Below are positions 1-64,000 of a DNA stretch of 64,000 bases, piece by piece (the first letter of the stretch is position 1; every line of letters begins with the position of its first letter). The stretch is from assembly GCF_040147005.1 (NCBI RefSeq), contig NZ_JAMSHO010000001.1:868001-932000 (forward strand). Direction: 5' to 3'. Below the pieces are notes generated by a model. The model saw only the letters and a program-made list of their open reading frames with translations. It did not search any database and was not told the origin of the DNA. This stretch comes from Halomonas sp. H10-9-1 (lineage in GTDB: Bacteria; Pseudomonadota; Gammaproteobacteria; Pseudomonadales; Halomonadaceae). A program made the translations under genes and the position numbers.

Positions 1-308
1 CCAGTGCTACGAGCATCGCCGCGGCTGGATCGCCGACCGGCTGCGCCAGCTGGCCGGGGTGTTCGCCATCGATGTGGCGGCCTATGCGGTGATGAGCAAT
101 CACTACCATCTGGTGGTGCGGGTGGATGCGGCGCGTGCTGCGAAGTGGAGCGACGATGAGGTGCTGCGCCGTTGGACGATGCTGTTCACCGGCCCGCTGC
201 TGGTGCAGCGCTATCGGGCCGGTACCGATCTGCTGCCGGCGGAGATGGTGGCGGTGAAGGAACTGGCTGCGACCTACCGTGAGCGGCTGGTCGATGTTTC
301 CTGGTTCA
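1..308 (+). pseudogene. Truncated duplicate of RAYT-type HUH transposase
   Basis: Bases 1-308 match 644-951 of the intact transposase just downstream with only a few differences. The N-terminus lies outside the window or is lost, and the copy ends abruptly inside the codons for Trp-Phe, where unrelated repeat DNA begins. It keeps the NHYHLVV segment (the HUH motif) but has none of the C-terminal half. It is a partial copy and cannot encode a functional enzyme. Confidence 0.85.
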
Positions 309-533
309 CACCAAAGAAAGCACACCAAAGAAAGGACACCCACTTACTTGCCCACTTACTTGCCCACTTACTTGACGGCGCACCGGCACCGACTAATTTG
401 AAAGAAACGCCACTCGCCGAGGGCTTCTGCCATCAAACGGAAAGAAAGGACACCCACTTATTTCCCACTTATTTGACAGCGCATCGTATCCCGCTAATCT
501 AAAGGCAACGCCGACTCGCTGAGGGCTCCCGCC
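309..533 (+). repeat. RAYT-associated repeats and duplicated leader
   Basis: The motif AAAGAAAGGACACCCACTTA occurs at 327-346 and 441-460, and a variant occurs at 4731. Within the first copy the 12-mer CCCACTTACTTG is repeated three times in tandem (339-374). In the second, an 11-mer CCCACTTATTT is repeated twice (453-474). Each is followed by a related leader (about 375-437 and 475-540); the second leads into the transposase ATG and the first has ATC at that place. This looks like the sequence tied to the transposase, perhaps its recognition or end sequence, but that role is inferred. Confidence 0.6.
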
Positions 534-1607
534 ATGACCCTTCCCCGCGCTGCGCTGGTCTCGCTTGACGCCACGCCTTGGTATCACCTGGTCAACCGCT
601 GCGTGCGCCGCGCCTTCCTGTGCGGCACGGATTCGGTCAGCGGCCAGAGCTACGAGCATCGCCGCGGCTGGATCGCCGACCGGCTGCGCCAGCTGGCCGG
701 GGTGTTCGCCATCGATGTGGCGGCCTATGCGGTGATGAGCAATCACTACCATCTGGTAGTGCGGGTGGATGCGGCGCGTGCTGCGAAGTGGAGCGACGAT
801 GAGGTGCTACGCCGTTGGACGATGCTGTTCACCGGCCCGCTGCTGGTGCAGCGCTATCGGGCCGGTACCGATCTGCTGCCGGCGGAGATGGTGGCGGTGA
901 AGGAACTGGCTGCGACCTACCGTGAGCGGCTGGTCGATGTTTCCTGGTTCATGCGCGTGCTCAACGAGGCGGTCGCCCGCCAGGCCAACGCCGAGGACGG
1001 CGTGAAAGGGCGCTTCTGGGAAGGGCGCTTCAAGAGCCAGGCGCTGCTCGACGAGGCGGCGATCTTCAGCGCTATGGCCTATGTGGACCTCAACCCGATC
1101 CACGCCTGCATGGCGGAATCTCCTGAATCCTCGGACTTTACCTCGTTATCCGAACGGCTGGCCGAGTTGCATGGCGATCATCAAGCGGCGGAGGGAGCGG
1201 CGCCTGAGCCGGTGAGTGCTTCGCTTGATGCACCCACGTCCGGTCGCCAAGCAGCCGCCTGGTGCGAGACCCTGCCGCTGCAGCCGCTGATGCCGTTCGA
1301 CGCCACTGCGCAGTTACCCAACGCCATTCCCTTCGGCTTCGAGGATTACCTTGAACTGGTCGAGACCACCGGGCGTTGCCAGCGCCCCGATAAGCGCGGG
1401 CTCATCGAAGGCCGCGTACCCAAGCTGCTCGACCGGCTGGGCATTGATCCCGAGGCCTTCATCGCCGCCTCCACCACGCTGCTCACGCGCTTCGGTAGCG
1501 CCGTGGGCACGCCCGAGAGCCTGACAGCCTGCTGTGCCGCCCGCCAGGCCCGCCACCTGCGCGGGATGCGCGCCGCCCGCGAGCTGTATGAACGCCGGGC
1601 GGCGTGA
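534..1607 (+). CDS. REP-associated tyrosine transposase (RAYT, Y1_Tnp/HUH)
   Basis: A 357-residue protein of the IS200-like RAYT family, single-strand DNA nucleases linked to dispersed palindromic repeats. The N-terminus (PWYHLVNRCVRRAFL) is typical of the Y1_Tnp domain. The metal-binding HUH motif is NHYHLVV near residue 70, and YVDLNPIHA near residue 183 matches the conserved Y-x-x-NP block. The C-terminal 150 residues are an extension found in longer RAYTs. It is preceded by duplicated repeats at 309-533 and by its own truncated copy, so the locus has been copied locally. Function is inferred from family motifs; activity is unknown. Confidence 0.85.
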   Translation: MTLPRAALVSLDATPWYHLVNRCVRRAFLCGTDSVSGQSYEHRRGWIADRLRQLAGVFAIDVAAYAVMSNHYHLVVRVDAARAAKWSDDEVLRRWTMLFTGPLLVQRYRAGTDLLPAEMVAVKELAATYRERLVDVSWFMRVLNEAVARQANAEDGVKGRFWEGRFKSQALLDEAAIFSAMAYVDLNPIHACMAESPESSDFTSLSERLAELHGDHQAAEGAAPEPVSASLDAPTSGRQAAAWCETLPLQPLMPFDATAQLPNAIPFGFEDYLELVETTGRCQRPDKRGLIEGRVPKLLDRLGIDPEAFIAASTTLLTRFGSAVGTPESLTACCAARQARHLRGMRAARELYERRAA

Positions 1608-1640
1608 GGGTGGTAGTACAGCCGGCTTGCCGGCATCGAC

Positions 1641-1652
1641 GCGTGGTAAACT
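1641..1652 (+). promoter_or_regulatory. Possible extended -10 promoter of Rpn gene 1
   Basis: GCGTGGTAAACT resembles the TGGTATCCT boxes at the same place before the other Rpn-type genes (3540, 5331, 33802). I read TGG as an extended -10 and TAAACT as the -10. No convincing -35 is visible. Confidence 0.3.
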
Positions 1653-1664
1653 ACCGGCAGGCGA

Positions 1665-2612
1665 TTGCAAGGACGCCCCATAGCCAATCACCACGACCAC
1701 AGCTACAAGCTCCTGTTCTCCCATCCGGAAATGGTCAGGGATCTGCTGACTGGTTTCGTCAAGGAGGACTGGGTGGCTCAGCTCGACTTCTCGACACTGG
1801 AGAAGGTCAGTGGTTCCTACGTCACCGATGAGCTGCGTGACCGCGAGGATGACATCATCTGGCGGGCGCGCTGGGGAGACGACTGGCTCTACGTCTACCT
1901 CTTGCTTGAGTTCCAGTCGAGCGTCGACCGCTTCATGGCGGTGCGGATCATGAGCTACCTGGGACTGCTGTATCAGGACCTGATTCGCCAGAAAGCCCTG
2001 ACGCCCAGTGGCAAGCTGCCCCCGGTGCTGCCCGTGGTACTCTACAATGGCGAAGAGCGCTGGCGTGCCGCACACAACGTCAGCGAGCTGGTCGAACGGG
2101 TACCGGGTGGCCTGGAGCGCTACCGGCCCGAGCTGAGCTACCTGTTGCTGGACGAAGGCGCCATCGTCGAGGCGCCCGACTGGTCGGACGAGACGCGCAA
2201 CGTGGCGGCGGCGCTGTTCCGGCTGGAGCACAACCGCGACGAACAGGACATGCTCGAGGTGCTGGGCCGGCTGGTGGAGTGGCTCAAGGCCCCGGAGCAG
2301 ACCGGACTGCGACGTGCCTTCGTGGTGTGGATACGGCGCGTGATGCTGCCCTATCGGGCACCAGGGGTGGAGCTACCCGAGTTCAACGACTTGCAGGATC
2401 TACACGAGGTACATGACATGCTGGCTGAGCGCATCAAGAAGTGGCCCGAACGGTGGATTGAGGAAGGGCGAGAGGAAGGCGAGAAGCTGCATGCCGAGAA
2501 GACCGCCCGCAACCTAATCGCCCGCACCGAGATGCACGATGCGATGATTGCTGAGATCGCCGGGCTTCCGGTCGACGAGGTGACGCGGCTGCGTGGGGAA
2601 GCCAAGCACTGA
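1665..2612 (+). CDS. Rpn-family recombination-promoting nuclease (copy 1)
   Basis: A Rpn/Transposase_31-type PD-(D/E)XK nuclease of about 310 residues. The N-terminal HDHSYKLLFSHPEM block, the acidic REDDIIW strand and the LLLEFQS strand (E-x-Q of the nuclease core) are all present. The C-terminal part is a charged helical region. The natural start of relatives is Met-Ala-Asn-His-His, but here the matching codon at 1680 is ATA, with GGA eight bases upstream. Translation must use ATA, or the TTG at 1665, or fail. Family members act on DNA and promote RecA-independent recombination. The protein diverges from the other two Rpn copies in this window. Confidence 0.75.
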   Translation: MQGRPIANHHDHSYKLLFSHPEMVRDLLTGFVKEDWVAQLDFSTLEKVSGSYVTDELRDREDDIIWRARWGDDWLYVYLLLEFQSSVDRFMAVRIMSYLGLLYQDLIRQKALTPSGKLPPVLPVVLYNGEERWRAAHNVSELVERVPGGLERYRPELSYLLLDEGAIVEAPDWSDETRNVAAALFRLEHNRDEQDMLEVLGRLVEWLKAPEQTGLRRAFVVWIRRVMLPYRAPGVELPEFNDLQDLHEVHDMLAERIKKWPERWIEEGREEGEKLHAEKTARNLIARTEMHDAMIAEIAGLPVDEVTRLRGEAKH

Positions 2613-2648
2613 CCGTCTGGATAGCGCCAGAACGCCCAGCGCCGCTCC

Positions 2649-3385
2649 GTGCGGCGCGCTACGCCCCGGCTCGATGGGAAACCCTGCCCACGCCGGAAGC
2701 GCGGCAGCTATGGCAGCCGCCGCATAGCCAAAGAACTGCGACGCCGTGGCTACGACGTCGGCCGTTACCAGGCTCGTAGCCTGATGCAGGAAGCCGGTGT
2801 GGAGGCACGGCAGCGGCGGCGCTGGCGTCATACGACCGACAGTCAGCACACCCTGCCGGTGGCGCCCAACCTATTGAACCGCCAGTTCATGGTAGCGACA
2901 CCGAACCGGGCCTGGGTGGCCGATATCACGGCGATCTGGACGCTGGAAGGATGGCTCTATCTGGCGGCGGTGCTCGACCTCCACGATCGGCAGTTGGTGG
3001 GCTGGGCGATGGCGGGCCATATGCGCACGCAGTTGGTTCTTGACGCCCTGGAGATGGCCATAGGTCGTCGCCAGCCCAAGAGCGGGGTGATCCACCACAG
3101 CGACCGCGGTAGTCAGTACGCGTCTCGTGATTACCGTGCCACGCTGGACCGGCACGGGTTCCAGGCCTCGATGAGCCGGAAGGGAAACTGCTGGGACAAT
3201 GCCGTCATGGAGTGCTTCTTCGGTTCACTGAAAAGCGAGTGGCTGGCAGGCCAGCGGTATGTGAGCCGACAGGCAGCGCGGCGTGACGTGATCGAGTACA
3301 TCGAGATGGAGTACAACAGCTGCCGACTCACTCGACCCTGGGCTACCAGACGCCGAGGGAGGTTGAATTGGCAGCTGTGGCTTGA
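2649..3385 (+). pseudogene. Degenerate IS3-family OrfB transposase
   Basis: The protein carries the rve integrase core of IS3 OrfB: YGSRRIAKEL, AWVADITAIW (first Asp), HHSDRGSQYAS (second Asp) and CWDNAVMECFFGSLK (Glu). OrfA and the first residues of OrfB are missing upstream. Near 3327 one base is lost: the text reads CGACTCACTCGACC where CTGCACTCGACC is expected. The frame therefore leaves STLGYQTPREVE and runs on to a stop at 3407; the restored frame would stop at 3385. TGTCCGCTCTGACTTGACC just after is probably the element end. It is inactive. Confidence 0.8.
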
Positions 3386-3469
3386 AAATGTGTCCGCTCT
3401 GACTTGACCAGAACAGCATGGCGTGGTCTCGGAACCGGAAAGCCACCAGATTAGCCCGAGGGGGTCGAC

Positions 3470-3493
3470 ATCGCCATGGAATCAGGGGGTTAG
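3470..3493. repeat. Recurrent leader element, copy a
   Basis: First of five near-identical 24-bp copies with core GAATCAGGGGGTTAG. It lies upstream of the Rpn copy A promoter. About 60 bp of Nudix-gene leader accompanies it, read on the minus strand. Confidence 0.7.
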
Positions 3494-3534
3494 TCTGTCG
3501 GTGTGCCGCCGTGACTCCCGCCCGTCCGGCGAGG

Positions 3535-3545
3535 CGTGGTATCCT
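3535..3545 (+). promoter_or_regulatory. Possible extended -10 of Rpn copy A
   Basis: GCGTGGTATCCT is identical to the box before Rpn copy B and nearly identical to that before the PDDEXK gene at 33837. TGACTCC about 17 bases upstream could serve as a -35. Confidence 0.4.
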
Positions 3546-3573
3546 CTCATCCAACGATGACGTGAGGCGGCAC

Positions 3574-4548
3574 ATGGTTACCCACCACCACGACACTGGC
3601 TACAAGGAGCTGTTCAGCTACCCCGAGTTCGTTCAACAGCTGATCGAGGGCTTCGCGCCGCCCGAGATCGCCGGGCTGATGGACTTCTCGACGCTCAAGC
3701 AGCACAGCGGCCACTACATCACGCCGATGTTCGAGGAGAAGATTGAGGATGTGGTGTGGTCGGTGGAGGTGACCTGGGACGGCATCACCCAGCGGGTCTT
3801 CCTGTATCTGCTCCTGGAGTTCCAGTCCGCCGTCGATCGCACTATGCCGATCCGGTTGATGCACTACGTTGCCTGTTTCTACAGCGAGTTGCTCAAGCAG
3901 AAGGTCGTCACCCCCGGCGACGGCCTGCCGCCGGTGTTCCCGATCGTGCTCTACAACGGGTCACGGCCCTGGACGGCGCCACTGGATATCTACGCGATGG
4001 TGACCCCGGAACCGCCCGCGTTCCTGCAGGTCTATCAGCCGCACCTGCGCTACTACCTGATCGATGAAGGGCGCTACACTGATGCCGAACTGGGGCTGCG
4101 CCAGACGCCGCTAAGCGGCGTGTTCAGCGTCGAGAACGCCGGGGAGAGCTGGGAGGCTCTGCAGCGTGCCGTGGACCGGATCGTGGCGATCATCCAGGCT
4201 GACCCCAACAAGGAGCGCATCGACCGGATCATCACCCGCTGGCTCAAGCGGCATTTGTATCGACTGGGGGCCGGGATCAACCTGGACCAGCTCGACAGCC
4301 TCGTGGAGGATAAAGACATGTTGGCAGAGAATCTGGAAAATCTGGTGAAGAAAGAACGGCTGGAAGGGCGCCAGGAAGGGCGCCTGGAAGAAGCTCGCGA
4401 GGTTGTGCGGACTCAGCTTACCTTCAAGTTTGGTGAGGTGCCTGATTGGGTCGAGGCGAGACTCGTAAAAGCCGACCACGATCAGCTCAAAGGTTGGATG
4501 CGCGACGTGCTGTTCGCCAACAGCCTGGAAGAGATGTTCAAGCACTGA
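3574..4548 (+). CDS. Rpn-family recombination-promoting nuclease (copy A)
   Basis: A 324-residue Rpn/Transposase_31 PD-(D/E)XK nuclease. The start is the ATG after GAGGCGGCAC, a good ribosome site; an upstream in-frame extension is not supported. Conserved blocks are HHDTGYKELFSYPEFV at the N-terminus, EEKIEDVVWSV and LLLEFQSAVDR (the nuclease core). A helical linker near residue 260 is a run of E-G-R-Q/L repeats encoded by a 12-bp tandem repeat, then a C-terminal domain. It is almost identical to copy B except for linker length. Its 3' end overlaps by 67 bp the antisense ribbon-helix-helix reading frame. Confidence 0.85.
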   Translation: MVTHHHDTGYKELFSYPEFVQQLIEGFAPPEIAGLMDFSTLKQHSGHYITPMFEEKIEDVVWSVEVTWDGITQRVFLYLLLEFQSAVDRTMPIRLMHYVACFYSELLKQKVVTPGDGLPPVFPIVLYNGSRPWTAPLDIYAMVTPEPPAFLQVYQPHLRYYLIDEGRYTDAELGLRQTPLSGVFSVENAGESWEALQRAVDRIVAIIQADPNKERIDRIITRWLKRHLYRLGAGINLDQLDSLVEDKDMLAENLENLVKKERLEGRQEGRLEEAREVVRTQLTFKFGEVPDWVEARLVKADHDQLKGWMRDVLFANSLEEMFKH

Positions 4549-4730
4549 CCCCCTGGCGGATCACGTCTCGACCCTTCCGCTCCACCCTTGGCGATCAGCT
4601 CGCCTTCCAGCAGGCGTTCCGCTGCCAGGAGCGCCAGCTTCATCACCTCCTGTCGCGTTTTGCCGTGGGCCTGGGCCAGGCGGCGTAGGCGTGCCTGGCT
4701 ATTTGCATCGAGGCTGATCGTCACTTCCTA
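4482..4730 (-). pseudogene. Ribbon-helix-helix protein gene, 5'-truncated (copy 1)
   Basis: The reading frame EVTISLDANSQARLRRL...GKTRQEVMKLALLAAERLL has the beta-strand plus two-helix pattern of a ribbon-helix-helix DNA-binding protein. It lacks the first 18 or so codons found in the second copy (8999-9068): a stop and the RAYT-associated repeat replace them at 4731. Its 3' end overlaps the convergent Rpn gene. The product is likely a small repressor-like protein, and this copy is probably dead. Confidence 0.6.
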
Positions 4731-4755
4731 AAAGAAAGGACACCCATTTATTTGG
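4731..4755 (+). repeat. RAYT-associated repeat, third copy
   Basis: AAAGAAAGGACACCCATTTA followed by TTTGG matches the repeats at 327 and 441. It sits exactly at the junction between the broken ribbon-helix-helix gene and a SapC fragment, as if inserted by, or used as a joint for, recombination. Confidence 0.6.
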
Positions 4756-4756
4756 C

Positions 4757-4972
4757 ACCTGGCGGAAACCCTGCAGGCCATGCAGCGCCAGCAGCCGGCG
4801 CTGGAACGCATCGTCGAGCGGCTGCAGCATCACGGGCTGGTGGTCAAGCAGGAGCTGAAGGTGCGCCTGCCCGGCGGCGAGCTCCGCGTGGTGCGCGGCG
4901 TGAACCTGGTGGATGAAAAGCGCTTCAATGCCCTGGATGACGACGCCTTCCACGAACTGCGCCGCTGCAGCA
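4757..4972 (+). pseudogene. SapC-family C-terminal fragment
   Basis: About 72 codons read LAETLQAMQRQQPALER...VKQELKVRLPGG...GVNLVDEKRFNALDDDAFHELRR. This follows the layout of the intact SapC at 52140-52862 (NELEQTQRLLQPLVDKGVLVERQLNV...KVVDAEKLKALDDATL). Both ends are cut: a RAYT-associated repeat on the left, a Nudix remnant on the right. It shows that a second, divergent sapC once existed in this genome or arrived with the mobile DNA. Confidence 0.6.
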
Positions 4973-5210
4973 CCTCGCCGAGGCGCGTGATCGGCACCAG
5001 GCTCACCGCCTGGCTCTCCCAGCCCATGGCCTCGGCCGGCTGCCATGGCGACAGCGCCAGCCCGTTCAGGCGCGCCGGCAAGGGCCCGTCTGGCACCATC
5101 CTGGCGATCGCGGTGGGGTCGTCCCAGCAGGCCAGGGGCGTTGGTGTGGAAGGTGTTGCCAGGATCACCGGCTGTGCGGTGTCATCACGGCGAGGGTGCA
5201 GCACGGGCAT
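4973..5210 (-). pseudogene. Nudix hydrolase remnant with internal deletion
   Basis: The frame begins MPVLHPRRDDTAQPVILATP, like the Nudix protein at 26073-26696. After NGLALSPWQ it jumps directly to AEAMGWESQAVSLVPITRL, the C-terminal part. The whole Nudix box is deleted, and the 3' end is replaced by the SapC fragment. It cannot be a working hydrolase. Confidence 0.7.
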
Positions 5211-5260
5211 GGCGTGGCCTCGGTAGTCGAACGCCACCAGACTAGCCTGAGCCGGTCAGC

Positions 5261-5284
5261 ATCGCCATGGAATCAGGGGGTTAG
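5261..5284. repeat. Recurrent leader element, copy b
   Basis: Second copy of the GAATCAGGGGGTTAG leader, between the Nudix remnant and Rpn copy B. Confidence 0.7.
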
Positions 5285-5325
5285 CCTATCGGTGCGCCAC
5301 CGTGACTCCCGCCCGTCCGGCGAGG

Positions 5326-5336
5326 CGTGGTATCCT
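5326..5336 (+). promoter_or_regulatory. Possible extended -10 of Rpn copy B
   Basis: GCGTGGTATCCT, the same box as upstream of Rpn copy A, with TGACTCC upstream. Confidence 0.4.
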
Positions 5337-5364
5337 CTCATCCAACGATGACGTGAGGCGGCAC

Positions 5365-6375
5365 ATGGTTACCCACCACCACGACACTGGCTACAAGGAG
5401 CTGTTCAGCTACCCGGAGTTCGTTCAGCAGCTGATCGAGGGTTTCGCGCCGCCTGAGATCGCCGGGCTGATGGACTTCTCGACGCTCAAGCAGCACAGCG
5501 GCCACTACATCACGCCGATGTTCGAGGAGAAGATTGAGGATGTAGTGTGGTCGGTGGAGGTGACCTGGGACGGCATCACCCAGCGGGTCTTCCTGTATCT
5601 GCTCCTGGAGTTCCAGTCCGCCGTCGATCGCACTATGCCGATCCGGTTGATGCACTACGTTGCCTGTTTCTACAGCGAGTTGCTCAAGCAGAAGGTCGTC
5701 ACCCCCGGCGACGGCCTGCCGCCGGTGTTCCCGATCGTGCTCTACAACGGGTCACGGCCCTGGACGGCGCCACTGGATATCTACGCGATGGTGACCCCGG
5801 AACCGCCCGCGTTCCTGCAGGTCTATCAGCCGCACCTGCGCTACTACCTGATCGATGAAGGGCGCTACACTGATGCCGAACTGGGGCTGCGCCAGACGCC
5901 GCTAAGCGGCGTGTTCAGCGTCGAGAACGCCGGGGAGAGCTGGGAGGCTCTGCAGCGTGCCGTGGACCGGATCGTGGCGATCATCCAGGCTGACCCCAAC
6001 AAGGAGCGCATCGACCGGATCATCACCCGCTGGCTCAAGCGGCATTTGTATCGACTGGGGGCCGGGATCAACCTGGACCAGCTCGACAGCCTCGTGGAGG
6101 ATAAAGACATGTTGGCAGAGAATCTGGAAAATCTGGTGAAGAAAGAACGGCTGGAAGGGCGCCAGGAAGGGCGCCTGGAAGGGCGCCAGGAAGGGCGCCA
6201 GGAAGGGCGTCTGGAAGAAGCTCGCGAGGTTGTGCGGACTCAGCTTACCTTCAAGTTTGGTGAGGTGCCTGATTGGGTCGAGGCGAGACTCGTAAAAGCC
6301 GACCACGATCAGCTCAAAGGTTGGATGCGCGACGTGCTGTTCGCCAACAGCCTGGAAGAGATGTTCAAGCACTGA
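5365..6375 (+). CDS. Rpn-family recombination-promoting nuclease (copy B)
   Basis: A 336-residue near-duplicate of Rpn copy A with the same GAGG ribosome site and start. The nuclease core (EEKIEDVVWSV, LLLEFQSAVDR) and the C-terminal DHDQLKGWMRDVLFANSLEEMFKH are unchanged. The only clear protein difference is in the linker: three extra 12-bp units add twelve residues of E-G-R-Q/L. The duplicated block covers the leader, promoter, gene and the beginning of the antisense ribbon-helix-helix gene, so the unit moved as a roughly 1.2-kb segment. Confidence 0.85.
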   Translation: MVTHHHDTGYKELFSYPEFVQQLIEGFAPPEIAGLMDFSTLKQHSGHYITPMFEEKIEDVVWSVEVTWDGITQRVFLYLLLEFQSAVDRTMPIRLMHYVACFYSELLKQKVVTPGDGLPPVFPIVLYNGSRPWTAPLDIYAMVTPEPPAFLQVYQPHLRYYLIDEGRYTDAELGLRQTPLSGVFSVENAGESWEALQRAVDRIVAIIQADPNKERIDRIITRWLKRHLYRLGAGINLDQLDSLVEDKDMLAENLENLVKKERLEGRQEGRLEGRQEGRQEGRLEEAREVVRTQLTFKFGEVPDWVEARLVKADHDQLKGWMRDVLFANSLEEMFKH

Positions 6376-6545
6376 CCCCCTGGCGGATCACGTCTCGACC
6401 CTTCCGCTCCACCCTTGGCGATCAGCTCGCCTTCCAGCAGGCGTTCCGCTGCCAGGAGCGCCAGCTTCATCACCTCCTGTCGCGTTTTGCCGTGGGCATG
6501 GGCCAGGCGGCGTAGGCGTGCCTGGCTGCCCACATCGAGGCTGAC
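6309..6545 (-). pseudogene. Ribbon-helix-helix gene, 3' part (copy 2, split by IS21)
   Basis: The frame encodes VSLDVGSQARLRRLAHAHGKTRQEVMKLALLAAERLLEG and continues antisense to the end of Rpn copy B. The 5' part is at 8999-9068 across the IS21 element. The two parts join in frame after removal of the element and one copy of the 4-bp target duplication TGAC. Confidence 0.7.
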
Positions 6546-6613
6546 GTATGCGACGTCAACTACTTTGGCCGCTTGGCGACAATTAAAATGGCCGGTTGGG
6601 TGGGTAGTTGTCG

Positions 6614-7387
6614 TCAGTCCGACGACCCAGCTTTTCCTCCTTGTAATTGTCGTTGATAAGCACGCTTACGGTAGCTCTCCCCGCTCAGCTCCATCAGCGT
6701 GGCGTGGTGCACCAACCGGTCGATGGCGGCCACTGCCATCATGCTGTCGGGGAAGATACTGTCCCAGGCGCTGAACGGCTGGTTGGCGGTGATGATCAGG
6801 CTGGCCGACTCGTAGCGATGGGCGATCAGCTCGAACAGCACTGACGTCTCGGCCTCGCTGCGTTGGACGTAGCCGATATCGTCGATCACCAGCACGGCGT
6901 ACTTGTCGAGCTTGATCAGGGCGTCGCTCAGGCGCAGTGCCTGCTTGGCAGCCTGGAGCTCCTGGACCAGGCTTGAGGCGGTGGCGTAGCGCACCCGGTA
7001 ACCCTGGTCGACCAGCGTATGCCCGAGCCCGGCCGCCACGTGGCTCTTGCCGACGCCGGAGGGCCCAAACAGCAGCAGGTTGTGAGCCTGGTCGACCCAC
7101 TGCGTGTCGCCGGCCAAGGCGCTCAGTTGCCGGCGCTGCTCGGCCGCGATGGCGTCGAACTCGAAGGACTCCAGCGTCTTGCCCACCGGCAGCCGGGCCT
7201 CCTTGAGGTGCCGGGCCAGCCGGCGTCGCTCACGCTCGGCCAGCTCGTGCTCGCATAGGGCGGCCAGTGTTTGTGGCAGGCTCCAGTTTTCGGCTCGGGC
7301 GCGGGTTTCCAGCTGGGGCCAGCAGGCGGCCATGGTGGGCAGGCGGAGCTGTCGCAGTAGCAGCGGCAGCGTCTGGGCATCAGGCAT
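6614..7387 (-). CDS. istB: IS21 helper ATPase IstB
   Basis: A 257-residue AAA+ ATPase that assists the IstA transposase in target selection. The Walker A motif is GPSGVGKSH and the Walker B is VLVIDDIGY; the N-terminal IstB_IS21 helical region is present. I start at the ATG (MPDAQTLPL) that overlaps the istA stop by eight bases, which implies translational coupling. The sequence matches the second copy at 31673-32446. Confidence 0.9.
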   Translation of the reverse strand: MPDAQTLPLLLRQLRLPTMAACWPQLETRARAENWSLPQTLAALCEHELAERERRRLARHLKEARLPVGKTLESFEFDAIAAEQRRQLSALAGDTQWVDQAHNLLLFGPSGVGKSHVAAGLGHTLVDQGYRVRYATASSLVQELQAAKQALRLSDALIKLDKYAVLVIDDIGYVQRSEAETSVLFELIAHRYESASLIITANQPFSAWDSIFPDSMMAVAAIDRLVHHATLMELSGESYRKRAYQRQLQGGKAGSSD

Positions 7388-8903
7388 GGCAGCCCACCTC
7401 TGTGGTCGGCACGCTGGGCACCAGATGGTTGTAGCTGGCGATGTCATGCTGAGTCACCTGGGGGAAAACCAGCGTGGCGCTCGGCGTGGCGGCGAAGCGG
7501 GCCTGGAGCTCGGCCAGCGTCGGGCTCTTCCCGCGCGCCAGGGCGCCCAGCCAGTAACTGGCGATTGCTTCGGCCTGGTCCTGCTCGGCGGCCAACGCCA
7601 GAGCGCCAACGATGCGCTTGCAGGCCTCGGCGACCGGCAAGGCGGCGGTCAGCCGGGCGTACAGCTCGCGCCACTCCGCACTCGGCAACAGGTCGTCGCG
7701 GAACGTCAGCCCCGCCAGCGCCCGGGGCTTGCGGACCAGCCAGCCGATCACATGGCGGTAGTCGATGACCCGCAACCGGCCGCTTTCCGGCGTGGCATGC
7801 AGCCGCCTCAGCGTCAGCAACTCCTGCTGCGCGTGGTGCAGCACCAAGCGATCGTCGTAGAGGTGTACACGCAGCAGCTCGCCGATCAACCGGGACGGCA
7901 CCGAGTAGAGCACCTTGCGCACCTGGATAGTGCTGGAGGTGGTGACGCGCACCGTCACCTCGCTGTAGTCGGTACCGGGCCGGCTGGGCAGTGGCTGCAG
8001 CGCGCCACGCTCGACGGTGATCCGGGCCGCGTTGCGGCGGTTGATCGCGGCGGCCACCTCATCGAGGAACGCCTGATAGTCATCGATGCTGGCGAAGTCC
8101 TGGGAGCCACGCAGCGCCAGGCGCTGCTGCAGGCGCCGCTTGAAGTGACCATGCGGCGACTCGATGCTGGCGTTTTCATGGCCGCGCCCTGGGTTATTAC
8201 GGGTGGCCGTCATGCCGTAGTGAGCGCACAGGGCAGCATAACGCTCGGTGAGGTCGGCTTCCGCCTCCCGGCCGAGGTTGCGGAAGGCCGCCGACAAGCT
8301 GTCGGTGCGGTGCTCCGCGGGGACACCGCCAAGCCGCTCCAGCGCACGGGTCAGGCCTTCAGCCAGCGCGGGGTAGCTCTCGCCACCGAGCACCACCCGG
8401 ACATAACACCAGCCGCTGTAGGCCAGGCGGAAGTGGTAGAGCCGGTGATCAAGCAGCTCCCCTGCCACGGTAATGACAATCCCCTTGAGCTCGGTGAAGT
8501 CGGAGAGGCCGCGCAGCCCGGGGCCATGGGTTTGCGGGAACATTACCTCTTTCTCCGGGCCGTGCGCGGCTCGCCAGCCCTTGACCCGGCGCTGCAGGGT
8601 TCGCAGCAGGCTGTCCGGGTACTGGCCGGGGTGCTGCTCCTGCAACCACTCCAGCAGGGTCAGTGCCTGCAAGCCCGGGGCGGCGGCCAGCTGGGGGACG
8701 AGCGTGGTCTCCCACACATCGGCGAAGGGGTCGGGCCGGGTTCGCCAGTGCCGTGATGCCGGCGGCTCGGAGGACTCGGCCCGGCGTTCGAGGCGGCGAG
8801 CGGTTCTGACGGAGAGGCCGGCCTTGGCGGCGGCGACCTCCTGGGTCTGGCCTTGTTGACGTTGCGACATATAGAGCGTGACCTGTTGGCTGGTGACCGC
8901 CAT
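7380..8903 (-). CDS. istA: IS21-family transposase IstA
   Basis: A 507-residue DDE transposase. An N-terminal helix-turn-helix (QEVAAAKAGLSVRTARRL) is followed by an rve core with DFTELKG (first Asp), HRTDSLSAAF (second Asp) and GRGHENASIESPHGHFK (Glu), then the Mu-type C-terminal domain with KVLYSVPSRLIG. It starts just after the right inverted repeat and precedes istB with overlap. It appears intact. Confidence 0.9.
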   Translation of the reverse strand: MAVTSQQVTLYMSQRQQGQTQEVAAAKAGLSVRTARRLERRAESSEPPASRHWRTRPDPFADVWETTLVPQLAAAPGLQALTLLEWLQEQHPGQYPDSLLRTLQRRVKGWRAAHGPEKEVMFPQTHGPGLRGLSDFTELKGIVITVAGELLDHRLYHFRLAYSGWCYVRVVLGGESYPALAEGLTRALERLGGVPAEHRTDSLSAAFRNLGREAEADLTERYAALCAHYGMTATRNNPGRGHENASIESPHGHFKRRLQQRLALRGSQDFASIDDYQAFLDEVAAAINRRNAARITVERGALQPLPSRPGTDYSEVTVRVTTSSTIQVRKVLYSVPSRLIGELLRVHLYDDRLVLHHAQQELLTLRRLHATPESGRLRVIDYRHVIGWLVRKPRALAGLTFRDDLLPSAEWRELYARLTAALPVAEACKRIVGALALAAEQDQAEAIASYWLGALARGKSPTLAELQARFAATPSATLVFPQVTQHDIASYNHLVPSVPTTEVGCHA

Positions 8904-8998
8904 ACCGGCTCCCTGGTGGGTCGGGACAAGCGGTCAAGCTTAGGGCAACCGGTCACAGTAGTTGTCGTCGGCCGGCCAGAGTAATTGTCGCTCTATAC

Positions 8999-9068
8999 TG
9001 ACGGTCACTTCCTTGAATCCCTGCGCCTGGCGGCGCTGGCGATAGCGTTGCTGGTGGCTGGCGGCCAT
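8999..9068 (-). pseudogene. Ribbon-helix-helix gene, 5' part (copy 2)
   Basis: Starting at ATG 9068 the minus strand reads MAASHQQRYRQRRQAQGFKE then VTV, the basic N-terminus that precedes the beta strand of this protein. It joins in frame to VSLDVGSQA at 6545 once the IS21 element is removed. Two palindromic candidate operators lie just upstream. Confidence 0.65.
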
Positions 9069-9077
9069 GGTGTTGCC

Positions 9078-9120
9078 TCACGACGTGATGGGTTGACCTG
9101 AGTTTCGCGTCACGACGTGA
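9078..9120 (-). promoter_or_regulatory. Paired palindromic operators before the RHH gene
   Basis: TCACGACGTGA occurs at 9078-9088 and again at 9110-9120. Each is an inverted repeat TCACG/CGTGA around one central base. The centres are 32 bp apart, about three helical turns, and the nearer copy is 10 bp from the start codon. This is the arrangement expected for autoregulation by a small dimeric repressor; binding is inferred. Confidence 0.5.
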
Positions 9121-9129
9121 GACTGCCCG

Positions 9130-9147
9130 TCGCTCATTATTGAGCGA
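9130..9147. repeat. Perfect 7-bp inverted repeat
   Basis: TCGCTCA-TTAT-TGAGCGA. There is no T-tract, so it is not an obvious terminator. It could be another operator or an element end. Confidence 0.4.
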
Positions 9148-9267
9148 TGCCTGGGGTGATAAGCCTCGGCAGCTACTCGCCAACCACCGCCCGTCGACCC
9201 GGGAGGGGATACCTGATGACGTGGCCACTATCCCCTGATATACCGCCAGCGTCTCGTCCTCAGGCGG

Positions 9268-9415
9268 TCAACACCGGTGGCGCCACATTGCTCCCAGCAG
9301 GGTGCCGACATGGTTGCTGGCCTCGAGCAGCTTGGCCTCCGACAGGTGGGCATAGCGCTCGGTGGTGGTGACCTGGCGGTGGCCCAGCAACTTCTGCACC
9401 TCATAGCGGTAATCA
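9268..9415 (-). pseudogene. Tyrosine recombinase C-terminal fragment
   Basis: The frame reads EVQKLLGHRQVTTTERYAHLSEAKLLEASNHVG, the end of a phage-integrase-type catalytic domain. LGH contains the box II His and ERYAHL contains the nucleophilic Tyr. The rest of the domain is missing and is replaced upstream by an IS3 fragment. It is a relic of an integrated element. Confidence 0.75.
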
Positions 9416-9504
9416 ACCGCTGGATCCTGTACTACTACGAAGAACGGCCACATCAGTCGTTGGGCTATGTGGCACCCCGAGCATACCTTTCATTAGCGGC
9501 GTAG
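9412..9504 (+). pseudogene. IS3-family OrfB C-terminal fragment
   Basis: INRWILYYYEERPHQSLGYV followed by APRAYL is the conserved end of an IS3-type OrfB (Y-x-x-x-RPHQSLGY). GTGTTCAGAAACTAGGGGGC after the stop looks like the terminal repeat. Everything upstream of this piece is lost. Confidence 0.7.
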
Positions 9505-9696
9505 GGTGTTCAGAAACTAGGGGGCACTACCCATGCCGCTCAACGTCCCCTGGATCGGGGAGCGCCACGGTAGCCTTGCCACCTGCTGTTGCATCTGCCC
9601 ATGCATCTGAATCAGACTTCGACATGGCTGACGCTCCCTCGTGTCTCGGCTTGGCGAAAGGGGCAATCAGCTCCTCCCTGCAAGGATGTTCATTTC

Positions 9697-10251
9697 ATGC
9701 TTCCGGCGTTGGCACTGGCCCGTCCCCACCAGTATCTGAAAAACGGCTTCGTGCTTCTGGGGCCGCTGTTCGCCCACCAATGGGATCTCGTCACGCTCAG
9801 CCAGGCGCTGCTGGCCTTCTTGGCTTTCTGCTGCATGGCCAGTGCGGTCTATGTGCTCAACGACATCATGGACATCGAGGCGGACCGGGCGCACCCCGTG
9901 AAGTGTCGTCGCCCGTTGCCCAGCGGGGCCATCTCGCTGGGCACCGCCAAGCGTCTGCTGGCCGGCCTGGTGGTGGGATCGGTGGCTCTATCGCTGCTGG
10001 TCAGTGGCTGGGTCACGCTGTTCGTGGCGAGCTACTTCGTCATCAATATCTTCTACTCCTGGCACCTCAAGCACGTGGTGATCCTGGACGTGTTCCTGAT
10101 CTCCTCCGGCTTCATGCTGCGCATCCTGGCCGGCACAGTGGGCCTGGGCATCGCACCGTCCGCCTGGCTACTGCTGTGTGGCCTGATGGTCACGCTGTTC
10201 CTGGGCTTCGCCAAGCGCCGCGCCGAGCTGCTGATGCTGGAGGCCACCTAA
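9697..10251 (+). pseudogene. UbiA-type decaprenyl-phosphate phosphoribosyltransferase, 5' part
   Basis: The N-terminal 185 residues are of a UbiA-superfamily membrane transferase. RPHQYLKN, then NDIMDIEADRAHPVKCRRPLPSG (the NDxxDxxxD metal motif, with the KCRRPL block characteristic of the DppR/Rv3806c group) and several membrane segments are visible. This group adds phosphoribose to decaprenyl phosphate, the first committed step towards decaprenyl-phosphoryl-arabinose. The frame stops at 10251 where an IS3 element is inserted; the remainder resumes at 11584. The start ATG follows AAGGA with an 11-base gap. Confidence 0.8.
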
Positions 10252-10287
10252 AGTGGACCCCATCGTCAAGACAGAAAACGAACGGGT

Positions 10288-11226
10288 TTAAGTTATCGTC
10301 TCAGCCATGGTTGCAGCTGCACAGCGCTGCCCTGTGTTTTGGTTCTGTGCGGCATCCTTCTGACGACCGAAGTGGTCAGGAATGGAAGCGCCGCCCCCGA
10401 GGCCCGACTGATAAACGTCGTCCGGGGTCTGGTTCTCCAGCGACTGGTGAGGGCGCTGGACGTTGTAGAACGCGAAGTAGTCGGATAGACCGAGGGTCAG
10501 CTCGCCGAGGCTCGCATAGCCCTTCAGGTACACGTCTTCATACTTGACCGTCCGCCATAGCCGCTCGACGAAGATGTTGTCGAACGCCCGGCCACGGCCG
10601 TCCATGCTGATGGTGACGCCCGCGTCCTTGAGCACTCCCGTGAAGGCCTGGCTCGTGAATTGAGAGCCCTGGTCGCTGTTGAAGATCTCCGGCGCGCCAT
10701 GCAGCCGCAGAGCGCTTTCCAGAGCATCGACGCAGAAGCCGGCGTCCATGGTATTGCTCAGCCGCCAGCTCAACACCTTGCGGCTGTACCAGTCGATGAT
10801 CGCCACCAGATACACGAAGCCATGTGCCAGCCGAATGTATGTGACATCGGTGCTCCACACCTGATTCGGGCGTGTGACCGATACGCCGCGTAGCAGGTAC
10901 GGATAGACCTTGTGGTCTGGGTGCGATTGGCTGGTCATAGGGCCTGGCGCCATGCCTGCCAGCCCCATGTGGCGCATTAGACGCTGAACACGCTTGCGGT
11001 TGACCCGAAAGCCACGCCGCCCCAGCTCCACCACCATCCGACGGCTGCCATAGAACGGCCAGCGCGTGTAGATCTCATCGAGCGCGTGGCATAGCTCGAT
11101 ATTCAGATCCGCTGGCACCTTCGGCTGTCGCTGAGCATAAACCGTTGATCTGGCGACGTCTGCCAACGCGCACTGTCGAGCCAGGGGCACCTGGTCGGTC
11201 GCATCGATCCAGCTGCGGCGGATCAT
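10288..11226 (-). CDS. IS3-family transposase OrfB
   Basis: A 312-residue rve integrase: YGSRRMVVELGRRGF (HTH_21), VWSTDVTYIRL (Asp), FNSDQGSQFTS (Asp), FDNIFVERLWRTVK (Glu) and RPHQSLENQTPDDVY. The start ATG overlaps the orfA stop as ATGA, so this element uses translational coupling and not the usual programmed frameshift. Confidence 0.9.
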   Translation of the reverse strand: MIRRSWIDATDQVPLARQCALADVARSTVYAQRQPKVPADLNIELCHALDEIYTRWPFYGSRRMVVELGRRGFRVNRKRVQRLMRHMGLAGMAPGPMTSQSHPDHKVYPYLLRGVSVTRPNQVWSTDVTYIRLAHGFVYLVAIIDWYSRKVLSWRLSNTMDAGFCVDALESALRLHGAPEIFNSDQGSQFTSQAFTGVLKDAGVTISMDGRGRAFDNIFVERLWRTVKYEDVYLKGYASLGELTLGLSDYFAFYNVQRPHQSLENQTPDDVYQSGLGGGASIPDHFGRQKDAAQNQNTGQRCAAATMAETIT

Positions 11227-11519
11227 GGCAGGTTGATCCCGGACTTTTTTTTCAGCCAGTCGAGCTCCATCTTCAGGCGGCCGATCTCCCCGTAGAGCTT
11301 CTCGTCGGTCTGATATTCAGGCTTGGGCTTGGGACCCCGCTTCTTGTCGAACAAGGTGGCCGAGTCAGCCAGCAGCGCCTTCTTCCACTGGCCGACCTGG
11401 ACAGGGTGGACCCCGAATTCCTGCGCGATTTCGTTGGCCGTCTTCAAGCCACGGACCGCCTCCAAGGCGACCTTGGCCTTCAGCTCCGGCGAGTGGGTGT
11501 TACGTTTCTGCTTCGACAT
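11223..11519 (-). CDS. IS3-family transposase OrfA
   Basis: A 98-residue HTH_Tnp_1 protein starting MSKQKRNTHSPELKAKVALE, with the helix-turn-helix NEIAQEFGVHPVQVGQWK and a C-terminal leucine-zipper-like stretch (EKLYGEIGRLKMELDWLKKK). It binds the element ends and pairs with OrfB. A start 10 codons earlier is possible. Confidence 0.85.
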   Translation of the reverse strand: MSKQKRNTHSPELKAKVALEAVRGLKTANEIAQEFGVHPVQVGQWKKALLADSATLFDKKRGPKPKPEYQTDEKLYGEIGRLKMELDWLKKKSGINLP

Positions 11520-11583
11520 CTCTGGTCCCTTCGAAATCGGCCTCGGCATATCTTAAACCAGTGTCTTGTTTTCAGGGTCCACT

Positions 11584-11910
11584 ATAACCGTCGGGGCCAA
11601 CAACGGCCTCACGCGGCGCGTGCTGGACGACTACAGCCCCGAGATGCTGGAGCAGTTCATCGCGGTGACCGCCGCCTGCACGATCATCTCTTATGGCCTT
11701 TACACGGTCTCCCCGAAAACCGTGGCCATCCACGGCAGTGACGACCTGATCGTGACGCTGCCCTTCGTGGTCTACGGCATCTTCCGCTACCTGTTCCTGC
11801 TGCACCGGCGCGCCAAAGGCAATGACACCGCCAAGGACCTGGTGCAGGACCGCCACCTGCTGGTGACGGTGGCCGCCTGGGTGGGCACCACCCTGTGGGT
11901 GCTCACATGA
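11584..11910 (+). pseudogene. UbiA-type decaprenyl-phosphate phosphoribosyltransferase, 3' part
   Basis: This continues the protein split at 10251: VGANNGLTRRVLDDYSPEML, then membrane segments (FIAVTAACTIISYGLY; PFVVYGIFRYLFLL) and the C-terminus. The stop overlaps the next start as ATGA. It has no start of its own with a ribosome site, so the enzyme is probably inactive in this strain. Confidence 0.8.
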
Positions 11911-12878
11911 CCTCGGCGGTGAACCACCTGGAGGGGTGGCGTCTGCGCGCGCTGATCCTCTCCATCGTGGTGGCGACTGCCGGCTACCTGGCGTTTTCCC
12001 TGTGGGGTGGCTGGGAGGAGGTGGTCGCCGCCTTCGTCCAGATCGGCCTGCTGGGCACGCTGATCGCCCTGAGCCTGTCCCTGGTGAACTATGGCCTGCG
12101 CTTCGGGCGCTGGCAGCTCTACCTGTCGCAGCTGGGCCATCGCGTGCCCTGGTCACCGAGCCTGCGCATCTACTTGAGTGGCTTTGCCCTGACCACCACC
12201 CCCGGCAAGGCGGGCGAGGCCTTCCGCGGCGTGCTCCTCAAGCAGCGTGGCGTACCGTTCCCGGCGACCTTCGCCGCCTTCATCAGCGAGCGGCTCTCCG
12301 ATCTCGTCGCCATCGTGCTGCTCACCCTGGTGGGGCTGGCCCAGTACCCCCAGGCGCGGGGTATTGTGCTCGCCGGGGTGCTGGGCATCGGGGTGGTGCT
12401 GGCCTGCCTGTCGAGCCAGACGCTGCTAGACCGGCTGCACCGCTGGGCCTCGGCCCGCCAGGGCAAGCTGATGGCCCTGGTCGCCCATGCCAGCGAGATG
12501 CTGGGCGGCGCGCGGCGCTGTCACCGTCCGGGCCTGCTGGGCGTGGCCACCGTGATCAGCGTGGTCGCCTGGGGCGCCGAGGCACTGGCCTTCTACTGGA
12601 TGCTGGGCTGGCTGGGCGCCGACATCTCGTTGTCATTCGCCATCTTCGTCTACGCGCTGTCGATGCTGGCCGGCGCGCTGAGCTTCCTGCCGGGCGGCCT
12701 GGGCGGCGCCGAGGCGGTGATGGTCTCGCTGCTGGTCCTCAAGGGCATGACGATGCCCGCCGCCATCGCGGCGACGGTGTTCATTCGCCTGGCCACGCTG
12801 TGGTTTGCCGTGGTGATTGGCCTGGTGGCCCTGATCCGTAGCCGTCACGGGGAAGTCCCGGCGGAGGAGGCTGCATGA
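11907..12878 (+). CDS. Flippase-like membrane protein (LPG synthase TM / UPF0104 family)
   Basis: A 323-residue integral membrane protein with about eight hydrophobic segments. The family hallmarks are LRIYLSGFALTTTPGKAGEAFRG near residue 90 and the late glycine-rich segment SFLPGGLGGAEAVMV near residue 260. Members of the lysylphosphatidylglycerol_TM family are transporters or flippase-like partners. Between the DPA genes a role in moving the polyprenyl-linked sugar across the inner membrane is plausible but inferred. It starts at the ATGA overlap with the upstream stop and ends by overlapping the next start. Confidence 0.75.
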   Translation: MTSAVNHLEGWRLRALILSIVVATAGYLAFSLWGGWEEVVAAFVQIGLLGTLIALSLSLVNYGLRFGRWQLYLSQLGHRVPWSPSLRIYLSGFALTTTPGKAGEAFRGVLLKQRGVPFPATFAAFISERLSDLVAIVLLTLVGLAQYPQARGIVLAGVLGIGVVLACLSSQTLLDRLHRWASARQGKLMALVAHASEMLGGARRCHRPGLLGVATVISVVAWGAEALAFYWMLGWLGADISLSFAIFVYALSMLAGALSFLPGGLGGAEAVMVSLLVLKGMTMPAAIAATVFIRLATLWFAVVIGLVALIRSRHGEVPAEEAA

Positions 12879-14176
12879 GCGCCCCGCGTTCCTGGAACCG
12901 CCTGCCACGTGTGGCCCCCGACGCGGTACATGCGCTGACCCAGCGCACGGCGGGCGTGCCGGGCCACCTGCCCAGGCCGCTGCTGGCCCACGGCAACGGG
13001 CGCAGCTACGGCGATGTCTGCCTGACCGAACAGGGCACCCTGCTGCTGACTCGCGGGCTCGACCGCTTCATCGAGTTCGACCCGCAGCGCGGCGTCGTGC
13101 GCTGTGAGGCGGGCGTGACCCTGGCCGAGGTTCTCGCCCTGGTGGTGCCGCGAGGCTGGTTCCTGCCCAGCACGCCGGGCACGCGCCTGGCCACCGTGGG
13201 CGGCGCCGTCGCCAACGACGTGCATGGCAAGAACCACCATGCCGTGGGCAGCTTCGGCCACCATGTGCGTGCCCTGGAACTGTGGCGCAGCGATGGCAGC
13301 GTCATCGAGTGCCGACCGGAGGATGACAATGGCTGGTTCTCGGCCACCGTCGGCGGGCTGGGCCTGACCGGGCTGATTCGCTGGGTCGAGCTTCAGCTGA
13401 TGCCCATCCAGAATCCCTGGATGTGGGTCGAGTCGCAGCGCTTCGCCAACCTGGAGGAGTTCTGGACGCTCAATCGCCGCGCCGAGGCCCGTTGGCCCTA
13501 CACCGTGGCCTGGATCGACTGTCTGGCCAAGGGCAAGGCCCAGGGCCGGGGCATCCTGCTGGCCGGCCAGCATGCGGCGGCACAGGCCGACCTGCCGACC
13601 TTCAAGGAGGGCGGCAAGCGGATTCCCGTCGATCCACCGTTCTCGCTGGTCAATGGCCTGAGCCTGCGCGCCTTCAATACCCTCTACTACCGACAGCCGG
13701 TGCGGCCCCAGGGGGCGCTGACTCACTATGTGCCGTACTTCTACCCGCTGGATGCCATTCAGGACTGGAACCGCATCTACGGGCGGCGGGGCTTCTACCA
13801 GTATCAGTGCGTGATCCCGCCCCGCGAGGCCGAGGCCGCCACGGCGGCGCTGCTCGACACCATCGCCAGGCGCGGCGAGGGCTCGTTTCTCGCCGTGCTC
13901 AAGACCTTCGGGCGCAAGCCGTCGTTGGGCATGCTGTCGTTCCCGCGCCCCGGTACCACCCTGGCCCTGGACTTCCCCAACCGGGGTGACAAGACCCGGC
14001 GCCTGTTCGAGGCGCTGGATGCCATCGTGCGTGAAGCCGGTGGCACCCTCTACCCCGGCAAGGACGCCCGCATGCCGGCGAACCTCTTCCAGTCCGGCTT
14101 CCCCCAGTGGGAAGCCTTCAGCGAGTACGTCGACCCCGGCTTCTCTTCCCGATTCTGGCAGCGTGTGACCTCATGA
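12875..14176 (+). CDS. dprE1: DprE1-like FAD-dependent decaprenylphosphoryl-ribose oxidase
   Basis: A 433-residue FAD-linked oxidase. The FAD-binding part has GNGRSYGDVCL near residue 45, PGTRLATVGGAVANDVHGKNHH near residue 105 and GGLGLTGLI. The C-terminal ALO-like domain ends with YPGKDARM near residue 390. This pattern matches DprE1, which oxidises the 2'-hydroxyl of decaprenyl-phosphoryl-ribose. It overlaps both neighbours by four bases (ATGA), so it is part of a tightly coupled operon with the reductase downstream. Confidence 0.8.
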   Translation: MSAPRSWNRLPRVAPDAVHALTQRTAGVPGHLPRPLLAHGNGRSYGDVCLTEQGTLLLTRGLDRFIEFDPQRGVVRCEAGVTLAEVLALVVPRGWFLPSTPGTRLATVGGAVANDVHGKNHHAVGSFGHHVRALELWRSDGSVIECRPEDDNGWFSATVGGLGLTGLIRWVELQLMPIQNPWMWVESQRFANLEEFWTLNRRAEARWPYTVAWIDCLAKGKAQGRGILLAGQHAAAQADLPTFKEGGKRIPVDPPFSLVNGLSLRAFNTLYYRQPVRPQGALTHYVPYFYPLDAIQDWNRIYGRRGFYQYQCVIPPREAEAATAALLDTIARRGEGSFLAVLKTFGRKPSLGMLSFPRPGTTLALDFPNRGDKTRRLFEALDAIVREAGGTLYPGKDARMPANLFQSGFPQWEAFSEYVDPGFSSRFWQRVTS

Positions 14177-14928
14177 ACTCCCTAAAGCGTGTGATCCTCT
14201 TCGGGGCGACCTCCGCCATTGCCGAGCAGACCGCCCGGCAACTGGTCGCCCAGGGCGCCTCCCTCTACTGCGTGGGGCGCAATCGCGACAAGCTGATGGC
14301 CCTGATCGACGACCTCAAGGTACGGGCCAGCAGCCAACAGCGCATCGATGGCTGCGTGGCCGACCTGACCGACAGCGCCCAGCATGCCCACCTCATCGAT
14401 GCCGCCGAGCACCTGCTGGGCGGCATCGATGGCGTGCTGATCGCCCACGGCACCCTGCCGGACCAGCAGGCCTGCCAGGCGGATACCACCCTGACCCGCC
14501 AGGAAATCGAGACCAACGCCCTGAGCGTGATTAACCTGCTCACCCTGCTCGCCAACCGCCTTGAGCAGCAGCAGCGCGGCGTGATCGCCGTGATCAGCTC
14601 GGTGGCCGGTGACCGGGGGCGGCAGAGCAACTACGTCTACGGCGCCGCCAAGGGCATGCTCTCCATCTTCCTGCAAGGCTTGCGCAACCGGCTGGCCAAG
14701 GCCAACGTCGATGTGGTGACTATCAAGCCCGGTTTCGTGGATACCCCCATGACCGCCGCGTTCGACAAGGGCGGACCGCTATGGGCCAAGCCCGAGCAGA
14801 TCGCCAAGGGCATCATCACGGCCATGCAGAAGGGCAAGGGCGAGGTATACCTGCCGTGGTTCTGGTGGGGGATCATGCTGATCATCAAGCATATCCCCGA
14901 GGCCATCTTCAAACGGATGTCGCTATGA
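14173..14928 (+). CDS. dprE2: DprE2-like short-chain reductase
   Basis: A 251-residue SDR protein. The NAD(P)-binding start is FGATSAIAEQTAR, and the catalytic Tyr and Lys lie in YVYGAAKG preceded by ISSVAG. PGFVDTPMT follows as in the DprE2 group, and a C-terminal hydrophobic helix (WWGIMLIIKHIP) suggests membrane association. It would reduce the keto intermediate made by the DprE1-like enzyme, giving decaprenyl-phosphoryl-arabinose. The start ATG overlaps the previous stop, and its own stop overlaps the next gene. Confidence 0.8.
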   Translation: MNSLKRVILFGATSAIAEQTARQLVAQGASLYCVGRNRDKLMALIDDLKVRASSQQRIDGCVADLTDSAQHAHLIDAAEHLLGGIDGVLIAHGTLPDQQACQADTTLTRQEIETNALSVINLLTLLANRLEQQQRGVIAVISSVAGDRGRQSNYVYGAAKGMLSIFLQGLRNRLAKANVDVVTIKPGFVDTPMTAAFDKGGPLWAKPEQIAKGIITAMQKGKGEVYLPWFWWGIMLIIKHIPEAIFKRMSL

Positions 14929-15563
14929 GCCACAACGACACTCCCAACGCCCGCCCCGTGGCGTTTTTCGACTTCGACGGCACCCTGACGACCGGCGATA
15001 CGCTGATGCCGTTTCTCAAGTTCGTCGTCGGCACGCCGACCTACTACGCCAAGCTCGCCCTGGTCAGCCCGGTGCTGGCGGCCTACTTCGCCAAGCTGCT
15101 GCGTAACGACATCGCCAAACAGATCGTGCTCAAGCAGTACCTGGCCGGTTATCACATCGATGATCTCTTCGAGCGGGGCCAGCGCTTCAGCGACGAGGTG
15201 ATCCCCGCCATGCTGCGCCCAGAGGGCATGGAGCGACTCAGATGGCACCAGCAACAAGGGCATGCCTGCGTGTTGATCAGTGCCTCACTCGATCTCTATC
15301 TTTCGCCGTGGGCCCGCCGATACGGTTTCGATGCGCTGTTTTCCAGCCAGCTTGCGACACGGCGTGATGGGCGAGCCAGTGGCGCCCTGCAGGGAGCCAA
15401 CTGCCATGGCGCTACCAAAAGGGTAAAACTCATGCAGTATCTGGCCGGCAGGAATGCCCAGTGCACCTTCGGCTATGGCGATAGTACAGGCGATGACGCC
15501 ATGCTGGGCGCCACGGACAACGGGTATCGGTGGAATGGCAAGCGCTTTGCTGCTGTTTCTTAA
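14925..15563 (+). CDS. HAD-IB family phosphatase
   Basis: A 212-residue HAD-superfamily subfamily IB hydrolase. Motif I is FFDFDGTLT near residue 15, motif II is ISAS near 115, and motifs III/IV are the Lys in TKRVK and GYGDSTGDDAM near 185. In the DPA pathway a phosphatase must remove the 5-phosphate from decaprenyl-phosphoryl-5-phosphoribose. Mycobacteria use a PAP2-type protein, so this HAD enzyme may be the substitute, an inference from position. It starts at an ATGA overlap. Confidence 0.8.
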   Translation: MSHNDTPNARPVAFFDFDGTLTTGDTLMPFLKFVVGTPTYYAKLALVSPVLAAYFAKLLRNDIAKQIVLKQYLAGYHIDDLFERGQRFSDEVIPAMLRPEGMERLRWHQQQGHACVLISASLDLYLSPWARRYGFDALFSSQLATRRDGRASGALQGANCHGATKRVKLMQYLAGRNAQCTFGYGDSTGDDAMLGATDNGYRWNGKRFAAVS

Positions 15564-15647
15564 AGCAAACAGTAGCAAACCGCATCGGTAGGGTTGTTGT
15601 TCCATCGTGTTCGAGGTACCGGTTAGCGTTGGAGGGGGAAGAGGGCT

Positions 15648-16282
15648 TTGGTTTATCACACGTTCGAGCGTCTGCCGGGGCAAGGGCTGCCGGCAAGAGT
15701 CGTTCATAGCCTGGCAGCGCTCGCCGTGATGCTGCTGTCCGGCGGGGTGGCCATCTATGCCTTGCATGGCGCCGCCATACTGGCCGGGCTGGGACATGGC
15801 CCATTAGATGCAGGTCACTGGCCGTCCTGGTGGGTTGTCGTAACACTCTGCGCGCTGTGGGTGATCGCCCTGCAAGCCTACTGTTTTGATGGCCGCGTTT
15901 GGGCACCGTTTGTCGCCTTAGGCATAGGCATCCTGACGGTGCTGATCAATACCCTGGGCGGTGGTGTGTCCTTGGTCTCCTATGGGGACGCGGGGTATCT
16001 GCCCATGGTGATAGCGGAGGGGGAGAGGTTTTCACGCTGGCTATTGGGTACCGCTGTGCTGTCGGATGCCTATCCCGCCGCCCATGCGCTGCTGGGCGTC
16101 AGCGCAGCGCAATGGGTCGAAGTGCTCGGTGGCCTGGTAATGGCCGCTTTCACGGTCGCAATCATGGTCACCAGTCGTGGGCGGCTGGCCTACCTGTTTC
16201 CCTTGATGACACCGATGTGGATGGTATTTTCATCAGGGTACGACGAGTATTATCCCTTTATTGCGGGTGTGTATGTCTATTT
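15648..16282 (+). pseudogene. Multi-pass membrane protein, 5' part (IS-split)
   Basis: The frame starts with TTG after a strong GGAGGGGG site. It encodes about 212 residues with at least five hydrophobic segments, then FSSGYDEYYPFIAGVYVY before the IS1380-like element. Excising the element and one 5-bp target copy (TATTT versus TATGT) restores VYVYLSALYLDLNLGEVN in frame with 17969-18491. I do not recognise the family. By position after the DPA genes it could be a GT-C-type arabinosyltransferase or a transporter, but no catalytic motif was identified. Confidence 0.65.
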
Positions 16283-17963
16283 CCTGAATCCGTGAAGCCG
16301 GCGCCGACACTTCCCCTATCACCGTTAGCGAGCATTTTTTTACCTCCGGCCCCGTCTCAACCGCCGAACGCATGCCGCTGATAGTCGACCATGGTGGCGT
16401 CGGCCGGCGCCGACGGCCCGTCTTGACATGCATTTCTACCCGCCGGGCATGGTGAGGCTGGCTGCCGGTGACGGTCAGCCCTTTATCAGGTGGCATTATC
16501 CGACAGGCGATCAGCATGGCGTGCCTCGCGGATAGCGCATCCGCCTTCGCAGGGTGTTCAATACCGTCATACGCCCGATGTCTTGCCCAAAGTCGAGGAC
16601 GATCTGGCGTGCCTTGTGGATCACGAGCGCTGCACGATGCACCAGTTCTTGTAGCACGGTCCGGATCCGGCGCCGCTTGGCGGGATGACGAACCGGGCTC
16701 AGCTCGCCAGTCATGCCCAGTTGTCCCATCAGCCGCAGGATGTTGTAGGCCAGCTGAGCGAGGCGCAGGATCAGATCGTTGGTGGCGAACTTGCCCGACG
16801 GTAGCCGCTCCAGATCGAGATCCGTCTTGATCTCGCTGTGGAATTGCTCGTGAGTGGCATGCGCCTGATAGCGCTTGATCACCGCCTCCGGCGCCTCGTC
16901 CAGGCTGGTCCACCAGCCTTCCAGCTCATAGGCCGGTTCGAGCAGCAACTGGCCATCGCGATCGGCGGTGCGCTCCACCAGGCGCATCACCCGCTTGACG
17001 ACATATTCGACCTTGGTGTCGTCGTGGACCGAGACGGTCTGCGTCCACAGCGCCTGGCGTTTGCCTGGGCGCAGTTCTTGCCAGTAGTCCGCCGCTACGG
17101 CCCGCCAGGTATCCTGATCGGCCGTGGCCGAGCCGCGCGGGTTCCATTTGACGACATAGTCGAGCCGGCGCCCCTCATCGGCAAAGGCGTGGCGCTGCTG
17201 TTCGAGAAGCGCCAGGTGCGCCTGGCTGTCGAAGCCGCTGTCCTCGCGCAGCAGGATCGGTTGCTCGGTCAGACCCTGGGCGCGAGGCAGTACTCGCTCC
17301 AGGAAGGCATTGCTCTCCTTCATGGTGTGCTGCTTGCCGGGTCGCAGCTCCAGGCCCAGACACCACCCTTCGTTGCCCAGATAAGCGGCGATCGGGGTGT
17401 AGCCATCGATCTTCTGGTAGGTCCGCGAGACACCTTCCTTCTTAGAGTTGCTGTTGTCCATGACGAAGGTGTCGATGTCCAGACAGACGTGCGTCGTCTC
17501 AGCGGTGATCGGTGCCTCGACCAGTGACAGTAGGGTCGTGGACCAGGTGGCGGTGCGCGCCTGAAGGTCGTTGGCGGCCAGTTTCTCCAGCCGCTGTCGC
17601 AACGTTGCCGTGCTCGGCACCTTCTGCAGGGTCAGCAGTTGCTGGAAGGGCTTGTCGCGGCGGAAGTTCTCGATAGCGTCATAGTCGCTCATGCCCAGAC
17701 ACAGCAGGCCCAGGTAGCTCTTGACCACATCGCTGGTACGCATGCCCAGCGTGGTGGGGAAGCGTCCGTCGATGCTGTCGACGCCGGCAATCTCGAAGCA
17801 CTGCCCGATGATCGACAGCCCGGCATGGCTGGTGAGGGTGCGGCGACTGGCGCGGAATTTGACGTTGGGCATGGCACTGTCTGGGTGAATGGCGATATTC
17901 GCTATATTGCCATGCAGGTCAGTGGGTTAGAAGCATTCCAGGGGCCGGTCTCACGGATTCAGG
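16283..17963 (-). mobile_element. IS1380-like element (type A, copy 1)
   Basis: A 1681-bp element bounded by CCTGAATCCGTGAAGCCGG on the left and the complementary CGGTCTCACGGATTCAGG on the right. One transposase ORF lies on the minus strand. The flanking 5-mers TATTT/TATGT form a near-perfect target duplication. Two close relatives lie at 18854 and 24391. Confidence 0.85.
16511..17872 (-). CDS. IS1380-like transposase (type A, copy 1)
   Basis: A 453-residue DDE_Tnp_1-type transposase. VCLDIDTFVMDN (first Asp), ILLREDSGFDSQ (second Asp) and HEQFHSEIKTDLDLERLPSG (Glu) give the catalytic triad typical of the IS1380 group. The N-terminus (MPNVKFRASRRTLTSHAGL) is shared by all three copies. The frame is intact. 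Confidence 0.8.
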   Translation of the reverse strand: MPNVKFRASRRTLTSHAGLSIIGQCFEIAGVDSIDGRFPTTLGMRTSDVVKSYLGLLCLGMSDYDAIENFRRDKPFQQLLTLQKVPSTATLRQRLEKLAANDLQARTATWSTTLLSLVEAPITAETTHVCLDIDTFVMDNSNSKKEGVSRTYQKIDGYTPIAAYLGNEGWCLGLELRPGKQHTMKESNAFLERVLPRAQGLTEQPILLREDSGFDSQAHLALLEQQRHAFADEGRRLDYVVKWNPRGSATADQDTWRAVAADYWQELRPGKRQALWTQTVSVHDDTKVEYVVKRVMRLVERTADRDGQLLLEPAYELEGWWTSLDEAPEAVIKRYQAHATHEQFHSEIKTDLDLERLPSGKFATNDLILRLAQLAYNILRLMGQLGMTGELSPVRHPAKRRRIRTVLQELVHRAALVIHKARQIVLDFGQDIGRMTVLNTLRRRMRYPRGTPC

Positions 17964-17968
17964 TATGT

Positions 17969-18491
17969 ATCAGCACTTTACCTTGATTTGAATCTTGGTG
18001 AAGTCAATACAGCCTATGCTCCCTACCAGGGGGTGTCAGCCTCTGACTACTCGCCCTTTTTTAGTGTCTCCTATGCGTTATCTCTTCAGCATGGCCGGGA
18101 GTTGCTCTATATGCTACTGGCTGGTGCTGGTGTCGTGATCCCACTTCTGCTGCTGGTTGGTTTGTCACTTTTTGCCGTAAAGAGAAGGTGTTTTAAGTTC
18201 ACACTCAAGCCAAGTCTGCCTCGCGCGCTATTTATCGCCTTCTTGCTATGGCAGATTTACTATTTTGTTTTCATGATTCCCAAGTTGGGTCCGTTCGTTG
18301 ATATTGATCTTTTTTTCAGCGTTTATTTTGCACTAGCGCTGCTCGCCGGTGCGATATGTGATAAATGGATCTCTCAGGCGTCAGCCAGAGTTGCACAGCT
18401 GGCATACTATTACCTAGTGGCTGCCTGTCTAGGAGCAGGCCTAGGAAGTGGCTATCTGATCCTGGTAATAGGGATGTTGCCGAAGGGGTAA
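17969..18491 (+). pseudogene. Multi-pass membrane protein, 3' part
   Basis: This continues the membrane protein interrupted at 16282. It starts within LSALYLDLNLGEVNTAY and has four further hydrophobic segments (LLYMLLAGAGVVIPLLLLVG; ALFIAFLLWQIYYFVFMI; IDLFFSVYFALALLAG; a C-terminal one). The combined protein would be about 386 residues with nine or so membrane spans. Base composition is more AT-rich than the DPA genes, hinting at a different origin. Confidence 0.6.
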
Positions 18492-18566
18492 CGAAAAAAT
18501 GTAGCATGGCCCACTTCGTTGCCTGGACTCAGGTATGTCTAGCCAACCGTGGTTAAGAGAAATTTG

Positions 18567-18588
18567 TTCGCACCCTTGCGAATTTTTT
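18567..18588 (+). terminator. Rho-independent terminator
   Basis: Stem TTCGCA-CCCT-TGCGAA followed by TTTTTTC. It closes the DPA/membrane-protein operon. Confidence 0.75.
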
Positions 18589-18655
18589 CATCTCAGGTAC
18601 TCTGCGAAGTAGGCACCTGTGGCGTGTTGCCGGTTGCCGCACAATCCGAGACCAC

Positions 18656-18853
18656 ATGCAGTTCTTCATGCCTTCAACTGCATCTCTGCAAACTGTACAG
18701 ACGTTATACATTGCCTACTATGGTCGACCTGCAGATCCGAAAGGTCTGCAATTCTGGGCTGATCAGCTTGACCAAGCCGATGGTGACTTGACGGCTATCC
18801 TTGAAGATTTCGGCAACTCGTCTGAATTCATCGACGCGTTTGGTGAACTTGAT
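18656..18853 (+). pseudogene. Large DUF4214 secreted protein, piece 1
   Basis: The frame starts MQFFMPSTASLQTVQTLYIA and contains the DUF4214 signature YYGRPADPKGLQFWADQL, a calcium-style repeat found in S-layer-like and RTX-secreted surface proteins. It stops at an IS1380-like insertion. The next piece begins right after the second copy of the 5-bp target duplication TTGAT. The ribosome site is weak, so the start is tentative. Confidence 0.65.
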
Positions 18854-20535
18854 CCTGATTCCGTGAAGCCAGCGCCGACACTTCCCCCATCACCGCCAGC
18901 GAGCATTTTTTGACCGCCGATTCCGTCTCAACCGCTGAACGCATCCCGGGGAGGACCAACCATGGCGACGCTGACCGACGAGAGCAGCCCATTTTGACAG
19001 GCATTTCTACCCGCCGGACACGGTGATACTGGCTGCCGGTGACCGTCAGCTCTCTGCGTGGTGCCTTTGTCCGACAGACGATCAGCATGGCGTGCCTCGG
19101 GGATAGCGCAGGCGGCTTCGCAAGGTGTTCAATACCGTCATGCGTCCGATGTCCTGCCCGAAGTCGAGGATGATCTGCCGCGCCTTGTGAATCACGAGCG
19201 CCGCACGATGCACCAGCTCTTGTAGCACGGTGCGGATCCGGCGCCGCTTGGCGGGATGGCGCACCGGGCTCAGCTCGCCGGTCATGCCCAGCTGCCCCAT
19301 CAGCCGCAGGATGTTGTAGGCCAGCTGGGCGAGGTGCAGGATCAGATCGTTGGTGGCGAACTTGCCCGACGGCAGCCGCTCCAGGTCGAGATCGGTCTTG
19401 ATCTCACTGTGGAATTGCTCGTGGGTGGCATGCGCCTGGTAGCGTTTGATCACCGCCTCCGGCGCCTCGTCCAGGCTGGTCCACCAGCCTTCCAACTCAT
19501 AGTCCGGTTCGAGCAGCAACTGGCCATCGCGATCGGCGGTGCGCTCTACCAGGCGCATCACGCGTTGGACGACGTATTCGGTCTTGTTGTCGTCGTGGAT
19601 CGAGACGGTCTGCGTCCACAGCGCCTGGCGCTTGCCAGGACGCAGCTCTTCCCAGTAGTCCGCCGCCACAGCCAACCAGGTATCCTGATCCGCCGTGGCC
19701 GAGCCGCGCGGGTTCCATTTGACGACATAGTCGAGCCGGCGCCCCTCGTCGGCAAAGACCTGGCGCTGCTGTTCGAGAAGCGCCAGGTGCGCCTGGCTGT
19801 CGAAGCCGCTGTCCTCGCGTAACAGGATCGGTTGCTTGGTCAGGCCTTGGGCGCGAGGCAGTACCCGCTCCAGGAAGGCGTTGTTCTCCTTCATGGTGTG
19901 CTGCTTGCCAGGCCGCAGTTCCAGACCCAGGCACCACCCTTCGTTGCCCAGATAGGCGGCGATCGGGGTGTAGCCATCGACCTTCTGGTAGGTCCGCGAG
20001 ACGCCTTCCTTCTTCGAGTTGCTGTTGTCCATGACGAAGGTGTCGATGTCCAGGCAGACGTGCGTCGTCTCGGCGGTGATCGGTGCTTCGATCAGTGACA
20101 GCAGGGTCGTGGACCAGGTGGCGGTGCGCGCCTGCAGGTCGTTGGCGGCAAATTTCTCCAGCCGCTGTCGCAGCGTCGCCGCGCTCGGCACCTTCTGCAG
20201 GGTCAGCAGTTGTTGGAAGGGCTTGTCGCGGCGGAAGTTCTCGATGGCGTCATAGTCGCTCATGCCCAGACACAGCAGGCCCAGGTAGCTCTTGATCACG
20301 TCACTGGTGCGCATGCCCAGCGTGGTGGGGAAGCGGCTGTCGATGCTATCGACGCCAGCGATCTCGAAGCACTGCCCGATGATGGACAGCCCGGCGTGGC
20401 TGGTGAGGGTGCGGCGACTGGCACGGAACTTGACGTTGGGCATGGCACTATCTGGGTGAATGGCGATATTCGCTATATTGCCATGCAGTTCAGTAGGTTA
20501 GAAGCATTTCTGGGGGCTGGTCTCACGGATTCAGG
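18854..20535 (-). mobile_element. IS1380-like element (type A, copy 2)
   Basis: A 1682-bp element with ends CCTGATTCCGTGAAGCC and TCTCACGGATTCAGG. A perfect 5-bp target duplication TTGAT flanks it (18849-18853 and 20536-20540). It is inserted within the DUF4214 gene. Confidence 0.9.
19082..20443 (-). CDS. IS1380-like transposase (type A, copy 2)
   Basis: A 453-residue transposase nearly identical to the copies at 16511 and 24619, with the same Asp, Asp and Glu blocks (VCLDIDTF, LLREDSGFD, HEQFHSEIK). It is closer to copy 3 than to copy 1; for example both end RSRLRYPRGTPC. Confidence 0.85.
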   Translation of the reverse strand: MPNVKFRASRRTLTSHAGLSIIGQCFEIAGVDSIDSRFPTTLGMRTSDVIKSYLGLLCLGMSDYDAIENFRRDKPFQQLLTLQKVPSAATLRQRLEKFAANDLQARTATWSTTLLSLIEAPITAETTHVCLDIDTFVMDNSNSKKEGVSRTYQKVDGYTPIAAYLGNEGWCLGLELRPGKQHTMKENNAFLERVLPRAQGLTKQPILLREDSGFDSQAHLALLEQQRQVFADEGRRLDYVVKWNPRGSATADQDTWLAVAADYWEELRPGKRQALWTQTVSIHDDNKTEYVVQRVMRLVERTADRDGQLLLEPDYELEGWWTSLDEAPEAVIKRYQAHATHEQFHSEIKTDLDLERLPSGKFATNDLILHLAQLAYNILRLMGQLGMTGELSPVRHPAKRRRIRTVLQELVHRAALVIHKARQIILDFGQDIGRMTVLNTLRSRLRYPRGTPC

Positions 20536-20816
20536 TTGATAACACGGCATTGGTTAACAACCTGTATCAGCAGCTGTTTGGCCGTGATGCTGAGCCGGAA
20601 GGTCGAGATGCTTACGTCGCCGCATTGGAGAGTGGAGAGGTAAACCTCGCCAGATTGCGGCTGAGATCGCTGGCGGCGCCCAGAACGGGGATGCCGAGGC
20701 GCTGACTGCCAAGCGGGAAGCGGCGGATCGCTTCACCGAGAGCCTGGAAGAAACACTGGGTGGTGAACAGGCCTATGGCAGCGATGGTGCTGCGGCCGCG
20801 GCACGCGACTATCTAG
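20536..20816 (+). pseudogene. Large DUF4214 secreted protein, piece 2 (frameshifted)
   Basis: After TTGAT the frame continues NTALVNNLYQQLFGRDAEPE, another DUF4214 repeat. At about 20651 one C appears to be missing (CTCGCCAGATTGCG). Restoring it gives LAQIAAEIAGGAQNGDAEAL and continues to ARDYL at the next insertion. So the gene carries a point frameshift besides its insertions. Confidence 0.7.
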
Positions 20817-22390
20817 CCCGGATGTTGCACCGGGTCAGTCAGAAGTCCCCAGATGCCAGGCTCGGTGGGGATAAAAGGGATCTGGGGTGGAGTTTGGCTG
20901 CTTTTTGATCAAGTTCCTGTGCTCAGGGCGCACCTCCCCCAACCCCCTTGTGTTTTCTGTGCCGGGGACAGCACGCCGCGGCGCTATCCCGGCACCAGCT
21001 TGCTGGCCAGCTTCAGGAAGAGGTCCTGCTCCGGGTACTGGCTGCTCAACATCAGCCGAATCGTGCGCGTGTTGCGGGTGATGACAGCGCCGATCTTCAG
21101 CAGCTTCAGGCGGAGGGTGTTGACCTGGGCCTGGGCGAAGGCGGTGCGCTTGAGGTAGATCCGGCGTAGCCGCTCCAGCAGCAGGTAGGCCAACCCCGAC
21201 AGCAGCAGTCGGTACTGGTTGGGCCACCATTCGTGGCAGCTGGTGCGGTCGGAGAACAGGAACTGCTGCTCCTTGATACGGTTCTCCATCTCGCCTCGGG
21301 CACAGTAGCGGTGGTCATAGAGCCACTCGGCGCTGCAGCCGCGCAGGCTGGTGACCACATAGCGGGTGTTGAAGCCACGCCAACTGGTCTCGGATTTGAC
21401 GACCACCTTTCGTCGGCGCTTCTTCCAGCTCTTGGCGGCGTACTCGATGAAGCCGAAGACTCGCTGCTTCTCACGGGTCTTCTCGAAGCGGATAGCTGAC
21501 TCGTAGTCGATATCCAGGGCTAGCTTGGCCAGCCGCGGGTTGCCGGCGAGGCCGACGATGTAGTCGACACCGTGGCGCTCGCACCAACTGAGGATCAGCG
21601 GGCGGCAGAAGCCGCTGTCGCCGCGGAATACGACCTTTACCTCAGGCCACGCCTGGCGCAGCCGCCGAACCAGCAGGGCAAGAATGGCGCCGGCGTGGTG
21701 GGCGGCATCTCGGTAGGCCGGGCGAAGGTAGCTGACCAGCAGCTGATCGCCACAGAACACGAACAGCGGCAGAAAGATGTAGTGGTTGTAGTAGCCGTTG
21801 AAGTGCCGCCCGAGCTGCTGGCCGTGCACCCGGTCGTCGGTGGCATCGAAGTCGAGGTAGAGCGGCTTCTTGGGTGGCCGCCGGAACGAGCGGATGAACT
21901 GCTCGATCATTTCCTCGTGGATGGTGACCGCCCAGTCCCGATCGGCTTGCTGCTCGAAGCGACACAGCGTGGACTGGCTGGCCAGCACGCCGTCGGTATC
22001 GACGGCGGTCTGCAGGGCGATGTCGTGACGCAGCGCCTGGTGGTCGTTGAGATCCTCGTAGCCCAGCGCCAGGCCAAACACGCGCTGCCGAACCAGGGTT
22101 TCGGTGCGATGCAGGCAGCGTTGAGGATCGCGGTCATCACTCAGCCGGCGAGCGATAGCGCGGGTCAGGCCCATCTCGCGGTCGAGCTGCCGCAGCAGCA
22201 GGATGCCACCGTCAGAGGTGACCTCGCCGCCATCGAAGCTGGCGGTGATCTGACGGCCTTTGCAGCGTGGAAAGGTGGCGGTGGGCGTGGTACATTTTGT
22301 CATGGCGGCTGTGTCGGCTAATTCTTGGTTAGGCTCTTGAATTATAACCGATTTTCAGCCGCTTTTTTCATGCCTGGTGCAATATTCGGG
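20817..22390 (-). mobile_element. IS1380-family element (type B, copy 1)
   Basis: A 1574-bp element with terminal repeats CCCGGATGTTGCACCGGG and its partner ending GGTGCAATATTCGGG. The 4-bp target duplication CTAG lies on both sides (20813-20816, 22391-22394). It splits the DUF4214 gene between ARDYL and AQVTTSQEADE in frame. Confidence 0.9.
20984..22303 (-). CDS. IS1380-family transposase (type B, copy 1)
   Basis: A 439-residue classical IS1380 transposase: FDGGEVTSDGGILLLRQLD at the N-terminus, GYEDLNDHQALRHD, LYLDFDATDDRVHGQQ (Asp), VVFRGDSGFCRP (Asp) and MENRIKEQQ (Glu). The frame is intact. The second copy is at 41268-42587. Confidence 0.9.
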   Translation of the reverse strand: MTKCTTPTATFPRCKGRQITASFDGGEVTSDGGILLLRQLDREMGLTRAIARRLSDDRDPQRCLHRTETLVRQRVFGLALGYEDLNDHQALRHDIALQTAVDTDGVLASQSTLCRFEQQADRDWAVTIHEEMIEQFIRSFRRPPKKPLYLDFDATDDRVHGQQLGRHFNGYYNHYIFLPLFVFCGDQLLVSYLRPAYRDAAHHAGAILALLVRRLRQAWPEVKVVFRGDSGFCRPLILSWCERHGVDYIVGLAGNPRLAKLALDIDYESAIRFEKTREKQRVFGFIEYAAKSWKKRRRKVVVKSETSWRGFNTRYVVTSLRGCSAEWLYDHRYCARGEMENRIKEQQFLFSDRTSCHEWWPNQYRLLLSGLAYLLLERLRRIYLKRTAFAQAQVNTLRLKLLKIGAVITRNTRTIRLMLSSQYPEQDLFLKLASKLVPG

Positions 22391-24390
22391 CTAGCCCAGG
22401 TCACCACCTCGCAAGAGGCGGATGAAGCGGCCCCGCAGGAACTGGTGGGTCAGTTGGTTACATCAGCTTCGGATGCCTATGCGGATGCCATCCAGACCTT
22501 GTACATCGCCTACTATGGCCGGCCCGGTGATCCAGATGGCATGGCATTTTGGACGGCTCAGGCACTTGCCAATGATGGCGATCTTGAAAGCCTCGTAGCA
22601 GCGTTCGGCAGCTCCGAAGAGTACACCGAGGGTCTGGCTCAGCTCGAGCCTGAAGCTCAAGTCGAAGCGCTATACCTTCAGATATTTGGCCGCGATGCGG
22701 ACGAAGAAGGTCTTGATTTCTATTCTCAAGCCCTCGCCGATGGTGACTTAAGTCTTGCCGAGATCGCCCTGACGATCGTCAACGGTGCCGCCGAAGACGA
22801 CCGAGAGGTGCTCGATGCGCGTCTCGACGTCGCCAAGGCAGTCACCGCGGCACTCGACTCCCCGGAAGAGCTGGCCGAGCTTTCCAGCGAGGAAGGTCTC
22901 CAGGCCATGCGCGACCTGTTGGGTGGTGTCACCAGCCGGGAGCAAGCGGATGCAGTGCTGGAAGATGTCGACAAGGCGGTTGGTGATGCGCTGGATACGC
23001 CGCTTCCCGAGCCAACCGTGACACTGGCCGCAGCGCTGGAAAACACCCCTGAGTCAGCCTATCGCTTGGATACCGAAGCGCAGCTGCAGGCTGGCACGCT
23101 CAGCGTAAGCGCGGCTCAGGACCTCTTTGCCGACGCCCAGAGCCTGGTAAATGGCGCTGAGAACGCCGCTGCGGTGGATCTCGACAACCTGCTGGCATGG
23201 CAGATCCAGGATAGCGCACAGGCTCTTATTGATGCCGCCGATGAGGCTGTCGTTCAGGAGGCGGACGCCGTCGGGGTGACCGATGAGCAGGTCACGCTGG
23301 CACAGGCTACCGCGCTGGAGGCACTGGCTAATTTCGACGGTGATCTGCCCACGGTGAGCTACATCCTTCAAGAAGCCCTCGACGCGGGCGAGAACCGTTA
23401 TAGCGACTATGCCATCCAGGTGGGCAGCGCCGTGGATGCCGGCACGCTTAGCGTTGATGAGGCGAGCCAGGCGCTGAGTGACCTCGAAGCGCTCATCGGT
23501 GGTGCCCAGAATGCCGGTGAACTAGAGGCTGGCGAGCTGCTGAACTGGTCCATCGAGGATGGCGTTGCCGCGATTCTCTCCGCCAGCGATGATTTGGCGA
23601 TCAGCGGTGCCGAGACAGTCTCCGTTACCAGCGATCAGGTCACCCTGGCCCAGGCCGAGGAGCTCCAGGCGCTGGAGAACTTCGATGGCGAGTTGCCCAC
23701 CGTGCTCTATACCCTGGAGCAGGCGCTGGACGCCGAGGAACTCCCCGGGGACTATGCGCTGCTGGACCTCCCGTATGCAGCGGAGGAGCTCAGTGTCGAT
23801 GAAGCCGAGGCGATGCGTAGCGAGGCGCAGTCGATCCTGTCGGGGGCGGCCAACGCCGATGATTTAGAACTGGCGGACCTGCTCTCCTGGACGCTGCTCG
23901 ACAGCGGGCAGTCCCTGTTGGCCGCCGTGGAGAGCGAGGCCTTCCAGCAGGCCGATAGTTTTGCCTTCGACAGCGGTAATCAGGTCTACGTTGACAACGA
24001 CGGCGAGGTGAGTGGCTATCAGACCCTCCAGAAAGCCATCGCTGCCGCCGATGATGGGGCGACTCTGCTCGCGGCTCCGGGCGAGTATGCTGAGGATGTC
24101 GACTACACGGGGGCCGTGTCGGTTAACGTTACCGGCATGACACTCAACGGTGCCAATGCTGGTGTAGCAGGTACAGATCAGGGCCGCGTCACCGAATCCA
24201 TCATCAATGGCAAGCTGGATGTCGCGGCCAGCGACATCACTATCGACGGTTTTACCATCGACCATGACGATGGGTACGCGCTTTCGATGTCGGCAGGCAC
24301 CAACCTAGTGTTCCAGAACAACATCGTGACTGGGGCCGAAGGAACCCAGTTGGACTACCATGGTGGACCCAACGATACCTTGACGTTCCA
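22391..24390 (+). pseudogene. Large DUF4214 secreted protein, piece 3 (3'-truncated)
   Basis: About 665 residues continue the gene: two more DUF4214 repeats (LYIAYYGRPGDPDGMAFWTA; LYLQIFGRDADEEGLDFYSQ), then alanine- and glutamate-rich helical repeats with the recurring phrase VTLAQAxxLxALxNFDG, then a right-handed beta-helix-like end (ASDITIDGFTIDHDDGYALS). The ORF can be read from 22325 inside the IS end, giving MVRLLNYNRFSAAFF as a false N-terminus. At 24390 it is cut by another IS1380-like element, so the natural C-terminus is lost. Confidence 0.75.
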
Positions 24391-26072
24391 CCTGAATCCG
24401 TGATGCCGGCGTCGACACTTTCCCTATCGCCGTCAGCGAGCATTTTTTGACCTCCGATTCCGTCTCAACCGCCGAATGCATATCTGCCATGGCCAACCAT
24501 AGCGGCATCGGCCGGCGACGATGACCCGTTTGCTCATGCATTGCTACCCGCCGGGTACGGTGATGCTGGCTGCCGGTGACCGTCAGCCCTCTGCGTGGTG
24601 CCTTTGTCCGACAGACGATCAGCATGGCGTGCCTCGGGGATAGCGCAGGCGGCTTCGCAAGGTGTTCAACACCGTCATGCGTCCGATGTCCTGCCCGAAG
24701 TCGAGGATGATCTGCCGCGCCTTGTGAATCACGAGCGCCGCACGATGCACCAGCTCTTGTAGCACGGTGCGGATCCGCCGCCGCTTGGCGGGATGGCGCA
24801 CCGGGCTCAGCTCGCCGGTCATGCCCAGCTGCCCCATCAGCCGCAGGATGTTGTAGGCCAGCTGGGCGAGATGCAGGATCAGATCGTTGGTGGCGAACTT
24901 GCCCGACGGCAGCCGCTCCAGGTCGAGATCCGTCTTGATCTCGCTGTGGAATTGCTCGTGAGTGGCATGCGCCTGATAGCGCTTGATCACCGCCTCCGGC
25001 GCCTCGTCCAGGCTGGTCCACCAGCCTTCCAACTCATAGTCCGGTTCGAGCAGCAACTGGCCATCGCGATCGGCGGTGCGCTCGACCAGGCGCATCACGC
25101 GTTGGACGACGTATTCGGTCTTGTTGTCGTCGTGGATCGAGACGGTCTGCGTCCACAGCGCCTGGCGCTTGCCAGGACGCAGCTCTTCCCAGTAGTCCGC
25201 CGCCACAGCCAACCAGGTATCCTGATCGGCCGTGGCCGAGCCGCGCGGGTTCCATTTGACGACATAGTCGAGCCGGCGCCCCTCGTCGGCAAAGACCTGG
25301 CGCTGCTGTTCGAGAAGCGCCAGGTGCGCCTGGCTGTCGAAGCCGCTGTCCTCGCGTAACAGGATCGGTTGCTCGGTCAGGCCTTGGGCGCGAGGCAGTA
25401 CCCGCTCCAGGAAGGCGTTGCTCTCCTTCATGGTGTGCTGCTTGCCAGGACGCAGTTCCAGACCCAGGCACCACCCTTCGTTGCCCAGATAGGCGGCGAT
25501 CGGGGTGTAGCCATCGACCTTCTGGTAAGTCCGCGAGACGCCTTCCTTCTTCGAGTTGCTGTTGTCCATGACGAAGGTGTCGATGTCCAGGCAGACGTGC
25601 GTCGTCTCGGCGGTGATCGGTGCCTCGACCAGTGACAGCAGGGTCGTGGACCAGGTGGCGGTGCGCGCCTGCAGGTCGTTAGCGGCAAGTTTCTCCAGCC
25701 GCTGTCGCAGCGTCGCCGTGCTCGGCACCTTTTGCAGGGTCAGCAGCTGTTGGAAGGGCTTGTCGCGGCGGAAGTTCTCGACAGCGTCATAGTCGCTCAT
25801 GCCCAGACACAGCAGGCCCAGGTAGCTCTTGATCACGTCACTGGTGCGCATGCCCAGCGTGGTGGGGAAGCGGCTGTCGATGCTGTCGACGCCAGCGATC
25901 TCGAAGCATTGCCCGATGATGGACAGCCCGGCGTGGCTGGTGAGGGTGCGGCGACTGGCGCGGAACTTGACGTTGGGCATGGCACTGTCTGGGTGAATGG
26001 CGATATTCGCTATATTGCCATGCAGTTCAGTAGGTTAGAAGCATTCCTGGGGGCTGGTCTCACGGATTCAGG
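24391..26072 (-). mobile_element. IS1380-like element (type A, copy 3) at a rearrangement joint
   Basis: A 1682-bp element with the same ends as copies 1 and 2. The flanking 5-mers are TTCCA and ATACA, so there is no target duplication. The left flank is the DUF4214 gene and the right flank the 3' part of a Nudix gene. It therefore marks a recombination or deletion joint and not a simple insertion. Confidence 0.85.
24619..25980 (-). CDS. IS1380-like transposase (type A, copy 3)
   Basis: A 453-residue transposase with all catalytic blocks (VCLDIDTF, LLREDSGFD, HEQFHSEIK), closely matching copy 2. It appears intact. Confidence 0.85.
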   Translation of the reverse strand: MPNVKFRASRRTLTSHAGLSIIGQCFEIAGVDSIDSRFPTTLGMRTSDVIKSYLGLLCLGMSDYDAVENFRRDKPFQQLLTLQKVPSTATLRQRLEKLAANDLQARTATWSTTLLSLVEAPITAETTHVCLDIDTFVMDNSNSKKEGVSRTYQKVDGYTPIAAYLGNEGWCLGLELRPGKQHTMKESNAFLERVLPRAQGLTEQPILLREDSGFDSQAHLALLEQQRQVFADEGRRLDYVVKWNPRGSATADQDTWLAVAADYWEELRPGKRQALWTQTVSIHDDNKTEYVVQRVMRLVERTADRDGQLLLEPDYELEGWWTSLDEAPEAVIKRYQAHATHEQFHSEIKTDLDLERLPSGKFATNDLILHLAQLAYNILRLMGQLGMTGELSPVRHPAKRRRIRTVLQELVHRAALVIHKARQIILDFGQDIGRMTVLNTLRSRLRYPRGTPC

Positions 26073-26696
26073 ATACAGCTCCGCCAGCAATGGCTTGTCG
26101 TTGGGGTGATGCAGCACCTCGTGAAGGCGTGCGATGGGCACCAGGCTCACCGCCTGGCTCTCCCAGCCCATGGCGGCCGGCGTGCCGCCCAGCCGGCGTG
26201 CCAGGAAGTAGCGGGTCACGCTGGTGGAGCGTGGCACGTCGACCAGCCAGCGGGTCAGGGCGATGACCAGGCCGGCCTCCTCGAAGGTCTCCTTGATGGC
26301 GGTCTGCTCGAGGCTCAGCCCCGGTTCCCGCTTGCCCTTGGGGAAGGTCGCCCGGTAGCCGCCGAAGGCATTACTGGGGTGCACCACCCACACCCGGCCG
26401 TCGGGCTCCATGACCACGGCACCCGCGGCGGGGGCCTTGCCCGGTGAGACCACCAGCGGTGGTGTTTCGCCCGGGAGTTCGCTGGCTGCAAGCCATGGCG
26501 CGGCGGTGGGCGCGTTGCCGGCCGCGCGCCACGGCGCGAGTGCCAGCCCGTTGAGCTGCGCCGGCAGTGGGCCTTGCGACACCACGCTGGCAATCGCCGT
26601 GGGGTCGTCCCAGCAGGGCAGGGGGCTGGGCGTGGAGGGCGCCTTCAGGATCACCGGTTGCCCGGCGTCGTCGGGAAGGGGGTGGCACACTGGCAT
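26073..26696 (-). pseudogene. Nudix hydrolase, 3' end replaced by IS
   Basis: About 208 residues from MPVCHPLPDD to LLAELYP. A Nudix-like box is at GKREPGLSLEQTAIKETFEE followed by AGL. Compared with the consensus GX5EX7REUXEEXGU the first Glu is Leu and the Arg is Lys, while the E-x-x-EE metal ligands remain. The frame runs into the IS1380-like element and stops at 26010, adding foreign residues. Fragments of the same gene recur at 4973, 29933 and 33528. Function beyond nucleoside-diphosphate-linked hydrolysis cannot be told. Confidence 0.7.
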
Positions 26697-26746
26697 GGCA
26701 GGGTCTCGTCGGCAGCAAGCCGTCAGATTAGCTCAGGGTGATTAGC

Positions 26747-26770
26747 ATCGCCATCGAATCAGGGGGTTAG
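26747..26770. repeat. Recurrent leader element, copy c
   Basis: Third copy of the GAATCAGGGGGTTAG leader. It lies upstream of the only near-complete Nudix gene (minus) and the nucleotidyltransferase (plus), so this may be its ancestral position. Confidence 0.7.
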
Positions 26771-26810
26771 CCACAGACAAGCTAGTGGGACTCATCGCAG
26801 TGGGTAGGGG

Positions 26811-26821
26811 TATGGTATTCT
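26811..26821 (+). promoter_or_regulatory. Possible extended -10 of nucleotidyltransferase gene
   Basis: GGTATGGTATTCT resembles the TGGTATCCT boxes at 3540, 5331 and 33802 at a similar distance from the leader element. Confidence 0.35.
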
Positions 26822-26869
26822 CGTGATCATAAGTGGCTTGTTGCCAAGCCTCAGCGACACGGAGAGCAC

Positions 26870-27357
26870 ATGCCCATAGAGCCGCGGATGTATCCGACCA
26901 TCGAGCCTGATACTGCGCTAGGACGTGCGCTTGTGGCCTTTTTCGATGTGCTGGAGCCGTTGTATGCCAGCGGCGAGAAGGGCGTTTTCCAAGTGATTGT
27001 TTTCGGTGGTTGTGCGGTCCATATCCACACGAAGGCACGAGGTAGTGCGGATGTTGACGCTGAGATAGCGTCCCACGGCTATGCCGATAGATCCGACATC
27101 GTTGCGCTGCTGGATGAAGAAGCCTATGTGTTTGCGGACGAAGAGGGCGTGACGCAGATGCTGGAGCTGGATGCCAGCTTCAACACAACACTCGCTCCGC
27201 TGCACGAAGACTACGAGGACCGGGTCCTTCGGCTGGTGACGCAAAGCAACATCCCCAACGTGGAGGTCTACGTCGCCAGTGCGCTGGATGTGGCCATCTC
27301 CAAGCTTGGCCGTTTTGGCGAGCGTGACCAGCACGACATCCAGGTGCTGCTCAGCAA
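26870..27357 (+). pseudogene. DUF6036-like nucleotidyltransferase, 5' part (TnpB-split)
   Basis: MPIEPRMYPTIEPD leads into VIVFGGCAVHIHTKARGSADVD, the G-G-x-A-x...S-x-D-x-D pattern of MNT-type nucleotidyltransferases, with DVAISKLGRFGERDQHDI after it. The gene is interrupted near 27357 by an IS200/IS605-type element and resumes at 28699 in the same frame (LSYVDIGEFERLAREAISYY). A stop-start overlap with a second ORF follows. Such pairs often behave as toxin-antitoxin or abortive-infection modules; that is inference only. Confidence 0.65.
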
Positions 27358-27370
27358 AATCCGCGTGAAC

Positions 27371-27390
27371 CCTCGCCCACTCGGGCGGGG
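27371..27390 (+). repeat. Left-end hairpin of the tnpB element
   Basis: Perfect 8-bp stem CCTCGCCC/GGGCGGGG with loop ACTC, the type of imperfect-palindrome end bound by IS200/IS605 transposases. Confidence 0.65.
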
Positions 27391-27482
27391 AGGTAAGCGG
27401 GCAGTGCGATAGCGCTGCTGGGTTTGCGGTATGGGGCACGGCGGCATAAGCTGTACATACATCCATGCATCAATGGCGCGCC

Positions 27483-28658
27483 ATGCTGAAGGCTACCAAG
27501 GTACGACTCTACCCCACGACCGAGCAGGCGGAATTTTTGAACCGCCAGTTCGGCGCGGTGCGTTTCGTCTACAACACCGGCCTTCGCATCATGTCGCATC
27601 GCTACAAGCGCCACGGCCAGTCGCTGAGCGCCAAGCACGACATCAAGAAGTTGCTGCCGGTGGCCAAGAGGTCCCGCCAGTATGGCTGGCTGAAAGACGC
27701 GGATTCCATGGCTCTCCAGCAGTCGTGCATCAATCTCGACCAAGCCTTCCAGCGTTTCTTCGACCCCAAGCAGAAGGCCGGCTATCCGCGCTTCAAGAGC
27801 AAGCGGGGCAAGCAGTCCAGCTATCACTGCGTCGGCGTCAAGGCCGGCGACAACTGGATCAAGGTGCCCAAACTGGGGCCGATCAAGGCCAACGTTCACC
27901 GGCCTGTTGACGGCAAGCTCAAGAGCATCACGCTGTCGCGCACGGTCACCGGCAAGCACTACGCCTCGCTGCTCTTTGATACCGACCAGGCGGCCCCCGC
28001 GCCGACCATGGACGTTGATACCTCTCGCGTCGTCGGACTGGACATGGGGCTATCCCATCTTGCTATCGACTCAAATGGTCGCAAGGTCGCCAATCCACGC
28101 TTCCTCAAGAAGGCGCAAGAGAACCTCAAGCGCAAGCAGCAGGCGCTGTCCCGCACGAAGAAGGGCAGCGCCCGCCGGGCCAAGGCACGGTTACTCGTCG
28201 CCAAGGCGCATGAGCGGGTCGCCAATGCCCGCAACGACTTCCAGCACAAGCTCTCTCGACAGATCGTTGACGATAACCAAGCGGTGATCGTCGAGACGCT
28301 GAAGGTCCGCAACATGATGAAAAACGCCCGCCTCGCCAAGCACATCGGCGATGCGTCTTGGCATGCCTTGATGACCAAGCTGGACTACAAGGCCAGGGAG
28401 CAGGGCAAGCATCTGGTCAAGATTGACCCGTGGTTTGCCAGCTCCAAGACCTGCCATGTCTGCCAGCACAAGATGGACGCCATGCCGTTGAGCGTCCGGT
28501 CGTGGGAGTGCCCCGCCTGCCACACACAGCACGACCGGGACATCAACGCGGCGTTGAACATCAAGCAGCAAGGCATCATCCAGTTGAAGGCGGAAGGGCT
28601 GTCCGTCTCTGCCCATGGAGGCTTGCGTAAGTCCGGCACATCGTCGGCAGCTGCCTGA
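27483..28658 (+). CDS. tnpB: RNA-guided endonuclease TnpB
   Basis: A 391-residue OrfB/TnpB protein starting MLKATKVRLYPTTEQAEFLN. The RuvC-like nuclease residues are D in VVGLDMGLSHLA, E in IVETLKVRNM and D in HDRDINAALN. A zinc finger (CHVCQHKM...CPACHTQHD) lies between. Family members cut DNA guided by an RNA derived from the element's right end and favour element retention. A start six codons earlier (27465) is possible. Confidence 0.9.
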   Translation: MLKATKVRLYPTTEQAEFLNRQFGAVRFVYNTGLRIMSHRYKRHGQSLSAKHDIKKLLPVAKRSRQYGWLKDADSMALQQSCINLDQAFQRFFDPKQKAGYPRFKSKRGKQSSYHCVGVKAGDNWIKVPKLGPIKANVHRPVDGKLKSITLSRTVTGKHYASLLFDTDQAAPAPTMDVDTSRVVGLDMGLSHLAIDSNGRKVANPRFLKKAQENLKRKQQALSRTKKGSARRAKARLLVAKAHERVANARNDFQHKLSRQIVDDNQAVIVETLKVRNMMKNARLAKHIGDASWHALMTKLDYKAREQGKHLVKIDPWFASSKTCHVCQHKMDAMPLSVRSWECPACHTQHDRDINAALNIKQQGIIQLKAEGLSVSAHGGLRKSGTSSAAA

Positions 28659-28698
28659 GAAGTGGGAAGCCTCGCCCGCTAGGGCGGGGAGCAGTCAC
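28659..28698 (+). ncRNA. Probable 3' end of TnpB guide (omega) RNA scaffold
   Basis: The right-end hairpin CCTCGCCC-GCTA-GGGCGGGG at 28670-28689 followed by GAGCAGTCAC sits where omega-RNA scaffolds end in this family. The guide would then be read from the flank beginning GCTTTCTTATG. The RNA's 5' end, probably inside the tnpB 3' region, cannot be fixed from sequence. Confidence 0.45.
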
Positions 28699-28837
28699 GC
28701 TTTCTTATGTTGACATCGGTGAGTTTGAACGATTAGCTCGGGAGGCGATTAGCTACTATGTCGGCGATGAACCCCGTATTTTGGGCAATCTGAACGTGGT
28801 ACTCGACGACTATCATCGCACCGAGGGCGAGTCATGA
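28699..28837 (+). pseudogene. DUF6036-like nucleotidyltransferase, 3' part
   Basis: LSYVDIGEFERLAREAISYY followed by VGDEPRILGNLNVVLDD to the stop at 28837. It is in the same reading frame as 26870 and lacks its own start. The stop overlaps the next start (ATGATGA context). Confidence 0.65.
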
Positions 28838-29262
28838 TGGTTTCCTTCAAACGTAAACGGTTGTATCGGGTCGGCTCACGCCCTCTCGAGCTTGCAGTCG
28901 ATGACGTGAAGCAGCTGGCTGAAGCCGTCTGGTACCGGGGCTATCGGCCGACGCTGGCAGAGCTGGATCGGTTGCGCGACGTGATGTCTCGTGAGGAGTT
29001 CCAGCGGGCGCTCTGTGTGCTCGAGCTGCTAAGCCAGTACCCGGTATGCCGCAGAGATACCGCACGATACCTACAGCAGCTCACCCGGCATTTCCATCGA
29101 CAACTGCTGGGAAGCGACGACACACCCACCCAAGGGCGATATTCTCCCAGCAAGCGATGGGGCCTGAGGGATGCCACCGCTCCACTGCGCAAAGCGCTGC
29201 TTCCCATGCAGACACGTACCTATGCCGATGCGACAGGGCACCGGCATGGTCTAAGCACTTGA
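28834..29262 (+). CDS. Unknown protein paired with nucleotidyltransferase
   Basis: A 142-residue basic protein, MMVSFKRKRLYRVGSRPLEL, with a helical centre (YRPTLAELDRLRDVMSREEF...ALCVLELLSQYP). I recognise no domain. Its ATG overlaps the stop of the nucleotidyltransferase gene, so the two were probably translated together. Its own C-terminus may be altered, because an Rpn fragment begins about 60 bases later. Ribosome-site quality is poor, consistent with coupling. Confidence 0.5.
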   Translation: MMVSFKRKRLYRVGSRPLELAVDDVKQLAEAVWYRGYRPTLAELDRLRDVMSREEFQRALCVLELLSQYPVCRRDTARYLQQLTRHFHRQLLGSDDTPTQGRYSPSKRWGLRDATAPLRKALLPMQTRTYADATGHRHGLST

Positions 29263-29325
29263 AGACTTTCCCTCGTGTATTGCCCTCGTCATGGCTCATA
29301 CGCTACGGCCCCCTTTGGCGATCAC

Positions 29326-29772
29326 CAGACGCCACTGAGCGGCGTATTCAGCGTCGAGAACGCCGGGGAGAGCTGGGAGGCCCTGCAGCGTGCCGTGGAC
29401 CGGATCGTGGCGATCATCCAGGTCGACCCCGACAAGGAGCGCATCGACCGGATCATCACCCGCTGGCTCAAGCGGCATTTGCATCGACTGGGGGCCGGGA
29501 TCAACCTGGATCGGCTCGATAGCCTCGTGGAGGATAAGGACATGTTGGCAGAGAATCTGGAAAATCTGGTGAAGAAAGAACGCCAGGAAGGGCGCCAGGA
29601 AGGGCGCCTAGAGGGTTTCGCCGGGCTGCTCCGTATGCAGCTGGCTTTCAAGTTTGGCGACCTGCCGCCGTGGGTGGACGAGCAGCTCGCGTCGGCCACC
29701 GATGCGCAGCTTGGTGAGTGGGGAATGCAGATGCTGACCGTCACCTCCCTCGACAAGCTGTTCACACACTGA
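29326..29772 (+). pseudogene. Rpn nuclease C-terminal fragment
   Basis: From QTPLSGVFSVENAGESWEAL the frame follows Rpn copies A and B, including the E-G-R-Q/L linker (ERQEGRQEGRLEG), then diverges in a different C-terminus (LLRMQLAFKFGDLPPWVDEQ). The whole nuclease core is missing. It shows a third linker length in this family. Confidence 0.8.
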
Positions 29773-29789
29773 CGCCTCTGGCGGACCAC

Positions 29790-29932
29790 GGCTCGCTCCG
29801 CCATGTCCTTCCCTTGGCGACCAACTCGCCGTCCAGAAGTCGCTCCGCGGCCAGCAGCCTCAGTGTAAAACTCTCCACCCGCCCCCTGCGCCTCGGTGGC
29901 CAACAGTCCCTCGGCGGTGAACAGCGTCACCG
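29790..29932 (-). pseudogene. Fragment of unknown small gene (MTLFTA type)
   Basis: On the minus strand the phrases TLFTAEGLLATE and, in a shifted frame, RVESFTLRLLAAERLLDGELVAK can be read. They match the better-kept fragments at 34753-34889 and 33418-33525. The LLAAERLL-GEL end also resembles the ribbon-helix-helix copies. A frameshift separates the two halves here. Confidence 0.45.
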
Positions 29933-29964
29933 GCGTCGTCGGGAAGGGGGTGGCACACTGGCAT
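29933..29964 (-). pseudogene. Nudix gene, first codons only
   Basis: MPVCHPLPDDA, identical to the start of the Nudix gene at 26696, followed on its upstream side by the same leader. The rest of the gene is absent. Confidence 0.6.
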
Positions 29965-30014
29965 GGCGCAGTCTCGTCGGCAGCAAGCCGTCAGACTAGC
30001 TCAGGATGATTAGC

Positions 30015-30038
30015 AACGCCATCGAATCAGGGGGTTAG
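30015..30038. repeat. Recurrent leader element, copy d
   Basis: Fourth copy of GAATCAGGGGGTTAG. The following 22 bp match the sequence after copy c, until the IS21 end begins at 30061. Confidence 0.7.
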
Positions 30039-30156
30039 CCACAGACAAGCCAGTGGGACTTGTATAGAGCGACAATTACTCTGGCCGGCCGACGACAACT
30101 ACTGTGACCGGTTGCCCTAAGCTTGACCGCTTGTCCCGACCCACCAGGGAGCCGGT

Positions 30157-31680
30157 ATGGCGGTCACCAGCCAACAGGTCACGCTCTATATGTCGCAACG
30201 TCAACAAGGCCAGACCCAGGAGGTAGCCGCCGCCAAGGCCGGCCTCTCCGTTAGAACCGCTCGCCGCCTCGAACGCCGGGCCGAGTCCTCCGAGCCGCAG
30301 GCATCACGACACTGGCGAACCCGGCCCGACCCCTTCGCTGAGGTGTGGGAGACCGCACTCGTCCCCCAGCTGGCCGCCACCCCGAGCTTGCAAGCCCTGA
30401 CCCTGCTGGAGTGGCTACAGGAGCAGCACCCCGGCCAGTATCCGGATAGCTTGCTGCGTACCCTGCAGCGTCGAGTCAAGGGCTGGCGAGCCGCGCATGG
30501 CCCGGAGAAAGAGGTGATGTTCCCGCAAACCCATGGCCCCGGGCTGCGCGGCCTCTCCGACTTCACCGAACTCAAGGGGATTGTCATTACCGTGGCAGGG
30601 GAGCTGCTTGATCACCGGCTCTACCACTTCCGCCTGGCCTACAGCGGCTGGTGTTATGTCCGGGTGGTGCTCGGTGGCGAGAGCTACCCGGCGCTGGCTG
30701 AAGGCCTGACCCGTGCGCTGGAGCGCCTTGGCGGTGTCCCCGCGGAGCACCGCACCGACAGCTTGTCGGCGGCCTTCCGCAACCTCGGCCGGGAGGCGGA
30801 AGCCGACCTCACCGAGCGTTATGCTGCCCTGTGCGCTCACTACGGCATGACGGCCACCCGTAATAACCCAGGGCGCGGCCATGAAAACGCCAGCATCGAG
30901 TCGCCACATGGCCACTTCAAGCGGCGCCTGCAACAGCGCCTGACGCTGCGCGGCTCCCAGGACTTCGCTAGCCTCGATGACTACCAGGCCTTCCTCGATG
31001 AGGTGACCACCGCGATCAACCGCCGCAACGCGGCCCGGATCACCGTCGAGCGTGGCGCGCTACAGCCACTGCCCAGCCGGCCCGGTACCGACTACAGCGA
31101 GGTGACGGTGCGCGTCACTACCTCCAGCACTATCCAGGTGCGCAAGGTGCTCTACTCGGTGCCGTCCCGGCTGATCGGCGAGAACCTGCGGGTGCACCTT
31201 TACGATGATCGCTTGGTGCTGCATCACGCACAGCAAGCATTGCTGACGCTGAGGCGGCTGCATGCCACGCCGGAAAGCGGCCGGTTGCGGGTCATCGATT
31301 ACCGCCATGTGATCGGCTGGCTGGTCCGCAAGCCCCGGGCGCTGGCGGGGCTGACGTTCCGCGACGACCTGTTGCCGAGTGCGGAGTGGCGCGAGCTGTA
31401 CGCCCGGCTGACCGCCGCCTTGCCGGTCGCCGAGGCCTGCAAGCGCATCGTTGGCGCTCTGGCGTTGGCCGCCGAGCAGGACCAGGCCGAGGCGATCGCC
31501 AGTTACTGGCTGGGCGCCCTGGCGCGCGGGAAGAGCCCGACGCTGGCCGAGCTCCAGGCCCGCTTCGCCGCCACGCCGAGCGCCACGCTGGTTTTCCCCC
31601 AGGTGACTCAGCATGACATCGCCAGCTACAACCATCTGGTGCCCAGCGTGCCGACCACAGAGGTGGGCTGCCATGCCTGA
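30157..31680 (+). CDS. istA: IS21-family transposase IstA (copy 2)
   Basis: A 507-residue protein differing from the copy at 7380-8903 by only a few residues. It has the same helix-turn-helix and DDE blocks (DFTELKG, HRTDSLSAAF, GRGHENASIES). It appears intact. Confidence 0.9.
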   Translation: MAVTSQQVTLYMSQRQQGQTQEVAAAKAGLSVRTARRLERRAESSEPQASRHWRTRPDPFAEVWETALVPQLAATPSLQALTLLEWLQEQHPGQYPDSLLRTLQRRVKGWRAAHGPEKEVMFPQTHGPGLRGLSDFTELKGIVITVAGELLDHRLYHFRLAYSGWCYVRVVLGGESYPALAEGLTRALERLGGVPAEHRTDSLSAAFRNLGREAEADLTERYAALCAHYGMTATRNNPGRGHENASIESPHGHFKRRLQQRLTLRGSQDFASLDDYQAFLDEVTTAINRRNAARITVERGALQPLPSRPGTDYSEVTVRVTTSSTIQVRKVLYSVPSRLIGENLRVHLYDDRLVLHHAQQALLTLRRLHATPESGRLRVIDYRHVIGWLVRKPRALAGLTFRDDLLPSAEWRELYARLTAALPVAEACKRIVGALALAAEQDQAEAIASYWLGALARGKSPTLAELQARFAATPSATLVFPQVTQHDIASYNHLVPSVPTTEVGCHA

Positions 31681-32446
31681 TGCCCAGACGCTGCCGCTGC
31701 TACTGCGACAGCTCCGCCTGCCCACCATGGCCGCCTGCTGGCCCCAGCTGGAAACCCGCGCCCGAGCCGAAAACTGGAGCCTGCCACAAACACTGGCCGC
31801 CCTATGCGAGCACGAGCTGGCCGAGCGTGAGCGACGCCGGCTGGCCCGGCACCTCAAGGAGGCCCGGCTGCCGGTGGGCAAGACGCTGGAGTCCTTCGAG
31901 TTCGACGCCATCGCGGCCGAGCAGCGCCGGCAACTGAGCGCCTTGGCCGGCGACACGCAGTGGGTCGACCAGGCTCACAACCTGCTGCTGTTTGGGCCCT
32001 CCGGCGTCGGCAAGAGCCACGTGGCGGCCGGGCTCGGGCATACGCTGGTCGACCAGGGTTACCGGGTGCGCTACGCCACCGCCTCAAGCCTGGTCCAGGA
32101 GCTCCAGGCTGCCAAGCAGGCACTGCGCCTGAGCGACGCCCTGATCAAGCTCGACAAGTACGCCGTGCTGGTGATCGACGATATCGGCTACGTCCAACGC
32201 AGCGAGGCCGAGACGTCAGTGCTGTTCGAGCTGATCGCCCATCGCTACGAGTCGGCCAGCCTGATCATCACCGCCAACCAGCCGTTCAGCGCCTGGGACA
32301 GTATCTTCCCCGACAGCATGATGGCAGTGGCCGCCATCGACCGGTTGGTGCACCACGCCACGCTGATGGAGCTGAGCGGGGAGAGCTACCGTAAGCGTGC
32401 TTATCAACGACAATTACAAGGAGGAAAAGCTGGGTCGTCAGACTGA
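31673..32446 (+). CDS. istB: IS21 helper ATPase IstB (copy 2)
   Basis: A 257-residue AAA+ ATPase identical in motifs to copy 1 (GPSGVGKSH, VLVIDDIGY). The ATG overlaps the istA stop by eight bases. Confidence 0.9.
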   Translation: MPDAQTLPLLLRQLRLPTMAACWPQLETRARAENWSLPQTLAALCEHELAERERRRLARHLKEARLPVGKTLESFEFDAIAAEQRRQLSALAGDTQWVDQAHNLLLFGPSGVGKSHVAAGLGHTLVDQGYRVRYATASSLVQELQAAKQALRLSDALIKLDKYAVLVIDDIGYVQRSEAETSVLFELIAHRYESASLIITANQPFSAWDSIFPDSMMAVAAIDRLVHHATLMELSGESYRKRAYQRQLQGGKAGSSD

Positions 32447-32585
32447 CGACAACTACCCACCCAACCGGCCATTTTAATTGTCGCCAAGCGGCCAAAGTAG
32501 TTGACGTCGCATACATCAGCTGACGGCGGCGAGCAGGCCATATGCTATTCTGATCGCGGTAACAATGCTTCCATGGGTAAGCGCG

Positions 32586-32819
32586 ATGCAGCTTGAAGAA
32601 CTCATTGCCAAGGTTAGTCGTCTATCGGCCGCTCGCCAGCAGGAGGTGCTTGATTTCGTTACCTTCCTGGAACAGCGCTACGCTGATGAACAGGTCGCTG
32701 AGCAAGCCGACTGGTCAGATCACCAGTTTCATGCGCTGAGCATTGATCAAGCTATGCGTGGGCTGGAGTTCGAGCCTGACCTCTACTCTGAGGATGATCT
32801 CAAGGAACGTTGGCAATGA
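32586..32819 (+). CDS. DUF2281-type antitoxin
   Basis: A 77-residue acidic protein, MQLEELIAKVSRLSAARQQE then VLDFVTFLEQRY, the pattern of small DUF2281/VapB-like antitoxins that sit before PemK/MazF-type toxins. The upstream in-frame extension lacks a ribosome site. Its stop overlaps the toxin start as ATGA. It would neutralise the toxin and repress the operon. Confidence 0.7.
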   Translation: MQLEELIAKVSRLSAARQQEVLDFVTFLEQRYADEQVAEQADWSDHQFHALSIDQAMRGLEFEPDLYSEDDLKERWQ

Positions 32820-33166
32820 AGCGTGCTGGCCACATTGCCTTGATGCCCTTTCCCTACACCGATCTCACTCACAGTAAGAAGCGCCCTGTGCTGTTGCTGC
32901 GGCGGCTGGATCACGCCCGTGACGACTGGCTCGTCTGCATGATTTCCTCTCGCCTGCAGCAGACCGAGACAGGTCTCGACTGGGTGCTGACGTCGGAGAG
33001 TGATGAGTTTGCTGCCTCCGGCCTCAAGGTTTCCAGTGTCTTTCGGCTGTCACGCGTCGCGGTGCTGGACGGTGCCTTGCTTCTGGGGCAAATGGGAGCG
33101 GTGAGCGAGACGAGGCTGCACGACCTGAGGCGCCGGCTGAGTCGCTGGATTACCTGCACAGAGTGA
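32816..33166 (+). CDS. PemK/MazF-family toxin
   Basis: A 116-residue protein: HIALMPFPYTDLTHSKKRPV is the usual start of a PemK-like ribonuclease fold, followed by VCMISSR and KVSSVFRLSRVAVLD. PemK/MazF toxins cut mRNA at short motifs. It overlaps the antitoxin gene by four bases. It sits between an IS21 end and an Rpn fragment, so the module is in a mobile neighbourhood. Confidence 0.8.
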   Translation: MKRAGHIALMPFPYTDLTHSKKRPVLLLRRLDHARDDWLVCMISSRLQQTETGLDWVLTSESDEFAASGLKVSSVFRLSRVAVLDGALLLGQMGAVSETRLHDLRRRLSRWITCTE

Positions 33167-33170
33167 GTGG

Positions 33171-33309
33171 CCAGGCTACGGCGTGCCTTCGTGGTGTGGA
33201 TACGTCGCGTCATGCTTCCCCACCTGGCACCGGGGATGGAGTTGCCCGGGTTCAATGACTTGCAGGATCACTACGAGGGTCATGACATGCTGGCCGAACG
33301 CACCTTATC
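33171..33309 (+). pseudogene. Rpn nuclease fragment (copy-1 type)
   Basis: RRAFVVWIRRVMLPHLAPGM followed by ELPGFNDLQDH...GHDMLAER matches residues 215-260 of Rpn copy 1 (2309-2440). Nothing else of the gene is present. Confidence 0.75.
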
Positions 33310-33417
33310 CCGCCTCAATGCGTCAGCGTCGTCTGGGGGCATGCCGGTGGTGTGACGCCGCCCTCGGTCATCCCACACCCTACACCCCACACCCCGTGCA
33401 CCTGACGTCCACGGCGG

Positions 33418-33525
33418 TGAACAGCGTCATCTGGGTATTATCGGTGATCTCCCCCACGCGACCGTAGGCCGTCAGGTAGTCGGTAATGCCAGGTTCGCCA
33501 AAGCGGTCGATGTTCTGATGGCGGC
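33418..33525 (-). pseudogene. Fragment of unknown small gene (MTLFTA type), N-terminal side
   Basis: The minus strand reads [38 protein letters not shown], which continues into the sequence kept at 34753-34889. A Nudix fragment is joined on its upstream side. Confidence 0.45.
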
Positions 33526-33527
33526 GC

Positions 33528-33680
33528 CAGCCCGTTCAGGCTCGCCGGCAACGGTCCGTCCGGCACCACCCGCGTGATCGCGGTAGTGTCGTCCCAGCAG
33601 GCCAGAGGCGTCGGCGTCGAGGGCGTGGCCAGGATTACCGGCTGGCCGGCTTCATCACGGCGAGGGTGCAGCACAGGCAT
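33528..33680 (-). pseudogene. Nudix gene N-terminal fragment
   Basis: MPVLHPRRDEAGQPVILATP to [10 protein letters not shown], the first 50 residues of the Nudix family protein, then a switch to unrelated sequence. There is no Nudix box. Confidence 0.7.
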
Positions 33681-33730
33681 GGCGTGGCCGCGGCAGCGGA
33701 AAGCCATCAGACTACCCCGAGGCGGGATGC

Positions 33731-33754
33731 ATCGCCATGGAATCAGGGGGTTAG
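33731..33754. repeat. Recurrent leader element, copy e
   Basis: Fifth copy of GAATCAGGGGGTTAG, upstream of the PDDEXK-type gene. Confidence 0.7.
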
Positions 33755-33796
33755 CTTGGCGTGTGGCTGGATCGTCCTGCCTGGCGACACCCAAAG

Positions 33797-33807
33797 CGTG
33801 GTATCCT
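33797..33807 (+). promoter_or_regulatory. Possible extended -10 of PDDEXK gene
   Basis: AGCGTGGTATCCT, the same box as before Rpn copies A and B although the downstream gene is only distantly related. Confidence 0.4.
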
Positions 33808-33836
33808 GCAGCAAGACCATTTGGCAAGGGCACTTC

Positions 33837-34706
33837 ATGGCCAACCTACTCGACCCCAAGAACGACTACGTCTTCAAGCGACTGTTTGCCGAAGCGCCGG
33901 ATCTGCTGATGGCGCTGATCAACGATTTGCGGCCGGACCTGCCCGATATCACAGCTGTCGAAGTGCTCAACCCCAACATCGAGCCCAGCGAGCTTACCGG
34001 CAAGTACATCATTCTCGATGTGCTGGCTCGTGATGCCGACGGTCACTGCTACAATGTGGAGATTCAGGTTCGCCGTTACGGCGCCTGGCACAAGCGTGGC
34101 CTGTTCTACCTGGCGCGGACCCTCGGCCTTCAGCTGGATGCTGGCGAGGACTATCAGCACCTCAAGGCGTCTGTCGGCATCCACCTGTTGGACTTCGATC
34201 TGTTCACGGCCACCGAGGCCCAGAAGCGGCAAGCTGTATGGCGGTTTGAAATGCGCGACGAGTCCCAGCCTGACGTGACGCTGGGGAACATCTTGCAGAT
34301 GAACCTGATCGAACTAGGAAAGGCCGACCGCCTGAACCTTGCCCCCGGCCCGATGGCTGCCTGGGTGACCTTCTTCGAGCACTGGCAGGAGGAATTGACC
34401 ATGGCAAATGTTGCCCATGAGCCCGTCAAGCAGGCCATGAGCCGTATCCGGCAGCTCAGCGCTGACGAAGAGGCACAGCGCCTGGCGTTTGTGCGCGAGC
34501 GGGCGCTACGGGATGAAGTGTCATTCCTTAATGATGCTCGGCGTGAGGGCGAGGTTCACTTGCTTTCCAAGCAAACAAAAATCAAGTTTGGAGAGCTACC
34601 TGAGTGGGTGCAGCAGCGTTTGGACCAAGCGACCCCCGGGCAGTTGGAAGACTGGTCCGCTGCGATCCTGACGGCCAACTCCCTAGAGGAGCTGTTCAAG
34701 CATTGA
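33837..34706 (+). CDS. PD-(D/E)XK nuclease family protein (Rpn/PDDEXK_2 type)
   Basis: A 289-residue protein, MANLLDPKNDYVFKRLFAEA, then GKYIILDVLARDADGHCYNV followed by EIQVRR: the D...E-x-Q core of PDDEXK_2 transposase-like nucleases. The C-terminal part carries EAQRLAFVRERALRDEVSFL and ends AILTANSLEELFKH, echoing the Rpn C-terminus. The ATG follows GGCAAGGG. A partial second copy is at 34914-35210. It has the same leader and promoter type as the Rpn genes. Confidence 0.8.
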   Translation: MANLLDPKNDYVFKRLFAEAPDLLMALINDLRPDLPDITAVEVLNPNIEPSELTGKYIILDVLARDADGHCYNVEIQVRRYGAWHKRGLFYLARTLGLQLDAGEDYQHLKASVGIHLLDFDLFTATEAQKRQAVWRFEMRDESQPDVTLGNILQMNLIELGKADRLNLAPGPMAAWVTFFEHWQEELTMANVAHEPVKQAMSRIRQLSADEEAQRLAFVRERALRDEVSFLNDARREGEVHLLSKQTKIKFGELPEWVQQRLDQATPGQLEDWSAAILTANSLEELFKH

Positions 34707-34752
34707 CCCCCGGCGGATCACGGCTCGATATGCCACGCCTCGCCTTGGTGAT

Positions 34753-34889
34753 CTACTCGCCGACCAGCAGGCGCTCCACTGCCAGCAGCCCCAGCCTAAA
34801 GCTCTCTATCCGCCTCTGGGTCTCGGTTGCCAACAGTCCCATGGCGGTGAACAGCGTCATCTGGTTATCGTCGGTGATCGCCTCCCCCC
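34753..34889 (-). pseudogene. Fragment of unknown small gene (MTLFTA type), C-terminal side
   Basis: The minus strand reads EAITDDNQMTLFTAMGLLAT then ETQRRIESFRLGLLAVERLL and stops at VGE. It lies immediately downstream of, and convergent with, the PDDEXK gene. The same is true of the copy after the Rpn fragment at 29772. Confidence 0.45.
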
Positions 34890-34913
34890 CACGCGACTGA
34901 ACTGGTCTAATTG

Positions 34914-35210
34914 GAGCGGACCCTCGGCTTGCAGCTGGACGCTGGCGAGGACTACCAGCACCTCAGGGCTTCCGTCGGTATTCACCTGCTGGACTTCGAC
35001 CTGTTTACGGCAACCGAGGCCCAGAGGCGGCAGGCTGTTTGGCGCTTTGAGATGCGCGATGAGTCTCAGCCTGATGTGACGTTGGGGAATATCTTGCAGA
35101 TGAATCTGATCGAATTGGGAAAAGCAGATCGCTTGAGCCTTGCCCGGGCCCACTGGCCGCCTGGGTGACCTTCTTCGAGCACTGGCAGGAGGAACTGACC
35201 ATGGCAAATG
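34914..35210 (+). pseudogene. Partial copy of the PDDEXK nuclease gene
   Basis: RTLGLQLDAGEDYQHLRASV and onward matches residues 95-195 of the protein at 33837. Both ends are cut, and a short deletion in LARAHWPPG breaks the frame before the ISL3 element begins. Confidence 0.8.
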
Positions 35211-35213
35211 TTG

Positions 35214-36542
35214 GGTTCTTCGCAGACTGGCGTGAAAGCGAAGCAACCTTAGGCAGAGGCGGGATAGAGAAACGGCGGTAAATCCGAGTAAACTGATGTT
35301 CACCACAAACCCCAGCCTACGGATACCGCCGTTGCCATGGATGCTACCCCGCTCTGCCTGTTCTGGAAAGGTTTCACCGTCGCCCATCACGAATTCCTGG
35401 ATGAGCAAACACTACGGCTCCAGTTGGCGCCTGATGACCTGATCCCGCCAGTCTGCAGCGGCTGTGACCATGCCTGCTTTCTCGTCCATGACGTGCATCA
35501 CCGTCGCGTCCGAGAGGCGCCGTTGCTGATCTACCGGGTGGAGCTGGAGGTGCCGGTACGTCGCCTGCGCTGCCCCGTCTGCGGCCCGACACGCGAGCGC
35601 ATTGACTGGTTGCCGGGTCGTTCACCGGTGACCACCACGCTGCGCCAGTGGGTGGAGCGTCTGGTCGAGTTGCTGCCGATCCGGCATGTCGCCGACTTGG
35701 TCGGCCTGCACTGGCATACCGTCAAGGCCATCGATAAGCAGCGCCTACAGCGTGACCTGCCGGCGCCGGACCCGACGCGGCTGCGTCGCCTGATGATGGA
35801 CGAGTTCGCCCTCCACAAGGGGCACCGCTACGCCACGGTGATTGCGTGTGCCGACACCCAGCAGGTGGTGTGGATCGGCGAAGGTCGCTCCCGGGAGGCG
35901 ATCCGCCCGTTCTTCGAATGGTTGGGTGATGCGCGACAGCAGATCGAGGCCGTCGCCATGGACATGAACGCGTCTTTCGATCTCGAAGTGAAGGACCAGT
36001 GCCCTAACGCCGAGGTGGTCTACGACCGCTTCCATGTCGTGGCCAAGTACGGGCGTGAAGTGATGGACCGGGTGCGCGTCGATCAGGCCAATCAGCTGCG
36101 CGACGACAAGGCGGCCCGCAAGGTGATCAAGGGCAGCCGCTGGCTGCTGCTGCGCAATCAAGACAACCTCAAGCCTGAGCAAGCGGTGAAGCTGGAGGAA
36201 CTGCTGGCCGCCAATGCCTCACTGACCAAGGTGTATCTGCTCAAAGACCAGCTCAAGACACTGTGGTTTGCCGAGGACGAGGCGACGGCACGCAGCGGTT
36301 GGCAAGAGTGGGCCGGTATGGCGTTGAGCAGCGGTATCGACGCCTTGGTGCGCTTCACCAAGAAGCTGGAGCCCTACTTGGATGGCATCGTATCCAGTGC
36401 TCGCCACCGGCTAAACACCAGCGTGCTGGAAGGTATGAACAACCGAATCAAGGTCATCAAGCGGATGGCCTACGGGTACCGCGACACGGCGTACTTCTTC
36501 CTGAAGATCCGTGCCGCGTTTCCCGGCAAAATGCGATGAACC
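35214..36542 (+). mobile_element. ISL3-family element
   Basis: The ends GGTTCTTCGCAGA and (complement of the right end) GGTTCATCGCATT form imperfect inverted repeats around a single ISL3 transposase. An 8-bp target duplication is expected for the family but the flanks (AATGTTGG / ATTTTTCG) do not match well. Confidence 0.75.
35337..36539 (+). CDS. ISL3-family transposase
   Basis: A 400-residue protein. The zinc-ribbon start has CSGCDHAC and, later, CPVCGPTRERIDW. The DDE core includes LMMDEFALHKGHRYATV (Asp), AMDMNASFD (Asp) and SVLEGMNNRIKVIKRMAYGY (Glu). This is the full family length and appears intact. Confidence 0.9.
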   Translation: MDATPLCLFWKGFTVAHHEFLDEQTLRLQLAPDDLIPPVCSGCDHACFLVHDVHHRRVREAPLLIYRVELEVPVRRLRCPVCGPTRERIDWLPGRSPVTTTLRQWVERLVELLPIRHVADLVGLHWHTVKAIDKQRLQRDLPAPDPTRLRRLMMDEFALHKGHRYATVIACADTQQVVWIGEGRSREAIRPFFEWLGDARQQIEAVAMDMNASFDLEVKDQCPNAEVVYDRFHVVAKYGREVMDRVRVDQANQLRDDKAARKVIKGSRWLLLRNQDNLKPEQAVKLEELLAANASLTKVYLLKDQLKTLWFAEDEATARSGWQEWAGMALSSGIDALVRFTKKLEPYLDGIVSSARHRLNTSVLEGMNNRIKVIKRMAYGYRDTAYFFLKIRAAFPGKMR

Positions 36543-36743
36543 ATTTTTCGCGCCTTGGCCTATTATCCAGTTTGTTACGTCGTGTGAGTGTGGCGTAGTG
36601 ACGCAGGGTCTCGCGTGCCTCGCGCGCGAGCCTGGGGGCAAGCGGCAATCGCCTGAGCATTCCCGGGGAAGACCAACAGCCCCGAGGAAGACGTGCAGCC
36701 GCATGAAGAACAGTCGAAGAAGAACATCAAGGGAGCCATCTTC
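36543..36743. other. Intergenic region before the DUF4214 gene
   Basis: No coding frame is convincing. An in-frame GTG at 36693 could extend the next gene by 17 codons, but the ATG at 36744 has the better ribosome site (GGGAG). No clear promoter was found. Confidence 0.4.
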
Positions 36744-37880
36744 ATGGTCGATCTGAACAACGAACTACGCAGCACCCTGCTGGACAGCGGGGTCACCATC
36801 AGTGCGGACCTGGCCAATCGCATCATCGAGTGGGGCATCGGCTACCTGGAAGACAACACCGGCGTGGCGCTGCGCGGCCGCGACGAGATCACCGAGGCCG
36901 AGCAGGCGCAGATCGAGGAGTGGCTTGCCGTACCGGAGAACGCCCTGGCCTATGGCATGGCGTTCATGCAGCAGCCCTTCTACCAGGAGTATCTCGAGGC
37001 GTTGCAGAACATCGAGATTCCCGATGTCGACCCGCCCGCCGAGGAGCCCGATACCGAGACACCGCCCGATACCGACCCCACGCCGGACCCGGCACCGCCG
37101 CTGGATATCGACAGCGTGCAGGAGTGGGTGGAAGCGGTGGCCAGGCTCTACGCCGGCCTGCTCGAGACCACGCCCAGCGATCAGCTTATCGAGCTGTGGC
37201 GTGCCCAGTACGACACCGCGGTCGCGCTTACCGAGAAGGCGCTCACCTTCCTCGGCCAGGCCGGGCTGCCCGACCCCGAGAGCGATCCGGATGCCTTCTT
37301 CCAGCAGCTCTACCTCGACGTGCTGGGGCGCGAGGCCGACGAAGACGGCCTGGCCTACTGGACCGGCCTGCTCGAGCAGGGGCGTGCGCTTTCCGATCTG
37401 CTGATCGAGTTCACCTCCTCCGAGGAGGCGCGCGATGCCCTGCAAAGCCTGCTGGAAAGCGCCCTGCAGGGCGTGGACTACACCCAGCCAGCCGGCAACG
37501 GGCTCTCCGACGAGGCCTCGGTGGACAGCATCTACCAGGCCATCCTTGGCCGTGACCCCGACGACGAAGGGCGCGACTACTGGCTCGAGCAGCTGGCGGC
37601 GCAGGAAGACCCCGACGACCTCTCGCCGTTGATCGAGAGCTTCCTGACCAGCGACGAGTTCCAGCAGGCCAATGCCGACCTGGCCGATGCCGACTACCTG
37701 GCCATGCTCTACCTGCAGGTACTGGGGCGCGTGGCCGATGCCGGTGGGCTGGCCTACTGGCAGGGCGTGCTGGAGGAGGGCGGCGATCGCGCCGAGGTGG
37801 CCGAGGCCTTCATCGAGAGCGACGAGTACCTGATCCTGCTCGCCGGCACCAGCGCCGAGGGCGACGTCAGCATCGCCTGA
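36744..37880 (+). CDS. DUF4214 domain surface protein
   Basis: A 378-residue acidic protein without a Sec signal peptide. After a helical N-terminus and a Pro/Asp/Thr-rich linker (EEPDTETPPDTDPTPDPAPP), three DUF4214 repeats follow: FFQQLYLDVLGREADEDGLAYW, SIYQAILGRDPDDEGRDYWLE, and MLYLQVLGRVADAGGLAYW. Such proteins are often exported by type I systems and bind calcium or the cell surface. It ends at a strong hairpin and is convergent with the AraC genes. Confidence 0.75.
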   Translation: MVDLNNELRSTLLDSGVTISADLANRIIEWGIGYLEDNTGVALRGRDEITEAEQAQIEEWLAVPENALAYGMAFMQQPFYQEYLEALQNIEIPDVDPPAEEPDTETPPDTDPTPDPAPPLDIDSVQEWVEAVARLYAGLLETTPSDQLIELWRAQYDTAVALTEKALTFLGQAGLPDPESDPDAFFQQLYLDVLGREADEDGLAYWTGLLEQGRALSDLLIEFTSSEEARDALQSLLESALQGVDYTQPAGNGLSDEASVDSIYQAILGRDPDDEGRDYWLEQLAAQEDPDDLSPLIESFLTSDEFQQANADLADADYLAMLYLQVLGRVADAGGLAYWQGVLEEGGDRAEVAEAFIESDEYLILLAGTSAEGDVSIA

Positions 37881-37900
37881 GGCCACGCCAACCCGCCGTC

Positions 37901-37928
37901 ACACCGCCGCCCACCCGGGCGGCGGTGT
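37901..37928. terminator. Strong GC-rich hairpin between convergent genes
   Basis: Perfect 12-bp stem ACACCGCCGCCC and its complement with loop ACCC. There is no U-tract, so termination may be bidirectional and weak, but the position between two convergent stops supports the call. Confidence 0.6.
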
Positions 37929-37956
37929 CATATTCGGGCTATGTCGTCGAAACACG

Positions 37957-38787
37957 CTATGACAGGTTGCCGGGCAGCGCCTCGAAGCGCCAATCGCCCA
38001 GCAGCGGCGACAGTGCGCCCTTGCGGAAGGCGCGGGCGGCCACGCCGAAGCGCTGGCGAAACAGCCGCTGGAACTGTTCGGTAGAAGAGAAGCCGTTGTG
38101 GAACAGTAGCCCCTTGATCGCCTTGCGATCCTGCTGGGGGTTGCGCAACAGCTGGGCGACGCGGTCCAGGCGCAGCGCGTGCAGGCAGGTCTTGAAGCCG
38201 CCGCAGGGTGTCAGCACTCGGTAAAGCCCCGCCCGTGACATGCCCATGGCCTGGGCGATGTCCTCGGCGCGCAGCGTGTGCTCCGCCAGGCGCCGGCGCA
38301 TCAGCGTATCCGCCTCTGCCAGCAGGGAGCACTCACCCGTCTCCCCCAGGGCCGGGGCGGGGCAATAGAGCAGGTCGCTGATCGCCTGGGCGATGTAGCG
38401 CTGGCTCTCCGGGCTGATGCGCTCGATACGCAGTGTCAGCTCCTCCAGCAGCGCCTGCACCAGATGTCCCTGTTCGTGTTCCAGCAGGCGATGCTGTCCT
38501 CCCGTCAAAGGCGACACCGCCAGCCGGTAGGACGGCACCTCCAGGGCGATGGCCGCGCCCTCCAGCGCTACCACCTGCGACCCCGTCGGGCCCAGCAGCA
38601 ATGGCGTCGTGTCGCTTTCCAGGCCCTCTTCGGGCACGTTGATGCGCCCGTCGCGCGGTACCAGCAACCACTGGGTGTGCGGGTCGTGCAGGGTGCAGGG
38701 GGGCGGCAGGGCCTTCATGCGTGCCGGTGGCATCTGCCACAGGCGGATGTCATCCAGATGGGCGAGCAGGCGCGGGGCTAGCGGCAT
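37957..38787 (-). CDS. AraC-family transcriptional regulator (distal)
   Basis: A 276-residue regulator with a C-terminal AraC DNA-binding domain: TLRAEDIAQAMGMSRAGLYR (first helix-turn-helix) and IKGLLFHNGFSSTEQFQRLF followed by RQRFGVAARAFR (second). The N-terminal domain is unrecognised. Its start lies one base after the stop of the other AraC gene, so the two form an operon. Confidence 0.85.
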   Translation of the reverse strand: MPLAPRLLAHLDDIRLWQMPPARMKALPPPCTLHDPHTQWLLVPRDGRINVPEEGLESDTTPLLLGPTGSQVVALEGAAIALEVPSYRLAVSPLTGGQHRLLEHEQGHLVQALLEELTLRIERISPESQRYIAQAISDLLYCPAPALGETGECSLLAEADTLMRRRLAEHTLRAEDIAQAMGMSRAGLYRVLTPCGGFKTCLHALRLDRVAQLLRNPQQDRKAIKGLLFHNGFSSTEQFQRLFRQRFGVAARAFRKGALSPLLGDWRFEALPGNLS

Positions 38788-38788
38788 G

Positions 38789-39832
38789 TCACACCTCCAG
38801 GCGCTGCAGCAGATCGCCGGCCTGGCCCTGGGGCAGGCGCGCGAACAGCTGGGGCAGCGGGTCGTCCTGAATCGGGTTGAGGTGCTCGCGCGAGAGCTGG
38901 TTGAAGTGCTCCAGCGACATCTCGAAGGTCTGCTCGAAGGCCTGACGCAGCGCGGTTTCCGACGGGAAGCACAGCTGGTCGGCCAGCGTCGCCCAGTCCG
39001 TGGCCTGGCCGCGCTGCTCGGTCATCTGCTTGGCCACCCAGCACAGGCGCCGAAAGCGAATGAACGCCGAGGGCCCGCCGGCATCGCGAAACAGCCGGTA
39101 GAGTTGCGAGCGCGAGATCTGGAAACGCTGTGCCAGGTGCCCCGCCGACAGCGCCGGATCATTCAGGTGGGCGTCGATATAGCCGAGGATCTCGCGGCGA
39201 ATGGCCTGATGCACATGGGAAAGCCCGGGCGGCTGACGCTGCGAGGTCAGCGCGGCGAGGATCAGCGCACGGCTGACCCGCTGGCAACACTCGAACTGCT
39301 CGCGGTTGAGCCCTTCCACCAGGTCGCGGGTGGCCACCAGGTGCCGGGCCAGCAGCCGCGTGGCCGGGTGCCGCGGCATCAGCCGCGTGCCGTGCAGACC
39401 GGGCGGCAGCGGCAGTTCCTCATCCTCCTGCGGCACAATCAGCTGCAGCGATACCAGCCCGTCGGTGACGATCTGGCGTGGCCGGCTCATGTCCTCCAGC
39501 AGGATGTCACCGGCCCCCAGGCTCAGGTCATGTTCGCAGTCGTGATAGCGCACACGCCCGCGGATCACCAGCATCACCAGGTACAGCGGTGCACCACCCA
39601 ATGCCAGTTGGGTGGCATCCCGCCGTGTGATCTGCGCCGAGGCATGGATGTCGCACAGCATGCCCGTACCGCCTAGCCAGGCATCGATACGCCCGCCGAA
39701 CGGGCGCCGGTGCAAACGATCGGGCGAGGTGACCGGGTTGAGCACCTCGCGCCAGGTGTCTTCGCCCTGCGCAGGAACGAGTGGGCGGGTGTCGATGCGG
39801 CGGTAAGCGACGTCGTCTGGCTTAGCCGACAT
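38789..39832 (-). CDS. AraC-family transcriptional regulator (proximal)
   Basis: A 347-residue regulator. The N-terminal AraC-binding-like domain contains PLYLVMLVIRGRVRYHDCEH. The C-terminal domain has LSAGHLAQRFQISRSQLYRL and a second helix-turn-helix ending FEQTFEMSLEHF. It is divergent from the small secreted protein gene across a 461-bp intergenic region, so it is a candidate controller of the matrix locus. The start ATG follows AAAGGG. Confidence 0.85.
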   Translation of the reverse strand: MSAKPDDVAYRRIDTRPLVPAQGEDTWREVLNPVTSPDRLHRRPFGGRIDAWLGGTGMLCDIHASAQITRRDATQLALGGAPLYLVMLVIRGRVRYHDCEHDLSLGAGDILLEDMSRPRQIVTDGLVSLQLIVPQEDEELPLPPGLHGTRLMPRHPATRLLARHLVATRDLVEGLNREQFECCQRVSRALILAALTSQRQPPGLSHVHQAIRREILGYIDAHLNDPALSAGHLAQRFQISRSQLYRLFRDAGGPSAFIRFRRLCWVAKQMTEQRGQATDWATLADQLCFPSETALRQAFEQTFEMSLEHFNQLSREHLNPIQDDPLPQLFARLPQGQAGDLLQRLEV

Positions 39833-40293
39833 TGAGCTACCCTTTGTTAATTATCGATACGTGCTGTTACATTACTCTCTTGATCAGCGCTTGCCAATGT
39901 TTCGCCAATATCTTGGCAATGGCCGGCTGGCCCTGTCACCGCCTGAGACAGAATGCCGGGTTATCTGGGAGCGTCATGTCGTGCAGAACGCGGGTATATC
40001 GGCATAAGCTTGATTCACATCCAGCGACGAAAGCCTCGACATACCGCGGCCAGTGCCTGGTAAAAGCGTAGCGCAATGGCTTGTTTTACGGTCATACGAC
40101 TGTTCGAAAGCTAAGCAAAGTAAGCTTTCTGTTGCATCGGGATAACTTTCTTTACAAGCCGCCTGCGCTTGCTATGTTCAAGAGAGCCTTGCCGGGTTCG
40201 AAAAAAGCCAAGCCGCATGGCATGACAGGGCATCGGCATCGACTTTCGTCGCGCATTTCATCGCAACGCGCAACATCACTGGGGACACGAATC
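39833..40293. other. Long divergent intergenic region
   Basis: 461 bp without a convincing gene between an AraC gene and the small secreted protein gene. It is more AT-rich than its surroundings and includes the palindrome at 40106. Upstream in-frame codons exist for the secreted protein but lack a ribosome site. Confidence 0.5.
40106..40129. promoter_or_regulatory. Palindromic candidate operator
   Basis: GAAAGCT and AGCTTTC, a perfect 7-bp inverted repeat with a 10-bp spacer, 165 bp upstream of the secreted protein start. Confidence 0.35.
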
Positions 40294-41067
40294 ATGAAGC
40301 GTCGAGCAAGCACGACCGCCTCGACGGCGGGCAAGGTACTGATGGCGGCGACTCTTGCCGCGGCCATCGGGCAGGCGGCCGTGGTGCAGGCCAACGGCTT
40401 TGGCGAGAATAGCTCCTGGCAGTTCAAGAGCGCCAACGACCGCATCGCCGATGTCAATACGCTGGATCTCATCGAGCGCAAGAAGGGCGGTTACTACGAC
40501 TCCTTCGACGTCACCAACAACTACACCACCAACTTCGCCGGCGACCAGATCAACTGCTATCAGAGCGCCAGTACCACCGGTAATTCCGGTTCCAACCAGA
40601 TGGACGCCGTCACCTCGTCGCCCACCACCGGCACCCAGGGTTCCGGCATGGATTCCATCACCGTGGGCAACGACGCCGCCACCGATGTCTCCGGCAGTAA
40701 CCCGCCCTACAGCAACGACTCCACCTCCAACGTGGCCTCCACCCAGGCGGATCAATACGCCAACGTCGGCCAGAGCAACAGCAACAGCTCGCAGAGCTCC
40801 TCGCTCTCCGATTCGGCCATCTCCAGCAACGTGGGCAGCGTGGACGCCAATGGCGGGCTGACCGACCAGGCGCTCAACTCCAACCAGCAGAACCAGGACA
40901 GCATGCTCACCGCCGCCATCAACGACAGCACCGGCTGTACCTTCAGCGGCGGTGGCAGCGGCGGTTACAACAATCAGCCCAGCAGCTCGGTAGGCAGCTC
41001 GGGGAATTCCGGTAATAACTCCGGCAACACCAACGGCAATTCTGGCAACAGCACCGGGTATTACTGA
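40294..41067 (+). CDS. Small secreted Asn/Ser/Gly-rich protein, possible matrix subunit
   Basis: A 257-residue protein with a Sec signal peptide (MKRRASTT..., hydrophobic VLMAATLAAAIGQAAVVQA, cleavage near VQA-NG). The start ATG follows GGGGA. The mature part is NGFGENSSWQFKSANDRIAD, then long stretches rich in Ser, Asn, Thr, Gln and Gly, ending SSGNSGNNSGNTNGNSGNS followed by TGYY. There are two Cys (INCYQ, TGCTF). The family is unrecognised. Composition and location before the giant repeat protein suggest a fibre or matrix component; amyloid character is speculation. Confidence 0.6.
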   Translation: MKRRASTTASTAGKVLMAATLAAAIGQAAVVQANGFGENSSWQFKSANDRIADVNTLDLIERKKGGYYDSFDVTNNYTTNFAGDQINCYQSASTTGNSGSNQMDAVTSSPTTGTQGSGMDSITVGNDAATDVSGSNPPYSNDSTSNVASTQADQYANVGQSNSNSSQSSSLSDSAISSNVGSVDANGGLTDQALNSNQQNQDSMLTAAINDSTGCTFSGGGSGGYNNQPSSSVGSSGNSGNNSGNTNGNSGNSTGYY

Positions 41068-41100
41068 GCCGACGCAGCGCAACACGCAGCGCGGTGCTAA

Positions 41101-42674
41101 CCCGGATGTTGCACCGGGTCAGTCAGAAGTCCCCAGATGCCAGGCTCGGTGGGGATAAAAGGGATCTGAGGTGGAGTTTGGCTGCTTTTTGATCAAGTTC
41201 CTGTGCTCAGGGCGCACCTCCCCCCACCCCCATGTCTTTTCTGTGCCGGGGACAGCACGCCGCGGCGCTATCCGGGCACCAGCTTGTTGGCCAGCTTCAG
41301 GAAGAGGTCCTGCTCCGGGTACTGGCTGCTCAACATCAGCCGAATCGTGCGCGTGTTGCGGGTGATGACAGCGCCGATCTTCAGCAGCTTCAGGCGGAGG
41401 GTGTTGACCTGGGCCTGGGCGAAGGCGGTGCGCCTGAGGTAAATCCGGCGTAGCCGCTCCAGCAGCAGGTAGGCCAACCCCGACAGCAGCAGTCGGTACT
41501 GGTTGGGCCACCATTCGTGGCAGCTGGTGCGGTCGGAGAACAGGAACTGCTGCTCCTTGATGCGGTTCTCCATCTCGCCCCGGGCACAGTAGCGGTGGTC
41601 ATAGAGCCACTCGGCGCTGCAGCCGCGCAGGCTGGTGACCACATAGCGGGTGTTGAAGCCACGCCGGCTGGTCTCGGACTTGACGATGACCTTTCGTCGA
41701 CGCTCCTTCCAGCTCTTGGCAGCGTACTCGATGAAGCCGAAGACACGCTCCTTCTCCCAACTCTTCTCGAAGCGGATAGCCGACGTGTAGTCGATGTCCA
41801 GAGCCAGCTTGGCCAAGCGCTTGTTGCCGGCGAGGCCGATGATGTAATCGACGCCGTGGCGGTCACACCAGTTGAGGATCAGTGGACGGCAGAAGCCGCT
41901 GTCGCCTCGGAAGACGATCTTCACCTCAGGCCACGCCTGGCGCAGCCGCCGAACCAACAGGGCGAGGATGGCACCGGCGTGGTGAGCGGCATCCAGCGAG
42001 GCCGGACGCAGATAGCTGACCAGCAGCTGGTCGCCACAGAATACGAACAGCGGCAGGAAGATGTAGTGGTTGTAGTAGCCGTTGAAGTGCCGCCCGAGCT
42101 GCTGGCCATGCACCCGATCGTCGGTGGCATCGAAGTCGAGGTAGAGCGGCTTCTTGGGTGGCCGCCGGAACGAGCGGATGAACTGCCCGATCATCTCCTC
42201 GTGGATGGTAGCCGCCCAGTCCCGATCGGCCTGCTGCTCGAAGCGACACAAGGTGGACTGGCTGGCCAGCACGCCATCGGTATCGACGGCGGTCTGCAAG
42301 GCGATGTCGTGACGCAGGGCCTGGTGGTCATTGAGGTCCTCATAGCCCAGCGCCAGGCCGAAAACGCGCTGCCGGACCAGGGTTTCGGTGCGATGCAGGC
42401 AGCGTTGAGGATCGCGGTCATCACTCAGCCGGCGAGCGATAGCGCGGGTCAGGCCCATCTCGCGGTCGAGCTGCCGCAGCAGCAGGATGCCACCGTCAGA
42501 GGTGACCTCGCCGCCATCGAAGCTGGCGGTGATCTGACGGCCTTTGCAGCGTGGAAAGGTGGCGGTGGGCGTGGTACATTTTGTCATGGCGGCTGTGTCG
42601 GCTAATTCTTGATTAGGCTCTTGAATTATAACCGATTTTCAGCCGCTTTTTTCATGCCTGGTGCAATATTCGGG
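41101..42674 (-). mobile_element. IS1380-family element (type B, copy 2)
   Basis: A 1574-bp element with the same ends as 20817-22390. The flanks are CTAA on the left and CTAG on the right, so the target duplication is imperfect. The sequence to the left contains only 33 bp after the previous stop and no start for the giant gene, so the 5' end of that gene was lost. Confidence 0.85.
41268..42587 (-). CDS. IS1380-family transposase (type B, copy 2)
   Basis: A 439-residue transposase with the same blocks as copy 1 (FDGGEVTSDGG, LYLDFDATDDRVHGQQ, FRGDSGFCRP). Scattered substitutions cluster around residues 245-300. It appears intact. Confidence 0.9.
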   Translation of the reverse strand: MTKCTTPTATFPRCKGRQITASFDGGEVTSDGGILLLRQLDREMGLTRAIARRLSDDRDPQRCLHRTETLVRQRVFGLALGYEDLNDHQALRHDIALQTAVDTDGVLASQSTLCRFEQQADRDWAATIHEEMIGQFIRSFRRPPKKPLYLDFDATDDRVHGQQLGRHFNGYYNHYIFLPLFVFCGDQLLVSYLRPASLDAAHHAGAILALLVRRLRQAWPEVKIVFRGDSGFCRPLILNWCDRHGVDYIIGLAGNKRLAKLALDIDYTSAIRFEKSWEKERVFGFIEYAAKSWKERRRKVIVKSETSRRGFNTRYVVTSLRGCSAEWLYDHRYCARGEMENRIKEQQFLFSDRTSCHEWWPNQYRLLLSGLAYLLLERLRRIYLRRTAFAQAQVNTLRLKLLKIGAVITRNTRTIRLMLSSQYPEQDLFLKLANKLVPG

Positions 42675-43511
42675 CTAGCCGTGGCCAAGGCCGCCGATCT
42701 CACCACTCTGAATTTTAATCTTGATGGCTCTGCAATCCCGCCAACACCCAATGAAATCAATGCCATTACGCTAACGGCGAACTCTCAGCTTAATGAGGAG
42801 AATCGTCAGGTATCAGAATCTGACCTGACCGTTAGCACTCAGAATGCCAATGTCACCGAGACAGGGTCTCCGCTAAGCCCTGAGGTCAACAATAATTTGA
42901 TTTTCGCCGAGGGCATCGGTAACGAATTCGAGAGCACCAACTTCGCGGGCCCTCTTGACCTGAATGACCTTAATCCGGCAGGTGGCGATGGCCTGATCGC
43001 CTCCGGTCAGCTCTTTGCGCCCACGACGACCTCCAGTGTTAGCACTACTAACGGCGCAGTCAGTGCCAGTATTGACTACACTAGCACCCCGGTGACCATC
43101 GAAGGCAACCGCATCACCGCCGCGGCCATGGGCAACACCGTCGATATGAGCATGTCGGGTGATATTCCCAGCGGCTTCACTAGTTCTGATACTGGCTCGT
43201 TTAATCTGAACCTGAGTGGCGCCAATTCTGAGCTGGAAGGTACTGCGACCCTACAGCTGGCCAGCCAGCAGGCAACGGTGGGGCTTAGCAATGGCGGCTC
43301 AGACCCCATCGCCTCTACCAGTGATTCCCAGGTTCGCTTGAATCTTAGAAATAGCGCCAACATGGCTGATACGGTGAATGTGAACCGTAATCAGATCGAT
43401 GCCAGCTTTATGGCCAACGATGCCAGCCTCAGCATCAATCTTGGCGATGATGAGCGCAGCGTCTTCCTTGGCACCCTCTCCGCGGCGAGCGTGCAAAACA
43501 ATATCGGAGCT
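42675..43511 (+). pseudogene. Giant repeat surface protein, 5' piece
   Basis: About 280 residues start at AVAKAADLTTLNFNLDGSAI, which looks like the end of a signal peptide and the mature N-terminus. Repeats of the giant protein follow (VTIEGNRITAAAMGNTVDMS; VNVNRNQIDASFMANDASLS). The natural 5' end is missing. An ORF beginning at 42609 inside the IS reads MIRLLNYNRFSAAFFMPGAI followed by FGLAVAKAAD, which itself looks like a signal peptide. The frame ends at an IS5-type insertion and resumes at 46345. Confidence 0.65.
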
Positions 43512-43577
43512 AGGCTGCGTTAACAATTGCTGATGGAGATCGGGCTGATTTAGAATATCAGCATTTTTCGGTGATCT

Positions 43578-43946
43578 ATGCCTCGGCTAATGCTACGTGA
43601 TGACCAATGGGAGCGCATCGAGCACATGCTCCCCGGCAAAGCTTCAGATCGCGGGGTGACGGCCAAGGACAATCGCTTGTTCGTGGAAGCCGTCCTGTGG
43701 ATCGCCCGGACAGGCGCTCCCTGGCGTGATCTGCCCGACGCCTTCGGTCGCTGGCACACTGTCTACATGCGCTATAACCGGTGGTCTAAGAAGGGGGTCT
43801 GGCAGCAGGTTATCGACACATTAGCCGATGATCCCGACATGGAGCAGCTGATGATAGATGGCAGTATCGTCAAAGTTCATCAGCATGGGGCGGCAAAAAA
43901 ACGGCTCAGAGCACCGAAGCCATGGGGAAATCGCGTGGGGGATTGA
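43578..43946 (+). CDS. IS5-family transposase OrfA
   Basis: 122 residues, MPRLMLRDDQWERIEHMLPG, FVEAVLWIARTGAPWRDLPD and MIDGSIVKVHQHG, the N-terminal half of an IS427-group transposase with the first catalytic Asp in IDGS. A run of seven A's at 43895-43901 (AAAAAAACGG) is the expected slippery site for fusion with the second frame. Confidence 0.8.
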   Translation: MPRLMLRDDQWERIEHMLPGKASDRGVTAKDNRLFVEAVLWIARTGAPWRDLPDAFGRWHTVYMRYNRWSKKGVWQQVIDTLADDPDMEQLMIDGSIVKVHQHGAAKKRLRAPKPWGNRVGD

Positions 43947-44111
43947 GCACCAAGATCCACGCGGCGGTCGATGCCCTCGGCAACCCGGTACGGCTAATCC
44001 TCACACCGGGCCAAGCGTCTGAGTACGGAGCCGCCCCAGCGTTACTGGCGGGCTTTTCTCCAGCGGCGGTGCTTGGCGACAAGGGGTATGATTCCACCGC
44101 TTTGAGGGACA
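43922..44111 (+). pseudogene. IS5-family transposase OrfB, truncated
   Basis: GKSRGGLSTKIHAAVDALGN to AAVLGDKGYDSTALRDM, the second part of the DDE domain, with Asp in GDKGYD. The IS21 element cuts it before the catalytic Glu. Confidence 0.75.
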
Positions 44112-44190
44112 TGTCAGGCGACACGTAAAACTGACCCCCAGGCGACACGGAAAATTGACCCCTCCGTGAGCTCATCAGGAGGGTCCGCCC

Positions 44191-45498
44191 ATGAAGAAAT
44201 CCGGATATAACGTTCCCCACACTCAGGTACGAGGGGAACCGATGCAGAGCCCAGAGGATGTCGCCGCCATGCTGCGCCTGAAGGCCTGTGGCTGGGGCAC
44301 CAAGCGCATCGCCGATGAACTCGGTGTCAGCAGGAACACCGTCAAGCGCTACCTGCGCCAGGGCGGCTGGGCGCCCTACGCGAGCCCGCAGCGCAGCAAG
44401 TCGCTGGAAGGGCTGGAGGAATGGCTGAAGGCCCGCTTCCTGCAGCATGCCGGCAACGCCGCCGTGGTCCTGCAGGACCTGCAGCTCGAACACGGCATCA
44501 CGGTCAGCCTGCGTACGGTGGAACGCGCCTGCGCGCCGTTCCGCCAGGCACTGGCCGCCGAAGCCAAGGCCACGGTGAGGTTCGAGACGCCGCCCGGGAA
44601 GCAGCTGCAGATCGACTTTGGCAGCCGCCACATCACCATCAATGGGGAGTCGGTCAAGGTCTTCCTGTTTGTCGCCACCCTGGGCTACTCCCGCCGCCTC
44701 TACGTCCGTGCCTTCCGGCACGAGCGGCAGTCGGCGTGGTTCGCCGGCCTGGAGGGCGCCTTCCGCCACTTTGGCGGGGTGCCAGAGCAGGTGCTGCTGG
44801 ATAACGCCCGGGCGCTGGTCGACCACCACAACGCGGCGACCCGCGAAGTCGTGTTCAACGAGCGGCTGGCGGCCTTTGCCCGCTACTGGGGGTTCCGGCC
44901 GGTGGCCTGTGCGCCGTACCGTGCCCGCACCAAGGGCAAGGACGAGCGTGGCGTCGGCTACGTGAAGCGTAACGCCATCGCCGGCCGGACCTTCGCCACC
45001 TGGGCGGCGCTGGAGGCCCACCTGAGCTGGTGGATGCGCGAGATCGCCGACCAGCGGGTGCATGGCACCACCGGCGAGCTGCCGGCGGTGCGCTTCATCG
45101 CCGAACAGGCCAGCCTGCAACCGCTCAACGATCGGGCGCCCTTCGAGCAGGCCCGGGAGCTGAACCGGCGGGTTCAGCGCGACGCCACCGTGGAGGTCGA
45201 CACCAACCGCTACAGCGTGCCCTGGCGCCTGGTCGGTGAGCCTGTCCAGGTCAGCGTGACCGACGGCGAACTGCGGGTGCACCACGCCGGCCGCGAGGTG
45301 GCCCGCCACCCGGAGCTGGGCGGGCGCCGCCAGGTGCGCTGCCTGCCGGAGCATCTGCAGGGCATCGTCGGCTACCGATCACCCAAGGCGGACACCGAGG
45401 AGGTCGTGGCGTCCAGCGAGATCGTGACCACCTTGCCGCCGGCCGCGCTGCAGCGCGACCTGACCGAGTACGAAGCCGTGGTGGGAGGTGGCTGGTGA
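44191..45498 (+). CDS. istA: IS21-family transposase IstA (type b)
   Basis: A 435-residue DDE transposase with a helix-turn-helix (GTKRIADELGVSRNTVKRYL), QLQIDFGSR (Asp), EQVLLDNARALV (Asp) and RARTKGKDERGVGYVKR (Glu), plus RYSVPWRLVGEPV. The start follows AGGAGGG. The stop overlaps the istB start by one base. Confidence 0.9.
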   Translation: MKKSGYNVPHTQVRGEPMQSPEDVAAMLRLKACGWGTKRIADELGVSRNTVKRYLRQGGWAPYASPQRSKSLEGLEEWLKARFLQHAGNAAVVLQDLQLEHGITVSLRTVERACAPFRQALAAEAKATVRFETPPGKQLQIDFGSRHITINGESVKVFLFVATLGYSRRLYVRAFRHERQSAWFAGLEGAFRHFGGVPEQVLLDNARALVDHHNAATREVVFNERLAAFARYWGFRPVACAPYRARTKGKDERGVGYVKRNAIAGRTFATWAALEAHLSWWMREIADQRVHGTTGELPAVRFIAEQASLQPLNDRAPFEQARELNRRVQRDATVEVDTNRYSVPWRLVGEPVQVSVTDGELRVHHAGREVARHPELGGRRQVRCLPEHLQGIVGYRSPKADTEEVVASSEIVTTLPPAALQRDLTEYEAVVGGGW

Positions 45499-46292
45499 TG
45501 ACGACGCCGGAGACTGAGCGCCTGGACGCCATGCTGACGCGTCTCAAGCTGACCGCCATCCGCGAGCGGCTCGACACGCTGCTCGACGAAGCCGCACGCC
45601 GGGAGCTGACCCTGCGCGAGACGCTGGCCTACCTGTGCGAGCAGGAGGTGGCCCATAAGGAGCAGCGGCGCATCCAGATGGGGCTGAGCATCGCCCGCTT
45701 CCCGTTCCTGCGCACTCTGGAAGGGTTCGACTTCAGCGCCCAGCCTGCCGTCGACCCCGGTCAGATCCGTGAGCTGGCCTGCGGGCGCTGGATCGCCAAC
45801 GGCGACGCCCTGCTGCTGCTCGGCCCGCCGGGCGTGGGCAAAAGCCATCTCGCCGTGGCACTGGGCCGGGAGGCGGTCAAGGCTGGCTACTCCGTGCTGT
45901 TCACCACCGCCACGGCACTGATCACCCAGCTGGTCCAGGCCCATGCCAACGGCGCCCTGGAGGAGCGGCTGAGGCACTTCGCCAAGCCCAAGCTCTTGAT
46001 CATCGACGAACTGGGCTACCTGCCGCTGGAGCCGGGGGCGGCCAACCTGTTCTTCCAGCTGGTCACCCGGCGTTACGAACGCGGAAGCCTACTGGTGACC
46101 AGCAACCGGGCGGTCAGCGAGTGGGGCGAGGTGTTCGGTGACGCCGTGGTCGCCACGGCGATCCTTGACCGACTGCTGCATCACAGCCACGTCATCACCA
46201 TCCGCGGCGACAGTTACCGACTGCGTGCCAAACGCAAGGCCGGGCTGATCAAGCCCGACACCATCCACCATCACGAGCAGGTCGTCAGGTAA
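45498..46292 (+). CDS. istB: IS21 helper ATPase IstB (type b)
   Basis: A 264-residue AAA+ ATPase with GPPGVGKSHLAVAL (Walker A) and LLIIDELGYLPL (Walker B). The ATG sits in TGATG, coupled to istA; a GTG one codon earlier is also possible. Confidence 0.9.
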   Translation: MTTPETERLDAMLTRLKLTAIRERLDTLLDEAARRELTLRETLAYLCEQEVAHKEQRRIQMGLSIARFPFLRTLEGFDFSAQPAVDPGQIRELACGRWIANGDALLLLGPPGVGKSHLAVALGREAVKAGYSVLFTTATALITQLVQAHANGALEERLRHFAKPKLLIIDELGYLPLEPGAANLFFQLVTRRYERGSLLVTSNRAVSEWGEVFGDAVVATAILDRLLHHSHVITIRGDSYRLRAKRKAGLIKPDTIHHHEQVVR

Positions 46293-46344
46293 GGGGGTCA
46301 GATTTCACTGTCGCCAGGGGGTCAGTTTCTGATGTCGCTTGACA

Positions 46345-49300
46345 CACGTCCCGTGGCAACCAGTCGTCAATTGATTTGCAAGGTGGCAACGGTATTGCCA
46401 TGTCCGGTGGTGGCACCACCATCGTTCGTGCACTGGATGATACCACCGCTCCGCAAATTGATATTGATTCTGATATCACCGGTGTGACGGTTCAAAACAA
46501 TGTCAATAGCGAATTTAGCGCTGAGGCTACAGGTGTAGACCAGCGTGTGCTGCTGGGTGGCATTGTTAACGACGGCACGCTGGATATGAGCCGCAATCGT
46601 ATTGCAGCTCAGGCCGACGGCAATAACGCTGCAACCGAGATGGACTTCGCAGGTGGCAGCTTCGATAACAGCCTGACTGCGTCCACATCCCAGTTCAATA
46701 GCGGACAAGGGGGTGAGGTAAGCGTTACGGCCACCTTGGGTGATGGTGCTGATCTTCCTCGTGTCGCAGCAGGCTTTGGTGGAGCTGTGGTTACCATCGA
46801 TGGTGCCTTGACACTGGACGATAATACTCTAGTGGCCCAGGCCCGCGGCAATGCCGCCGATACGTCGGTCTCGCTGACTCCCGACGGCAATGTGTCTAGC
46901 CCCGCCCAGGCAGCCGATGGTGCTTCGGTATCCTCCGTCACCTTCAATCCGGGTGCAGAGACGGTTGACGTTGGCTCCAGTGACACGGCGCTGCTGACCA
47001 CTCAGGAGAACACCACCAACCAGCAGACCTTCTCCGCCACTATCAATGACGGTGAAGTCGCGGTAAGCGGCGTCGCTGCCGGTAGCACCGTGACCGGCAC
47101 CGTCTCGCTGGATGATAACGCCATTCTGGCCGAGGCCCGCGGCAACACCGCCGGGTCCGAGCTGATTATCGATGCCGGCAGCGTCGGTTCACGTAATGTG
47201 ATTGGCACCGCACAGCTCACTGGGGTGGGCCCTGGCGGCGCAGCCGAAGTGTCTGCTACCTCCACCGGGTCACTTAGCGTGCGTGCGGGGCTTAACGCCG
47301 ATGCGACCGATGCCGCGTTGAGCCTGGACGGCAACCTGGTCGGTGCCCAGGCAGTCGCCAATGAGTCGGATAACAGCCAGAGCATCACCGCCGATACCAG
47401 CATCCTGTCTGCTCAGCAGCAAGGCTATGAAGCCTCCGCCACGGCTGCTGGAGAATTCACCGCGGCGGGCAGCTTTGCCGTCAGCAATCTGCAGATCGCC
47501 AATAATACCCAGGCGACGGCAAACTCCTCGGCCTCGGAAGATCGCGTACTGCTCGATATGACCGATGGGTCCTTGACCGATTCCAGCGCGTCATTGAATG
47601 AAAACACCCTGATCGCTGAGGCGCGCGCCAACCGCACCAGCAACAGCGTCGAGTTGGAAGCCGGCACCAGTATCGGCGGTGACGAGGTCCCGGCAGGTGC
47701 TACCAGCGCCGTGATCCAGAACGCCCAGACCATGCTGCGTGACGGCGGTGACTCATCGGCTACGGCCACCATGGCAGATGCCCGCGTGCAGCTGGCTGGT
47801 GGTGCAGACGTCACGGATTCCACCATCCAGGTGAATGACAACCTGCTGGCGGCCGTTGCCGAGGGTAACGGGGCGACCAATACGATCGAGGCCAATGCGG
47901 GAACCAGCATCCTCTCGCGGACGTCTGGCACTTTCGCCGCGGATGCGGTGTCGGGTATCCAGCCTAATGGTGACGTCAGCGCCAGCGGCAATTTCGCCAT
48001 CAGCAACGTTCAGGCGGCCGACGGTAATATCCAGGCGACAGGCAGCGATGCCGGCGTGGACGTAGCGCTGGGCGCGCTGACCGGTGAGGCCAACGTCTCC
48101 GCCTCCGATAACGCCCTGCTGGGCCAGGCACGCGGCAACAGTGCCACCAACCGCATCTCGCTGGGCACCAACGATGACGATGCCGGCAGCGTGGGCGTGG
48201 CCATCAACACCACCGGCGCCATCACCAGCAGCCAGTTCCTGACCCAAACCGGTGCTAATGACACCCTGTCGGGCAGCATGACCGGCTCCAACGTCAGCGT
48301 GACCAGCGGCGATATCGAATCCGCCACCCTGGCAGCGGATGGCAACGTGATCGGCGGCCTGGCCACCGGCAACACCCTGACCAACCGTATCGACTTGGCT
48401 GCCGGCACGGGCCTTGAGCGCGTTGGCGCGACCTCGGCCAGTGCGGATACCATTTTCGATGTGGATGCCAGCGGCAGCTTCACCATCGCCAGCTTCCAAG
48501 CGGCAGGGCTGGTGGCCGGGCCGGTTAACGAAACCGTTACCATCTCGGCGGCGGCTGACGATAACCTGGTCAACGTCGACTTCGGCGCCCTGACCAGCGA
48601 CGGCAACGTCAGCGTGACCGGCAATGCCATCCTGGCCGAGGCGCGGGGGACTCGCGGCACCAACCTGATCGGGGTGGGCGACAACGGCGATCTGAATGCC
48701 GGTACCTCTATCGCCTCCACCGCCGGCATCGTCAGCGACCAGACCACCTTCGGCGACCTGACCTCGACGGCTAACGACAACACCCTGAGTGTTGACGGCG
48801 GTGCGCTTAACAGCGGCAGCGTGGCGGTGGATAACAACCTGGTGGCGGCTCAGGCCACGGCCAACAGCAGCCAGAACGTGATCGATCTGGATGCCGGTAC
48901 CGGCTTCGATCTGGATGCCGGCCAGGCCAGCGCAGTGGTGTCTGGCGCCACCAACCTGGCGCCCAATACCACGGCCAACGGTGCCAGCTTCGTGATCGCC
49001 GATCGCCAGACGGCGGATGGCACCATAAGTGCCACTTCCAATAACGCGCTCACCGAGATCAGCCTGGCTAGCGTGGATGACGACGGCGCCCTGCAGGTCA
49101 ACAATAATGCCACCCTGGCTGAATCGCGTGGCAACGTGGCCAGCAACGCCATCTCGCTGGATGCTAGCAACACCGTGGATGCCTCCGCCGGCATTGCCAG
49201 CTCCCAGGCGCAGACCGGCGCCATGGACGCCACCGTGAACAGTGCCACGACCCGCCTGATCGTCGGTGGCGGCATCAACAGCGGCAAGGCGGTGGTGGAT

Positions 49301-50782
49301 GGCAACGCCATCGGCAGCCTGGCGGTCGGCAACACCGGCGCCAATACCCTGCTGGCCAGCGGTGGGCGTATTGAGCTGGGCAATGGTGGAACCGCGACAT
49401 CGCTGACCAACGGTCTTATCACCGCGGCTTCTGGTGTCACCATCAGCAGCAGCGTGGCGGACTACGTCATTACCTCCCAGCAGGAGGTGGTGCGTGACAA
49501 TCAGTCCAGCACGGCGACTACTAATGAGTCGCGGATCGACCTGCAGGCCAACGGCCTGACCGAGTCGGGCAGCCTGGCGGCGACCAATAATACGGTCAGC
49601 GCCGAGGCGGGCCTCAACCGGCAGACCAACACCCTGCAGTTGCTGGCCGGTGATGATGCCAACCCCGGCACCTCCATCACCAGCAGCGGTGCCATCACCA
49701 ACCTGCAAACTGGCGTATTGGAGAGTGGTTCCGACCTGTCGTCTATCGTCAATGCCAGCAGCGATGATACTGGCATCTTCCTGAATAGCGGCGTGGTTGA
49801 CACGGATGCCAGCCTGCAGGTGACCGGCAACGAGGTCTATGCCGATACCGCCGGCAACGTGGCCGCCAACCGGCTCAATGCCCAGGCTGGCACCACGCTG
49901 GGTTCCACCGGTGGCGCCATGGTGGCAGCCAACATCGACGGTACGGTGGATACCGCCACCGGCGATTTCGTGGTGCAGAACCGTCAGAGCCTCGAGTTGA
50001 TTGAATCTGGGCTCTCATCAGAAGTAGGAGGCGGTAATGTCAGGCCGGTCATCTCGGTGACCACGGATCTGGCCAACGGCAATGTTGCGCTTAACGACAA
50101 CGCCATTCGCGCCAGCGTCGACGGCAACGATGCCAGCAACGTGCTGACCATGGGCGCAGGAACCTCGCTGGGTACCAGCGGCGCGGTGGCCAACCGTCAG
50201 GATGTCACCGGTGGTTCGCTGTCGGCGTCTATCCAGAACCCGAGCATCGAGCTCAACAAGACCGGTAGCACCGATGATGGCCGCCTGAGCGTCAACGGCA
50301 ACGCCATCGAGGCTACGGCCAGCGCCAACAACGCGCTGAACGCCATGGGCGTCACCGCCGGCACCCGTGTCAACGGCTCCGGTACCGATGCCACTGGCAG
50401 CAACGCCACCATGACGGCCGACTTCGCGGTGCTCAACAGCCAGCGCAGCACCGCGGGTGTGGGCGCCTCGATCAGCGATGCCAATGTCAGCCTGGATAAC
50501 CAGGGCAGCTTCAACGGCATGAACACCGCCAACAACAACCGCATCGTGGCCTCGGCCTTCGGCAACCAGGCGGTCAATCAGGCCAGCCTGTCCAGCGCCG
50601 GGCCCAACGACGCCAGTGTCGGCATCACCAACAGCCAGTACAACGGAGGCTCCATCACCGCCAGCATCAACGGCGCGTCCGTCAACGCCAACATCAGCGG
50701 CGGCGTGTCACGGATGAACGGCAACTCTATCGGGGCTCGCGCGGTGGGCAACAGCGCCACCAGCCGTCTGAGCAACCGTTAA
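46345..50782 (+). pseudogene. Giant repeat surface protein, 3' piece
   Basis: About 1,478 codons remain open from TSRGNQSSIDLQGGNGIAMS to the stop. At least 18 copies of a motif of the form N-x-I/L-x-A-x-A-x-G-N-x-A-x-N-x-I/L occur, for example NAILAEARGNTAGSELII, NALLGQARGNSATNRISL and NSIGARAVGNSATSRLSN, spaced roughly 80 residues apart. AGTSI and GAI-x-S-x-Q phrases lie between them. I see no Cys or Trp and very few Lys. The pattern predicts a long repetitive beta-structure on the cell surface or in the matrix. No family is recognised. It is followed by a strong terminator and then the exported peptidoglycan-binding pair. Without the 5' piece it has no good start. Confidence 0.75.
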
Positions 50783-50840
50783 ACGCTGAGGATTGCATGG
50801 TATCGAGCTAGCCGGTTTGCTGCTGGATACCATGCCACTC

Positions 50841-50876
50841 GCCGAGGTGGCAGTCTGACTGCCCCTCGGCTTTTTC
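50841..50876 (+). terminator. Rho-independent terminator after the giant gene
   Basis: Two-part stem GCCGAG...GGCAG, loop TCTGA, CTGCC...CTCGGC, then TTTTTC. Confidence 0.8.
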
Positions 50877-50894
50877 TCGTCAGGAAGGAAACCT

Positions 50895-51500
50895 ATGACC
50901 ATGAGGCTACGCACCAGAACCGGGCTGGCGGCCGCCGCCCTGGCCGTGTTGACGGTGTCGCCGGTGCACGGCGCCGACTCGCAAGGCAACTATGCGGTGC
51001 TGGGCGCGGGAAGTTTTGCCTGCGAGCGCTTCATTGCCAGCGCGGAGTCGCAAAGCCGTCAGGAAATCAATCAGTTCATGTCGTGGATGCAGGGCTATCT
51101 GACGGCACTCAATCGCGAGCGCGACGGCATCTTTTCCGTGTCGCCGTTCGTTTCCGCTTCGGATACCGCGGCCATGCTGCTCAATGTGTGCCGTCAGCAG
51201 CCGGAGCTGCGGCTGGAGAACGCCCTGCGGGAGCTGGCCGACTTCCTGGCCGGCTATCGCATCGAGCAGGCCAGCGAGGTGGCCCAGATTGCCTCGGGAG
51301 ATGCCACGGTGGCCGTGCGTGCCTCGGTGCTGGGCGATGTCCGCCAGCGGCTGGCGACACTCGGCCACGACGTGGGCGACGGTGATGCGCTGTTCGATGA
51401 TTCGCTGCAGCAGGCACTACGCGAGTTCCAGCGCGAGCAGGGCCTGACCGAAAGCGGCGTCCCCGATGCCGATACCTTGTTACGGCTCTTCTACCAGTGA
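50895..51500 (+). CDS. Exported peptidoglycan-binding protein 1
   Basis: A 201-residue protein. A Sec signal peptide (MTMRLRTRTGLAAAALAVLT...VHG-AD) is followed by an N-terminal domain GAGSFACERFIASAES...WMQGYLTALNRE...NVCRQQPE with two Cys, which resembles HdeA-like small periplasmic domains. A C-terminal PG_binding_1 domain follows (VRQRLATLGHDVGDGDALFD then DSLQQALREFQREQGLTESG). It starts after AGGAAGGAAA. It is probably periplasmic and may anchor the surface system to the wall. Confidence 0.75.
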   Translation: MTMRLRTRTGLAAAALAVLTVSPVHGADSQGNYAVLGAGSFACERFIASAESQSRQEINQFMSWMQGYLTALNRERDGIFSVSPFVSASDTAAMLLNVCRQQPELRLENALRELADFLAGYRIEQASEVAQIASGDATVAVRASVLGDVRQRLATLGHDVGDGDALFDDSLQQALREFQREQGLTESGVPDADTLLRLFYQ

Positions 51501-51522
51501 GTCGCGTCTGCAGGAGGTGCAT

Positions 51523-52125
51523 GTGAAATGGATGATCGGTGCCCTGGGCACCCTATGCGTGGCGGCCACCCCGCCTGCCGCCCTGGCCGCCAATGCCGAT
51601 GGAGACTATGCCGTCAGCGGTGCCGGCAGCCAGAGCTGCGAGCGTTTCGTTACGGCCGTGGAGCAGAACGATGAATCGGCTGCCCTGTTCACGCGTTGGA
51701 TAGAGGGCTATGCCACGGGCCTGAATGCCAACCTCGATGAGACCTTCGATGTCTCGCCGTTTGCCTCGGCCAACCCGCTGACGCAGCTGACCCTGTGGGT
51801 CTGCCGTAACAACACCGAGGCGCTGGTGGAACAGGCGCTGGCGGAAGTGATTGTGGCGCTGGAGCCGGTGAAGACCCGCGAGGCCAGCGAGCCACGTGAA
51901 ATGAGCCACCAGGGGGAGAGCGTGATGGTGCGCCCCGCCACCCTGCGCCTGGCCCAGCAGCGGCTGACCACGCTTGGCCACTACGCCAGCACCATCGATG
52001 GCCTCTACGGCCCCGGCACCCGCCGCGCCTTGATTGCCTTCCAGGAAGAGGCGGGGCTTGACACCACGGGCCTGCCGGATGCGGCCACGCTGATCGCCCT
52101 GTTGATCAATCAGGACGACAACTGA
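51523..52125 (+). CDS. Exported peptidoglycan-binding protein 2
   Basis: A 200-residue paralogue of the previous gene with the same plan. A signal peptide (VKWMIGALGTLCVAATPPAA-LA) is followed by GAGSQSCERFVTAVEQ...WIEGYATGLNAN...WVCRNNTE and PG_binding_1 (LAQQRLTTLGHYASTIDGLY then GPGTRRALIAFQEEAGL). The start is GTG, chosen because AGGAGG lies five bases upstream and the overlapping ATG meets an immediate stop. Tandem duplication is evident from shared spacing and motifs. Confidence 0.75.
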   Translation: MKWMIGALGTLCVAATPPAALAANADGDYAVSGAGSQSCERFVTAVEQNDESAALFTRWIEGYATGLNANLDETFDVSPFASANPLTQLTLWVCRNNTEALVEQALAEVIVALEPVKTREASEPREMSHQGESVMVRPATLRLAQQRLTTLGHYASTIDGLYGPGTRRALIAFQEEAGLDTTGLPDAATLIALLINQDDN

Positions 52126-52139
52126 ACCAGGAGCACGAA

Positions 52140-52862
52140 ATGTTCAAGACGTTGGAAGCGCTGGATCTCCAGCAACACGCCGAGCTCAAGTATCGCCCGG
52201 TGACCGGTTACGCCTTCGCCCGCGAGCTGACCACCGCGCCGCTGTCGGCCAGCGAGGTGGTGCCGGCCTCGCGCCAGATGATGGTGGTGTTTGCCGGTAG
52301 CGATGCGATCAAGCCGGTGGTGCTGCTCTCCGCCCGCCAGGCCAGCAACCCCTTCGTGGCGGAATCGGGCGAGTGGCAGGGCGACTATATACCCGCCCAC
52401 ATTCGCCGCTACCCCTTCATCCTGGGTGAGAGCGGTACCCAGGGGCGCTATGTGGTGATGATCGACCGCGCCGCGCCCAATTTCGATGACCAGGCCCAGC
52501 AGGAGGGCGAGGCGCTGTTCGTGGATGGTAAGGCACCGGAGGGCGGCATGGTAGCGCGCGCCCGCGAGTTCCTGCTGCGTTTCCAGAACGAACTGGAGCA
52601 GACCCAGCGCCTGCTGCAGCCGTTGGTCGACAAGGGCGTGCTGGTGGAGCGCCAGCTCAACGTCACCCGCAACGGCAAGAAGGAGGTCGCAGTTAACGGC
52701 TTCAAGGTAGTGGATGCCGAGAAGCTCAAGGCGCTGGACGATGCCACCCTGGCGGCCTGGGCGCGCAGCGGCCTACTCGGCCTGGTCTATGCACATCTGC
52801 ATAGCCAGGGCAACACCCAGGCGCTGCTGCGTGGTATGCAGCAGGATGCCGAGGCGGCGTGA
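52140..52862 (+). CDS. SapC family protein
   Basis: A 240-residue SapC-like protein (PF07277 type): ASEVVPASRQMMVVFAG, YIPAHIRRYPFILGE, QGRYVVMIDRAAPNF, FDDQAQQEGEALFVDG, then NELEQTQRLLQPLVDKGVLV and VNGFKVVDAEKLKALDDATL. No signal peptide is seen, so it is probably cytoplasmic. SapC is named from S-layer protein secretion loci, but its biochemical role is unclear. It follows AGGAGCACGAA and lies 14 bp after the previous stop, so it shares the transcript with the two exported proteins. Confidence 0.8.
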   Translation: MFKTLEALDLQQHAELKYRPVTGYAFARELTTAPLSASEVVPASRQMMVVFAGSDAIKPVVLLSARQASNPFVAESGEWQGDYIPAHIRRYPFILGESGTQGRYVVMIDRAAPNFDDQAQQEGEALFVDGKAPEGGMVARAREFLLRFQNELEQTQRLLQPLVDKGVLVERQLNVTRNGKKEVAVNGFKVVDAEKLKALDDATLAAWARSGLLGLVYAHLHSQGNTQALLRGMQQDAEAA

Positions 52863-52920
52863 GCCCTGGCCTTTCGCCCATCCCGCTTGCCGTGGCCTGA
52901 AAGGGCCATGGCCAGCCCGA

Positions 52921-52947
52921 AAAAACCCGGCCGTTCAGGCCGGGTTC
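52921..52947. terminator. Intrinsic terminator hairpin
   Basis: AACCCGGCC-GTTCA-GGCCGGGTT with six A's on the left. Read on the minus strand it is a textbook terminator with a T-run; on the plus strand it has no T-run. It closes the sapC region. Confidence 0.6.
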
Positions 52948-53247
52948 AAGGGACAGGGTTCTCACACGGGGTCGCCACCGGCTGACGGCAGGGGCACCCC
53001 GTACCGCGTCGTTTGCATGCGATGGTCATCACCTCCTTGCTCGTGGGCTTGTGTTGCCTGAAGTGTAGTCCCGCGCCCTGAGCCTTGCACGCGTGAGGCT
53101 GCCCTTCTCGCACAGTGGCAGGTACGCTGGGTCACCGGTGTTGGCGTGCTCTGGCCGTGCGTTGTTGTCCTGTTATGCCACCCACTCACTGGCGCGCCCC
53201 GTGGTGTCATGCCATGGTGTGTTGTTTGCGCTGACAAGGATCTCCCC
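52948..53247. other. Intergenic region before the LOV/GGDEF/EAL gene
   Basis: About 300 bp without a gene I can support. An in-frame upstream extension of the next gene is open from 53146 but lacks a ribosome site. Confidence 0.5.
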
Positions 53248-56200
53248 ATGCCCAAGATGGAACCGCCCGGCCCGCCGGCGGCGCTGGTATCCGGCTACCG
53301 CGCGGGGGCGCTGGTGCTGGATGTGGGCATGATGGTGGTGGCCATCACCTTCATGGTGCTGGGCGGCTATGGCCTGGTGGTGTGGGCGCTGGCGGTGCCC
53401 TTTCCCCTGCAGGCGCCGCTGGTGCCGGATGCTGCCCTGGCTGGCCTGCTGGCCGGGGTAGCCTTCTTCGCCTGGCGGCAGGGCTGGTGGCTAGCGCGCT
53501 GGGCGGCGGCGTTGCCGCTGATGGCGCTATGTCTCTATACCCTGTGGCACAACGCCTTGGCCGGCGGCCCCTGGCAGCAGGGCTCGTGGCTCAGCGGTGG
53601 GCCGCGCATCCTGTCGCTGGCGGCGGTGTTACTGCTGCTGTGGGCGCTGTGCTGCCTGCTGGGCATGCGCCGCCGGCTGTGCCGCCAGGTGGCGCTGGCC
53701 AGCGCTGTGTTCATGCTGCTGACCGCCCTGGCGGGCATCGGCTGGCTGCTGCTGCCGGGGAGCCGCCTGGGCTGGCTTTCCGGCTTCGTCTCCTCGCCGC
53801 TGGTGGCGATTACCTTTGCCCTGCTGGGGGGCCTGGCGCTATTGGCCGCGGCGTTGAGGGGCGCGGCACCGGCGCTGCCCCTTGGCGGGCTCTCGCGGCT
53901 GGCGGCGCTGGCGCTGCTGGTGCTGAGTTGCGTGGGCTGGTATGTGCTCAGTGCCAATGCCCAGCAGAGCGTGGCACGCCAGGCACATATTCTGCTCAGC
54001 AACCTGGAGCTCAATGCCCAGCAGTTGATGGGCCAGCATATCGCCCTGCTGGAGCGCTTCGCGGCGCACAGCGAGCGCCAGGCCGGGGGCGAGCGTAATC
54101 CCGAGTGGCCCATGGATGCCAGCCTGCTGGTGGAGCGCCTGGGCTACCTGCAGGGGCTGGCGCTGGTGGGGCGTGATGCCAGCCCCCAGGCGCTGCGTGC
54201 CAAGCATGATGACGCCACCCTCACGCTGCTGCGTCAGCTGCGCAGGCCGGCGGTGCGTGCCTGGCTGGCGCTGCCGGGGGCGGAGGCGCGCGCCATGCCG
54301 CTCGCCGCGGTATCGCCTTCGGCGCTGCTGGTGGCGGTGCCGGTGGGCGAGCGTGGCCGCCGCCTGGTGGCCTGGGTCAGCCTGGGGCGCCTGCTGGATG
54401 AGCGGCTGATGGTGGAGCTGGGCGGGCTACGCGTGACCCTGGGCCTGGCCGAGCCCTTCCTTACCCTGCGTGCCCCCGGCCTGCCCACCTTGGCGGCCTC
54501 GGCACCGCCCATGCCGCATCTGGCGCGGCGCCATGTGGGCCTGCCGGGGGGCGGGCGGCTGGTGCTGGATGCCTACGTGGATTCGCCGCGCCTGCTGTGG
54601 CATGCCGAGCTGCTGCCGGCCGCCTTCGCCCTGGCGGGGCTGATCGTGAGCTTCCTGCTGGCGCTGAGCCTGGGGTTCAACCGCCTGGCGCTGCGCCATA
54701 GCCAGACGCTGCGGCTGTTCAAGCGCGGCCTGGATGCCAGCGCCAATGGCGTGGTGATCGCCGACGCCGCCAAGCCGGATTATCCTCTGGTGTACGTCAA
54801 CCCGGCCTTCGAGCGCATCAGCGGTTACGCGGCGCACGAGGCGCTGGGGCGCAACTGCCGCTTCCTGCAGGGGCCGGAAACCGATGCCGCCGAGCTGGCT
54901 CAGCTCAGCCAGGCGCTGCGCCAGCGCCGCGAGGTGCGCACGCTGCTGCGCAACCGTCGGCGCAGCGGCGAGCTGTTCTGGAACCGGCTGAGCATCAGCC
55001 CCATGCGCGATGCGCGCGGCCGCTGCACGCACTTCATCGGCGTGCAGGAGGATGTCACCCTGGAGCAGGAGCAGGCCCGGCGGCTGGCCTACCAGGCCAG
55101 CCATGATGCGCTGACCGGGCTACCCAACCGGGCCTATCTGGTGGAACGGCTGAACCACGCGGTGGCGCTCTGCGCGCACCAGGGAGCGCCGCTGGTGGTG
55201 CTCTACCTGGACCTGGACGACTTCAAGCCCATCAACGATGCCTTGGGCCACGAGGCGGGCAACCAGCTGCTGGTGGCGGTGGCCCAGCGCCTGGGCGAGC
55301 GCCTGGCGGCCAGCGATACCCTGGCGCGCCTGGCCAGTGACGAATTCGTGGTGCTGCTGCCGGGCCTGGCGGAGCCCCAGCAGGCCGAGGCGGTGGCCGA
55401 GCAGCTGCTGCTGGCCCTGGCGGTGCCCTTCACCTTGGCCGGCGAGCAGGTGCAGATCAGCGCCAGCATCGGGCTGGCCAGCAGCGCGGCCGAGGTCAAG
55501 CAGCCGGAGGAGCTGCTGCAGGTGGCCGACCTGGCCATGCAGGAGGCCAAGCGGCGCGGGCGCAATACCTGGCGCTGGTTTCGCGGCGGTGGGCTGGGCG
55601 CCACCGGCGAACAGGTGGCGCTGCGCCATGAGCTGCAGCGTGCCCTTCAGGAAGATCAGTTTGCGCTATATTATCAGCCGATTGTGGAGGCGCGCTCCGG
55701 CGAGCGGCAGGGCATGGAGGCGCTGATTCGCTGGCAGCACCCCACGCGGGGCTTGGTATCGCCGGATGCCTTCATCCCGCTGGCCGAACAGACCGGGCAG
55801 ATCATCGCCCTGGGGCGCTGGGTGCTCAAGCGCGCCTGTCGCGACATGGCCAGCCTGCGGGAGGGCCCAGGGGCGCCGCATTCGGTGGCGGTCAACATCT
55901 CGCCGCTGCAGTTCCGCCGCGAGGATTTCGTGGCGGACGTGCGCCAGGCGCTGGCCGCAAGCGGCCTGCCGCCCGAGTGCCTGGAGCTGGAGGTGACCGA
56001 GGGTGTGCTGCTCTCCGGGGTGGAGGAGGCGGTGGCCCAGCTGCGCGAGCTGCGTGAGCTGGGCGTGCGCATGGCTATCGATGACTTCGGCACCGGCTTC
56101 TCGAGCCTCAGCTACCTGCGCGACCTGCCCATTCACAAGCTCAAGCTGGACCGCGCCTTCGTGCAGCAGGTGCTGACCAGCCGCGACAACGCCGCCATCG

Positions 56201-56421
56201 TCAAGGGCGTGATCACCCTGGCCCACGAAATGGCACTGGTGGTGGTGGCGGAGGGGATCGAGACGCCCGAACAGCGCCAGGCGCTGATCGGCTACCACTG
56301 TGATCTGCTGCAGGGCTATCTGTTCGCCAAGCCGGTGCCGCTGGCCACGCTGCGAGTATTGCCGATGACCCTGCCCGCGCCCGCCGGCGAGCCAACCTGC
56401 TCCGGCGATGCCGGGCATTGA
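53248..56421 (+). CDS. Membrane LOV/PAS-GGDEF-EAL c-di-GMP protein
   Basis: A 1057-residue protein. The N-terminal 220 residues hold about seven membrane segments; a periplasmic-like region runs to a further membrane segment near 460-480. Residues 490-600 form a LOV-type PAS domain: VYVNPAFERISGY, GRNCRFLQGPETD with Cys537, NRRRSGELFWNRLSISPMRD and HFIGVQEDVT, the set of flavin-binding residues of blue-light LOV domains. The GGDEF domain has ASDEF at 696-700 in place of GGDEF and is probably non-catalytic. The EAL domain keeps EALIRW (824) and DDFGTGFSSL (945), so phosphodiesterase activity is likely. The next gene starts 14 bases after its stop. Confidence 0.85.
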   Translation: MPKMEPPGPPAALVSGYRAGALVLDVGMMVVAITFMVLGGYGLVVWALAVPFPLQAPLVPDAALAGLLAGVAFFAWRQGWWLARWAAALPLMALCLYTLWHNALAGGPWQQGSWLSGGPRILSLAAVLLLLWALCCLLGMRRRLCRQVALASAVFMLLTALAGIGWLLLPGSRLGWLSGFVSSPLVAITFALLGGLALLAAALRGAAPALPLGGLSRLAALALLVLSCVGWYVLSANAQQSVARQAHILLSNLELNAQQLMGQHIALLERFAAHSERQAGGERNPEWPMDASLLVERLGYLQGLALVGRDASPQALRAKHDDATLTLLRQLRRPAVRAWLALPGAEARAMPLAAVSPSALLVAVPVGERGRRLVAWVSLGRLLDERLMVELGGLRVTLGLAEPFLTLRAPGLPTLAASAPPMPHLARRHVGLPGGGRLVLDAYVDSPRLLWHAELLPAAFALAGLIVSFLLALSLGFNRLALRHSQTLRLFKRGLDASANGVVIADAAKPDYPLVYVNPAFERISGYAAHEALGRNCRFLQGPETDAAELAQLSQALRQRREVRTLLRNRRRSGELFWNRLSISPMRDARGRCTHFIGVQEDVTLEQEQARRLAYQASHDALTGLPNRAYLVERLNHAVALCAHQGAPLVVLYLDLDDFKPINDALGHEAGNQLLVAVAQRLGERLAASDTLARLASDEFVVLLPGLAEPQQAEAVAEQLLLALAVPFTLAGEQVQISASIGLASSAAEVKQPEELLQVADLAMQEAKRRGRNTWRWFRGGGLGATGEQVALRHELQRALQEDQFALYYQPIVEARSGERQGMEALIRWQHPTRGLVSPDAFIPLAEQTGQIIALGRWVLKRACRDMASLREGPGAPHSVAVNISPLQFRREDFVADVRQALAASGLPPECLELEVTEGVLLSGVEEAVAQLRELRELGVRMAIDDFGTGFSSLSYLRDLPIHKLKLDRAFVQQVLTSRDNAAIVKGVITLAHEMALVVVAEGIETPEQRQALIGYHCDLLQGYLFAKPVPLATLRVLPMTLPAPAGEPTCSGDAGH

Positions 56422-56435
56422 AGGAAGGATGCAAA

Positions 56436-57683
56436 ATGCCAGTGCCGTATGAGGTAACCGGCTGGTTGGAGGAGTTCACCATCGCCGTGGAGCAGAGCCC
56501 CGCGGCCACCGCCATCACCACGACCGAGGGCGTGATCCGCTTCGTCAACCGCCGCTTCGAGGAGGTGACCGGCTACACCCGCGAGGAGCTGGTGGGCCAG
56601 ACCCCGGCGATCATTCAATCCGGCCATACCGAGCAGCGGGTGTATGACGAACTATGGGCGACCCTGCGCGCCGGTCAGGTATGGCGCGGCGAGATGCTCA
56701 ACCGGCGCAAGAACGGCGAGCTCTACTGGGAGCACGAGGTGATCACCCCGGTGCGCAACGCCGCCGGCGAGATCGTCAGCTTCGTGGCGGTGAAGGAGGA
56801 CATCACCCAGCGCAAGCGCCAGGAGCAGGAGCTACGCCTGCTGGCGGTGGCCTTCGAGACCGGCCAGGCGGCGCTGATCACCGATGCCGAGCAGCGCATC
56901 GTGCGGGTCAACGGGGCGTTCAGCGAGATCACCGGCTACCGCGCCGAGGAGGTCATCGGCCAGACACCGCGGCTGTTCCAGTCCGGCCGCCACGACGAGG
57001 CCTTCTATAACCGGCTGTGGCAGTCGCTGGCCGAGCAGGGCCACTGGCAGGGCGAGATCTGGAACCGCGACCGCGCCGGCAATCTCTTCCCGGTGTGGGA
57101 GTCGATCACCGTGGTCAGCGACGACAACGGCGCGGTCACCCACTATGTGGCGCTGTTCCACAACATCAGCGAGCGCAAGCAGCGCGAGCAGGAGCTCAAC
57201 CGCCAGGCGCTGGTGGATCACCTCACCGGGGCCGGCAACCGTCGTGCGCTGGATCACGACCTGGTGCGTGTCATGAGCCAGCACGACTGCGGCCGGGCGC
57301 CGGTATCACTGGTGTTGCTGGATGTCGACCACTTCAAGCGCATCAACGACACCCTGGGCCACGACCATGGCGACCGCATCCTGTGCGCGCTGGTGGCGCG
57401 GGTGCAGGCCTGCCTGCGCGCCGAGGACGCCCTTTACCGCTGGGGCGGCGAGGAGTTCTGCATTTTGCTGTCGCATACCTCGGCGGCGGGTGCTCGCATC
57501 CTCGCCGAACGCGTGCGCCAGCTGATCGGCGCCGACCCCCTGGAGGGCCTGGCGATCACCGTCAGCCTGGGGGTGGCCACGCGCCTGCCGGGCGAGAGCG
57601 CCGAGGCGCTGATGGCGCGCGCCGATGAGGCGCTCTACGCCGCCAAGCGCGCCGGTCGCAACCGGTGTGTGGTGGCGGAGTAG
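56436..57683 (+). CDS. PAS-PAS-GGDEF diguanylate cyclase
   Basis: A 415-residue cytoplasmic protein. There are two PAS domains (FTIAVEQSPAATAITTTEG...; FETGQAALITDAEQRIVRVN...), each ending in a PAC-like D-I-T/N-I-S-x-R-K. The GGDEF domain has RWGGEEF at residues 335-341, intact, with an RxxD inhibitory site (RAED, from 328) five residues before it. It should make c-di-GMP with product inhibition. The start ATG follows GGAAGG. It forms a pair with the upstream LOV/EAL protein, giving opposite activities in one transcript, and converges with the cellulose operon. Confidence 0.88.
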   Translation: MPVPYEVTGWLEEFTIAVEQSPAATAITTTEGVIRFVNRRFEEVTGYTREELVGQTPAIIQSGHTEQRVYDELWATLRAGQVWRGEMLNRRKNGELYWEHEVITPVRNAAGEIVSFVAVKEDITQRKRQEQELRLLAVAFETGQAALITDAEQRIVRVNGAFSEITGYRAEEVIGQTPRLFQSGRHDEAFYNRLWQSLAEQGHWQGEIWNRDRAGNLFPVWESITVVSDDNGAVTHYVALFHNISERKQREQELNRQALVDHLTGAGNRRALDHDLVRVMSQHDCGRAPVSLVLLDVDHFKRINDTLGHDHGDRILCALVARVQACLRAEDALYRWGGEEFCILLSHTSAAGARILAERVRQLIGADPLEGLAITVSLGVATRLPGESAEALMARADEALYAAKRAGRNRCVVAE

Positions 57684-57689
57684 ACCTGA

Positions 57690-58769
57690 TCACTCCTGGG
57701 AGCCCCGCGCCAGCCTGGCCAGCAGCAGCAGGGTGGCGCTGTAGTAGTCCTGTTCGGTCAGCTGGGCGGCGTTCACCGGTGCCGGGCCAGGCGATGTGGC
57801 CAGGCCGGCGATGGCACGCACGCCCCGCGAGGCAAGATAGGGCGCGCGCTCCTCGCTGAAGACATCGATCCAGGCGGCGGGGGGCTGGTGCGCGGGGTCC
57901 TGCCAGAAGGCCTGGATGCTGCCCAGCCCTTCGGCGTGGGCGAGCCCCGCCCAGCGGAAGTAGAGCGGAATGCGCACAGCGTCGAAACCGAAACGCGGCG
58001 GCCACTCCGGCGAGGGCACGAGTTCGCCCTCCGGCGTTAGCCGTATCCAGTCGGTGGGCAGGCGATAGCGGCCGAAGCGGGCCTCGTCGAGCAGCCGCTG
58101 GCCGCTGTCGATCAGCGCCTGCCAGGGGCCCTGTGGCTCGCGCGCGGCGAAGTCGACCAGCGCCGGCATGAACCAGTAGGAGAGGTTGAGATCCAGCGCC
58201 TCGCCATGCTCGAAGCCGTTGGCGCCGGGCAGCAGCAGGGTCATGCCGTGCGCTTGGCGCACCAGGCGCGCGGCGATGGCCTCGCGAATGGCGCGTGAGG
58301 CGGAGGCGTAGCCGCGTTGCTGCCAGCGCTCGGCGGCGAGCTGCAACGCCCAGGCGATGAACAGGTCGCCGTCGCTGGCGTTGTTGGTGTCGGCCACCGG
58401 CGGGCTGGCGAGCGACTCGTAGCGCCAGGCGAACAGCGCATCGTCGGGGCGCGAGAGGTGCTGACGCGTCCACTGCCACAGGCGCCGGAAGGTGGCGCGG
58501 TCGTCGTGGGCCAGGGCCAGCAGCATGCCCCAGCCCTGGCCCTCGGAGTGGCTGATGTTGCCGTTGCCGGTATCCACCACGCGCCCCTCGGGGGTGATGA
58601 AGCGCGTCTGATAGGCCTGCCAGGCGTTATCGGCGTTGGCAGCGGCGCTGGCCAGCGGGCTAACCAGGGCCAGGGCAAAAGCCGCCACGATGGCCCACCA
58701 GACGGGGGGGCGCGCTGAAATACGCGCCGCGCTGTGTGTAGCTGGCTTGATGGAGGAGTGTGCACTCAT
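57690..58769 (-). CDS. bcsZ: Periplasmic endo-1,4-beta-glucanase BcsZ (GH8)
   Basis: A 359-residue GH8 cellulase of cellulose operons. The signal peptide ends near LASAAANA. TGNGNISHSEGQGWGMLLAL (catalytic Glu in SEGQGWGM) and NNASDGDLFIAWAL (Asp) are conserved, then YWFMPALVDFA and FGFDAVRIPLYFRW. It trims cellulose during secretion. The start overlaps the bcsD stop (ATGA). Its stop lies only 6 bp from the convergent diguanylate cyclase stop. Confidence 0.88.
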   Translation of the reverse strand: MSAHSSIKPATHSAARISARPPVWWAIVAAFALALVSPLASAAANADNAWQAYQTRFITPEGRVVDTGNGNISHSEGQGWGMLLALAHDDRATFRRLWQWTRQHLSRPDDALFAWRYESLASPPVADTNNASDGDLFIAWALQLAAERWQQRGYASASRAIREAIAARLVRQAHGMTLLLPGANGFEHGEALDLNLSYWFMPALVDFAAREPQGPWQALIDSGQRLLDEARFGRYRLPTDWIRLTPEGELVPSPEWPPRFGFDAVRIPLYFRWAGLAHAEGLGSIQAFWQDPAHQPPAAWIDVFSEERAPYLASRGVRAIAGLATSPGPAPVNAAQLTEQDYYSATLLLLARLARGSQE

Positions 58770-59281
58770 GGGCTGGCCTGGGTCTTGGCATGGCCATAGC
58801 GCAGGCTGAAACTGCCTGGGAGGTCCTCGGCTGCTGCAGGTAGCGTGTGGATCGGCACGCTGGCCGCGCCACCCTGACCCTGCAGCCACTGGCCGTAACA
58901 GCCTTCCAGCAGGGCAGCCATGGCGCGGCGACTGCTGGCGTCGCTCTCTGGCGTTGGCCCGGCGGGGGTGGGGCAGGCGGCGTGGTGGATGACGATGCCC
59001 GTGGCGTCGCTGCCCAGGCGCACATAGCCCCAGTCGATCTCGTTCCAGCGCCGGTTGATGGCGCGCTCCAGCGCCTCCAGCGTGGCCTGCTCTTCCAGCG
59101 GTAGCTCGCCGGCAAGCTGGCCGCCCAGATGGCGCAGGAAGGCGTCGGCGTCGGCCTGGCTGGTGTTGCGGTAGAGCTCGGTGAACAGCAGCGGCAGGAA
59201 GGCGCGCCACTGTGGCGAGCAGTGCCGGCGGGCGTGATGGGTCAGCAGTGCCTGGCTGTCGATGGCGTCGCCTTGGGGCAT
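58766..59281 (-). CDS. bcsD: Cellulose synthase subunit BcsD
   Basis: A 171-residue protein of the BcsD (AxCesD) family: HCSPQWRAFLPLLFTELYRN, FLRHLGGQLA, NRRWNEIDWGYVRLGSD, IVIHHAACP, LEGCYGQWLQGQGG. BcsD forms a periplasmic ring guiding glucan chains. The ATG overlaps by one base the natural bcsC stop (TGATG), with GGGAGGAA upstream; a GTG one codon before is possible. Confidence 0.85.
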   Translation of the reverse strand: MPQGDAIDSQALLTHHARRHCSPQWRAFLPLLFTELYRNTSQADADAFLRHLGGQLAGELPLEEQATLEALERAINRRWNEIDWGYVRLGSDATGIVIHHAACPTPAGPTPESDASSRRAMAALLEGCYGQWLQGQGGAASVPIHTLPAAAEDLPGSFSLRYGHAKTQASP

Positions 59282-62200
59282 CACGGGGTTCCTCCCAGGT
59301 GGTAGCGCAGATAGAGGTTGGCGGAGGTGTCTTCGTAGTCGCCGAAGCTGTTGTAGTTGAGCCCGCCACCGACGCTCAGCGCGGGGTTGAGTCGGTACTC
59401 CACGCCGCCGCCGGCGGAAAGGCCCAGGCCGCTCTCGTCGGTGGCAGGGTAGCGCGATTCGGCCAGGCCGCCGAGCTGTACCAGGGTGTCGGCCACGGCC
59501 TGGGCATCGGGGTCGGTTGGGAAATAGGCGTTGCCGTCGGTGGAGTAGGCCTGGTAGCCGGGGGTCAGGTGGGCCTCGTAGCTGAGCTTGCCCTGTTCGG
59601 CCTGATAGCGGATCGGGAAGGAGACGCTGACGTACTCCTAGGGGCTGAAGTAGCCGCCATGGCCGTAGGTGAAGCGGCTCAGATCCTCGTCATAGGCCAT
59701 CAGCCCGAGGTGGATGCCGGTCTGCAGCTGGTGGTGCTCGCTGTTGATGGGGCGCACATAGCCGCCCGCCGCGAGCTCGACGCTGCTGTTGTCGGCGACG
59801 TTGTGGCCGGTGTAGCGGTAGGCGCCCAGTTCGGCATACAGGCCGCCGTCGTCGCTGTCGTGGCTGATGCCCAGGCTGCCGCCGGTCTTGACCACGCCGC
59901 CCCAGCTGTCGCCGGTGAAGGCGTCCTGGGTGCCGGCGTAGGAGAGCAGGCTGTCGGTCACCGCGCGCTGCTCGGCCTTGAACGACAGCCGGGTGGTGTC
60001 GTTCAAGGCCGGGTGCCATTCGATGCCGCCCACCAGGTTGGTGCGCTCGAAGCCGAGTGGCGTGGAGCCGATATCCATCGACAGGCTGTCGCCGGCATAG
60101 CCCAGGGCGATGCCGGTGCCGGTGTCGCGTTGATGTTCGGGGTCGGCGGCGCTGCCCACCGCCTGCAGGCGGCCGCGTAACAGGGCGACCTCGTCCTCCA
60201 GGCGGGCGCGGCTGGCCTCCAGGGCGGCGGCGCTGTCGCCATCCAGCTGGCTGGCCTGGTCAAGCGCCGCCAGGTCGAGTTCGTCGCCGAGGAAGCGTTG
60301 CAGCAGGTCGCGCTGGCTCTCGGTGAGGCTGACCAGTTCGAAGCCGCTTTCGAATAGCGGGTTGCGCGCCAGGGCGTCGTCGAACAGCTCGCGGGCGGCC
60401 TCGGCCTCGCCCACCAGGCGCTGCTGTTCGGCGGCGGGCAGGTTGGGGTCCTCCAGCGCCAGGGCGGCGCGCTGATCGGCCTGGAAGTAGGCCGACCCGG
60501 TCTGTTCGATCTGATCCAGTATCGGGCTGATGTCCGACAGCGAGGCATCCAGCGTGCGGGCGCCCTCGCTGAGGGTGGTGCGTCCCAGGCGCTGGCGCAG
60601 CGAGGCGGTGTCGGCGGTGCCGGCATCCAGGCGCACCGGGGTGATCTGCAGCGAAAGGCGGGCGTCATCCAGCGGCACCCAGGAGATCTCCAGCGGCATG
60701 GAGAGGGTGTCGAGTTGACTGAGCCCGGAGTCGCCGTTGCGCATGGCCAGGGAGACGCCGCCATCGAAGCGTGGCGCGCGCTCGCGCTGGATCTCGGCGA
60801 TGCGCGTGTCGATGCGTGCCGCAAGGCTGGTGCCCGCCGTGGCCGTGGTGCCGAGGCCCGAGCCGCTTGCGTCGGCCACGCCCACGCCGCCCGGCAGCCA
60901 GCCAGGGCGCGCGCTGCCCTGTGTACCTGCGCCGGTACTGGCCACGCTATCCCGGAAGGGGTTGCCGGGTTCGCCACCGCCGCCCCCTGCGCCCAGGCTG
61001 GCCACCGGGGTCTGGCGGGGCAGGGCGCGTCGCGCCGCCTGCAGGTAACTCAGCGCCTCGCGGTTGTTGCCGCTGCGCTGGGCGATGTCTGCCGCCACCA
61101 TCAGCAGCTCGGGGGAGTCGTTCAGGCGGTTGCCATGCCGGCCCAGCAGTTGCCGGGCCCGCGGCAGCTGGCCGCTGTCCAGGGCGGCCTGCAGGGCGCC
61201 GGCCAGCGCCTCGTCGCTTTGTGGATGGCGGCGCAGGGCGTAATCGAACACCTCGGCGGCCTGGCTGGGCTTGTCACCCTGGGCGTAGAGCCTGCCCATG
61301 GCGAGCAGCAGGGCTTCATCGTCGGGGGCCTGGCGCAGCGCCGGGGCGAGCACGTCGTAGGCGCTGGCCAGGCGGCCCTGCTGGCGCAGGCGGTCGGCGC
61401 TGATCACGGCGATGCCCCGGGCAAGCTCGTCGAGCTGGCGGCGCTCGCCCATCGACAGCGCCGGGCTGGCCTGCCAGGTGTCGAGAAGGCCCTGGGCCTC
61501 GGCCAGCTGGCCGTGGCGGGCCAGCACCAGCAGGTGCGGCGCGAACTCGGCCGGCGCGTCCGGGGTGCCGGCGCCGAGATCGCGCCGAACCCAGTTGAGC
61601 GCCTCCTGCTGCCTGCCGGCATCGCTGAGCATCAGGGCGATCTCGCCGGCGCTGGCGGCGTCCAGTTCGGGGTCCTGATAGAGCTGTTGCAGGCGGGCAT
61701 CGGCGGCGAAGCTGCCGGTGGCCAGCATGTCGGCGAGGCTCGCCAGCTGCTCCGGGCGGCGGCTGCGTTGCAGCAGCTCGGTGAGCTCCTGGTCGCGCTG
61801 CGCGGCGGGGATGCCGCTAACCAGGCGCTCGGCCTGGCGCCAGCGCCCCTGCTCGGCGGCCAGCAGCGCCGCGGCATGGCGCTGTGCGACGCTGGCATTG
61901 GGCCCCAGCAGGGGGCTCATCAGCCATTCGGCCTCGCTGTCGCGATCTTGCTGCACCAGCAGGCGCGCCAGGTCCAGGCGCACCCAGGGGTCCTGAGGGG
62001 CGATGGTGATGGCCTGGCGCAGGGTGGCCTCGGCCTCTTCACGGGGCTGCTGGGCGGCCTGGTCGCGCAGCACCTGGGCGCGGCTCTGGCTGAGGTCGCC
62101 AAGGCTCTCCTGGGCGGGGGCCGGCAGCGATTCGGCCATCGCCATGGCCTCGTCCCAGCGCTGTTGTTCGCGCAGCACCTGGATCATGCCCAGGCGCGCC

Positions 62201-63432
62201 TCGACGTTGCCGGGGGCGTCATCCAGCACGCCAAGGTAGGCCTGTTCGGCGGCCCCCACCCGACCCAGGCGGCGCAGGATGTCGGCCTCGAGCAGGCGTG
62301 CCGAAAGGCCGGCCTCGCCGCCTTCCTGGGTCAGCGGGCGCACCGTGGTCAGGGCTCGCTCCAGTTCGCCACCTTCGCTCTGGCGTCGCGCCTGACCCAG
62401 TCGCGCGTAGAAGTTGGCGCTGCGGTAGGCCCCCAGCCATTCGGCACGCCGTTCGGGGGCCAGCTCCATGGCCTGGCCGAGCAGTTGGCGTGCCTCGTTG
62501 AAACGCTGGCGTCGTAGTGCCGCCAGCCCCAGGCCGGCGATGGCCTCGGCGTCTTCGGGGTTCTCCTCTCGCGCGCGGGCGAAGGCCTGCTCGGCCTCGC
62601 TGAGCCGCCCCTGGTTCAGCGCCTGGTAGCCGGCGCTGCGACTGCCCTGCACCATGCGCTGCTCGAAGGTGGCGAGCATGGCGTCGTCGCCGGTGGCCTG
62701 GGCGAAATCGGCATACAGGGCTTCGTCGGCCGGGGTGGCATCCAGCCACTCCAGCGCCTGGCGCCAGGCGCCCTGCACGTCCTGGCCCTGGGCGTGCAGT
62801 TCGGCCAGGCGCTCGATGCCCTGGCGGCGGGTGCCGTCCCGGTAGGTCAACACTTCGGCATAGGCGCGGGCCAGGGCACGGTTGCCGGGCTGCGCCTGGT
62901 GGCGGCGCTCGAGTTGCTGGCGGGCTTCGTCCCAGCCGCCCTGGGTGCCGGCCAGGGTCTGGTAGTACTCCAGCGCCAGGTTGGGCGGCGGGGTATCGCC
63001 GCCGAACAGCTGGCGGTAGCCGGCCACTGCCTGCTCGGCCTGGCCCTGGCGAGCCAGGGTACGCACGCGTTCGAGTTCGGCGGCGGGAATCTGGCGCGCC
63101 ATGCGCCCAAGGGCCAGGCTTTGCACGCGTTCGTCGTCGCCATTCAGCCGCTCCAGGCGCGCCGAGAGCCGGGCCGCCTCGTCGGTATCCCCCTGCTCGA
63201 GCGCCAGCGCCGCCAGGCGATAGAGGACCTCGCTGTCGTTGGGTTGGCTGTCGAGGTAGCGGCTCATGACCTGGCGGGCGAGGTCGGGGCGCTGGTTCTC
63301 GATCCAGAAGTCGGCCTGGTCGAGCAGCGCCTGTTGAGCCGGTGTACGCGTGGCGTCCGTCTGCGCCAGCAGCGGTGCGGTGCTGCCCAGCAGCATCAGC
63401 GTGAGCAAACCGATCAGCGGCTTGTGTGTCAT
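59281..63432 (-). pseudogene. bcsC: Cellulose secretion protein BcsC with internal amber codon
   Basis: The natural frame is 1383 residues: a signal peptide (MTHKPLIGLLTLMLLGSTAP-LLAQ), many TPR repeats through the periplasmic part (QADFWIENQRPDLARQVMSR onwards) and the BcsC_C outer-membrane barrel. At 59638-59640 the codon is TAG, within GGYFSP-stop-EYVSVSFPI, where BcsC proteins usually have Gln. Translation therefore ends after 1264 residues, losing the last 118 of the barrel, though the frame then stays open to the natural stop at 59281. ATG is preceded by GGAGAG and overlaps the bcsB stop. Confidence 0.85.
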
Positions 63433-64000
63433 GTGGCCACTCTCCTCTTGGCGCGCCGCTCCAGCCAGCGATGCAGGGTGATGACGGCGAGGCCCATCAA
63501 GAGCCCCATGACGATCAGCATGAGGGTGCCGTACTGTCGCACCCACCAGCGCAGCTGGCGGTGCCAGGCCATGTCGCTGAATGCCTGCAGATGCCCCACG
63601 CGGTAGCTGGTGACGGCGTGAGAGGCGTCGATCACGGCCAGGTCACCGTGGATTCTGCCCTCACGGTCGGCTTCCATCAGCGCCTGTGCCTGGCCTGGCA
63701 GGCGTTGTGGTTCACTGCCGGTGAAGATGACCACGCTGCGCTCGGCGCTCCAGGGAGAGGGGAAGCCGAGGGCGGCGCCTCCCGTCTGACCGCTGGTCAG
63801 GATGGTGTTGCCCGTGAGCCGGGGTTGGAACCAGGTGTCGGGTCGCAGCCAGCGGCGCAGGTCGTCCACCAGGCCGCGCTGACGCAACCGTAGCTGCTGG
63901 CCGGTGACCTGGAAGGGGGAGCTCGCCAACAGCGAATGGTCGGAGAGGTCCGCCAGCGGTGCGACCACCAGCAGATGCTGGTCACGCTGGGGGGCGTTGG
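63429..64000 (-). CDS. bcsB: Cyclic-di-GMP-binding cellulose synthase subunit BcsB, C-terminal part
   Basis: The last 190 residues of BcsB; the rest is beyond the window. HLLVVAPLADLSDHSLLASS, SGQTGGAALGFPSPWSAERS followed by VVIFTG, then the C-terminal membrane anchor WWVRQYGTLMLIVMGLLMGL and a basic tail. It is the periplasmic partner of the BcsA synthase. The stop overlaps the bcsC start (ATGA). Confidence 0.85.
   Translation of the reverse strand, partial: NAPQRDQHLLVVAPLADLSDHSLLASSPFQVTGQQLRLRQRGLVDDLRRWLRPDTWFQPRLTGNTILTSGQTGGAALGFPSPWSAERSVVIFTGSEPQRLPGQAQALMEADREGRIHGDLAVIDASHAVTSYRVGHLQAFSDMAWHRQLRWWVRQYGTLMLIVMGLLMGLAVITLHRWLERRAKRRVAT

Follow-up and report, generated by a model that had tools for sequence, protein, structure and literature searches.

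Insertion sequences and the probable wreck of an HfaB-dependent surface-protein operon in Halomonas

Introduction

The described systems closest to the locus analyzed here are the HfaABD holdfast anchor of Caulobacter and curli. In Caulobacter, the surface display of HfaA and HfaD depends on HfaB (PMC6707917). The longest CsgA homologue given in PMC3521004 has 529 amino acids.

The locus lies in a stretch of 64,000 nucleotides from Halomonas sp. H10-9-1 (the window). A preliminary description assembled a small exported protein (here SSP), a giant repeat protein, two peptidoglycan-binding proteins and SapC into one surface pathway that matched no described system. We found that SSP and the giant belong to a little-known kind of system in which they are normally encoded with an outer membrane pore related to the curli and holdfast-anchor pores. 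The set is thus of a recognizable kind, the missing pore being of the HfaB/CsgG family. In the openly licensed literature we found no paper describing this gene set.

Results

SSP is encoded by an intact plus-strand gene (40294..41067; ATG at 40294, stop at 41067). The 257-residue protein is rich in Ser, Asn and Gly and has an N terminus that resembles a signal peptide by eye, as originally described. It contains an N-terminal conserved block (ANGxGENxxWQF / DLIERKKGGYYDSF) and Q-x-N-x-G units, and its Ser/Asn/Gly-rich tail is missing from most relatives. Fifty-one SSP homologues were found. Searches with the window SSP across 97 relatives' genomes (1/97), and with a 20-row SSP profile across the genus (1/90), each matched the own genome only. 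The position of SSP in the operon is that of HfaA.

Downstream of SSP is a minus-strand IS1380-family element (41101..42674; transposase at 41268-42587, E 5.9e-115). Its left flank starts 29 bp after the SSP stop codon and its right flank lies inside the signal peptide of the giant. The 4-bp flanks are CTAA (41097..41100) on the left and CTAG on the right; this is the sole mismatched copy of the eight in the genome, the other seven full copies all having matching flanks (7/7). The element occupies the site at which each relative with enough contig carries a CsgG-family gene, and the genome itself contains no match to NF037935 (HfaB) or PF03783. With IS1380 at the pore site and no CsgG-family gene in the genome, we therefore regard the locus as very probably what is left of a surface-protein operon that depended on HfaB (CsgG family). 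The preliminary description missed the pore gene because it is absent from the window.

The giant gene is a pseudogene in the window. The open reading frame containing its N-terminal fragment (ORF 42609-43523; fragment 42675..43513, plus strand, right edge approximate) opens with 22 codons read out of the IS1380 end. It has lost its start codon and the greater part of its signal peptide, and the native reading resumes at L-A-V-A-K-A-A-D. The gene is then split in two by about 2.8 kb of insertion sequence DNA, comprising an IS5-like piece (43514..44112, plus strand; named by eye, left edge approximate) and an element that we take to be IS21-like from its two-gene layout (44112..46344, plus strand; transposase ORFs 44191-45498 and 45495-46292). 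Both have relatives elsewhere in the genome: there are six other 100% copies of 43524-44112 and further full copies of the IS21-like element at 95-98%. The C-terminal fragment (46376..50782, plus strand) has 1468 open codons, repeats of about 79 residues and a C-terminal box reading RAVGN. The single giant protein first proposed thus stands as a Cys- and Trp-free repeat protein, neither fragment containing either residue, but not as one intact reading frame. As it stands, the window copy cannot work as a pathway by the pore route.

At a threshold of at least five of eight fixed positions, the repeat motif originally proposed is found at 19 places in the C-terminal fragment and at three in the N-terminal fragment, against means of 0.98 and 0.17 and maxima of 4 and 2 in shuffled controls. 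One of the 19 copies overlaps its neighbor, so the total is about 21, in agreement with the 20 or more first counted. All eight positions are fitted by one copy only, and the median spacing is 78.5 residues. The repeats of the C-terminal fragment carry an N/Q ladder. This fragment, a putative β-solenoid, is predicted to be all-β (pTM 0.78) with β-helices as its top structural matches. An A-x-A-V-G-N box ends 21 of 21 giants and nine of nine HfaDs versus one of 232 control ORFs, and is also found in 53 of 64 further homologues.

A scan based on SSP gave 23 related loci. The scan used one short peptide pattern, with loci reaching up to 10 kb on each side, and 23 is therefore a lower bound; the set includes near-duplicates (L018/L019, L009/L010 and five from Comamonas). 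An HfaB/CsgG-family pore gene lies directly 3' of SSP in 22/23 loci; in the remaining one, L023, the contig ends. In 19 of the 20 loci whose contig is long enough, a giant comes after HfaB; the exception, L021, keeps SSP and HfaB with no giant detected by the giant profile, and in L018/L019 the giant occupies two adjacent open frames separated by a stop. All three genes are also present in a Variovorax plasmid copy found later. EAL genes flank this plasmid copy. The check for conserved gene order was positive: H. alkaliantarctica FS-N4 has the order SSP, HfaB, giant, paired protein, paired protein, SapC, and Marivita cryptomonadis has the same order with one paired protein.

NF037935 matched 4/4 locus pores scanned (E 2.8e-57 to 1.8e-71), with scores in five proteins of 193.9-240.4 bits, below the equivalog cut-off of 300. 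PF03783 was above cut-off in 17/17 pores scanned. A lipobox-like motif was found in 16/16 pores among those listed, with L020 scored on ALAC, then LSGC.

The gene order small, pore, large would also fit a diverged Caulobacter HfaABD anchor, in which SSP is HfaA, the giant is HfaD and the whole anchors polysaccharide. The pore profile found 9/9 Caulobacterales HfaBs (1e-69 to 1e-76), and this reading would account for the NF037935 matches and the shared C-terminal box. However, true HfaBs formed a tree group of their own, separate from the locus pores (98/100), and an OmpA-like domain is present in part of the locus HfaBs and in neither of two true HfaBs scanned. Profile-profile comparison (hhalign) gave probabilities of 18.7 for SSP with HfaA, for which hmmsearch gave no match, and 2.2 for the giant with HfaD. 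NCBIfam, HfaD model included, had no match in P0001, P0002, P0010 or the window giant fragments; our own profile of nine HfaDs found no giant; and a Caulobacteraceae genome that carries the SSP locus (G104) contained no HfaD match. We consider such an identity unlikely.

Between the giant and the genes of the paired proteins is a terminator-like element (50795..50876, plus strand), as first noted, consisting of two tandem hairpins and a T run (z -7.2). It was absent from the output of a simple consensus scan; hairpins also lie downstream of six other giants. An Rfam scan gave nothing at gathering score and a tRNA scan gave none. Paired protein 1 (50895..51500, plus strand) has a signal peptide by eye, a helical two-Cys domain with a predicted HdeA/Rap1a-like fold, and PG_binding_1. 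Its paralogue, paired protein 2 (51466..52125, plus strand), probably starts at 51523 or 51532. The PG_binding_1 matches (E 4e-12 and 1.6e-14) bear out the earlier identification of the two proteins, which are 37% identical to each other. SapC likewise holds (PF07277, E 6.6e-58); its gene (52140..52862, plus strand) lies 14 bp past paired protein 2.

The preliminary description placed the giant, the paired proteins and SapC at the core of an S-layer or amyloid matrix pathway tied to cellulose and cyclic di-GMP. The giant, paired protein, SapC order is kept in H. alkaliantarctica and Marivita, and in these and the window a SapC-family gene lies beside surface protein genes. Moreover, a GGDEF/EAL gene adjoins SapC in the window, and EAL genes surround the Variovorax plasmid copy. 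However, the paired proteins occur in 6/23 loci, SapC adjoins in 2/23, a simple GGDEF/EAL motif scan was positive in one other locus of 23 (L013, within 10 kb or less), and the co-occurring pore gene was missing from the proposed set. BcsB did not turn up in any of the 19 other carriers whose genomes were searched; the cellulose link was rejected, and the cellulose neighbors are incidental. This pathway is improbable as a whole: the conserved surface-type locus stands, and the paired proteins and SapC as its core do not. They are accessory to the system. The one pointer to an S-layer function is the family name SapC. SapC had no sequence match among solved structures.

The paired proteins were also rejected as a fixed system part. 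Of three matches from 149 genomes around Marivita, searched at an E limit of 1e-12, two were new, and neither new carrier had SSP, HfaB, giant or SapC within 15 kb. A further paired-protein relative (L057) also shows none of these genes; because its contig ends on the upstream side, it counts neither way. Weak paired-profile matches (39-44 bits) to ORFs of some 400 residues in L007, L014, L016 and L024, confined to the peptidoglycan-binding part, were not counted, nor were most of those in 63/97 genomes, similarly restricted. A viral-contig scan with paired protein 2 gave no match.

Upstream of SSP, Pfam confirmed the earlier assignment of a DUF4214 ORF (36744-37880; E 2.4e-42, three stretches) and two minus-strand AraC-type ORFs (37957-38787 and 38789-39832). 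None of the three had a phmmer match (E 1e-3) in the 23 loci, up to 10 kb on each side.

It is very unlikely that the giant is a two-partner or autotransporter adhesin with repeats amyloid-like in looks only and an unrelated CsgG neighbor. Its β-helix matches include the adhesin PfbA, and the homologue P0016 bears the source name trimeric autotransporter adhesin, but no Pfam family was found in P0001 (E up to 1) or the window fragments (up to 0.1), giants terminate in a repeat half, not a barrel, and HfaB sits between SSP and the giant in 19/19 giant-bearing loci. That the system still functions here through another pore and two giant fragments is scarcely credible, despite the long open frames of both fragments and the intact SSP, paired protein and SapC genes, given the loss of the giant's start and signal peptide, its split and the lack of any CsgG-family match in the whole genome.

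Discussion

Under the wrecked-operon reading, signal peptides suggest that SSP and the giant of intact relatives reach the periplasm by Sec. Given its CsgG homology, and the reliance of HfaA and HfaD on HfaB for surface display in Caulobacter, the HfaB-like lipoprotein pore, whose gene lies between theirs in the operon, would then carry both across the outer membrane, and the giant would fold outside the cell as a long N/Q-laddered β-solenoid adhesin or matrix fiber, with SSP, by HfaA-HfaD analogy, its putative small partner. Wall attachment may occur through the OmpA-like domain that some HfaB homologues carry. In certain lineages the paired proteins, which from their predicted fold may be HdeA-fold periplasmic chaperones tethered to peptidoglycan, may also hold the complex to the wall. 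In the window, IS1380 activity would have taken out the pore gene together with the beginning of the giant gene, probably via DNA loss between two insertions, and the IS5-like and IS21-like pair would have divided the remaining giant gene. The SSP, paired protein and SapC genes are still open, with the pore absent.

We tentatively propose, as a possibility somewhat short of even, a distinct CsgG-family system in which the pore exports single β-solenoids 1000-2800 residues long (roughly two- to fivefold the 529 of the longest CsgA homologue cited above), the box shared with HfaD serves as an export or capping signal, and peptidoglycan-tethered HdeA-fold chaperones assist in some lineages. Should HfaB indeed export the giants, it would become possible to probe how large a substrate CsgG-type pores accept and by what signal they recognize it; the C-terminal signature common to giants and HfaD is itself testable. 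More generally, proteins at present annotated as hypothetical, S-layer family or beta strand repeat-containing are tied to a specific export pore, and the HfaB family is widened beyond holdfast anchoring. The window itself is an example of operon loss to insertion sequences.

Among known systems, the paired proteins compare with the HdeA/HdeB/YmgD and Rap1a/Tai4 folds at 7-16% identity, with low Z values that may mean only a common arrangement. Unlike these proteins, they are fused to PG_binding_1, and we saw no acid-stress context. With curli (CsgA/B-CsgG; PMC3521004) the system shares a pore of the CsgG family (E 5.7e-12 against the solved CsgG structure) and N/Q-laddered β repeat clients, here predicted. 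It differs in that neither SSP nor the giant has any Pfam match, the curlin repeat included.

The locus pores are also apart in the tree (100/100) from eight CsgG-type proteins, presumably of curli, that come from the genus and order to which the window belongs. In contrast to HfaABD, SSP and the giant are not recognizably homologous to HfaA and HfaD by sequence, the giants of intact relatives have 999-2792 residues versus an HfaD model of 374 positions, part of the pores carry the OmpA-like domain, accessory paired protein and SapC genes occur, and hosts include Comamonadaceae, Paracoccaceae/Roseobacteraceae and Halomonas besides Caulobacteraceae. Nevertheless, the locus resembles Caulobacter HfaA-HfaB-HfaD (NF037935, NF037936) in its small-pore-large gene order (19/20 judgeable loci; pore lost in the window), in its homologous CsgG-type lipoprotein pore, and in a giant that, like HfaD, is rich in A, N, G, S and T and ends in the A-x-A-V-G-N box.

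Gene order around the small exported protein

An alignment of the small exported protein (SSP; ORF 40294-41067, plus strand) was searched against a collection that represents 84,980 species by a single genome each and returned 23 loci. Profile maps of these loci place a gene for an HfaB/CsgG-family outer-membrane lipoprotein, the putative pore, directly 3' of the SSP gene in 22, the contig ending in the 23rd. The gene for the giant repeat protein follows in 19 of the 20 judgeable loci, L010, L015 and L023 being left out because their contigs are too short; no giant was mapped in L021. With near-copies among them (L018/L019, L009/L010 and a set of five from Comamonas), fewer than 23 are independent. 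The sources are Comamonadaceae, Paracoccaceae and Roseobacteraceae, Caulobacteraceae, Novosphingobium, Mesorhizobium, H. alkaliantarctica and, in addition, two MAGs with loose names. A subsequent, separate search recovered the SSP-HfaB-giant trio on a Variovorax paradoxus plasmid (L087:6922-18159), where the first two genes are annotated as encoding hypothetical proteins and the third an S-layer family protein. EAL-domain genes lie on both sides of this plasmid operon. Within the window's genus, SSP was confined to 1 of 90 genomes, that of Halomonas sp. H10-9-1, a distribution compatible with horizontal acquisition or with a relic.

Absence of the pore gene and damage to the giant gene

In the window the place of the pore gene is occupied by an IS1380 element (41101-42674). 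Its left flank begins 29 bp past the SSP stop codon and its right flank falls within the signal peptide of the giant. The 4-bp flanks, CTAA and CTAG, are unmatched by a single base; all seven other full IS1380 copies in the genome have matched flanks (CTAG, CTAA, ATAG or TTAG). Such a mismatch is expected from loss of DNA between two IS1380 insertions, though it amounts to one base. No match to NF037935 (HfaB) or PF03783 (CsgG family) was found anywhere in the genome.

The giant gene is broken. An intact homologue of 1781 aa (P0001; 60% identity) has a normal-looking signal peptide leading into AVANAADLTTLNF. The window giant reads AVAKAADLTTLNF but is preceded by the IS1380 end, not by the start of a signal peptide. 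An almost identical read-through peptide opens the ORF at 22325, beside a second IS1380 copy (94.8% identical to the copy beside SSP; copy and abutting ORF lie in 20813-24403). The reading frame of the abutting ORF emerges from the IS end as VRLLNYNRFSAAFFMPGAIFGLA; judged by eye, this ORF looks DUF4214-like. The giant gene is split by a further 2.8 kb of IS DNA (about 43514-46344), made up of an IS5-like piece followed by an IS21-like element, into an N-terminal fragment (about 42675-43513) and a C-terminal fragment (46376-50782), both on the plus strand. By eye, some tens of P0001 residues are absent at the split.

The repeat motif of the preliminary description is real: at least five of its eight fixed positions are matched by 19 copies in the C-terminal and 3 in the N-terminal fragment, with means of 0.98 and 0.17 and maxima of 4 and 2 in 200 shuffles. 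Median spacing is 78.5 residues. In the C-terminal fragment the spacing tends to alternate between about 90 and 75 residues, a pattern suggestive of two repeat subtypes that pair into a double unit of about 165 residues.

Accessory genes and regulators

The terminator described earlier was also recovered, as tandem terminator-like hairpins between the C-terminal giant fragment and the paired exported proteins (50895-51500 and 51466-52125, plus strand), 3' of which lies SapC (52140-52862, plus strand). Hairpins follow the giant in the window and in 6/6 other loci folded: those of L005, L006, L008 and L009 are strong (z -4.5 to -7.3), those of L017 (z -2.9) and L020 (z -1.9) weaker. The paired-protein and SapC genes are thus probably transcribed separately or more weakly.

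Paired proteins occur in six of the 23 loci (L005, L006, L009, L010, L017 and L020). They lie 3' of the pore gene in L009, where they are also 5' of the giant, and in L010, whose contig ends at them before any giant. SapC directly follows a paired protein in two of the 23 loci, L017 and L020 (in the latter visible in the longer stretch L051), and is encoded somewhere in the genome of 9 of 14 carriers examined. Relatives of the paired proteins were also found apart from the operon. One (L092:8943-10720) directly follows an ORF with a VPLPAG...RRRR C-terminus, which we take to be PEP-CTERM-like, and the module may therefore serve other surface proteins too.

Upstream of SSP the window encodes a DUF4214 protein and two AraC-type proteins, which had been grouped with the locus; none of the three is matched in any of the 23 loci. 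A common protein cluster lies upstream of SSP in six loci (L003, L004, L007, L008, L011 and L024), and its one scanned member (L008) is a LuxR-type response regulator. Several loci with this cluster have a hybrid histidine kinase cluster close by (scanned in L008 and L020). In the window the two AraC-type genes stand in its place. A GGDEF/EAL gene lies downstream of SapC.

Comparison with the holdfast anchor

The locus pores match NF037935 at 1e-57 to 1e-71, short of its equivalog cut-off, and a locus-pore profile recovers, at 1e-69 to 1e-76, nine Caulobacterales HfaBs chosen beside genes that exceed the HfaD cut-off. A tree grouped the locus pores with the HfaBs and with two HfaB-like proteins from the window's genus, separating all of them from eight further CsgG-type proteins (100/100). 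The Caulobacterales HfaBs formed one group (98/100) separate from the locus pores, which were not resolved into a single clade. Among 17 scanned locus pores an OmpA domain exceeded the Pfam cut-off in 4, was sub-threshold in 8 and was not listed in 5; two true HfaBs scanned had none. A Caulobacteraceae genome (L055:3342-9283) has a weak HfaB-like match (43.7 bits) and a SapC gene about 4 kb away from it.

In Caulobacter, HfaA and HfaD reach the surface dependent on HfaB, and HfaA is called amyloid-like (PMC6707917). By analogy, SSP and the giant would be exported via the HfaB-like pore and may form a surface fibre or adhesin, which the OmpA-like domain and the paired proteins could anchor on the wall.

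Profile comparison did not recognise SSP and the giant as HfaA and HfaD. The likeness to HfaD is an [AST]x[AS][VITA]GN box within the last 30 residues, present in 21/21 giants and 9/9 HfaDs, the pattern having been drawn up after inspecting these proteins. Among 232 control ORFs, many of which are chance frames, one has it; in random internal windows its frequency is 5.5% (giants) and 17.7% (HfaDs). Of 64 further homologues, including two seen earlier and some near-copies of the loci, 53 have the box, as does the Variovorax plasmid giant. In the window's genus, two HfaB-like genes have neighbours bearing AVGN near the C-terminus. At both (L053:710-2486 and L054:12269-13872) the gene after the HfaB-like one encodes a smaller protein with ATAVGN there, and no SSP or giant lies within the 12-19 kb fetched; this smaller protein may represent a third type of HfaB client. 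The AVGN box of the giants and HfaDs may be an export or capping signal.
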